In this document: positions 1-64,000 of the stretch, in pieces | Position numbering within the stretch: position 1 is the first letter of the stretch | How the letters are laid out: each line of letters starts with the position of its first letter | Assembly: GCA_036768485.1 (NCBI GenBank) | Contig: JAVLUZ010000157.1 | Location: 16,805,877 to 16,869,876 of the forward strand | Length of the DNA: 64,000 bases | Direction: 5' to 3' | From: Mermis nigrescens | Taxonomy: Eukaryota; Nematoda; Enoplea; Mermithida; Mermithidae | Translations under genes and position numbers: made by a program | Notes under the pieces: model-generated | Databases searched by the model: none | Told to the model about the DNA's origin: nothing | Seen by the model: the letters and a program-made list of their open reading frames with translations, nothing else

Positions 1-2
1 TG

Positions 3-232
3 CCACTACAATGTGGGAAGGAGTACATTGGGGAAACTGGTAGAAGTGCTTAGAAGAGACTTGGGGAACATAGGAGTGCACTAAGGAATTTGAAAGAGGA
101 GCGCAGTGGGGTTGCTGAACACTGCATAGCATGTGGGTGTAGACCAGATTTCAGAGCATACATCAATACTCGCAGAAGAAAGCAGTGGGTACCGTGGGAA
201 AGTACGGGAGACCCTGGAGATGGAGAGGGCTA
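3..232 (+). pseudogene. Penelope-like element GIY-YIG endonuclease remnant
   Basis: In the frame starting at base 3 the translation contains YIGETGR, an in-frame TAG, then KRLGEHR and SGVAEHC, the order seen in the GIY-YIG nuclease domain that ends Penelope-like retrotransposon proteins. The reading continues to a stop near base 232. The internal stop shows it is dead. The reverse transcriptase that should precede it lies off the left edge. It is followed downstream by a hammerhead-like fold and an AATAAA plus ATT-repeat tail, which fits a Penelope 3' end. Family assignment is inferred from motif order. Confidence 0.72.
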
Positions 233-378
233 GTGGGCAGAATGTCGGTTCAGAGTATTGAGATCAGTCAGTATATGGAATAGAGCCTATTGAGAGAATT
301 GCACCATAGTGGAGAGGCGGCCTCAGACTAAAAATATTATTATGTTACTTTAAAAGAACAAATAATATCATACAACTG

Positions 379-457
379 GCCCAGTGAAGCTCAGTTGGTA
401 AAACCGCAAGCTTTAGAAATGAATGATACTTAGCTGTAAGGTTCAATTCTAGTGCCC
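379..457 (+). repeat. tRNA-like sequence (SINE head or tRNA relic)
   Basis: An A-box-like stretch (AGCTCAGTTGGTA) and a B-box-like stretch (GGTTCAATTCT) are spaced as in a tRNA, with weak acceptor pairing between GCCCAGT and the final GTGCCC. It is about 79 bases long and the anticodon arm does not fold cleanly, so a tRNA-derived SINE head or degraded tRNA is likelier than a working tRNA gene. Confidence 0.45.
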
Positions 458-473
458 ACAACTTCTTATATTC

Positions 474-536
474 TGTAAGAGCCTACTGACGACGGCAGGT
501 ATAACTTTGTCGAAACGTTGCGTATTATTCTTAACA
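474..536 (+). ncRNA. hammerhead-ribozyme-like fold in Penelope relic
   Basis: CTGACGA (486-492) and GAAA (512-515) sit at hammerhead-core spacing. Stem III is A-CG/TTG/CG-T (515-523), followed by A at the expected cleavage position (524). Stem I pairs TAAGA (476-480) with TCTTA (529-533). Stem II can pair GGCA with TGTC, leaving one extra C (493) next to the core. Tiny stem III hammerheads are known in Penelope-like elements. The extra base may mean this copy is inactive. Confidence 0.55.
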
Positions 537-590
537 TTGTATTGTACCTGCAGGTTTGAATAAAGCATTATTATTATTTTATGTGACTGC
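537..590 (+). repeat. 3' tail of Penelope relic with ATT microsatellite
   Basis: AATAAAGC followed by a short (ATT)n run ends the Penelope-like remnant. No target duplication could be found because the left end is outside the window. Confidence 0.5.
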
Positions 591-1680
591 CAATAGGCCA
601 AAAATACACTTTCTTTAGATACTTCCATTGATTTATTATTTATTCTTGGCTCTGCAGCTTAAAGAGTTAATCGGATGCTTAAAGCACTACTAAGGTGGGT
701 GAGATTTACCCACTCCATGATTTTTATGTAATAGATGTTCTTCATAGTGTTAGCTATTAATAAATATAGTACGTACAAGAGCAAACAATGTTTTTACATC
801 CAAACAGTAAAAAAATTTGATTTGGAGCCCAAAAATATGGAAATTTGGCAAAAATATGCTTATAACTAGATGGGGTAAATTTTACCCCCCCCCCACACAG
901 AATGAATGAAAACCTATCTTACTTTGTTTGTTTCATGTCTCGCGGCTGTTGGAAGTATTCCCAGCTACTGTATGTAGCTCTAGCTATCATTCTTTCATTT
1001 CATTAAAAAACCTAACAAAACCCCAATAAAACCCTAAAACCCAACATTCAAAATATTAAAATCTGGGTTTTTTCCATCCCTGACTACCACCTACATAAAT
1101 CTAAGCCTAATCCTAGTAAAAATAACGAAGTTTGACCTGGAAAGGTGACTTACAGAAAAAATTCAGAAAAAATAATTTTTTGAACTCCCGTGAGCGCGCG
1201 CGCCCGCGCCATCATATACCTGTCGTGAAAAATGTCTACCATCGAATTTCAACATAATAGCTCTTTTTATAGATAAATGGACCGCGAATCTCATGAAATG
1301 AAGCATATCCAGTCACTATATGTAAGAATTTGCATTAAAAATGCAGAAAACAACAAAAAATTGTAAAAATTCGGCATCGGATTTCAAAGTAATGTTTGAC
1401 CCGCTACAGTAAACCGTGTATGCTTAAAATGCTTACTATTTTATCGATTTCTAACCAATAGAAAGGAAAATATGTCGATTTCTTTAAACCATACATTTTC
1501 CCATATTGCCGGATAGTAGTGCTAGGGTTAAGTGGCGTTACTGTCGCACTTTTTATCAACTTCAAAAAACTTCTTATAATGATACTATTGTCGACACACG
1601 AGAGCTGAATCCAACATGATTTCTTCTTAATTGTTATGGTCCGCAATGTAGAGTGAAAAAACCTTGGCAGTATATTTAAT
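591..1680. other. AT-rich intergenic DNA, no gene seen
   Basis: No convincing exon or transposon end was found. Notable only for a poly-C run near 887-896 and a GCGCGCGCGCC run near 1195-1206 in otherwise AT-rich sequence. Confidence 0.5.
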
Positions 1681-3963
1681 TAGCAAAGAAAAATGCTCCG
1701 ATGGAACAAAAAAGACGGATATACTTAGGATAGTGGATTATTAAGAATGTAAAGGAGGGGAAGCTACCTATGTTTATGCCTTAAATCGCAAAATCTGTTA
1801 AAAATCAGACTTTCTCTAAGCAACGCAAAAAATCGAATTATACTTCGCGGCCTCCGAATAAGTGTAGCCTTCTTTAAATAATTTTCACTGCTTCACATAA
1901 GAGTGTATAAACATAATCTAAAATGTAAACATTTTGTAAATTGCTTGCAAGTTGCAATGCTGACTTGCTTTGTATCGTGATTAACAGAAACTTAACTGCA
2001 ATTGTATTTAAAGGTATTTCATTTGTTATCATGAGCATTATAGCAAGCAAACCTGGCGTCAATTGATCAGTGCACACAATCGTTGCGTTTCCTACTGCTT
2101 TAAATCAATAATTTCCTTGATTGTCTTGAATGCATTGATGTTTGCTATTTCATTCAATTGGCTTGCAAGAGTCGCTCTAGTTAACTAAATCTACTTTCCA
2201 TAACTACTGCATAGCTAACTTGCTGCTTTTTCAATCGTTTTTTGCTGTTAAATAATTTATTTCAATAATCAGGCCGCAGAATATACTTCGATTTTTTAAA
2301 GTCTGACTTTTAACGATTTTGCGACTTTAAGCATATACATAGGTAGCTTTTTCTGGTCCCCTTTTATATCCTTAATAATCCAAAATCCAGTATATTCATC
2401 TTTTTGTTCCATTGGCGGATTTTTCTTTGCTAGTAGTACCTACTTTTAATTAGCATGATTTGAGTAAATCAGTCAGTAAACACATACGGTAACATGCCAC
2501 AATAATGACAGCAGTCCAAGAACGCATTATTTTTAGCATTGTTTTTTAAACAAGACAACCTTACCTTATTTAAACAGATCAATTCTTATCAGCGTCAACT
2601 GTATGCAACTACTGGGTGTCAGAACACTAACACTCATATTCGTAATCCTGACGTTACATGGAACATTCAAGAAAAAAATGAAGCTTCTGCAACAATATGA
2701 AACTAAAGTTAATTTTCAGTGTAAACTTTACACAACTGTTTGGTTTGAAGAAAACATACACTTAGATTCGTAATCGTAACCTTATAGGACATATTTTAGA
2801 AAAAATTCACGTTCTGCAACGCTCTGGAAATAAAATAAATTTGTAGTGTAAACTTCACACATTAACAATAAATAAATAGTGCAAAGTGTACACAACTACT
2901 AAGTGTAGAGAAAACTAAGTCAGCTTCGTAATTCTTAAATTACGTAGAAAATTTTAAAGAAAATTAAGCTTCCACAAGGCTCTAGAACTAAACCACTTTA
3001 CCCACTGTTGAGTGTGAAGAAAGGCGCCCAAATGGCGTACCACGTTTGATTCCTGGTATATTTTTAAATTTGAGATCATGTCATACTATAATCGAAAAGT
3101 TGACAAAACCCCACCAAAACGTCTTTTTTACCTCAAAGTTAGAACTTTACACCTCAAAAATAACAGCATTGGGTGTATAAGAAACGCGGCTAAGTGCGAT
3201 GTGTAACCATTGACATGTGCCTTATTTTCAAAATAGCTCGCACCATTCCATTCATAAGTGGAGTAGCTGACAGACAAAAAATAGCAAAACGCGTGTTTTT
3301 ACGCCAGGGTTTTGAAACATAAAAAAATATATATAAATGATTTATAACCGGAGCGGTTTAAAAAACCGGTGCAGTTTAAAAATCGAAAGAAGGTGAAAAC
3401 GTGTTTTGTTGCATCCACCTCCAGAATGTAAACTTTAAACCGCCAGAACCAGCTCCGTATTGATCTTACACAAACGCAATCAACTTCATCGTGTAGCCCA
3501 TAAACCTTAGTACTTTTCCACAAATAACTTTTTTGAAGACTTTTATACGAAAAATTTGGCAGACATAAACTATTCAAAAACTCGACCAAAATGTGTTAGA
3601 TTTTCACACTTTTTACACTTCCATTCGGAAATTAATGCGAATTTAAAAAAAACAAAAACTTTCATCTGGAAATTTCCTTCCTTTACAATTCGAAACCATT
3701 AAATTGTTTGAGGCGTTAGTGCTGAGTTCTTCACAAGTCGTTTGAAAAAACCGTCCGAAATTGCTATATTTGATAACGTTACACAAAAATTTTACACGTT
3801 CCTTACACAGTCGGTATTGAGTGTAAATAAAAACAAAAAACGCAGGCAGCGAATTTTTTTATTATCTTTCTTTAAAAAAACCGCACCTTCCAGATGTGTC
3901 CCATTATAGCTGTAAGGCGGTACCCAAGTATATTTTAGGTACGCGCTGACGCGCTACCTATGA
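1681..3963 (-). mobile_element. Hairpin/foldback element copy 1 (Helitron/Helentron-like, non-autonomous)
   Basis: One end is TAGCAAAGAAAAATGCTCC (1681), the first arm of a foldback whose inverted partner ends near 2435. The other end is a perfect hairpin, TAGGTACGCGC-TGAC-GCGCTACCTA form, at 3936-3960. Between them lie degenerate tandem units rich in GTGTAAAG/TTTACAC. No coding sequence is seen. The same ends occur in the copies at 13069 and 56391. No target duplication flanks it. Rolling-circle origin is an inference, resting mainly on the empty site visible for the 56391 copy. Confidence 0.6.
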
Positions 3964-4499
3964 TAAATAAAAGTACAGATAAAAATTTAAAACAAGAAAA
4001 GTCTAGTTTAAGTAGAGATAAATAGACTTTATAAACCAGGAAAAATAGACATGGAGTGTGATTTCTATTTAACTCGCAATTTGATACGTTACCAATAACT
4101 TGATCTAGAATTGCACAAAACACATTTTCGTACGATACACTCAATAACGAGTTCTCGTAATTTTGACCAATTTACAATCAAACATTTAGTGATTTTTCTG
4201 TATGTTCGTATTAAAATACAAAAAAGACTCACGGGGATGACACGTCCGCTGACATTCAGCCAGTGCCTTAAAATTATTGGCGTTGCTTCCACAGCCACTG
4301 TAGAAGAAATACCTGCATTCTCGGAGCATTCCATCGAAATAAAATCTTAGCTGATATTTTGTGCATTCGCCTCGCTGCTTTGGTAGGGAGCAAATGTTAA
4401 TCTGCGATTGTTCATCTGTTAGGTTGCTAAATTCTGCATCTGAATGGAATTTAAATCATTTTGGTCGACTCGCTAACGTCGGGCGCTAGCACGCAGGCT
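3964..4499. other. Intergenic, nothing recognised
   Basis: AT-rich sequence downstream of the hairpin element. Short open frames on both strands here overlap one another and match no domain. Confidence 0.4.
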
Positions 4500-4791
4500 G
4501 CACATAGGAGGGAGAAAGGTTTGGGGTCTAGACACTCCAAACAGGCAAAATGGAAATGTATGGGGTATATTAGACAAAATAAAGACTAATAGATGAAAAT
4601 CAAAAAATTTCTGCAAGTGTGCTTGAAATTGACCAGAAACTTTGGATTTACAAAATTTTTACGCTATTCTAGCATTTATACCAGTTTTTGAGAACACTTC
4701 GCTCAAAAAGATCTTTGGAGGGATGACTATCCCAGACTAGCTCACCCCTAGACCAGCTATCCCCCCAGACCGGCCATGCTGTGCATCTGTG
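4500..4791 (-). mobile_element. CATAGATGCACAG-type MITE, degraded copy
   Basis: The right end reads GGCCATGCTGTGCATCTGTG, the reverse complement of the terminus shared with the copy at 6345. The internal ACCAGAAACT...GCTATTCTAGCATTTATACCAGTTTT-like core also matches that family. The left boundary is approximate and no target duplication could be recognised. Confidence 0.5.
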
Positions 4792-5501
4792 CTCACGAGT
4801 AATGCCTAAACATTGCCGTATAATTGAGTTTAACTTAAATTCTTTTCTTTTTTCATTTATTTTCATTCTTTTCCTTAATTTTTTGGAAACAGTCTTTATT
4901 TATTCCATCGAAAAGGATCATGTAGTAGTGCTAAAGTGCAAGGTTTATTCATTATCGTAATTTCTGAGAACGAAATATGATATTTTGGACAAGTGCGTCT
5001 CAGCCGGATTTTCAGCATCTTACCTAGAAGTACGAGTACATATGTATCTCAAAATTTTTGTAATTATTTTTTGAAGTCAGTAAGCAAGTGGAACCTAGAT
5101 ACTTTGTACGTGAAGCATTCGTCTTGAAAATTTTGATATTAAAGAGCGAAATTCGTTATTCAATACGTTTTCAATACGAAATTTTCAGCATTTCACGCAT
5201 ACAACAAAATCTGACTGCTGAAAATCTTACGCTGTATATGACATTGTTTATGCACAATTTCAAGTGATATTAGCGGAATTTAGAAAAAATTGATCTATGT
5301 AAAATACAAAATATCAAATATCCAAAACGTACTAAATATGCGGTTTTCATCATTCATGTAAAAAGAGATGCCTCAAACATACGAGATATGAATCTGAAAA
5401 CGCTTTGAAAATGTCTTTATGAAGGAAATGAGTGAGACCTTAATTACAACTTGGATTAAATTGTATCATTTTTAATAATAAACAAATTAATATACATTAC
5501 A
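4792..5501. other. Intergenic, nothing recognised
   Basis: AT-rich, no exon or repeat end identified. It lies just 3' of the Kunitz/thyroglobulin gene and should hold its 3' UTR. Confidence 0.4.
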
Positions 5502-5857
5502 TCAGCAAACCAATGCAGCAAGCAATATGGATGAAATTAAATTAATTAAATTCATAAGCAGATTACCCTCTTTTTCGCAGCAAACTGATATAGCAGCGTT
5601 GAACGGAATGCACGAGTACGTGCTGGGACAGGATTTGATCAAACAATTAACAAAGCCGCCAGTAACATCAGCTAATGGTTCACTGTTTGTACCGCAAGTG
5701 TTCGCTGGCGATATTGTTGTTATGACAGCCGCAATCTGCGCTGAAGTCGGACGCCTTGATGTGAAGAAATCTGGAATTCCAACAGCAAACCGAGAATTCA
5801 AAGGTATCACTCCGTTAGTAACTTTGGTCAAACCAGCCGACAAGGGTGCGATGGTAT
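5502..5857 (-). CDS. Kunitz/thyroglobulin gene, last exon (EB/lustrin-like module)
   Basis: The acceptor TTTTTTAAG precedes 5857 and the frame enters with two bases, matching the single base left by the thyroglobulin exon. After a Thr/Pro-rich start comes a cysteine module with CGTNSEPL, GGFVNC, SCPSTYSC and SVCC, the spacing of EB/lustrin-type modules that accompany Kunitz domains in invertebrate secreted proteins. The end is hydrophobic (NLINLISSILLAALVC) and stops at 5502, which could be a GPI-anchor signal. A donor-like GTAATC lies just after SVCCEKEG, so a further 3' exon cannot be excluded. Confidence 0.7.
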
Positions 5858-8800
5858 CTTAAAAAAGAAATCTCGCTAATCATGAGTTTTTAGGGCATAT
5901 TGATAAATGACTGAATAACTCAATATCTAAATGAAATAAAATGGATTGAAGTAGAAGATTAAATTCATAATTATGAATAAGTGATTTATCTTCTAGCAAA
6001 TTTTACTGCATACTTTCTGCTCACTGTCTTTATACGACTGTAAACTTCTCGTTACATAATAAAGCAGCACGAACTAATCGGGATTTCGAAAATAAGGATG
6101 TATATCTGCCTAGAAGCTTCTGCAAACTGTATGAAAGAAAAGAACTTCCGAAAATATAAAATGTTTTTCAAATAAAGTGTGCCGCTGCTTTCTAGACTTT
6201 AAAGTTACAAATGTATCTTTAATCACGATTCGCTGAGTGCAATCAAAATTCTTTTTCAAATTCTCAGTGGAATATTAAAGTTTAATTTTTTTAAATTAGG
6301 GCATGCTGCTTTCGTCAGAGAAAATGAGAAATACGAGTGATAACCATAGATGCACAGCATGGCCGATCTAAAGTGGGGGAGGGTGGGGTCAGCTAATCTG
6401 GGAAGGTCAAAAATTGAGATTTTTTCGGCCAAAATGACCTCAAAACTGATATAAGCGCTAAAATAGCGTTAGAACTACGTAATTCAGACTTTCTGGTCAA
6501 TCTAAAGAATTTTCGTAGAAAAATTTTCAATTTTTATCCGTTTTTGGCCTCCATTTTGCCTCATTTTCCCCACAAATTTTCCATTTTTCCATTCGGTGGG
6601 GGTCAGAAGTTCAGAACCCCTCAACCCCCCCCTTACGTGCATGTGTGGTCATAACGTTGCAATTGAATGAATTGTTCATGCAAAGATTCGATGTGTTCCA
6701 GATCATATTTTTCAGTTTCAAATTAATTGTGTACGCGATTGGCCAAACAATTATGTTCATACAAATTGATGACCTTCGTATTTTTTAGATGCTGTACAAT
6801 GATCGGTAAATAAATCTTGAAAGTGAGAACGTGTTTGCCAAGTCAAGGATTTATTCCGCACAAATTAGAACGCGAATTGAATTCATTTTGTTAAAGAAAT
6901 ATGTCACATTACGCAGTTTTTGCTCAGTCATAGTCGCCCTGTACATCGTCACCTAAATTTCTACGAAATTCGGAATAAAGTGCAAAAGTAGCAGCTACGA
7001 AGTAGGAAAAAATATATTCATAGTACCTATATGCAAATCACTTACAAAATTATAGTTACGCCAAGATACGAGTTTCTAGCACATTTTGCTCAGTCACGGA
7101 CAGTTAGGCAAACAATATGATCCTTAGGGTGATGTGCTATTAGTTAATTACGAAAAATTGTCGAATAACGATGAGCATCTTTTGCGCTGAAATCTTTCGC
7201 AGTAAACAAATTTCCTTATAATATGAAAAACCTTGATTTACCATCAGACATGCACTGCATGGGAATTCCTGGGGGAGGGTGAAATGTTAAAGTGCCTTTT
7301 TGGGCCCAAAACTGGTTAGCAAGCGTCAAAAACATCGTTTTTTAACGTTTCTGACGATGCTCAATCTTTCCAGAGCAAAAAACTTAAAAATTTCGAAAAA
7401 AATCATAAAAAGTCAAACTAATTGAACGAAATGTAGTCAACACACGAATATATGGCATGAAGCGCCGAAAATTTGACACTTTTGAGCAGATAGCTGAAAA
7501 CGCTTAAAAAGCACCTTTTCTGCGAATTTTAGGGTAATTTCAGGAAACTTTTAAAAAATGGCAATTTCTGGGGGGTGGTGTGGAAAAATTTCCGGTAAGA
7601 GGTGAAAATTTTTTAGGGGGGATGAAGACCTCTAACAAAAAAGATTATATATGCTTACAACCAAATCTCTGCAGTTAAATTTCTGTGGATTTTATCATCC
7701 TTGCTCTTGCACAAGTTTTCCAGAGAGATACCAAGCAACAGAAAGTTGAATGGCATTGTGAAGTCGACAAAAATAAAAATTCCGCATTTCTACCAACCAG
7801 GTGTGTAAACACATCATGACAGACATGCTGGAAAGGTTATAAAGAATGTCTAATGTACCTTCGCCACAAGTAGGCTGCGAATTGAAATCGCCCGGAACTC
7901 GGCTTCCTGGAACTTCTGATCCATCCTCCTCTGTGCACCAGCAAACTTTTAATCGTTCATCGCATTGAACGTTGTCATAATCACCGTCTAATGTGCACAA
8001 GGGTAGTTGAAGAGCCAGCGGAGACAATGGAGGCAGGTTAGCGTTTTTTTGTTGAGCATCATCGCGTTCTTGTTCACACTCTTCGAGAAAAAATATAGAA
8101 GATTCGCATCAATCTATTTTTCATTACAATAACCAAACATTACTGATCCATTACTCATGCCATATCTAACTGATATACTACTGCAAATGCCATGACTATG
8201 AGCTTACTGTACACTCACATAGAAATCGCTTTGGGAATTCTACATAAGATCCTAATTAAGTTTCTTTATCGAATTTAAAAAATTCATCCCAAATCAGTTT
8301 GATAGAACGTGAAGCAAATGTCATATATTTATTATACAACGTTAGGAGAAATTGCAATAGAGATGTGATTTGGTTAAAATTGAATGTATGAATAGTTTTA
8401 CGATCACAAAGTGACTTCATGATGATACATTTCTAACACGAACAGAATGATGTCTTCAATGATGTGATAAAATTCTAAAACGAAATCAAATAAGTTGAAT
8501 GTAGAGACATAGCTAAAGTTATTGGGCGAATTTTCAAAACACTTCGAAAAATCAATATCATCAGTGTACCAAAGACCATATTTTAACTTTGGCCTCCGTC
8601 GAGATCGATTAGACTTTAACGAAATAAATTACCTTAAAGCGTTCTATTAAACTGACTCTTTATGTTCATCTCCTTCTCGAATCGTGAAAACACCGAAAGT
8701 TAAGTGGAACTGGAAATCCTTTATATTTTTATTTCTATTTCATCTTAAATTTTTAGTAAATTTGATTAACTTCTTGTCTAAGCTTACAAGGCTAAATTTT

Positions 8801-11800
8801 AAAATGCACATTAATGCACGTGCACAGCCAGACGCGCAAGGGGGGGGTTGGGTGATAGTCTAGATCTTCCCTTCAATATAGGAAAATGGAAAATGTTTCC
8901 TGAAAAATTGGGCAAAATGGAGGCAAAAAAAAGGATCAAAATTTGAAATTTTCTCCAAAGTGCTTTGAATTGACCAGAAACTGTGTACGAACACAGTTTT
9001 AACGCTATATTTAGCGCTTATACCACTTTATTAGGTCATTTTTGGCCCTAATAAGTTCAATTCATGACCCCAGACCGACTGACCTCCGATATCGGTCATG
9101 CTGTGCATCTATGGTCACGACACGACACAATCATAGATGCACAGTGCGGCCGATCTAGGGCGTCAGTCGGTCAGGGAACATCAGCCAGAGAATTTTTAAG
9201 AGCCAAAATGGCCTCAAAAATAGGTATAAATGCTAAAGCAGCATAAAAACTTCTAAGTTCACAGTTTCTCGTTATCCGGTCATAACACAGATGCTCCTTT
9301 TTTAAGTCTTATTTTGCTCAAAAAAGGAGTGAAAAGAACATAAATAAGGAAGAAATCTTTCACTCATAAAATTATTACTCGATTTGGGTCTCGCTGTGAC
9401 ATTTGGAATAGTTGTATTGATCGTAGGGAGCAGAGCAACCTGATTTATTTGTCCACTTCTATCGTCTGAGATTGTTGTCTGAATTGTTTGCGACTCAGAC
9501 TCTTCAGTTAATGAAACGGCTAGTTTTGATAATTCTTCAGCGATTTCCGACACTTTATCTTCAACACCCGCTTTTAATTCAGTTGCAAGACTGTTCTCAA
9601 GAGTGTTCGAGGCTACAGTAACACTGATTGTAACAGGCGTACTTTTCCGCGCAAATATTCTTAATTTAGGAATGTTCGTAGCCACATTCGGTCTTTCGGA
9701 ACTATTTTCAATTGGGATGGCCGATGACGCTATCACCTGATGAATGAAAGATTGATGAAAAATTAAATCCGGGCAGAATTCCTTCTTCTCACTGTCTCTG
9801 ATCAGATCAAAATCAAAATTTATGATCAGTATATTAATGCAAGACTACGATAAATTAAATTATTGTTTTGATCAGTCAGGCAGTATCAACGAACGCCTAT
9901 ACGTATCTAATTATCATATTATCATCTTTAATCAAACATATATAGGTGCATTTAAAAGGTATTCGTGATGCTTCGACATCGCTTTTAATAACTGCGTAGG
10001 AAGCGCTCTATCTCGTAAAAATTTGAGAACGGCTGTTCAATTTTTATAGGAAAAACAACCTTTTACCTCGAATGACCCAGCCTGGGTCGATGATTTTGAT
10101 TTCATAGGTCCCGCGAAAATCCTGCTTGGTTCGGCGAGACAATTTTTTTCACATTCTTCTTTGTATTTATACAGCTCCGGATCTTCGACAATTTTTCTAC
10201 AGTGTCCATAAGGATACGAAACGCATTCATTTCCACGTCGGTAATACCTGAAAAATGAGGTCAATTCATTTGAGTGATTTTAGTTTTAATTATTACAACT
10301 GCTCAAACGAACCGTTCAATACGCATCATATAAGCCGTTTACCTTTGCAGTTTTTCATGAAATTTTAAACGCTACGATAGCTGTGTTCAAGCCATAGCTC
10401 GACTAAATCTCTAAGCTACCTATGTACGTTAAAGTTCGCGGTGCTTTAAAAGTTTAACCTATCAAAGTAAAAGTACATACGGATCTGTTAAGGACCAGAC
10501 ATGTTTGGGGGTCTAGAGAATAGGAAAATGGAAACTTTTCTGGGAAAATGAAGTAAAATGAAGGCTGAAGATTGACGAAAAAACTGAAAATTTTCTTCAT
10601 AAGTGGTTGAAATTGACCAGAAACTGTGGAATAACGTGGTTTTAACGCTATTTTAGCATTTATACCAGTTCTTGAGGTCATTTTGGCCCGAGCAAGCTCC
10701 ATTTTTGACTCCCCCTTAGATCAGTCATGCAGTGCATCTGTGTTAAGGACCCTCATAGGTGGGCAGCACAAGAATTCTGGGGAGGTGTACGATTTTTTAA
10801 AGGTAAAAAAAATGTTCTGAAAATGATAATACGGCGAAAAAACACAGTTTTTCAACGTTTCTCATCGAACACTATCCATTGGCATCTAAAAAATCGAGGG
10901 GAAACACAAAAAATTTAAAAATTGAGTTCTGGGGGAGTATTTTGGTTTTTTTTGGGGGGGAGTATTAGTGTTATTTTGGTAGCCCAAAAATAATTAGAAT
11001 ATGATATTGGTATAGTTAGCTCAATTTTAATATGATATTAATATGATATTTCGCTATTTTTTATTTAAAATATGATATATTTTTGATATTTGGTATATAT
11101 TTAATATGTTTTTGGTAGGTAGAGTTTGAATCACAATCAGCTAAGCTCAACGCTCAAGAATACAGGTGGCAAACAAGGATTAAGAAAATGAATAATTTAA
11201 TGGTCAATATCATTCCTACCTACCTACCTAATGTTTTGTAATCTCCCAGTCTGTTTCACACAAGTTTTAACATAAATTATAAAAACTATGTCCGACCACA
11301 ATATGACCGTTTGCAATTATAGCATTGATTTGATATATAATTATTGTAATTCGACGGCTTACTTTCGACAAAATTCTCAAAATTATTGCTTAAACTTATG
11401 TGAAACAGGCTACAGGCTGACCTTAATTATGAGCTGAACTCACTTTATGTTACGCATTTATCAACACAATCAGATGTTACTTCACTCATACACGCTGCGC
11501 TGATTGTTCACACACGAATAATGATATATATATATATATGTACGTACAAACCTCAATGGAATGGAGACTATATGTAGGTTCATATGAGGTGCTCGGCTCG
11601 ATATACATATGTTCATACATACTTGTACGTATGTATAGTCTCCATATGATAATACAACCTGTAGAAAATACCTACTGCATCATGCGTACAAAATAAGTAG
11701 GTAAGATAAAGAGCGAAAAAGGAAACTTTATACTAAAATTATACCAAAATTATATCAAAAATATTTTCACATTTTCCAGATTTTTAATATGATAAGAATA

Positions 11801-12738
11801 TATTATACCAAAATTCACAGAATTAAAATATGATATTGATAGTCCAGCAGGTGCCTACCAAAATCATACCAAAATTATTTTTGGTATATCAAAATAACAC
11901 TAGGGAGTATTCGGCCTTCTGGGGTAGGTGCATACCCCAACCCCCAAATGCCCACGTGTGCCAACAGTGCGATACTCATTTAGCAATCAATCCAGTTGCA
12001 TCCTCATGCAGAATTAGAAAAGCTCTCGCAAACTCCCAGAATTAAATTTAGGAATATTTTTACCTCTTTTTCGTAATTTTTGATGCCAGAAAAAAGGCTC
12101 GAAAATGGTATTTTTTACCCTTTAACCATAAATTTCTTTGGCACTTTTTATCTTTAACAATTTGTGAACAACTTCCTCAATATCTGCCCTGCCTTTATTG
12201 GCTGCAATACTTGAAAATGCTCCGAATCCATCAGTCTCGCACATAAAACAAAAAAATGTAATGCAGCTTTATATTAGGCACGAATGAAAAATTATAGGGC
12301 TAGTTTATAAAGAAAGAAGTTGTGTAAATGGATAGATCAGTAAGCTTCACTAGAGTATGGGTTTTCAATTTCTTGTTTAATCCGTATTTATTAATGAAGT
12401 ATTGTTTATGTTAAAGACAAATAAATTGACCTGATCAGAAAACTTACTTTTATACTAGTTGTTAGGAACTGGCCATGTTTTATTTTATCCAATTACAATC
12501 GTAGTCTATTGTCGCGCTAGGAATCTATGAGTGCTGGCTGCGCATAGCTTCTGTTATTTTTAAATATTGTTCAACAATTAATACGAGTACACTCGAGCTT
12601 CATACTTCACTGTGCATCTTAAATAAAAAGAAAATAATACTTTGTGTACCTGAGAACGAATTGAGATCTTGTTTCTTGAGCGCCGGGCTCTCCGGGGCAA
12701 ACATGGCTAAAGGCTTGTCGCTGGCATGGATCAATTTT
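5502..12738 (-). CDS. Secreted multidomain protein: Kunitz, thyroglobulin-1, EB module (partial gene)
   Basis: Minus-strand gene assembled from exons 12738-12650, 10247-10067, 9736-9379 (or 9440), 8078-7859 and 5857-5502. Junction phases agree for the Kunitz split, the spacer entry and the last junction. Product order: Kunitz-type protease-inhibitor domain split by an intron just before its RYYRRG segment, Ser/Thr-rich spacer, thyroglobulin type-1 domain (CWC core), C-terminal EB/lustrin-like module. Such combinations occur in extracellular matrix or haemolymph proteins; a protease-inhibitor role is inferred from the domains, and the P1 residue was not assessed. The first exon with signal peptide was not found. 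Introns are packed with MITEs. Confidence 0.72.
6345..6647 (+). mobile_element. CATAGATGCACAG-type MITE in intron
   Basis: Starts CATAGATGCACAGCATGGCC and ends CGTGCATGTGTG. Flanked by GTGATAAC (6337-6344) and GTCATAAC (6648-6655), an 8-bp target duplication with one mismatch. No coding capacity. Lies in the last intron of the Kunitz/thyroglobulin gene. Confidence 0.7.
7242..7640 (+). mobile_element. CATA-type MITE, partial
   Basis: The start (CATCAGACATGCACTGCATGGG) and the G-rich followed by A-rich layout resemble the full element at 26959. The right end could not be fixed and no target duplication was seen. Confidence 0.4.
7859..8078 (-). CDS. Kunitz/thyroglobulin gene, thyroglobulin type-1 exon
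   Basis: Translation shows CEQERDDAQ, then LPLCTLDGDYDNVQC, VCWCTEEDG and NSQPTCG, the six-cysteine pattern of a thyroglobulin type-1 domain with the diagnostic CWC. The donor is GAAG|GTACAT at 7859, leaving one base, which fits the next exon. The acceptor is CTCGAAGAG before 8078; the AG two bases earlier (exon start 8080) is an alternative. Thyroglobulin-1 domains often bind or inhibit cysteine proteases. Confidence 0.82.
8079..8816. other. Intron, nothing recognised
   Basis: Intron between the spacer and thyroglobulin exons; AT-rich, with no repeat ends or exons seen in this part. Confidence 0.4.
8817..9113 (-). mobile_element. CATAGATGCACAG-type MITE, copy facing the next
   Basis: The right end GTCATGCTGTGCATCTATG is the reverse complement of the family terminus. 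The left end is near a poly-G run and approximate. It is separated by 18 bases (GTCACGACACGACACAAT) from an oppositely oriented relative. Confidence 0.5.
9132..9290 (+). mobile_element. CATAGATGCACAG-type MITE, truncated
   Basis: Starts CATAGATGCACAGTGCGGCC and keeps the AGCCAAAATGGCCTCAAAAA-like core, then breaks off near 9290 at the 3' part of the spacer-exon intron. Forms a head-to-head inverted pair with 8817-9113. Confidence 0.5.
9379..9736 (-). CDS. Kunitz/thyroglobulin gene, spacer exon
   Basis: The acceptor TTCATTCATCAG precedes 9736 and the exon opens in phase 0, matching the Kunitz exon end. The product is a Ser/Thr/Glu-rich stretch without cysteines. Two donors keep phase with the next exon: TCGA|GTAATA (end 9379) and AATCAG|GTTGCT (end 9440). 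I list the longer. Confidence 0.6.
10067..10247 (-). CDS. Kunitz/thyroglobulin gene, Kunitz exon 2
   Basis: Contains YYRRGNECVSYPYGHC and KEECEKNCL, the second half of a Kunitz domain (aromatic pair, then four of the cysteines). It begins with one base after acceptor TTTTTCAG, completing the codon left open by the exon ending at 12650, and ends in phase 0 at donor TTCGAG|GTAAAA. Confidence 0.82.
10496..10742 (-). mobile_element. CATAGATGCACAG-type MITE with perfect 8-bp duplication
   Basis: Flanked by TTAAGGAC at 10488-10495 and 10743-10750, identical copies. Ends are CAGACATGTTTGGGG and the reverse complement of CACAGATGCACTGCATGA. 247 bp, no coding capacity. Confidence 0.75.
10754..11960 (+). 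mobile_element. CATAGGTGGGCAGC-type MITE split by a nested insertion
   Basis: Begins CATAGGTGGGCAGCAC and ends GCCCACGTGTG, as in other copies. It is interrupted at 10966-11902 by another element; removing that and one 8-bp repeat rejoins a normal family core. No flanking target duplication recognised, perhaps because it sits three bases from the neighbouring MITE. Confidence 0.65.
10966..11902. mobile_element. hAT-like non-autonomous element nested in MITE
   Basis: Inverted ends TAGTGTTATTTTG...AACACTA with target duplication GGGAGTAT (10958-10965 and 11903-11910, perfect). 937 bp, AT-rich, with many ATATGATATT words and a short (TA)n run; no transposase. 8-bp duplications with TAG/CAG ends fit hAT elements. 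Confidence 0.75.
12122..12244 (-). CDS. Short coding-like frame, 40 aa, unknown
   Basis: Starts ATG TGC GAG and reads MCETDGFGAFSSIAANKGR, then a Glu/Lys/Leu-rich helix and stop. Codon use and composition look coding rather than random, but it does not join in phase to the neighbouring Kunitz exons. It may be a small gene, a terminal exon of another transcript, or a pseudogene fragment. Function unknown. Confidence 0.3.
   Translation of the reverse strand: MCETDGFGAFSSIAANKGRADIEEVVHKLLKIKSAKEIYG
12650..12738 (-). CDS. Kunitz/thyroglobulin gene, Kunitz exon 1
   Basis: Reads KIDPCQRQAFSHVC, then an exon end of SQFVL plus AG, closed by donor CTCAG|GTACAC. The two leftover bases join the first base of the exon at 10247 to give Arg before YYRRG, exactly as the unsplit Kunitz domain at 63703 reads VLRWY. 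The acceptor is a run TTTAAGAG, so the start is 12738 or 12740. It stands out as GC-rich against its surroundings. Confidence 0.7.
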
Positions 12739-12740
12739 CT

Positions 12741-13068
12741 CTTAAAGTATCACATTTTTAATCTTCGATACAAAAACACGGTCAGACTATTCAAACGAGA
12801 AAATCTAAAGGAGTGTTTTAGTTCCTAGAGCTTGAAAAGACGTGAAAATTGAAGGGTTCCCAAAAAATCCTTTCCCAACTTTATAAGCTCATAAATTTAT
12901 AAGCTCGAAAAAAGCGACTTCCGAAAAATTTTATGTGCAAGTCTAGTTTGTACGATTAATATAATTTTTAATTGCCTGCTCTAATGTCTGCATTCACTTG
13001 TATTAAACATTTCAAAAACGCTGATACAAAGCTAATCCGGACTTCTCGTTCGCTAAAAGTAACTATGA
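12741..13068. other. Noncoding, no upstream exon found
   Basis: The signal-peptide exon expected upstream of the Kunitz exon was not identified here. Confidence 0.35.
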
Positions 13069-15060
13069 TCATAGGTAGCGCGTTAGCGCATACCTATAAT
13101 ATACTTAGCCACCTTTTCTCCTATACAGCAACACTGGGACACTTCTGTATTGTGCGGTTTTTTAAAAGACGAATAGTAAAAAAATTCGACGCAGCTTTTT
13201 ACACTTCTTTATACTAATGGTGTAAAGAGCGTGTAAAGTTTTACTGTAATATTACAACATATAGATTTTTAGATTCTGGTCTGTCACACGACTTTTTTAA
13301 TTAAGTTTTGCATTCTGTTTAGTCTCGTTTTTTAAAATTGTAGACAATCGAGTAAGCTCGGTGTCACTTTTTTTGAAAAGTGACTTATTTCTAAACTGTT
13401 AGTGTAAAGAGTGTAAAAAACTAGGGGGTGAAAACACATTTTGGCGTTTTTTTGTCTACCGACAACTCCGGTTATGAGTCCTGAAAAATTCTTTCAATCA
13501 GGAATGTACTACGACTACAGAGCTATTTTCGGCTTACCGACAAACTTTTTTACACTCAATTCGAACTTAGATCTAGCGGTCTAAACTTTACACTCTAGTG
13601 GATAGTGTAAAAAGAAGGTTTTGTCTAAGATTTCTCCGTCAACTTCTCCAGATATTAGTCGAGACAAATTGAATAGAACAAAAATAAAGTATGTTTCAAG
13701 AGCTACACATCGCAGCAAACCGCGTTCAAAAAATTTTATATTGAGTCACTTATGGAGGTGTACAGTTTGAAATCTGGGGTGTAATGTAGGGCAAAAAACA
13801 CGTTTTCTTCCCTTTTTTGATCTATCAAGATCTCAAATATTTTGCGGAACAGAAGTTTTCCATACATACTCTTAAACGTACTATAATTTTAAGGCTACAA
13901 ACTGGCCCAAACCGAATTTCTTTACGCTCAATGGGGAGTTGGGTTCAGATTTTTACAATTTACAATGTGGTGGATGTTGGAAAAATACGTTTTTATCCCT
14001 TTTTCTTCGCCGTTTTCTCCATTTAAAAGTCGGGATGAGTAAAATAGAATAGAAATAAATTACTTTGTTAGGGGTACACGTTACAGCAGATTGCGTTTGT
14101 TTACATTAATATTAGTGCAAAGTCAAAAAATGGGGGTGTTAAACGTGTTTCTGTCTTGTTTTTTTCTGCCAACTTCTCGTGTTATGAGTCTGGACATGAT
14201 CTCAAGTCTAAAAATGTACCAGAAATCAGACGTAATATGCCAGTAGGGCGCGTCCATTTACACTCAACAGTGGTGTAAAGTGGTTTACATCTAATATTTA
14301 TTTGTCTATAGGCCATAGTGAAGACTTAATTTATTCATAAATATTGATCGTTATATAAGAATAATATTAGAATTACGAATCCGACTTAATTCTTCTTTAC
14401 ATTCGGCAGTTGAGTAAAGTTTACACTGCAAATTGACTTTAGTTCTAAAGCCTTGCGTAAGCTTAATTATTTTCAAAATGTTCTATGTAACGCCAGAATC
14501 ACGAATCTGATTGCCAGTTTGCTCTACACCTAGTAGTTGTGTAAAGTGTGCACTATTCATTTATTGTTAATGTATTAAGTTTACACTACAAATTTATTTT
14601 ACTTTTTAGAGCGTTGCAGAACGTAAATTTTCTTCTAAAATGTTCCGTAAAGGTCAGGATTACGAATCTGACTGTACGTTTTCTTCGATTGATGCTAAAA
14701 GCATTTGATCTGTTTAATTAAGGTAGAGTTGTCTTCTCTCGCTTAGCAAGCTCATTTTTCAAAACTATTCTTTCATGATCAGTCGCTTCTACAATATTGT
14801 TTCCTGCGTTCTTGGACTGCCGTCATTATTGTGGCATGTTACCGTATGTGTTTACTGACTGATTTGCTCAAATCATGCCAATTAAAAGTAGGGTACTAGC
14901 AAAGAAAAATGCTCCGATGGAACAAAAAAGACGATTATGCTTGGTATTACGAATTATTAAGGATGTCGAAGGAGGGGATTAGGAAAAAGCTCTCTATGTA
15001 TATGCCTAATGTCGCAAAAACTATTAAAAATCAGACTTCCTCTGACCAACGCAAAAAGTC
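13069..15060 (+). mobile_element. Hairpin/foldback element copy 2, truncated
   Basis: Starts TCATAGGTAGCGCGTTAGCG with the terminal hairpin, runs through the GTGTAAAG-rich tandem units and enters the first foldback arm (CTAGCAAAGAAAAATGCTCC near 14897), but stops near 15060, so the loop and outer arm are missing. No coding sequence. Confidence 0.6.
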
Positions 15061-15084
15061 TTTTATTTATTTTAAAATTTTATT

Positions 15085-15282
15085 TTAAAGTTTTTCAAAC
15101 CGTAAAAAGGAGAAAGGACCAAAAGGTTGATAAATAAAAGAATTGTCATACGCGATGCTTGTATTATAGTTGCCGTGTAAAGCACAAGCAGCACGGCCGA
15201 GTTGATTGATGCAGCCTTCTTCTCGTTTTCCATTCAACTTTCGCAAATAATTTAGCACTTGAGTAATGTGCGTTACCAAATC
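15085..15282 (-). CDS. Unknown two-exon gene, exon 2
   Basis: Acceptor TTCTTACATAG precedes 15282; phase 0 entry matches exon 1. The product continues DLVTHITQVLNYLRKLNG and ends SFLRFEKL with stop at 15085, followed by an AATAAA signal (15062-15067 on the forward coordinates). The truncated hairpin element ends right behind the poly-A signal. Confidence 0.6.
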   Translation of the reverse strand, partial: DLVTHITQVLNYLRKLNGKREEGCINQLGRAACALHGNYNTSIAYDNSFIYQPFGPFSFLRFEKL

Positions 15283-15878
15283 CTATGTAAGAAAATAAAA
15301 TAAAAATATGAAAATTGTAGTGTTAGTTGCTGCTGGACAAAAGTTGAACAATCACGTTGGACTAGATACAGTTGGACTGTCCAAAATAAATTGTGTCAAT
15401 GACAAATCTGGCTAGCCATTACGAACATATGCTATTGTATGTGGGTACGTAACATATAGATACTTACGCTTAACTCTGTAAGAACACAAAATAAAAATCG
15501 AAAATTCTAGAAATACTCCAGGTTTAATGCCAATGCCTTAGCCCGTTTTCTCACAGTCCTTTACGTAAATCGTGAGCGCAGTACTGCAGCTAGCGAATGA
15601 CACATTTTTATAGGAATGCTATTCTTCATAAGTATGTTACTGTAGTATGACCCAAATAGAAAATTTTGGCACCTACTTACATATGTGGGCTTGCTGTGTA
15701 ATTTCTTGATCATTTCATCATCTTCAACATAGCCGACGTGCATAGCGATAGCGATATCCGACCTGTAGAGCAGCGACCTTACTTTTCCCATTCGAGGCGT
15801 GTTTTCATAATTTTTGTGAAAGTTGGTCACGGATTTTTCCGACGCCCGACAATATCTTTTCATGTCGTTTGACGTCAT
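15085..15878 (-). CDS. Small two-exon gene, 131 aa, unknown function
   Basis: Exons 15878-15681 and 15282-15085 join in phase 0 across a strong GTAAGT donor and a TTCTTACATAG acceptor. The ATG at 15878 follows an in-frame TGA, so it is the likely start. The protein is mixed-charge with an N-terminal MTSNDMKRYCRASEKS, no clear signal peptide and four cysteines. I do not recognise the family. Confidence 0.55.
15681..15878 (-). CDS. Unknown two-exon gene, exon 1
   Basis: 66 codons from ATG at 15878 to donor ACATAT|GTAAGT. Contains MGKVRSLLYRSD and MHVGYVEDDEM. Confidence 0.58.
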
Positions 15879-17160
15879 AAGCGCTCATACATGGAAATAG
15901 ACGCATATTCGTATCGTACTTGTATTTCTGCACAACATATAAAAAATTACTTCTTAATCATATGAGAAACACTAGGTACAACCTCTCTTTGTCTGAAATC
16001 ATTATATGAATTTATAAAACCTCTAATCGTAATTATAGAACAAAGTAAAGGCAAGCCTTGTTTTCTGATTAGAAAATTTGCACAAGCGGGTGAATATGAA
16101 TGGTGTCCTGTGGAAATCATAAATTGACAAATGGAAGTGGACCTAGCGGTACACTTCAGAAAAATGTTTTAGCTCATAGCTTAAAAATACATTTGCTTAC
16201 TACGGAAGCTCTAAACATTAATGCCATGAGAAAGTTGAATTCATATGATTCGAATCATTTCAAGATTGATTCATAAGAATAAGTTTTTGACATCGCAGGC
16301 ACTTGATATCCAGAAAATCATATTACTCGGTGAACTTTGAAATATGAATCGACATTACACTTTATGTTTTGCGAGCAATTTTAGATTTTCGATTTCTGAC
16401 TTTGAAACTAAAGAAATTACAAATTTTAAAAAAGTTGAAAATTATCGTAAAATAACATGAGTTTTAAGTCATCAACGAAACGATGTGCACGTAAAAGAGT
16501 TTTGACGCCGAGACTAATGCTGTTCCACTCCCACCCAGACCATCGAAACTTATCCAGAGCCAAAACAAGAGATTTTTCGCATGGTTAATTCAAGCACAAC
16601 TTTTTCCGCTCAATCCTAAATATTTACATCATTCCTTTATTATCTAGTACCTTTGCTGCTTAAATATGTTAGCAGAATTTAAATCATTTATCTTATATAC
16701 CGATAAAAGAAATTGTTTTCTGGTTTGAAGTTAATCACCTTGAGTAGTTTTCTCCTTGCTCCATTGTTAGTGATTCGTATCTTTCTCAGATAGAAAAGAG
16801 ATTTGCATTTTTGAAATCATGCGGCTTACCTTTTCTATGATATTCCGAGTTTTTGTTTATTTATTACTGAGCATGCATTGTGCACGTTAACATCAAGTGA
16901 CACATTTACAAGTACATCGGATTGTTTGTAGCCCTATAAAGCGAATTTCTTAAGCCAAAGCTGATGATGGAAAATCTGAAAAAAATCGATAATAATGAAA
17001 TTCTCAAATTTTCGAATTCATAAACTTTTATCATCAAGAAGTGAAGTAAAGTTTTTCGAATAGTAAATCCAAAAACACTGCTTCTCAGCGTGTCACGACA
17101 ATCAGCGAATTTCTTGTATATGCATTGTCGTACAATAAAGTCGCTAAATGTTGGTATTAG
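15879..17160. other. Intergenic, no confident gene
   Basis: AT-rich. One open stretch without start or splice support was seen near 16440-16590 on the minus strand and not called. Confidence 0.4.
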
Positions 17161-17303
17161 CTATGTATAAGCGAACTTATTTTCTGCTTGCTTCCTACTG
17201 ACGTATTTTTCTTCAATCGTAGCAAGCTCCAATCCCACTGCCTGTATTTTTATTGTCTCACTGAGATTTTCATGACGCTTCAATTTAGGTAGCATGTCTT
17301 TCA
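17161..17303 (-). CDS. Orphan terminal coding exon, unknown gene
   Basis: After acceptor GTATTTACAG the frame (two bases, then 46 codons and TAG at 17161) reads KDMLPKLKRHENLSETIK and then a Glu/Lys-rich helix. It begins 503 bp past the TMEM245 stop on the same strand. No upstream exon with matching phase was found except, by arithmetic only, TMEM245 exon 11. It may be a 3' exon of a separate gene, an alternative TMEM245 end, or a relic. Confidence 0.4.
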
Positions 17304-17689
17304 CTGTAAATACATTAGGATATTGAGGCTCAATACCAGTTTATTGTCAATGAAAATGCCTACAGAAAAAAACAAAAATTAATGCAGTTGGGTCTTTTCA
17401 GAAAAATATCGTGGATATTGTATCTTAAAAATTCTTATAAGCGAACTTAAGTAAAAACCTCATCATCACTTTTGTCAAGTCGGACTCCATTGATCAGATG
17501 GACTAAAAAATTTATTACTTACAGCTTATAATAAATTTTAATCATTTTTGCATATGCGCAGGCTAAAATGCAAAGGTACAAATGGCTTAGATTTTAGAGT
17601 TTAGGCTAAAACACAAACGTTTTCAATTTCCTGGAATAAACAATATGAGGAATTTATGTATTTTGCTGTCATGCTGCATGATCAACAAT

Positions 17690-17695
17690 TTTATT
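17690..17695 (-). terminator. TMEM245: Candidate poly-A signal of TMEM245
   Basis: AATAAA on the minus strand, about 110 bases past the TMEM245 stop codon. Confidence 0.45.
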
Positions 17696-17805
17696 TAACT
17701 ATATTTGGCGTAAATAGAAGCATCATTGCTTGTTTTCGAATCATTAGTGCATAAAACCGACGCATCAGAGGCATAGCGATACATGCATGAACGATTATCT
17801 GATGG

Positions 17806-34255
<16,450 letters not shown>

Positions 34256-35264
34256 TTTTTGTCGGTAGCCAAACGAAGACGGCGATAAATCCGCAGACTG
34301 CTAAATAGTATCGAAATATATCGAAGTCTTAAAGTTAACGGGATGCAATTACTTTTTTGTCATTCATTCAAGGCCACTCTCGTGACGAATGAATAATGTG
34401 GTGGTTAAATTTTGAGGTTGTAAAAATTTTGCAGGTACCACCTACACCTTCATACATATGAGTGGAATCGGAAAAATGTATATAACGTTAAGTGTTCCTA
34501 AAATAGACATAGATATGTATATAATTCGTTTGAATAACACATTTCGGGCAAATGAGAGCACTTAGCGATTAAAAAACCATTTGTACAAGTTTATTTAGGT
34601 GCAGCTGAGACTAGAAACGTGATTTAAGGTACAGTCAGCCTGACGCAACGAGAAGCAAAACTTTTTTGCTAGTTGCGTACACAAGTCAAAAAAGTAGCGC
34701 GTTCGGTTAGCTATAATAACTACATTTATAATGGCGTCAGAATTTTACCGATCTACCAACCGTGCTTTTACGACTAATGCAGCTCGCAATGAACATTCGA
34801 GAAAATATTCATCATCGTGTTAGCTGGCTGCTTACGCGGACATATGGCGCAAAATGGTCATTTTTTGGAACGTTTCGTCTACGAAAATAGCCGAGCTACA
34901 TTGCGTCAATTCGTTGCACCATCTTAAAGCAGTGAACTCGATACTTTTAAGCTTGATAATATCAATTGTGGCCACAAAAAATCCAAATAAAATCAGTTTT
35001 TTCAGAATCATTCGCATTGCGTAATAGGCCTTTGGGAATATGTCATCGTTGTCGGGGGATGGAAATATCGGCTTGGTCAAAAAAACGCTAACGGGTTACA
35101 CCATAATGTTGGTTCAGTGACAGAATTGCATTATACTTAGAGATCTCATATAATTTGTAACAAGTCTAAAATGGAAGCATGTTGTGTAATTTGACAATCT
35201 TGATACGAAAAAAGGGCCTCATGTTATCGACAGCATAAAATCAAAAGCTGCAGATGTGAGAGAT
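34256..35264. other. Upstream of TMEM245; no confident gene
   Basis: Should contain the TMEM245 promoter and 5' UTR. An open frame at 34832-35080 (minus) contains MRMILKKLILFGFFVATIDI, signal-peptide-like, but lacks supporting splice or start context. Confidence 0.35.
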
Positions 35265-35879
35265 TAAGCAAATTCAAGGGGCCGGGGAGGGGTGGCCGCC
35301 GCCCCCTTCCCCCACCAACGACCCAACATAGTTGGCAATATAAAAACTCGATGTTTTTTAAGTGACTTTTGGCAATCGTATATCGTAATTTCTCAGATTT
35401 TTCACTTTCTTTGCAGCCTGTAATCCATGTTTTGGTGCCATAGAATAGGTTTTTGTGGCGTTAAACGCTTTCATGATTCTAGAAACGATTTCTGGACCAC
35501 AAACAACAATTTCAGCTTGATTTTATTCCTAAAAGTTTCCGGTACTTCGCGTCAAAAGCTTTAACGGACTTATAATGCGTAAAGTGCAAAACAGAAAATC
35601 AAGCAGTAAATATAGTCTCTAAACGTTCTTCTGCCTAACCTTCACAAATTTCAGCTAAAATTATATAAATTTAATTTTTTCCGTAAAGATAGCAAATATT
35701 CTGAAATTTTTCGAAACTATCTTGCTCCAAAAATCAATTTAAATAAAAGTAGACCGTGTAAAACGGCGAAAAAACCGTTTTCTGCGTGACAAGCGGACTT
35801 TTGATCCTATTTTTGAGTCTTTTAAGGAAAAGTTGGGCCTTCGCCCCTCTTCCTTATTAAAATCCAAAACCAGCCACTG
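35265..35879. mobile_element. Possible hAT-type MITE (CAGTGGC end)
   Basis: The right end in reverse reads CAGTGGCTGGTTTTGGATTT, and the left has the GGGG...GGCCGCC...CCCC core seen at 20211. The left terminus is worn and no target duplication was found. Confidence 0.4.
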
Positions 35880-38125
35880 CATTAATCGCAAAGCGCGGCT
35901 AACAGGGCTATGTATTCTTTGATATGAAATTCACAGGTCTAGCTCGTTTTGGTATATGCTCCGAAGACAAAGAGTTTCAAAATACTTAATCATTAATATG
36001 GACTTTGCGTTTGATAAGTTTGTATTGATCCTTGACGAGATCATTGGCTCAAATACATTCTACTGCTCTTGCTTTAACTTTCAATGGAATAAGAGGCTGC
36101 GTGTTATTTTTATTATTTTAATTATTTTTATTTTTTACTCGCCTATTCCATATTAATTTTCATGGAGTACTATTTTCACTCTAGACTTAATGCAGGTATA
36201 TACGTGACCACATTTAGGGCCCATCATCACCCCATGTAACAATCTCGTATATCAAATTATTGCAACATCTTTCGATCTAAACACGTTTCTTTTCAGTACC
36301 TAAACCAAAATAAGAATTTTGATGAATTTCTGATTAAAACCATCGACCAGTTTTTAATCGTATTTCATCGAAACTGATTCGACTCCATCAAAACAATTAT
36401 TCCTAACTTACGCACGAGAAACGCTTGCTCTTAAAGGAAAGATCTGTACCTTATTGTACCGCTGCTAAAAACCTGCTTTTCATTTTAACTGATCACATAA
36501 AAATGCTATTAGGCCGCAAAGAATATCTCAATTCATTTTGAAAAATTCAGCAAAAGTAAACACAAATATTTTTTGACATCATTCAGTAAATGTGCTGAGG
36601 TGTAAATTTTAAATTCTTTACATGAAAAGTCTATATATATTTGAACCGTTTTTTCAGTGAGAATACAAAATCTCGTTGCCATAAGCACAGAATATAGTAC
36701 GTACATTGAAAAATGTACGAGAAAGAGCATTTATGATTATTTTTCTGAAGTGAGAATAAAGAGGCAGCATTCTTATTTGGTCTAAGGCGTCACCAACCTT
36801 AAGTAATAAAAAAGAGTTACATATAATAACTAGTAATTTATGATGATCTTAAGGACGAATAATCGTCCAATATTGAACAGCTGTCGTAACGCGAGCATCC
36901 GTTTATTGATCTTTAGCAGATTGAATCATAAAAAGAAACGGTATTTTGCTTTGACGATTTGATAACAAAAAAGTTTTAAAGTTTTCTGGCGTAATCCACC
37001 GCATTGATGCATATAGATGAAGTAAACTATTAGACGCCATACGAGAAAGAGATAAAGCAATGAAAAATATAAATCAAATGTCAAATCATAATTAGCGTCT
37101 GTTACGATTTGATACCTACGTAATTTACTAAGATGCTGTGCAATTTTCAAAAGATATTATTTACTTCTAATGAAGATTAATTTTGATAATTGTTTTTGAC
37201 TATCCATGATGAAATTTGATTACCATACAAACATTTGAGGTGCGTAAAAAATATGCATGGATTATGATTACTTATGAGCGTACGGGTTTAGATGTCACAA
37301 TTTGAAAAGATCCCCAAAGTTGCATTTTCGGCGATTTTTTTACAACGTGCTCCCATCAGGTCCAAGTTGCTGCCCATGTATGATTCTTTAGAACAAACTA
37401 GAGTGAAAAAGTATAAATTTGAATTTAAAACATGCACGTGTATTGCTCAAAGAGTATGCGTACGCGTACCATATCAGGCTCGTCATCATCAATATATTTG
37501 AAATGGATCATATCTTTTAACATCGTCGGAGTCAAAGACTTTGTCACTTCCGACATCATAAGATAATGATTTGACTATTTTCTAAGAATTTATACATCAA
37601 ATAAAAACTAAACTAAGTGGGAAACACAGTGTGACTCAAACTATTGTTAATCTTTTTAAAAACATTTGTATAGCCTACAGAACGAACATGTGACTCATTA
37701 TGACAGAAATGATATCACACATTGCTACTAGGCAGGTACTTCACGAAATACTGCATACAAAAAATTTATAGGCGATGCTTACTTTTGATTTTTGTTGTCC
37801 GTACTGTTTTTCAGTAGTTTTGCATTTATATGCATTCGCTCTTCTATAGAAAACCGGACATTAAATGCGAATACATTTTTAGGGAAATGTTTCCGATTAA
37901 CAGCTTTGCAAAATAACGACCTACTTACAGAAGTAAAAGGGATTTAGCTCAATTGGATGTCATCAAGAAAACTTAAAAACGAAAATGCAATTTAAATAAA
38001 TGTATTTCATATAGTCATAGGAAATTCTGGATAGCACTCATTTCGTCCATTGCGTAACAGATGTACGTAACTAAAAAAGGTGTCTGTAATGAAAGTTTCC
38101 GCACGGAAATTAATGCCTTCCATGT
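35880..38125. other. Intergenic, nothing recognised
   Basis: AT-rich sequence between the TMEM245 upstream region and the retrotransposon; no exon or repeat end supported. Confidence 0.4.
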
Positions 38126-38129
38126 ATTG
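38126..38129. repeat. Target duplication of Ty3/Gypsy element (left)
   Basis: ATTG, repeated at 60989-60992 after the 3' LTR. Confidence 0.8.
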
Positions 38130-39188
38130 TGTAACTACGAGAGTTACACGGTTTGGCGAACTTGCCTTAGCAGTTCGCGGTAGCCACTCACATAGCCAAT
38201 ACTAGTAGCTATCTACGATAGTGCACTGTGGGCTATGCCTTCAGTCTTCCCACTTTATCCCTAATTTTTATTACAAAATTCTATTAGATACTTGTCCGGT
38301 AAACCAGAGTTACGTATATGCTAACATCAGTAATTTGCTTTGTAAGAGTTATTGAATGTACGATTTCATTGCATTATTATGATCATTTTAGTAAAACGCG
38401 TATATTGTATTATTTTACGTTCAGTTCTATTTTTTGTGAGCGTCGATGGACGCCAACGTTCGTGTTCCATATTAGTTTTTACATAACCTATAATATCGTT
38501 TAGTTCTATTTTTTGTGAGCGTCGATGGACGCCAATTGAGACATGTAAATTTGGCATTTATAAATTGGTCGATGTTAGTGAGTTTATTGTATTATATGGC
38601 AGTGTATGATTTTTTCCTAAATATATTGGTCGCCTTTACATCGTCGAGGACTTCTATTTATAGTGGAAAGGAATGGTGAATACTGTTTAATTATTTATTT
38701 CGCTCAAAATTCAATAATCTTTTCTCAACACTAAAATTAGCCAAAAACTTTATTTAATTATTTATGATGATTGACCAGATGAGAGCTCGTTGTTGCTGTA
38801 TTTAAAGTTCATTGTGCTACCTACATTAGGAACCAAAAACATTTCAAGACAAGTGTAAACTAAGAAAATAAGTTAATTTATCAACTTGAGCTGGGGTGAG
38901 ATAGGTCAACTGACCTGGCGGCATTCCGGGATTTAGGTAGGTACGAGTGTTAGGATTTAGGGCGTAGCTGCTGAGACTCCCGACTAAAAGCGGTCAGCAA
39001 TATTAGGACTGAGGGAGTCGAAGCCGTAGGTCTACAAGGGTCCAGAGAATCGAAGTTGTTATTTGACTACGCGATTGGGACCAGCGCTAAGAGCAGATTT
39101 AGGTACCTAAGTAAATCCCGAAGGTGAATACATACATCCGTTTCTATGTTGATTTTGTAGACATAGAGCGGATCCCATTGTATTTATA
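38130..39188 (+). repeat. 5' LTR
   Basis: 1059 bp beginning TGTAACTACGAGAGTTACA, itself an inverted repeat, and ending GTATTTATA. Matches 56037-56390 plus 60283-60988 with only scattered differences. Holds an internal direct repeat of about 38 bp (TTCTATTTTTTGTGAGCGTC at about 38420 and 38502). The point between 38483 and 38484 is the empty site of the insertion found in the 3' LTR. Confidence 0.9.
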
Positions 39189-39189
39189 C

Positions 39190-39201
39190 TGGAGGTCCCT
39201 G
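39190..39201 (+). other. Primer-binding site candidate
   Basis: TGGAGGTCCCTG one base after the 5' LTR, complementary to a tRNA 3' end in ...CCA. The tRNA was not identified. Confidence 0.6.
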
Positions 39202-39455
39202 TATTTATATTCAGTATATTTATCCTATGTATTTATACTGGAAGTTTCCCCTTCGAGGTTGCTAGCTACAACCGACCTGGTCAGTCATCTTAAAAATTAT
39301 TTAAATACCCAAAAATCATTATTTTTGGCTATCTAAACATGTGTAACGTTTCGTTCACCTCTGTTATTGTGTCGACCGTGTTCGTGGCAGTGCGCATTTA
39401 AGTAAGCGTTCGTGGCAAAGCTTTTGTGTATCGTGGCAAAGTCGTTCATATTTTT

Positions 39456-39615
39456 CCATTTCCGTCGACCCTCTGGCGACAAAGGTGTCGAGGACACTAT
39501 TATTTTTCCATTTCCGTCGACCCTCTGGCGACGAAGGTGTCGAGGACACTATTATTTTTCCATTTCCGTCGACCCTCTGGCGACGACAACTTTCCATTTC
39601 CGTCGACCCTCAGGC
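39456..39615 (+). repeat. 52-bp tandem repeat in retrotransposon leader
   Basis: CCATTTCCGTCGACCCTCTG recurs at 39456, 39508, 39560 and, with a shorter gap, 39594. Three full units and a partial one. Confidence 0.85.
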
Positions 39616-39901
39616 GACGATTTCTCATCATTTTCCCTCGACGATATATTTTGCCACATAGGTTTTTTGCCTACATGTGCTCTAAGCTCGCATGCTGTAC
39701 GCTGCTCACGCTTAGTCTTACAAATATCTTTTCATTTTCACGTTAGTTACAGCTTACCTAGTGTAAGTGAATACTATATACGTGAAGATACCTTTTTCGA
39801 TCTCAAAAAACGGTTAAATTCGAAACATTTTTCGCAAAATTCCGAATTGGTCAAATTTCTTTTACCAAACATTACATTTTTAAACGTTTTCATACCTAAA
39901 A

Positions 39902-42900
39902 ATGGCTGGTAAGAAAACTTTAAAAACGTCTCCGGTGAAGAAAAAGCCTTCGACTCCTTCTAATTCGGTTTGCCAACAAAAAACCGTACTTGCTGACTCT
40001 AATTCGAGTACAAATAATGACAAATTACCCTCGTCATTACATGCTTCGCGTGTTTCACATTCTGACGACGAGTATATACTTAACAATGCGCGATCGATCA
40101 TTAATAATTATGCTAACCCTGTTAGAGATAATTTACATAATGATACGATCATCGATAATACGCACACCCTTAATAAGTCAAATAACCAGGAACCTGGTTC
40201 TGAGCCGCATAAATTAGCCTCCGATGAAGAGTGCAATAATGGCTTAAGCATAAAAACCGAAAATAATTGCACCGAGCCTATTGTTACTAATCAACTTATA
40301 TTTGAGACTCTGCAATGTATACGTATGCAGTTTTCGAACCTTTCTTCACGTGTAAATCAAGATAAAGAGGAAAATTCGGAAGAAATGCGTAAACTTCGAG
40401 CAGAATTAAGTAATCTACTTAAGCCGCCAATAGTTTCTAAACGCATTGAAATTAACCCATCTCAAAATTCGGGTTATGCAGAACATTTACCTACGACTTC
40501 GCAGAAGTCGTTATCTCGGCCATTGCTTTCGTTAAATCGAAATGCGCCTTCATTTGTGCCTAATTCATTAAATTCGACTTCGCAGCCGAGGTTAAACCCT
40601 CCTCCGCTGCAATATTTTCCTTTAAATGTCGAATTACCGCCAAATAATTTCGTTTCGAATCCTTCGAATATCGAAATTCCGCCAAATAATTCTATTTTGC
40701 ATTCTTCAAATATAGAAATTCGGCCACAAGAACTTAACTTGTCTGGCGAAAATATCGAACCTAATAATCAGCAAAATTCATCTATGCAATTACCCGAGTC
40801 ATCCGCAAGGAGACGTCGTGTAAAATTTTCTGATGAAAGTTCGAGTAGTTATGATCGCCCACGTCGCCATCATTCACGTAGTAGACATAGTCCACGACGT
40901 CATCGCCATCGTCACCGTCACGATTCGGATTCCTCATCAGGTTCTGAGCATAGCAAGTCACACCTTGCTGATACTCTAAATCGTGGACCTTTCATGCAAC
41001 AAATGCAAATTGCTATCGCAAATAAAAAATTTTTTAATGCGGATAAATCAGATATACGAGCATTTTTCACAGAATTTGAATCGCTTGCTGACACTTACGA
41101 TATCGATAAATCGGTTCGTGTCAAATTCATGTCATCATTTTTAGACCCCTACGCTTCGCGTCTATTCCATTCGTTATCTGCTGATATAAGACAATCTTAT
41201 ACGAAATCGAAGTATGCGTTAATAGCGGAATTTTGTCCTTTGGACACCGAAACGCTTTTTGATCGTTTTTTAGAACGTAAACAGCAGCCTAACGAATCGG
41301 TTAAAGCATTTTATCTTGCGATTCGTGAACAATTGATAAAAGCACAACCGCATCTTGAAATCGACTGTGATCATTTCAATCATTTGCTTCGTCATCAATT
41401 GAAAAAAGGCCTATTACCTGAAATATCAAAAGAAGCGTATCATTGTGCGCCAAAAGCATCACTGGCTGAATTCTTAGATAACGCTTTAAACGCTGAGTTC
41501 GCGAATAACGAATATGCGAATAAAAAAGCGTTAACGCCGTATGTATCGGTAACAGCCGCCCCTACAGGAGGCGCAATACCCAAAGATACATTTCGTGCGT
41601 CTAATCAAAATGAGCCAGATCGCTCGTTTCAGAATACATTTTATCGTTCGTCGCGCGTTGAGAAACCACAAAATTCTTCTCGTAAATATTGCACCTTTTG
41701 CAAACGCACAGGTCATGTCTACGAAGAATGTTTCACGCGTCAGCGACAACAAACATCTAATAATAATAATTATTCTGACCGTAATAGAAACAATTCTATG
41801 GCTCGCAATCGCAGCCAGTCGCGTTCTTTTACGCAGCGATATCGTTCGCCATCGCGTTCGAATTCGCAAAATCGAAATTATTCTCAATCTCGATTTCGTA
41901 ACCCTAGTCAAAATCGCTCACCAAATTATGCGAATAATGATAATCGCTTCGATTCGAGGCAAGCACGATCGAATTTTTGGCAAAATCATAACGATTACCA
42001 ACAAAATTCGCATGCCAATTATCAAAATTCGCATTACGATAATCGCTATTTGCACCAGTTGCGACAAAACGAGCCTTATGTTCAGTTTCCTAACGAACAA
42101 CGCTCAACATATTATAATTCGAATTATCGTACTGATAATGTTGCTGATCGCCCATATGTTACATATGCCGCTGATCGCCAACCCACCATAAATTCGCCCC
42201 CACCACAGCCAACCCTTACATCTCATAATGATGTAAACACGGTTACTGCAAAAGGGCTAGAAACAAGCACGCATTCTAACTTATTTGCGTCGCGAGAATT
42301 TCTCAAAGAGTATGAGCGCTTACAGCGTCGTCTCGCGATCTATGAACAAATAAATTCACCTCCAATTAAAACCATCGATTCGAATATTCCGAGTGTAAAT
42401 CATGCTGGGACGAATCTGCCCACGATTCTCGTTAATATTCATGGTGTAGATGTTCCCGCGCTCATAGATACGGGTTCTCAGGTCACCATGATGACCACAT
42501 CTGCATTTTTACGACTTGGTTTTAATCTACCACCTAAACAAATCTCTCAAGTTGTTCATGGTGTAGGTGAAATCACAGCAGTCGTGCGATACAAAGTAAA
42601 AATGACTATCACAATTGCTGATCATGCAATTCCCACGGTAGTATCTATTATAGATAATTTGCCGGAAGATATACTCTTGGGATTTGATTTTTGTGAATCC
42701 GCTCTAATGTGGGTTAATCCTATCGAGCGTTGTGCATTTTTAAATGGCATAAAAGTTAAACTTTTATCACCATCCGAAAAAACTCAGCTTCACGCGAAAG
42801 CCAACACGACCACTTCTGGTGTTGTATGTGTTCATGTTTCGCTACCGGAGCCAGTAATCATACAACCTCGACACGAATTAATAACCCCAGGATATATAAG

Positions 42901-43171
42901 TCATGGTTCTTGCGATTTCGATATCGCTTTATTCGAACCAAATTCCGACTTCATGGAAAAAACATCACTTTTTCTGGCACCTTCTATAATTGATGCATCA
43001 CAACCTATATTTCCTGTTCGTGTATGTAATATCTCTAAAGCGCCAATTCGCATCGATTCTGGCGATATTATTGGTTCACTAATCACTGACGTTGAAGTTG
43101 TGTCTCATGTCGCCAATTCAGACGATAGGACACCAGAACTTTTCTCATCAATAAATAAAGTGTTAAGCGGT
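39902..43171 (+). CDS. Gag-protease part of Ty3/Gypsy polyprotein
   Basis: Opens at ATG 39902. The N-terminal 330 residues are Ser/Asn-rich, followed by an Arg/His-rich patch. A capsid-like helical region lies at about residues 370-540 (ADKSDIRAFFTEFESLAD). A CCHC zinc knuckle is at 597-610 (CTFCKRTGHVYEEC), then Arg/Ser/Asn-rich linker. An aspartic protease has LIDTGSQVT at 854-862 and DILLGFDF downstream. The frame runs into the palindromic insert at 43172 and ends by chance at 43318. Its frame continues directly into the sequence right of the insert, so gag and pol were probably one reading frame. Confidence 0.9.
43166..43171. repeat. 6-bp target duplication of palindromic element (left)
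   Basis: AGCGGT; the right copy at 51638-51643 is AACGGT (5 of 6). Confidence 0.65.
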
Positions 43172-43252
43172 AGTAGTAACGCCCGACCCTCTGGAACGCA
43201 CTCTGTAACGCAGCAGGTTATAGTGCACTTGCACTTTAAGCGCCCGCTTTGT

Positions 43253-43360
43253 AAGCAGGGCGCTATAGCTGCGAGTCAAACCAGCGCCAAGGGGGGTGTA
43301 TTAAGCAGGGCGTTTTAGCTGCGATTCAGACCAGCGCCCGGGGGGTGTATTAAGCAGGGT
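43253..43360 (+). repeat. Subterminal 50-bp iterons (left)
   Basis: AAGCAGGGYG starts at 43253, 43303 and 43352, each of the first two followed by AGCTGCGA, ACCAGCGCC and a G6 run. Mirrored in the right arm near 51449-51556. Confidence 0.8.
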
Positions 43361-43729
43361 GTGTAATATTCAATCGAGCTCATGGCATCATTCAAGTGAC
43401 GTCACCCCCTTGAAGTACACAGTATTTTCTCGCTTAATACGATAAGCTTGAGATTATAATTTTCGAGAGTGCACATACTTACGCATAAGTCCTTCTTACA
43501 TCTAAATGTGCTTTGGTATGTACCTATGTGCAATTTTGTATGTGGCATAATACAAAGATTTAATTAGGTATTAATCTACAATAATATGTTAATTCACTCG
43601 ATATATTGATACAACAACTCGCCAAGTAGCTATTTAGATTTTTAACGCCCTACTAATAAATAATAGCACTACAGAGTGACAAACGAACAGCAATTTTTTA
43701 AATTTATTCTAATGTACATGGTTTGGCGA

Positions 43730-44215
43730 CTAACATTCGCCGGACCCCAGCCAGAAACCGCGCTCCGACCAGGCGATATTATTGGAGCTCGCGTCAGAAT
43801 AGTCATTGTTGCTGACGCGGCGAACTTCCGGCATGATGGGTAGAATTATTGGCAACGTGTTTACAGTAATAAAGTTGTTTGGGTCGCCGAGGTACGTAGC
43901 GTCTTCGGCGTGTATCCCTCCCCAAAATTGTTTACCAATCACCGATAAAGAGTTAAATAATACGGTTAAAGAAAAATGAATAGGAATATTGGTGTTCGTT
44001 ATTAGGTTCCAAATGTACGAGTCAAAGTAGTCTCTGTATTGATTGTTGGAAACGGATGATAAATTGAATAATTGTGTTTTCGTGTCAAAGTCAATGATAT
44101 CATGGAAAAAATTAGCATATAAACTTTTTAAATGATGATCGTAAATGGAATTGTGACCGTTTAAACGAAAGTGGTGTAAAAATAATCCAAGGTTGTCGAG
44201 CGCTGTTTGATTCAT
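43730..44215 (-). CDS. Unknown 161-aa protein, left arm copy
   Basis: ATG at 44215 directly follows TTTTGCAG. Reads MNQTALDNLGLFLHHFRLNG, a mostly helical, Asn/Phe-rich N-terminal half, then PEVRRVSNNDYSDASS and a Trp/Gly end WSERGFWLGSGEC. The mirrored copy differs at one residue only, which suggests constraint or recent duplication. No family recognised. Confidence 0.55.
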   Translation of the reverse strand: MNQTALDNLGLFLHHFRLNGHNSIYDHHLKSLYANFFHDIIDFDTKTQLFNLSSVSNNQYRDYFDSYIWNLITNTNIPIHFSLTVLFNSLSVIGKQFWGGIHAEDATYLGDPNNFITVNTLPIILPIMPEVRRVSNNDYSDASSNNIAWSERGFWLGSGEC

Positions 44216-45144
44216 CTGCAAAATGATAATGTTTTTTAAAAACAAGCAGCCTCATTTGAAAAGTCTTTTTATAAGTGTGTACAGGTACGAAAAATTGACA
44301 AATTTTACACAAGTAGCGTGATTAAAAAGCGAAATATATTAAAGAGCAGATAATATGATTTTTGTGGAATAAAATTGCTTCGAGGCTTTATTAGGTATTG
44401 TTAAGTAATGAACGCACGGGCTTTACTAAGCTAAACTCGAAATCGTTGAAATTTTTATTGTTTTGCACCCGCATACAGAGCTGAAAAACGCCAGGCGTAG
44501 AAATGATTGAACTCAGCAGCTGAAAAATATAATTTAGAAAACGAGTTCTTTCAGCCCATGTGAAAAAGTTTTTTCGAACAACGCAGTTAGCTTGGAAAAC
44601 GTTTCAGTAGAAAAAAGATTGAATCCCCCAGGTGAAAAAGTTAATTTATAAAGTGTAGGCTGCGCCGTAGTTGGAAAGCGTTGCTTCGAACAGAACAAAG
44701 TTGCAATAGCGTAATTTAGAAAAAAGATTAATCTTTTTAAAGCTAATTTAGTAAAAAGCCGAACCACAATCAACTTTTAATGCGCCTGAAATAATAGAAA
44801 CAAAGCGCGGTATCGATTTTAGCATACAAACGCGGCTATTGTCAAGAATGAAAACATACTACTAAAACTAACGATTCGTCGCACTGAAATAAGAATGCAT
44901 CTATGAAACTAAGTCTAAGCTACGAAAAATTATTCATTTATCAGAAGTGCTAGCAATATCCGGCTTGAACACACTGCAGGAGTTGACAATTTCCCAAAGT
45001 AATTTTGAGGCAAAGTCGCAGGAATCGTTTTTTTCGACGGCATCTTGCTTTAATTTGTCGTCAGATGGCTCGCTCGACCAAAATTAGTAGGTTGTTTACT
45101 TTTCAGCTAAGTGACGGAACGCCTATATCCACTAGAACTTTTCA

Positions 45145-45530
45145 AGGTTGTAGCTGGCCTTCTATATTTGAAGGAGGACGAGAATTTTGAAGCCAAGTAT
45201 CCCAACAACGACTTGTAGATAGGCAAAAATAATGGTATTTTTTAGCTCTACACAGCAAGATCTACGCACTAAAGTTTTTCTGACGAATTTAAGTTTATTT
45301 AAATTATATTCAAAATATGCTTCATGTAAATAAATGGGTACAACGCGGCCTTGAATTTTGGACTTTTTAGTCCAAGGAGTGCTGAAATCTATTTAAACGA
45401 TGTTTTAGATGCGCTTCAGAATTTTAAATTTCTCCTTTGGCGGGCCCTGGTAGAAAATATTCGTACTTCCAAAATTTTGGGTAAACTAGTCCCCCTTTAT
45501 CTCCTAAAGCTACGCCACTGGCGCTGCTAA
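45145..45530. mobile_element. Worn hAT-type MITE in left arm
   Basis: GTAGCTGGCCTTCT near the left and, in reverse, CAGTGGCGTAGCTTTAGGAG at the right, with interior sharing GATAGGCAAAAATAATG with the TMEM245 exon 1 element. Mirrored at about 49275-49660. Confidence 0.6.
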
Positions 45531-45898
45531 TAGATGGTCTCAAGGGACTTTGGGGGAAAGCGGCTAATTTCCTCAGTAAAGTATTGTAAATCAAAGGCCA
45601 AAAATGAACAAATGTAGCGATTAATAAGCCTTTTTGTGTAATTATTTCCTACTGCTGTTCATGAATGCTTCCTTGGCATCAGTTTCATTTATAATTTTAC
45701 TTACCGTGTTTTATTCGCACCATCAATATATCATTCATTTTAAGTTTTTGGCGGGATACCCCAGCCTGAGTCGCATGATGTCTAGATGCAATTAAATTAC
45801 AATTACCTCACAGTGAGCGTATGTGCTACACACGCGCATCAAAATATGAAAGATCCATCTGGTTTTTCTGACTGATATAGCTTACAAGGGTCTATGGC

Positions 45899-46157
45899 CA
45901 TAGGTGGGCAGCACCGAAATTCTGGGGGGGGATTTAAAAAATTTTCAAATGTCAAAAAATGGTCTTAAAAGTGGTCGTATGACGAAAAAACACCATTTTT
46001 CGACGTTTCTCGTTGAGCAGTATCCTTTGGCATCAAAAAATCGCTAAAAAAGCAAAAAATTTCAAAATTTGAACTCTGGGGGTATTTTGATTTCTGGGGG
46101 ATATTTCAACTTCTGGGGGGCATACCCCCCGAACCTCACCTCCAATGCACACGTGTG
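45899..46157 (+). mobile_element. CATAGGTGGGCAGC-type MITE in left arm
   Basis: CATAGGTGGGCAGCACC to CACACGTGTG; flanks TCTATGGC and TCCACGGC (6 of 8). Mirrored at 48647-48904. Confidence 0.7.
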
Positions 46158-46405
46158 TCCACGGCTATGTAAAGGTTTAATGCCATAAATGTAAGCAATT
46201 TATTGTTCTAAAGCACATACACGTCAGTTACCCGATTAAATTGATATTGGTTATAGGTACCTACATTTAACAACTGGTAATATAGTATCTGATAATGTAC
46301 AGTAAAGTGAATGGCGCATATCATTGTGCAATCAACCAAACATTTTATCGACGCAGATATAGTACCTTTCGATGATTTATCTTGTCAATCGAAAATCTTT
46401 AACTT

Positions 46406-47116
46406 TCACCAGCGTTTTAGCATATTGTTGTATTCTTGGGTTGACACTGTTTCTCGACTTTTTGGCATTTCACTCGTATCTTCATTATCTTCTTGCCTTT
46501 CTTGTAATTCATCAGACAGGATATCAGCATTTTTACTAATGAGTTTCTTGAATAGATGCTTTCGAGAATTCCATGCCATCTTTGTTGCTTCAGTATCCCC
46601 GAAACTCAGCTTTGATTTTAAAAAGTCTGCCGTTGCAGACAGTTTTGTATCTAAATCACTTTCTTCCAATGCTTTTTGGAGGAAAACATGTTTGTCATAA
46701 TTTTCGTGAAGCTTTGACAAAAAAGCGTTGAAGAAGGGAGGGCTGCTCAGTTTTTCAGCGGCATCTGGAATAACTGCCATATCTCGTACAGCATTTTCCA
46801 TCATTGCACGCCAGAATTCATTCTTCCAACCACTTTTGATATCAGGCTCATCATCACTATCTGAAATATCGTCTGATGTTTCTTCGTCCTCGGAACTCTC
46901 TTGGTCGTCCTCTTTCTCTTCCATTTCTCGTTTTTCCTGTTTGCCTTCTTCCTCACTTTCTTCTGAAGTAACAGATTCATTATCTTCTGTATCACTGTTT
47001 GCAGTATCCATTGAGGGGTGTAATAGCTGATGATGCCTTTTTAATGTAAAATTATTTGACAATGTTTTGTTGCACAGCGTGCATAGAACAACCATGCCTG
47101 AATCGGCCAAAGACAT
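46406..47116 (-). CDS. C2H2 zinc-finger/acidic protein, 236 aa, left arm copy
   Basis: Starts MSLADSGMVVLCTLCNKTL; Cys12, Cys15, His28/29 and His33 form one C2H2 finger. Residues 36-92 are strongly acidic (SEESEEEG, EDDQESSEDEE). The C-terminal part is helical with GWKNEFWRAMMENAV and AWNSRKHLFKKLISKN. Identical to the right-arm copy. Likely nuclear and DNA-binding from the finger; role in the element unknown. Confidence 0.75.
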   Translation of the reverse strand: MSLADSGMVVLCTLCNKTLSNNFTLKRHHQLLHPSMDTANSDTEDNESVTSEESEEEGKQEKREMEEKEDDQESSEDEETSDDISDSDDEPDIKSGWKNEFWRAMMENAVRDMAVIPDAAEKLSSPPFFNAFLSKLHENYDKHVFLQKALEESDLDTKLSATADFLKSKLSFGDTEATKMAWNSRKHLFKKLISKNADILSDELQERQEDNEDTSEMPKSRETVSTQEYNNMLKRW

Positions 47117-47325
47117 TAAATGACTGCCACATTTAGATCCTATGTTTTTATAAACACATATTGCACATGTGCTGCACAGTGCACAGCACAGGTGTATACT
47201 GTGAGGTATGGGGACTTCCGATTTTGGGTGGGGGATCCCCCAACCCCCCTGTTACATGTATGTAATGGCTTGACACTGAGCACCCCCCTGTTACATGTAT
47301 GGATGTAATGGCTTGACATTGAGGG

Positions 47326-47478
47326 AGGTCCACCCCGTTTTTAGGGAGACGGGGTAAATGACCTCCAAAAACGCCTAAAAACGGCCAAAATGTGATGTTT
47401 TCGAAAAATCGAGAGGGGTTCAAAAAGTTTCTGGCTCTGAGGGGATGGTAGGACGTCCGACTTTGGTTAGGGTATCTC
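47326..47478. other. Unpaired centre of the palindrome
   Basis: 153 bp with no inverted partner, including CCCCGTTTTTAGGGAGACGG and GACGTCCGACTTTGG. It carries no frame of note. Confidence 0.8.
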
Positions 47479-47687
47479 CCCTCAATGTCAAGCCATTACA
47501 TCCATACATGTAACAGGGGGGTGCTCAGTGTCAAGCCATTACATACATGTAACAGGGGGGTTGGGGGATCCCCCACCCAAAATCGGAAGTCCCCATACCT
47601 CACAGTATACACCTGTGCTGTGCACTGTGCAGCACATGTGCAATATGTGTTTATAAAAACATAGGATCTAAATGTGGCAGTCATTTA

Positions 47688-48398
47688 ATGTCTTTGGCCG
47701 ATTCAGGCATGGTTGTTCTATGCACGCTGTGCAACAAAACATTGTCAAATAATTTTACATTAAAAAGGCATCATCAGCTATTACACCCCTCAATGGATAC
47801 TGCAAACAGTGATACAGAAGATAATGAATCTGTTACTTCAGAAGAAAGTGAGGAAGAAGGCAAACAGGAAAAACGAGAAATGGAAGAGAAAGAGGACGAC
47901 CAAGAGAGTTCCGAGGACGAAGAAACATCAGACGATATTTCAGATAGTGATGATGAGCCTGATATCAAAAGTGGTTGGAAGAATGAATTCTGGCGTGCAA
48001 TGATGGAAAATGCTGTACGAGATATGGCAGTTATTCCAGATGCCGCTGAAAAACTGAGCAGCCCTCCCTTCTTCAACGCTTTTTTGTCAAAGCTTCACGA
48101 AAATTATGACAAACATGTTTTCCTCCAAAAAGCATTGGAAGAAAGTGATTTAGATACAAAACTGTCTGCAACGGCAGACTTTTTAAAATCAAAGCTGAGT
48201 TTCGGGGATACTGAAGCAACAAAGATGGCATGGAATTCTCGAAAGCATCTATTCAAGAAACTCATTAGTAAAAATGCTGATATCCTGTCTGATGAATTAC
48301 AAGAAAGGCAAGAAGATAATGAAGATACGAGTGAAATGCCAAAAAGTCGAGAAACAGTGTCAACCCAAGAATACAACAATATGCTAAAACGCTGGTGA
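47688..48398 (+). CDS. C2H2 zinc-finger/acidic protein, 236 aa, right arm copy
   Basis: Same protein as 46406-47116, read outward on the opposite strand; the two genes diverge from the palindrome centre, with starts 571 bp apart. Shared flanks on both sides mean identical upstream sequence. Confidence 0.75.
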   Translation: MSLADSGMVVLCTLCNKTLSNNFTLKRHHQLLHPSMDTANSDTEDNESVTSEESEEEGKQEKREMEEKEDDQESSEDEETSDDISDSDDEPDIKSGWKNEFWRAMMENAVRDMAVIPDAAEKLSSPPFFNAFLSKLHENYDKHVFLQKALEESDLDTKLSATADFLKSKLSFGDTEATKMAWNSRKHLFKKLISKNADILSDELQERQEDNEDTSEMPKSRETVSTQEYNNMLKRW

Positions 48399-48646
48399 AA
48401 GTTAAAGATTTTCGATTGACAAGATAAATCATCGAAAGGTACTATATCTGCGTCGATAAAATGTTTGGTTGATTGCACAATGATATGCGCCATTCACTTT
48501 ACTGTACATTATCAGATACTATATTACCAGTTGTTAAATGTAGGTACCTATAACCAATATCAATTTAATCGGGTAACTGACGTGTATGTGCTTTAGAACA
48601 ATAAATTGCTTACATTTATGGCATTAAACCTTTACATAGCCGTGGA

Positions 48647-48904
48647 CACACGTGTGCATTGGGGGTGAGGTTCGGGGGGTATGCCCCCCAGAAGTTGAAA
48701 TATCCCCCAGAAATCAAAATACCCCCAGAGTTCAAATTTTGAAATTTTTTGCTTTTTTAGCGATTTTTTGATGCCAAAGGATACTGCTCAACGAGAAACG
48801 TCGAAAAATGGTGTTTTTTCGTCATACGACCACTTTTAAGACCATTTTTTGACATTTGAAAATTTTTTAAATCCCCCCCAGAATTTCGGTGCTGCCCACC
48901 TATG
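48647..48904 (-). mobile_element. CATAGGTGGGCAGC-type MITE in right arm
   Basis: Mirror copy of 45899-46157, including the same flanking duplication sequences, so it was duplicated with the arm. Confidence 0.7.
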
Positions 48905-49274
48905 GCCATAGACCCTTGTAAGCTATATCAGTCAGAAAAACCAGATGGATCTTTCATATTTTGATGCGCGTGTGTAGCACATACGCTCACTGTGAGGTAA
49001 TTGTAATTTAATTGCATCTAGACATCATGCGACTCAGGCTGGGGTATCCCGCCAAAAACTTAAAATGAATGATATATTGATGGTGCGAATAAAACACGGT
49101 AAGTAAAATTATAAATGAAACTGATGCCAAGGAAGCATTCATGAACAGCAGTAGGAAATAATTACACAAAAAGGCTTATTAATCGCTACATTTGTTCATT
49201 TTTGGCCTTTGATTTACAATACTTTACTGAGGAAATTAGCCGCTTTCCCCCAAAGTCCCTTGAGACCATCTATT

Positions 49275-49660
49275 AGCAGCGCCAGTGGCGTAGCTTTAGG
49301 AGATAAAGGGGGACTAGTTTACCCAAAATTTTGGAAGTACGAATATTTTCTACCAGGGCCCGCCAAAGGAGAAATTTAAAATTCTGAAGCGCATCTAAAA
49401 CATCGTTTAAATAGATTTCAGCACTCCTTGGACTAAAAAGTCCAAAATTCAAGGCCGCGTTGTACCCATTTATTTACATGAAGCATATTTTGAATATAAT
49501 TTAAATAAACTTAAATTCGTCAGAAAAACTTTAGTGCGTAGATCTTGCTGTGTAGAGCTAAAAAATACCATTATTTTTGCCTATCTACAAGTCGTTGTTG
49601 GGATACTTGGCTTCAAAATTCTCGTCCTCCTTCAAATATAGAAGGCCAGCTACAACCTTG
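49275..49660. mobile_element. Worn hAT-type MITE in right arm
   Basis: Mirror copy of 45145-45530. Confidence 0.55.
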
Positions 49661-50593
49661 AAAAGTTCTAGTGGATATAGGCGTTCCGTCACTTAGCTGA
49701 AAAGTAAACAACCTACTAATTTTGGTCGAGCGAGCCATCTGACGACAAATTAAAGCAAGATGCCGTCGAAAAAAACGATTCCTGCGACTTTGCCTCAAAA
49801 TTACTTTGGGAAATTGTCAACTCCTGCAGTGTGTTCAAGCCGGATATTGCTAGCACTTCTGATAAATGATATATTTTTCGTAGCTTAGACTTAGTTTCAT
49901 AGATGCATTCTTATTTCAGTGCGACGAATCGTTAGTTTTAGTAGTATGTTTTCATTCTTGACAATAGCCGCGTTTGTATGCTAAAATCGATACCGCGCTT
50001 TGTTTCTATTATTTCAGGCGCATTAAAAGTTGATTGTGGTTCGGCTTTTTACTAAATTAGCTTTAAAAAGATTAATCTTTTTTCTAAATTACGCTATTGC
50101 AACTTTGTTCTGTTCGAAGCAACGCTTTCCAACTACGGCGCAGCCTACACTTTATAAATTAACTTTTTCACCTGGGGGATTCAATCTTTTTTCTACTGAA
50201 ACGTTTTCCAACTCGGCCTAACTGCGTTATTTGAAAAAACTTTTTCACATGGGCTGAAAGAACTCGTTTTCTAAATTATATTTTTCAGCTGCTGAGTTCA
50301 ATCATTTCTACGCCTGGCGTTTTTCAGCTCTGTATGCGGGTGCAAAACAATAAAAATTTCAACGATTTCGAGTTTAGCTTAGTAAAGCCCGTGCGTTCAT
50401 TACTTAACAATACCTAATAAAGCCTCGAAGCAATTTTATTCCACAAAAATCATATTATCTGCTCTTTAATATATTTCGCTTTTTAGTCACGCTACTTGTG
50501 TAAAATTTGTCAATTTTTTCGTACCTGTACACACTTACAAAAAGACTTTTCAAATGAGGCTGCTTGTTTTTAAAAAACATTATCATTTTGCAG

Positions 50594-51079
50594 ATGAATC
50601 AAACAGCGCTCGACAACCTTGGATTATTTTTACACCACTTTCGTTTAAACGGTCACAATTCCATTAACGATCATCATTTAAAAAGTTTATATGCTAATTT
50701 TTTCCATGATATCATTGACTTTGACACGAAAACACAATTATTCAATTTATCATCCGTTTCCAACAATCAATACAGAGACTACTTTGACTCGTACATTTGG
50801 AACCTAATAACGAACACCAATATTCCTATTCATTTTTCTTTAACCGTATTATTTAACTCTTTATCGGTGATTGGTAAACAATTTTGGGGAGGGATACACG
50901 CCGAAGACGCTACGTACCTCGGCGACCCAAACAACTTTATTACTGTAAACACGTTGCCAATAATTCTACCCATCATGCCGGAAGTTCGCCGCGTCAGCAA
51001 CAATGACTATTCTGACGCGAGCTCCAATAATATCGCCTGGTCGGAGCGCGGTTTCTGGCTGGGGTCCGGCGAATGTTAG
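50594..51079 (+). CDS. Unknown 161-aa protein, right arm copy
   Basis: Same as 43730-44215 with one substitution (Asn for Tyr near residue 26). It reads outward toward the palindrome end. Confidence 0.55.
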   Translation: MNQTALDNLGLFLHHFRLNGHNSINDHHLKSLYANFFHDIIDFDTKTQLFNLSSVSNNQYRDYFDSYIWNLITNTNIPIHFSLTVLFNSLSVIGKQFWGGIHAEDATYLGDPNNFITVNTLPIILPIMPEVRRVSNNDYSDASSNNIAWSERGFWLGSGEC

Positions 51080-51448
51080 TCGCCAAACCATGTACATAGT
51101 ATAAAATTTAAAAAATTGCTGTTCGTTTGTCACTCTGTAGTGCTATTATTTATTAGTAGGGCGTTAAAAATCTAAATAGCTACTTGGCGAGTTGTTGTAT
51201 CAATATATCGAGTGAATTAACATATTATTGTAGATTAATACCTAATTAAATCTTTGTATTATGCCACATACAAAATTGCACATAGGTACATACCAAAGCA
51301 CATTTAGATGTAAGAAGGACTTATGCGTAAGTATGTGCACTCTCGAAAATTATAATCTCAAGCTTATCGTATTAAGCGAGAAAATACTGTGTACTTCAAG
51401 GGGGTGACGTCACTTGAATGATGCCATGAGCTCGATTGAATATTACAC

Positions 51449-51556
51449 ACCCTGCTTAATACACCCCCCGGGCGCTGGTCTGAATCGCAGCTGAAACGCC
51501 CTGCTTAATACACCCCCCTTGGCGCTGGTTTGACTCGCAGCTATAGCGCCCTGCTT
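51449..51556 (-). repeat. Subterminal 50-bp iterons (right)
   Basis: Inverted copies of the left-arm iterons, with a T/C difference inside one unit. Confidence 0.75.
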
Positions 51557-51643
51557 ACAAAGCGGGCGCTTAAAGTGCAGGTGCACTATGACGTGCTGCG
51601 TTACAGAGTGCGTTCCAGAGGGCCGGGCGTTACTACTAACGGT

Positions 51644-54600
51644 TCTGCCGTTAATTCGCAACAACAACAACAAATTCGTGAACTTTGCCTAAAATACGAT
51701 TCCATTTTCGCTTTAAAAAACGAGCCTCTTGGCCGGACCCCTTGGTCAAACATCATATTGATACCGGGGATAATCCGCCAGTGGTTGGAAAAACATATCG
51801 TGTCAAACATTCTCAACGAAATTCTATGCAGAAAATCATCAACGAAATGCTTGCTGATAAAATCATTCGGCCCACGACCAGTCCATGGGCTAGTCCATTG
51901 TTCCTCATAGGAAAAAAGGACGGTTCCCTAAGACCTGTCGTTGATTATCGCAGATTAAATGATGTAACTAAAACACAAGTATATCCTTTGCCTCAGCTCG
52001 ATGATTATTTCGATACGCTAGGCTCAGTTGCTTATTTTAGTACATTAGATCTAAAATCTGGATACTGGCAAATCCCACTCGATGATAAATCTCGAGAAAA
52101 AACCGCATTCATATGCCCTGTTGGTCATTATGAATTTGAAGTGCTACCTTTTGGATTAAAAAATGCGCCCGCAGATTTCCAGAGACTAATGGAGCTAGTT
52201 CTCGCAGGTCTCAATTGGAAATCTTGCCTTGTTTATATCGATGATATAATCATTTTTTCGCGCACATTTGAAGAACATTTACAAGATCTCCAAAACGTAT
52301 TCATCGCACTTCAAAGCGCAAAATTACGGGTTAAACCTGATAAATGTCATCTTGCTCAAGCCGAAGTAAAATTCCTTGGCCATAGCATTAGTTCGCTTGG
52401 CATTGCTCCCGATATGTCCAAAGTCACCGATTTAGTCGCATTTCCCGTTCCAAAAACGGTTAAATCTTTACAAAAATTCCTTGGCTTAGTCCAATGGTTT
52501 AAAAAATTCGTTAAAGATCTGGCTAAAATCGCTAAACCTTTATTCCATCTTCTTCGTAAAGATGTTGAATTTTGCTGGACTGGCGAGCATCAAACTGCTT
52601 TTGAACTATTGAAAAAAGCATTTACTTCGCCTCCAATATTGCAACTACCTAAATTCGACGATGACCACCAATTTATTTTAACAACTGACGCTAGTAACTA
52701 TGCGTTAGGTGCTATTTTAACACAAAAGCATTTACCGTCGAAATCTCGCTTCATTCTTAGCTACGCTAGTCGTGTGCTAAATTCTGCCGAATGTAACTAT
52801 GCTACTTCGGAGAAAGAAGCGTTAGCAGTTGTCTGGGCAATCAAACATTATAGACATTATTTATATGGTACAAAATTTATTGTCGAAACTGATCACCAAG
52901 CACTAACTTGGCTTGTGAATGTAAAAGACCCATCGAGTCGATTACGTCGTTGGGGTCTCAAATTACAGGAATATGAGTATGAAATCGTGTACGTTCCTGG
53001 CGCATATAATTGTGCAGCGGATCTATTATCACGACATCCTAAATATGATCATGCTGAACATAAATATAAACTCGAACGAAAATCTATCGTTAATATCGCA
53101 AATTTAGACTCAGAAGATTCTGAATCTGAGGACGAATCGGTCCCACCTGACCGACCACGCGATAATATTCCTAATTTACCATCTAATAATCCTAATGCGC
53201 CCATTGACCCTACAAATAATCGACCTCCTACTTTTCGTGAGCGCATTCAGCTTACTGAAGCAGAAAAAGCTGAAATGCTAACGCCTGCGCGATTACTCGC
53301 AGAGCAGCGTGCTGATGACGAATTGCATAAAATTCGCATTGCGTTGAACGATTTAACAACGAAAAAATATCGTGACGAGTTTTTTCTCGTAAACGATATC
53401 ATTTTTCGTCGTTTCCAACCAAAGCGTTCACCTACTGTCGTTCATCAGCTAGTAATTCCCAAATCACTACGTCGTTTTATTTTGACCGAATTTCATGATT
53501 CCATTTTTGGAGCTCATTTTTCATCGCGTAAAATCTTACCAGCCATACAAATGCGTTATTGGTGGCCGCGTATGGAAAATGATGTGATCGCTTGGTGTAA
53601 GAATTGTGATGTTTGCTTGCAACGCAAGGTCGCATTAAATTCTACATCTGTTCCTATGCAACCAATTGAGGTGTCTGCACCTTTTGAACTCATTGCATGT
53701 GACTGTTTGCATATGCCGCGATCATCATCCGGTAATGACCAAATTGTAGTGTTTATGGATTATTTTACCAAATATGTGGAAGCTTTCGCTGTTTCCGACA
53801 TAAAAGCTACAACTATAGCTAATCTCTTATTGCACGAAATCATTCCACGTTATGGAGTTCCTAAACGATTTTTAACCGATCAGGGTTCGAATTTTACATC
53901 CGCCTTGATTTCGGAAGTTTGTAAATTACTTAACGTTCAAAAAATCTTTACGACCCCATATCACCCTCAGTGTGATGGTCTCGTTGAACGTTATAATCGA
54001 ACTCTCATTGATGGTTTATCCAAATTAAGCGCAAGAAATGAGTATGATTGGGAGCAATATTTGTCGTTTGCATTGTTCGCGTATCGTGCGACTCCGCAAG
54101 CATCAACAAATATCTCACCTTTTGAAATGCTATATGGTCGCGAACCCGCATTTCCTCTCGATATTTTACTCATAAATGATCTAACTATAAATCCAAATTT
54201 ACCACCAATTGCGGAAAAGTATGTCATAGATTTAAAGCTTACGTTGCAAGATTTGCACGAAATAGCTTCTAAAAATCTATCACAAGCACGTAAACAACAA
54301 AAAACGCAATACGATAAAACCGTCACCGAACATAATTTTGCTGTTTCGGATATCGTTTATCTTAATAATACTTCGGTGATAGATCCCGAAATTGGTAAAT
54401 TATCACCTAAACGCGTAGGCCCGTATAGAATCGTGGCACTACCAACGCCTGAAACCGCAAAAATTGTATATGTCTATAATCCTTTAATTAGCCATCTCAT
54501 TCATCGAAATAGACTTCTTCCAGAGCCTAAACTACCTTATTCGGATTTAATTGCCGAAAAGCACGCATATGTCCCTGGTGATTTTGTGTTGGTAAAGCTA

Positions 54601-54846
54601 CCACATCGCCCTCTGGCTCCGGCTGTAGTCATAAGTTTTTCGGACTTACCGGGCCGGGAGAAGAGATTACGGGACTGCGCGCCGGTACGTTTATTAAATG
54701 GCTCTAAAACCGCACATACAATCCCATTATCTGACATTTCTCCTTTTGCTGAACCATGGCTGAGCAAGTTGCCAACAGCAAAGAGGAACTCTTGGAGTCA
54801 GTTGGTCAGCGATTTTAGTATAAAAGTCGCGAACCAGCCAATTTGA
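51644..54846 (+). CDS. Reverse transcriptase-RNase H-integrase part of Ty3/Gypsy polyprotein (frame slip near 51740)
   Basis: From 51644 one frame reads a Gln run and IRELCLKYDSIFALKNEPLG; near 51735-51745 (run of Cs) the reading shifts to the frame open from 51685 to 54846. Numbered from 51685: reverse transcriptase about 55-235 with YIDD at 184-187; RNase H about 330-450 (TTDASNYALG, ETDHQALTW); zinc-binding HHCC about 603-645; integrase catalytic Asp673, Asp732 and Glu768 with the usual 35-residue spacing. The C-terminal region binds no recognised extra domain. The slip looks like a one-base loss rather than a programmed shift, since it falls inside pol. Confidence 0.92.
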
Positions 54847-54984
54847 ATGAATTTTGCACAGCAATGGAGGAAGTAGCTGCTGCTAAGCAGTTGAGCTTCC
54901 CTAATCCATTGCCGCAAATTTGATTCATTCTATTTTATTTTTGGGAAACGATTCTCAATTCCTTAATTATCAAAAATTAATTTT

Positions 54985-55152
54985 TTTTTCTGGGATTGGG
55001 AACCCCTTTTCAAAAAATTTTTTTTGGGGAGGTATTTTGATTTTTGAGGAGGTATTTCGACTTCTGGGGGGGTTCATACAAACCCCCCAAACCCCCCAAA
55101 CCCCCAAACCCTTCAAACCCCCAAACCACCCCCACCCCCCACGCCCATGTGT
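54985..55152 (+). mobile_element. Truncated CATA/CACGTGTG MITE
   Basis: Has the interior TTTTTGGGGAGGTATTTT, TTCGACTTCTGGGGG and C-rich end, finishing CCACGCCCATGTGTG. The left half is missing. Confidence 0.55.
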
Positions 55153-55193
55153 GAATGCAAGCAAGTGCCGCGTAAAGTACGCAGGCATGTCGT

Positions 55194-55533
55194 CAGTTTG
55201 GAGATTTCTGCCCAAATCGAAATCAGAAAAACGAGGATAAAGATTTGGAGATTTCTGCCCAAATCGAAATCAGAAAAACGAGGATGAAGATTTGGAGATT
55301 TCTGCCCAAATCGAAATCAGAAAAACGAGGATAAAGATTTGGAGATTTCTGCCCAAATCGAAATCAGAAAAACGAGGATAAAGATTTGGAGATTTCTGCC
55401 CAAATCGAAATCAGAAAAACGAGGATAAAGATTTGGAGATTTCTGCCCAAATCGAAATCCGTAAAACGAGAATGGTTATCGAGGAAAGATTTGGAGATTT
55501 CTGCCCAAATCGAAATCTGAAAAACGCGGATGG
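55194..55533 (+). repeat. 47-bp tandem repeat, seven units
   Basis: GATTTGGAGATTTCTGCCCA recurs at 47-bp intervals (units near 55201, 55248, 55295, 55342, 55389, 55436) with a last unit at 55494 after an 11-bp longer gap. Units are nearly identical. Confidence 0.9.
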
Positions 55534-56028
55534 ATCGTCGCCCCATCGACCAGCAGTTCGTTTTCCGGATGTGGATTCCCGGACTTTTATCGCGTTGTGT
55601 TAATTTTTTCATTATTTCTCTCAATTTTCTCATGCATTATGATCTTATGTGCTTTACAATCTAGTGTTTACAATCCTATTTGCTCAATATCAAAGCGATA
55701 TTGTTGTTAAGATATCGTAACTCTTTAACGGACAAGGGTTCAAACCCAATCTAAAATATTTCATCTTAAAATTTTTTCCTACCCCGAGGACTGAAGGATA
55801 TGGATAAAAGTTATCAAACCGTGCGAAAGTCCATTGCATGGTTGTTGACCATAATAAACCATGACGTTTATACACGATGTTCGTGTTCATGACGTGCCTA
55901 CGTCATTATTCGTTTTATTAAAACGTCTGGCCGTGAGGATCGTAGATACGATTGCTTATATTGAGGCGCACTCAGCCGCCGTTTGTTTTGGAAAATTCGA
56001 TACTGCGTTTCGAATTTTTTCCGAAACG

Positions 56029-56036
56029 TGGGGGAG
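56029..56036 (+). other. Polypurine tract
   Basis: GTGGGGGAG immediately before the 3' LTR TGTAAC. Confidence 0.7.
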
Positions 56037-56390
56037 TGTAACTACGAGAGTTACACGGTTTGGCGAACTTGCCTTAGCAGTTCGCGGTAGCCACTCACAT
56101 AGCCAATACTAGTAGCTATCTACGATAGTGCACTGTGGGCTATGCCTTCAGTCTTCCCACTTTATCCCTAATTTTTATTACAAAATTCTATTAGATACTT
56201 GTCCGGTAAACCAGAGTTACGTATATGCTAACATCAGTAATTTGCTTTGTAAGAGTTATTGAATGTACGATTTCATTGCATTATTATGATCATTTTAGTA
56301 AAACGCGTATATTGTATTATTTTACGTTCAGTTCTATTTTTTGTGAGCGTCGATGGACGCCAACGTTCGTGTTCCATATTAGTTTTTACA

Positions 56391-59300
56391 TCTTAGGTAG
56401 CGCGTTAGCGCGTACCTATAATATACTTGGGTACCCCCAACACCTGTGCACCCCCCTACAGCTATAACGGGACACTTCTGGAAGGTGCGGTTTTTTTAAA
56501 AGAAAGATAATAAAAAAATTCGCTGCCCGTGTTTTTTTGTTTTTCTTGAAACTCAAAATTGACTGTGTAAAGAAGGTGTAAAGTTTTTGTGTAACGTTAT
56601 AACATAGGACAAATTTTGGGACCTTTTTACTGCGGCATGTGGACAACTGAGTATTGATGACTCGAAGGATTGAACAGAATAGGATAATAGAGGGATGAAT
56701 TCTACAGATGACACTTTTTTTGTTTTTTGAAATTCGCATTAGTTATCGAACGGCAGTGTAAAGAGTGCGAAAATCTGGGGGTGAAAAAGCACTTTTTGGT
56801 CGAGTTTTCAACCTTCCTATGTCCGATACTAACTCCGGTTATGAGGTTTTTAAAATGTTTTCTGACAGAAATGTAGAGCGGATCAAGGGCTACATTCTGC
56901 ATATAAGCAAAGTCTTCTATGCTCTATGGTGAGTTAGATCCTGGGGTTTAAAGTTTACACTCTAGTGGATGGTGTAAAAAAACGGATTTTAACTAAGATT
57001 TCTCTGCCAAATTTTTCCGCTTATGAGTCAGTGCAAATCAAAGACAGCATTAATAAAGTGCCTCACAGGGGCTAAACATCGCAGCAAACCGCATTTAAAA
57101 AACGCAATATTGAGTTATTTATGGGGGTGTAAAGTTCGAAATCAGAGGTAAAAAATGGGCGAAAAAACACGTTTTTTCCGAAGTTTGATTGATAAATCAT
57201 ACCAAATAATTTTTGCAACAGAATTTTGGCACACAGGAATGTACTACGATTTAAAAGCTACAAATTGTACCAAACCGAATTTCTTTAAACTCAATGGGGA
57301 GTTCGGTACGGAATTTTAAAGTTTACAGTGTTCTAAATGATGGAAAATACGTTTTTGTTGCGTTTTTTGTTCGCCACTTTCTCCGTCCAGAAGTCGGGAT
57401 AAGTCTAATAGAATAAAAATAAAGTGCTTTATATCGGGTGCATGTCAAAGCAAATTGTCTATACATTAATATTTAGCGAGTGTAAAGTCAAAAATTTGGA
57501 GTTTAAAATGCGTTTCTGTCTTGTTTTTTCTGCCTGCTTCTCCGGTTACGAGTCAGGGACACGTTTATCAAGTCTAGAAATGGACCAGGAACCAAATTTG
57601 ATATGCCAGTCTGGCGCATATGTTTACACTCTACGGTGTTGTAAAGTAGTTTACACCAATTGTTAGTTTGCCCATAGAACATTATGTAGACTTAATTTTT
57701 TCATAAATATTAATCGTAATATCGGAACAATATCAAAATTACGAATCTGACTAAAATCTTCTTTACACTAGGTGTTTACATGAAGTTTACACTACATATG
57801 TATTTATCTTCGTTTTTGAGCATTCCAGAAACCTAATTTTTTCTTGGAGTCTAGAAGTTTTCAAAGGATCAAATGTGAGACGTCACGTAGGCGCGTTTGT
57901 TTACATCCAACAGTGATGTAAAGTAGTTTACACTCATTGTTTATATGTCCTCAGACCATTGTAGAGACATAATTTTTTCATGAATGTTGATCATAATATC
58001 CGAGTAATTTTTTACACTGCATGTTAGCCTTTGTTCTAGAGCATTGCAAAAATCGAAATTTTTTCCTGAGATATAAAAATTTACAGGGAATGAAATATAT
58101 ACGTCAGTTGGGCGCGCTTGCTTACACTCAGCAGTATTGCAAAGTGGTTTAAACCTAATGTTTATTGTCTTTAAAACATTATGGAGACTCATTTTTCCAT
58201 AAATGTTGAAAGAAATATCGGAGCAATATCAAAATTACGAATCCGACTAAAATATTCTTTACGCTATGTGTTTGTGTAAAGTTTACGTTACGTGTTAACC
58301 TTAATTCGATAGACTTGCAGAGACTTTGTAACTGAAGTCAAGAAATTTTCAAGGATTCATATGTGAGACATCAATTAAGTGAGTTTGTTTACCCTCAAAA
58401 GTAATCTAAAGTGATTTAAAAATTATGTTCAAGTGTCCTTAGATCATTGAAGAGATGTAATTTTGTCTTAAATGGGTTGCATTAAAGTTAAATCTTTCTT
58501 AGCCGTGTTTATAATATGTTTCACAAAATCTTGCACTTGGAGAGCTATCGTTTAATTGATGTAAATTGCCTGCAAAAGTGGTTTAAAATGAACCAGCAAT
58601 CACACTACTGTGCACAGAAGTCGACAAAGATATGCAGCTTTATTGTAATCATGTACATTAATAAGCCGTAAACTGTTAGTATTCTCTACACCTAGTAGTT
58701 GTGTAAAGTTTGCACTATTCATTTGTTGTTAATATGTAGTCTATACTACAAATTTATTTTACTACCAAATCAAAGCGTTAGTGTTCCTTACATTTGATAT
58801 TTGCGTGAAGTTTTTGAATTTTTGCCGAAAATCTTTGCCTTCTAATTTACCAACATCCCGCCTTTTCCATTTTCTTGAAGTTTAAAATCTTTTATAATTC
58901 TCTCAATAATTTAATGGTAGGTTTTAACTTTAAGTTTCTCTTGGTTTACAACTCTCGCTTAGCAAGCTCATTTTTCAAAACTTTTTCATAGTGATCAGAT
59001 TAGTCGCGTTTAGTTTGGAATTGGTGGACGGTCGTTATTTTATTACTCGGCTTAAATAAACCAAGTGACTATCTTTTGATTATTTTCTTTATCGCAAATT
59101 CAAACACCCAATTTTCAATTTGAAAATTGACCCAATTCAATTTGAAAATTGATCCAATTTAATTTGAAAATTGATCCAATTTTCAATTTGAAATTGAAAT
59201 TGAAAATTGGGTGTTTTCAATTTCAAAAGTCACAACACATTGTGCTTGTGTATTGATTGAGTGAGGATTTGCAATGTGAATTCGTTGGTTAAATTTTTGT

Positions 59301-60282
59301 GCTTGATTATAAGTGAACTGCACATTAAGAAGAAATAACTTAATGCAGTTTTAATTTGAAAATGGATGGTGTCAATAAGGTTGTCTTGTTTAAAAAGGAT
59401 AATGCTGATGTTAAGAACAATATTGTTTTCCGCGTTCTTGGACTGTTGTCATTATTGTGGCATGTTACTGATTGTGTTTACTGACTGATGTACTGAAATC
59501 ACGCTAATTAAAAGTAGTGTACTAGCAAAGAAAAATGCTCCGATGGAACAAAAAAGATGAATATACTTGGAATTGTGGATTATTATGGATGTAAAAGGAG
59601 GGGACTAGGAAAAATCTACCTAAAGTCGGAAAATCTGCTAAAAATCACACTTTCTCTAAGCAACGCAAAAAATCGATGTATATTCTGCGGCCTCTAAAAA
59701 AGTGTCTTTTTTAAATAATGTTCGAAGTTTCAGATAAGAGTGTATAAACGAAATCTATCAAGGTTACTTTTTTAAATTGCTGGCACCTGATTGATAGAAA
59801 ACTAAGAGGTATTGTATTTAAAGTTGTTTTGTTTTATGAGCATTATAGCAAGCAAAGCAGGAGCCGATTGATTAGTGCACACAATCGTTTCGGGCATGCT
59901 AGTGTATCTACATTAAGTCTGTTTCAAGTCAACTTACGTGTTTCCTACTGTTTTTAACCAACCATGTCTTCAATTGTCTTCGATGTTTGCTATTTCATTC
60001 AATTGGCTTGGAAGACTGTTAGTTTACTTAATATCATTTCCCATAGCTACTGCATAGCTAACGTGCTGCTGTTTCAATCATTGTTATGGTTGAATATTTA
60101 TTTTAATCTGTTGGCCGCAGAATATACATCGATTTTTTGCGTTGCTTAGAGAAAGTGTGATTTTTAGCAGATTTTCCGACTTTAGGTAGATTTTTCCTAG
60201 TCCCCTCCTTTTACATCCATAATAATCCACAATTCCAAGTATATTCATCTTTTTTGTTCCATCGGAGCATTTTTCTTTGCTA
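56391..60282. mobile_element. Hairpin/foldback element copy 3, full length, in 3' LTR
   Basis: Begins TCTTAGGTAGCGCGTTAGCG (terminal hairpin to about 56417), ends GGAGCATTTTTCTTTGCTA. The 5' LTR gives the empty site (TTTTTACA|TAACC), showing insertion with no target duplication beyond at most two bases. Internal parts: degenerate tandem units of about 200-250 bp rich in GTGTAAAG/TTTACAC, an inverted cluster near 59100-59225, and a terminal foldback with arms of about 175 bp (59521-59693 and 60111-60282). No coding sequence. Confidence 0.75.
59100..59225. repeat. Palindromic CAATTTGAAAATTG cluster
   Basis: Several copies of CAATTTGAAAATTG-like words bounded by ACACCCAATTTTCAATTT and its inverse AAATTGAAAATTGGGTGT. 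Confidence 0.75.
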
Positions 60283-60992
60283 TAACCTATAATATCGTTT
60301 AGTTCTATTTTTTGTGAGCGTCGATGGACGCCAATTGAGACATGTAAATTTGGCATTTATAAATTGGTTGATGTTAGTGAGTTTATTGTATTATATGGCA
60401 GTGTATGATTTTTTCCTAAATATATTGGTCGCATTTACATCGTCGAGGACTTCTATTTATTAGTGGAAAGGAATGGTGAATACTTTTTAATTATTTATTC
60501 CGCTCAAAATTCAATAATCTTTTCTCAACACTAAAATTAGCCAAAAACTTTATTTAATTATTTATGATGATTGACCAGATGAGAGCTCGTTGTTGCTGTA
60601 TTTAAAGTTCATTGTGCTACCTACATTAGGAACCAAAAACATTTCAAGACAAGTGTAAACTAAGAAAATAAGTTAATTTATCAACTTGAGCTGGGGTGAG
60701 ATAGGTCAACTGACCTGGCGGCATTCCGGGATTTAGGTAGGTACGAGTGTTAGGATTTAGGGCGTAGCTGCTGAGACTCCCGACTAAAAGCGGTCAGCAA
60801 TATTAGGACTGAGGGAGTCGAAGCCGTAGGTCTACAAGGGTCCAGAGAATCGAAGTTGTTATTTGACTACGCGATTGGGACCAGCGCTAAGAGCAGATTT
60901 AGGTACCTAAGTAAATCCCGAAGGTGAATACATACATCCGTTTCTATGTTGATTTTGTAGACATAGAGAGGATCGCACTGTATTTATAATTG

Positions 60993-61562
60993 TATAATCA
61001 ATTATTAGGTAAATTTTTTTGATTAGGTAATAATTTTATACGTGATTATATTGAATTTATAGTTTAGCACAAGAGTTTCTGATCTTAGTTATTTATGTAG
61101 GTACCTATCATTTAAAGGAACGACTAAAAACCACGAATTCGTACCTACGAGTAATTTAATAAATTCTTGTATACTGAACTTCAGCATTATTTAGTAGGTA
61201 GGTAGGTACCCACTGGTTCGTCGGCAATAAACGTCCTTCGACTAGTTTAGTTAAATTCAAAATAACATAAAAACAGAAAACAATATACAGTTCTGACTCA
61301 AAAATTATAGCGTTTAATGACAAATATGCATTTTTTCAAAGAAAGTAAATATCTTTTTTCCATTACTTAAGACATCATCGAAAACGATTATGCGTATAAA
61401 AGTAGGCCTAACTGCATCAGTGACTTATAAGTTCTGTTTTTGAGGCTGTGCATAACTCATGCTCAAAATCGATGAAGTGCCTGCTTCGAACACCACAGGC
61501 ATTTTAGCAGTATGCACAATGCATTGAGAAACAGGGTTCCTCGGTGATAAGGGACTTATGTT
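60993..61562. other. Intergenic, nothing recognised
   Basis: AT-rich with several TAGGTACC words; no exon or repeat end. Confidence 0.4.
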
Positions 61563-61823
61563 CACACGTAGGCGTGGGAGAGGGGTGGGGTTTGGAGGGT
61601 ATGCAACCCCAGAAGGCCGAATACCCCCCCAGAAACCAAAATACCCCACAGAATTCAATTTTCGAATTTTTTGTTTTTTTCGCAATTTCTTTAGCGCCAA
61701 TGGATAGTGCTCGAAGAGAAACATTGAAAAATGATGTTTTTTAGCCACACCATCATTTTTAAGACCTTTTTTCGACCTTTGAAACATCTTGCGCCCTTCA
61801 GAATTTGGTGCTGCCCTCCTATG
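61563..61823 (-). mobile_element. CATAGGTGGGCAGC-type MITE, perfect 8-bp duplication
   Basis: CACACGTAGGCGTGGGAG at the left, GCTGCCCTCCTATG at the right, flanked by identical CTTATGTT at 61555-61562 and 61824-61831. The clearest copy for defining the family ends. Confidence 0.82.
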
Positions 61824-61831
61824 CTTATGTT

Positions 61832-62423
61832 GTCAATTTTATCGAAATATAGCAATCTCGTAAAGTACTTTATTTGGAAAAACATTTACTATTAAATTCG
61901 AATTTTTGATGATAAGTGCTCGAAATAATCTCTACATTCGATCAAAAATGCTTTAGTGCTATGTCAACAATTGGCACTATTTTGATGCTAGTTAGCTTCG
62001 AAAAATTTACACACTGACCATTCAGTGCACGTGTGATTGCAGTAGGTACAGCAGGTGATTTAAGTAGATTTAGAAAACACTCGTTTTTGTTCTCATAATT
62101 TTTATATTCGATATTTATCGCGTAATCGTTAAGAGCATAATGAATTCATGAGGAGAAACGTTCTACTTGCCTAATTAATTCAGCGGATATACGAAGACAG
62201 TAAAAGCTAAAAGAACATCAAGTTGTAACCAGACAAGCACGTGAAGATTTGGAGATCTAGATCCCTAGAATGAAAAAAATTTCTTGGTGGAAAATAAAGC
62301 CAAATGACGGTCAATGAATTAAAATCAAATTTATGCATAAGTTCCTGAATTTGATTGAAAACAGTAAATTGAAATAGTTTTTATGCTGTGCAAGAGGTGA
62401 ACTTATATTTCCAAAAATGGTTT
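61832..62423. other. Intergenic, nothing recognised
   Basis: AT-rich, no supported feature. Confidence 0.4.
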
Positions 62424-62494
62424 GCGGTAGCTCAATGGTTAAGAAAGGCGGTAGTGTTGACCGTTTCAGTCTTGGGTTCGATTCCAGGTTCAGT
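62424..62494 (+). repeat. tRNA-derived SINE head
   Basis: A box TAGCTCAATGGTTAAG at 428-443 of this kilobase and a perfect B box GGTTCGATTCC at 62475-62485. The flanks do not form a clean acceptor stem, so a SINE promoter is likelier than a tRNA gene. It runs directly into CATAGATGCACAG-type MITE sequence. Confidence 0.6.
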
Positions 62495-62499
62495 TATTC

Positions 62500-62706
62500 A
62501 CACATATACCAGCTTTTGAGGTCGTTTTGACTCGAAAACTCTAATCTCTTGGCTGATCCCCTTCAGACCGGCTGAACCCCCCAGACCATACGTAAGCGTG
62601 TGAAGTTCGACCGCGAAGAATCTGAGACCCCCGTAAATTAAAGTAGACTCTTTTCGCGATTTCGCCCCATAAACGCTGCCCATGTATGCATCTGACTGGC
62701 CATTCT
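62500..62706 (-). mobile_element. CATAGATGCACAG-type MITE, truncated
   Basis: Keeps ATACCAGCTTTTGAGGTCG and the right end GGCCATTCTGTGCACCTTTGG. The left half is replaced by the tRNA-like head. Confidence 0.5.
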
Positions 62707-63060
62707 GTGCACCTTTGGTTGTACCTAATCAAAATCACTAAACAGACATTAAATAGCAGCCTATAGCTATGCTTAAAAACTCTATTTGGAGACGTCAAAT
62801 TGAAAAATTATCATTCGTACTCTAAATTATTATCTTCATTACAATATATTAACTGACAGGAGCAGCAGGTAATTAACTTTTAGTAAGAGCTTTGTGTACA
62901 TGAGCTTTACAAACGACATTTTCGTTTTCTAAGACGTCGCAGACACAAACAACATGCAAAATAACAATTAACTTATGCAAGTCTCGCGCAAAAGTACTAT
63001 ACACCGCATTGCACTAAGTGTCAAACATATGTCATCAATATTTTAATTTTGTTATCACGA

Positions 63061-63128
63061 CTACTGTTTTCGATAAGGCTTTCCTGCTCCACCTGATGCA
63101 CCACTTGAACCGCCGATTGCCGCAGCTG
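63061..63128 (-). CDS. Second Kunitz gene, last exon
   Basis: Acceptor TATTTTTTAG; two bases complete the codon left by the previous exon, then AAIGGSSGASGGAGKPYRKQ and TAG at 63061. Continues the Gly/Ser/Ala-rich tail. Confidence 0.72.
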
Positions 63129-64000
63129 CTAAAAAATATTTTTATATTATGTCCAGCAAGTAAATCAAAAATATTGAATACCTCGATAACAAAAGTAAAA
63201 ATTCATTACTACATGCTTTTCAATCAGATCATAAGACCCTTGAATGCTTTGTATTTATCGCGCGTAAATTCTTTTTAAAGCAGTACTTAGACATAAAACA
63301 TTTAACTTAATTGGAAATAAGCTTGACTCTCAAAATATATTTGAATAAAATATGCCGACCAATAAGTTTTTCCAATTATTGTATGCGCATTTAACAGACA
63401 TTTTATACGAAATTTTGCCAACTTTGGACATTACGTAAGGGAACAAAATTAAAATAGGAAAGAGTTTCTCTTCTTCAGAATTAAATGATCGTTAGGTATT
63501 TATTGAATATCTAATCGTATCTCATAGATTGACATACGAAGATCTAACTTTAGAAACAAAAAATAGCTAAGAATATATCTGATAATTGAGGTTTTCGCGA
63601 ATTGAATCTAAAAACGCAGAATAAGTCATCATTGACAATTAACATTGATTTAGCAAACTAAGTCGGATATTAAAAGATGTTGTAGTTAGGAATACTACGA
63701 ACCTCCTGGTGCCTGTCCAGGTGAACCACCAGTACCACCTCCGCCAGTGCCACCAGCTCCACCTGCTACGCCAGCGCCACTGGTACCACCTGCTCCGCTA
63801 GCGCCACCTGCGCCACCAACCCCACCTGCGCAGATTTCTTCACATGCTGCTTTCGTCTTTATTGAGGGGTCTGTTAGCGTATCATCTTCGCCTTTACAGT
63901 GTCCAAATGGGTACGAACAGCACTTGCCGTCTTTTAAGTACCATCTAAGTACCAATTGGCTCGTTAAGCCTGTTGAGCAGGTGGCTTTGAAGGGAATTTT
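63061..64000 (-). CDS. Kunitz-domain protein with Gly/Ala-rich tail (partial, runs off right edge)
   Basis: Exons 64000-63703 and 63128-63061 join in phase. Visible order: KATCSTGLTSQLVLRWYLKD with the first Kunitz cysteine, CCSYPFGHCKGE, KAACEEIC, then about 45 residues of GAGG/GASG repeats and a short basic end. The SYPFGHC and VLRWY segments closely parallel SYPYGHC and VLRYY in the gene at 5502-12738, so the two are probably related. Secreted inhibitor or matrix role is inferred. N-terminus lies outside the window. Confidence 0.78.
63129..63702. other. Intron of second Kunitz gene
   Basis: AT-rich, no repeats recognised. Confidence 0.5.
63703..64000 (-). CDS. Second Kunitz gene, Kunitz plus Gly-rich exon (cut by window edge)
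   Basis: Donor CCAGGAG|GTTCGT at 63703 leaves one base. Unlike the gene at 5502-12738, no intron divides this domain at VLRWY. Confidence 0.78.

Follow-up and report, generated by a model that had tools for sequence, protein, structure and literature searches.

What is the near-perfect palindrome that interrupts a Gypsy retrotransposon in this 64,000-nucleotide stretch of the Mermis nigrescens genome (the window), and how could it have come about? The initial annotation had described inverted arms of 4.15 kb around a 153-bp centre, and this was confirmed by alignment of the two arms, in which 27 of 4160 columns differ. The whole palindromic element measures about 8.5 kb and is near-identical on both strands; an inverted repeat of 4 kb is far beyond chance. 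It consists of four long blocks and two short pairs that derive from subterminal tandem repeats, and it ends in AGTAGTAACGCCCG and CGGGCGTTACTACT with the flanks AGCGGT and AACGGT.

43172–47325, left arm of the palindrome, 4154 bp (arm alignment)
47326–47478, centre (loop), 153 bp; the inverted repeat extends imperfectly about 10 bases inside
47479–51637, right arm of the palindrome, 4159 bp (arm alignment)
43172–43185, + strand, left tip AGTAGTAACGCCCG, Maverick-type (AGT)2 end motif
51624–51637, − strand, right tip, inverted copy of the left tip, (ACT)2
43252–43359, + strand, subterminal tandem repeat, 2.2 copies of a 50-bp unit
51450–51557, − strand, mirror of the subterminal tandem repeat

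A hairpin already present at the centre is unsupported, since the inverted similarity of the centre halves is no higher than that of shuffled sequences (score 19 against a shuffle mean of 20.0). Rfam and tRNA scans of the 64-kb window gave no matches.

The tips of the palindrome coincide exactly with a break in the Gypsy frame, as expected from the earlier claim of an insertion within the Gypsy polyprotein.

38129–39188, + strand, left LTR of the Gypsy element hit by the insertion
39902–43171, + strand, gag-protease reading frame of Gypsy as far as the insertion
43166–43171, left target-site duplication, AGCGGT
51638–51643, right target-site duplication, AACGGT, 5/6 match
51685–54846, + strand, Gypsy reverse transcriptase (RT), RNase H and integrase reading frame
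56036–56391, + strand, right LTR of Gypsy, first piece
60282–60988, + strand, right LTR of Gypsy, second piece after a nested insertion

When flank registers of 2 to 11 bases were scanned, only six exceeded 4 matches (5/6), registers 7 to 10 matching at 4/7, 2/8, 2/9 and 0/10; at window composition the chance of at least 5/6 flank matches is 0.65%. The duplication is imperfect and reads equally well as 6 bp with a substitution or as the 7-bp AAGCGGT minus one right-hand base; its one mismatch counts against the explanation that we favour below. Joining the short Gypsy flanks restores an open frame across the site (FSSINKVLSG/SAVNSQQQQQ, the slash marking the junction), and the combined length of the element and 6 bp is divisible by three. 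The joined frame stays open for just about 80 codons past the site, and the RT domain lies in a different frame from about 51742, so that frame continuity is local evidence. The palindrome is thus an inserted mobile element inside a Gypsy retrotransposon, and this single insertion underlies all the readings that follow.

The identity of the element is suggested by its extremities. Its outermost six bases are AGTAGT at the 43172 end and ACTACT at the 51637 end, where the chance of AGTAGT at a given tip is 0.033% (window composition). In vertebrate Mavericks, which are virus-like giant transposons, the end motifs are (AGT)2//(ACT)2 or (AG)3//(CT)3, the former being the commonest, and duplications are of 6 bp (PMC8097293); both palindrome tips carry the commonest motif, although its publication for vertebrate elements counts against the favoured explanation. 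As a window-wide control, AGTAGT (14 sites) was paired with ACTACT (11 sites) at distances of 200 bp to 30 kb. Three pairs had at least 13 of 20 tip bases inverted-identical, and more than 3/6 flank matches were found only at the palindrome's own tips, the other two being an internal mirror of the palindrome (0/6) and an unrelated pair (3/6). The AG/CT ends of Polintons/Mavericks invoked by the initial annotation are in agreement with this, AGTAGT...ACTACT being the stronger and more specific argument.

Besides these tips, the palindrome shares inverted terminal repeats with Mavericks, and its flanks come close to their 6-bp target duplication, a 7-bp one short of a base fitting too; imperfect duplications do occur in relatives, an integrase-bearing polinton-like virus having a 7-bp duplication with one mismatch (PMC12220804). 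In contrast, it is 8.5 kb long, when intact vertebrate Mavericks span 12.7–24.6 kb, and its arms of 4.15 kb compare with terminal inverted repeats (TIRs) of 46–1447 bp (PMC8097293). Mavericks also have a unique core between their terminal repeats, whereas here arms of 4154 and 4159 bp surround 153 bp. Duplications of 6 bp are also made by IS3EU (usually) and GingerRoot, but their termini (TA..TA, occasionally TG..CA), like those of Ginger (TGTNR with 4–5-bp duplications), are unmatched by the palindrome. The TA..TA termini of IS3EU were considered and rejected: taken as ends, they leave the flanks AAGCGG/ACGGTT, which agree at 2/6.

The coding content of the element was assessed with Pfam domains in all 46 stop-to-stop frames of at least 40 codons overlapping the right arm. 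Unlike in Mavericks, no polymerase (protein-primed PolB), retroviral-type integrase, ATPase, protease or capsid gene was recognised (0/46, with weak chance-level matches only), and a transposase domain was likewise recognised in 0/46. Since none of the 46 frames holds a recognisable Maverick gene, the element is non-autonomous, and the palindrome is at most a non-autonomous Maverick derivative. That no Maverick gene or relative came up in any search counts against the favoured explanation. The Polinton or linear-virus-like ancestry proposed earlier fits the tips and, less exactly, the flanks; it finds no counterpart in the 46 frames, nor did a relative come up in collections with few or no animal genomes. 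That the element still integrates, as the initial annotation also held, would go beyond the single insertion observed.

Each arm looks composite, with an outer part of about 1.8 kb that carries an orphan 161-aa ORF, and an inner part of about 2.3 kb that carries dispersed host repeats and an ORF with C2H2 and acidic features.

43172–44933, outer, element-specific part of the left arm (inner limit approximate)
49870–51637, element-specific outer portion of the right arm, with an approximate inner limit
45139–45481, + strand, inner left arm, two stretches 66% and 74% similar to host sequence within 33607–34102
45895–46157, + strand, inner left arm, dispersed host repeat, 71–81% similar to five other places in the window
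48647–48908, − strand, right-arm mirror of the dispersed host repeat (limits converted from the left arm)
50594–51079, + strand, orphan ORF directed towards the right tip, 161 aa from the first ATG (171 aa from TTG)
43730–44215, − strand, mirror of the 161-aa ORF, differing at one amino acid (Y/N)
47688–48398, + strand, 236-aa ORF with C2H2-type finger spacing and an acidic stretch (Pfam match below cut-off)
46406–47116, − strand, mirror of the 236-aa ORF, DNA identical

By comparison within the window, host repeats are confined to the inner part of the arm, and the outer left arm (tested to 44799) has just weak matches elsewhere. Concomitantly, the observed/expected CpG ratio of the right arm steps near 1.8 kb: 5 of the 6 outer 300-bp bins (0.98–1.81) lie above the window mean of 1.13 and all 8 inner ones (0.21–1.08) below it. 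When the arm was shuffled by dinucleotides 300 times, a frame of at least 173 codons arose in 3 shuffles and two such frames in none. The 161/171-aa ORF had no Pfam match and chance-level ones in PHROGs (E 0.35), NCBIfam (E 0.15) and PDB sequences (E 0.59). For the 236-aa ORF the Pfam matches were below curated cut-offs, with DUF4674 ranking first (E 0.0026) and C2H2 fingers at E 0.04, the best PHROGs match had E 0.049, the best PDB match covered 36 residues of a designed repeat protein (E 0.0013), and NCBIfam gave no match. Scans of IMG/VR returned 2 and 5 pattern stretches for the two ORFs, none confirmed, and no match for two terminal DNA patterns; GTDB genomes returned 43 pattern stretches for the 161-aa ORF, none confirmed, and no match was obtained in phages (161-aa ORF) or plasmids (236-aa ORF). 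As animal genomes are few or absent in these collections, the lack of relatives there says little. AlphaFold2 models made without an alignment were poor (mean pLDDT 35.1 for the 161-aa and 48.0 for the 236-aa ORF), the latter being helical in its C-terminal part in this low-confidence model. The two intact ORFs per arm, the inner-arm host repeats and the uneven distribution of arm differences were absent from the initial annotation.

The element is probably a defective, mirror-image Maverick derivative with host DNA. On balance, we favour a non-autonomous palindromic element with Maverick/Polinton-type ends that arose as a fold-back dimer of one end plus host DNA and was mobilised in trans. 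Arms of 4.15 kb around 153 bp, with no unique core, would make fold-back duplication the natural origin, and a direct repeat between the arm and the edge of the centre counts in favour. A fold-back of one element end had been suggested from the start: the lack of a unique core fits it, but the host repeats in the inner arm indicate that not simply one end was copied, and suggest either a composite of one end with host DNA or nested insertions that predate the duplication. An ancestral Maverick would have been copied by protein-primed strand displacement, one of its ends having previously been joined to host DNA or invaded by host repeats. Close to what is now the centre, that end may have switched template or folded back, so that it was copied onto itself; the product would be a linear DNA whose two tips carry an identical replication end. 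Both tips would remain usable, as the doubled trinucleotide would permit jumping-back initiation as in adenovirus, where a terminal trinucleotide duplication serves this purpose (PMC4974454). The displaced single strand may also snap back on itself as a hairpin with a normal end at its tip. Polymerase and integrase would be supplied in trans by an autonomous Maverick, and the integrase would join the tips to a staggered cut in Gypsy. After insertion, centre-out gene conversion through a hairpin or cruciform could keep the inner arms near-identical as the outer arms diverge.

The differences between the arms are indeed uneven. After grouping by hand, 16 of 18 events fall in the outer 1761 bp (5 in the outer 150 bp, 11 in the next 1611 bp) and 2 in the inner 2399 bp (Fisher P = 1e-4); merging differences within 20 bp leaves 11 clusters, 9 outer and 2 inner (P = 0.012). 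The two Gypsy LTRs differ by 8 events (BLAST) or at 10 of 1063 columns (MAFFT). Outer divergence, 0.91%, is at LTR level (P = 0.83 with 8 events, 1.0 with 10 columns) and inner divergence is below it (P = 0.0019 or 0.00025). Arm divergence predating the insertion, that is exceeding the age of the Gypsy element, was dropped, as the whole arms (18 events in 4160) differ less than the LTRs, a difference that is non-significant (P = 0.22 or 0.057).

This pattern bears on a second scenario, in which an element with Maverick-type ends and terminal repeats of about 1.8 kb had its short core inverted and duplicated later, in two steps. It is supported by the roughly tenfold higher density of arm differences in the outer 1761 bp compared with the inner 2399 bp and by the end of the outer differences at 44933, with recognisable host repeats starting at 45139; vertebrate Maverick TIRs reach 1447 bp (PMC8097293). 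However, centre-out gene conversion yields an identical pattern, and an outer divergence equal to that of the LTRs is what simple ageing of the outer arms after insertion predicts, the inner divergence lying below LTR level. We regard the two-step scenario as rather unlikely, with the proviso that it shares the Maverick-type ends, so its probability overlaps with that of the fold-back dimer.

An ordinary foldback-type DNA transposon, either Mutator/Foldback (Tm1, Tetris) or of the P superfamily (Galileo), whose TIRs grew to fill the element and which moved by a cut-and-paste transposase, appears unlikely. Tm1, Tetris and Galileo typically combine very long, dominant and internally repetitive TIRs that contain tandem repeats with little middle sequence, they can carry foreign sequence, and the foldback form may have originated independently in different lineages. 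Tm1 is linked to transposases of the Mutator superfamily, Galileo to those of the P superfamily, and Tetris to Mutator by its duplications, whereas a transposase domain is recognised in none of the 46 right-arm frames. The reported duplications are of 7–8 bp (Galileo) or 8–10 bp (Tetris, Tm1), and registers 7 to 10 match here at 4, 2, 2 and 0 positions; a 7-bp Galileo-type duplication would nevertheless fit the flanks by eye at 6/7, gapped, if the right copy lost one base. Finally, near-perfect palindromes are a known read artefact, but an assembly error, whether from a chimeric or hairpin-derived long read or from the wrong joining of a full-length element that has long TIRs, is improbable, because the palindrome stops exactly at transposon-like tips, the two flanks are different halves of a single Gypsy element and show a 5/6 duplication, and the arm differences, partly clustered and affecting 27 of 4160 columns, are unlike a folded single read.

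The fold-back dimer has a viral counterpart in symmetric adenovirus-host recombinants of the Ad12 SYREC type, in which the mirroring of one end of a linear, protein-primed genome together with host DNA has given a giant palindrome that carries a functional end at either side. The architecture fits such a recombinant, and the link of the palindrome to Mavericks lies in its tips and flanks; Ad12 SYREC arose in cell culture as a packaged variant of the virus, whereas the palindrome is an insertion in a retrotransposon. No palindromic Maverick was recognisable from titles or abstract openings among the papers listed, in a literature mostly without subscription papers, which is not proof of absence (the name Adintoviridae now leads to the family Eupolintoviridae). 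If the tips mean Maverick, the element would be a snapshot of protein-primed Maverick replication and its errors, which are hard to observe directly; ends could be mirrored around host DNA and then reinserted, which would offer a way to move host genes and to generate giant, chromosome-destabilising palindromes. Tentatively, and with more doubt than confidence, we suggest that germline Mavericks spin off heritable, gene-carrying mobile palindromes, a viral end and host DNA mirrored and integrated by the integrase of a helper. These would be the counterpart, among transposons, of adenovirus symmetric recombinants and defective interfering genomes, with the paired C2H2 and orphan ORFs as cargo, and the element would be a helper-dependent Maverick parasite that also gives rise to long hairpin RNA or DNA.

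The outermost 150 bp of the arms are more diverged than the LTRs (P = 0.015 with 8 events, 0.029 with 10 columns), an excess that conversion alone does not explain. As a whole, the uneven arm identity may be a trace left in nature by conversion within a transposon palindrome.

The 8.5-kb palindrome at 43172-51637 is an insertion into an LTR retrotransposon of the Gypsy type, and the features referred to below are as follows.

38129-39188, left LTR of the Gypsy element
39902, start of the Gypsy gag-protease frame
43172-47325, left arm of the palindrome
43252-43359 and mirror 51450-51557, subterminal tandem repeat with a 50-bp unit, near both tips
47479-51637, right arm of the palindrome
51685-54846, Gypsy RT/RNase H/integrase frame
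56036-56391 and 60282-60988, right LTR of the Gypsy element, divided by another insertion
10754, 24435, 27665, 32200 and 61563, dispersed repeat outside the palindrome, 71-81% match to the left-arm copy

The palindrome is near-perfect over a total of 8466 bp. When one arm was aligned by MAFFT to the other's reverse complement, 27 of 4160 columns differed, which confirms the giant inverted arms and the 153-bp centre reported in the initial annotation. Its placement inside Gypsy likewise holds: when 30 bases from each flank are joined, minus one copy of the 6-bp duplication (matched at 5/6), they give the open frame FSSINKVLSGSAVNSQQQQQ, and the element length is divisible by three once 6 bp are added. 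This rejoined frame is local evidence, ending some 80 codons on because Gypsy shifts frame near 51742, a place chosen by eye. The shift, located by eye at 51685-51760, lies a short way downstream of the palindrome, and this copy of Gypsy therefore seems defective irrespective of the insertion. The Gypsy LTRs differ by 8 events (10 of 1063 alignment columns) and the retrotransposon is thus young; the palindrome within it is younger still. The right LTR is split by a nested insertion of ~3.9 kb (56392-60281), portions of which are repeated near 1681-2087 and 13464-15091, and which holds a 170-bp inverted repeat (59523-59692 / 60113-60282, 100% complementary).

The tips, AGTAGTAACGCCCG and its inverse, begin with AGTAGT and end with ACTACT, a hexamer expected at a given tip with a probability of 0.033%. 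A study of vertebrate Mavericks (Polintons, virus-like giant transposons) gives a doubled AGT (5' end) and a doubled ACT (3' end) as the commonest end motif, with 6-bp duplications around intact copies (PMC8097293). The Polinton-type ends first proposed from AG/CT are therefore better argued from this doubled motif; membership in Mavericks is not established. The flanks, AGCGGT and AACGGT, were compared in registers from 2 to 11 bases and match best at six, with 5/6 identical and a single mismatch (P = 0.65% for at least 5/6 in one register), so that a 6-bp duplication is nearly, not fully, present. As a control, we paired AGTAGT (14 sites) with ACTACT (11 sites) 200 bp to 30 kb apart throughout the window, and three pairs shared at least 13/20 tip bases: the palindrome's own tips (19/20, flanks 5/6), a mirror pair inside the palindrome (20/20, flanks 0/6) and one unrelated pair (13/20, flanks 3/6). 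In adenovirus, whose replication is protein-primed, a duplicated GTA at the template ends is used for jump-back at initiation (PMC4974454); by analogy, Mavericks may use a similar step. The subterminal tandem repeat could, at a guess, be an array of binding sites for replication or integration proteins.

Each arm carries two intact ORFs. When the arm was shuffled 300 times with dinucleotides preserved, a frame of at least 173 codons arose in 3 shuffles and two such frames in none. The outer ORF (161 aa from ATG, directed towards the tip) differs by one amino acid between arms, has a GC content of 0.48 at third codon positions versus 0.39 and 0.33 at the first two, and found no convincing relative in any library searched. 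The inner ORF (236 aa, the same in both arms) has an acidic stretch and, around residues 11-33, a spacing of the C2H2 finger type, with Pfam matches below curated cut-offs; the predicted structures of both are poor. Pfam scans of all 46 stop-to-stop frames of at least 40 codons that overlap the right arm gave only chance-level matches, with no domain of a polymerase, integrase, ATPase, protease or Maverick capsid; the element is therefore non-autonomous, as suggested earlier.

The arms fall into two zones, with a border about 1.8 kb from the tip. Within the inner arm, 45139-45481 is similar to 33607-34102 (66% and 74%), and 45895-46157 is a dispersed repeat found at five other window sites, plus weaker fragments. 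This repeat is ~260 bp long, CTGGGGGG-rich and present once in each arm. The outer arm (1628 bp tested) matches other parts of the window only in short, weak stretches (best E = 0.002). In the right arm, observed/expected CpG exceeds the window mean in 5/6 outer 300-bp bins and lies below it in 8/8 inner ones, stepping near 1.8 kb. The 27 differing columns, grouped by hand into 18 events, are unevenly spread: the outer 150 bp hold 5, the following 1611 bp 11 and the inner 2399 bp 2. Fisher's test of inner against outer gives P = 1e-4, and a weaker P = 0.012 when differences no more than 20 bp apart are merged into 9 outer and 2 inner clusters. Inner arms diverge less than the Gypsy LTRs (P = 0.0019 with 8 LTR events, 0.00025 with 10 LTR columns), and the outer 1761 bp show no difference from them (P = 0.83 or 1.0); thus the outer arms, unlike the inner ones, aged at the pace of the retrotransposon around them. 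This fits conversion starting at the centre, as from hairpin or cruciform formation, and also an inner inverted duplication that postdates the outer repeats; the excess of differences in the outermost 150 bp (versus the LTRs, P = 0.015 or 0.029) is left unexplained by both.

Because of the tips, the absent core and the composite arms, our leading model is that one Maverick end and host DNA would have been copied together by fold-back, and that helper proteins, acting in trans, would have replicated the product and integrated it. The inverted repeat extends imperfectly about 10 bases into the centre, and the 40-bp arm stretch 47202-47241 recurs in direct orientation at the centre's inner edge, about 47438-47481 (local score 46, reached in 1 of 1000 shuffles); such local repetition could be where the copying strand switched template. 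A ready-made hairpin is not demonstrated, since complementarity between the halves of the centre does not exceed that seen after shuffling. The symmetric recombinant of adenovirus 12, a giant palindrome of the left viral end and human DNA, is a precedent for a mirrored viral end with host DNA, and serves as a lead rather than a test. An ordinary foldback transposon is the main rival and would entail duplications of 7-10 bp, as published for Galileo, Tetris and Tm1; the flanks fit those lengths worse, yet a 7-bp duplication with one lost base is also compatible with them. An assembly artefact is unlikely: both ends of the palindrome coincide exactly with transposon-like tips, and on either side lies a different half of one Gypsy element. 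With the end motif published for vertebrate Mavericks at its tips, a 5/6 version of their 6-bp duplication, and neither their gene set nor their unique core, the insertion is most soberly described as a palindromic, non-autonomous element whose ends are of Maverick type, known from one copy.

Elsewhere in the window, an IS1595-type (ISXO2-like) DDE transposase frame, 21061-21546(-), which we take to be Merlin-like, lies within 20463-21757 between 140-bp inverted repeats (20463-20602 / 21618-21757, 89% complementary). Finally, Kunitz, lustrin-type and thyroglobulin-1 domains, from three of the ten window frames tested, point to an animal as the source of the DNA; all lie on the (-) strand at 4192-8108 and may be exons of a single gene for a secreted multidomain protein.
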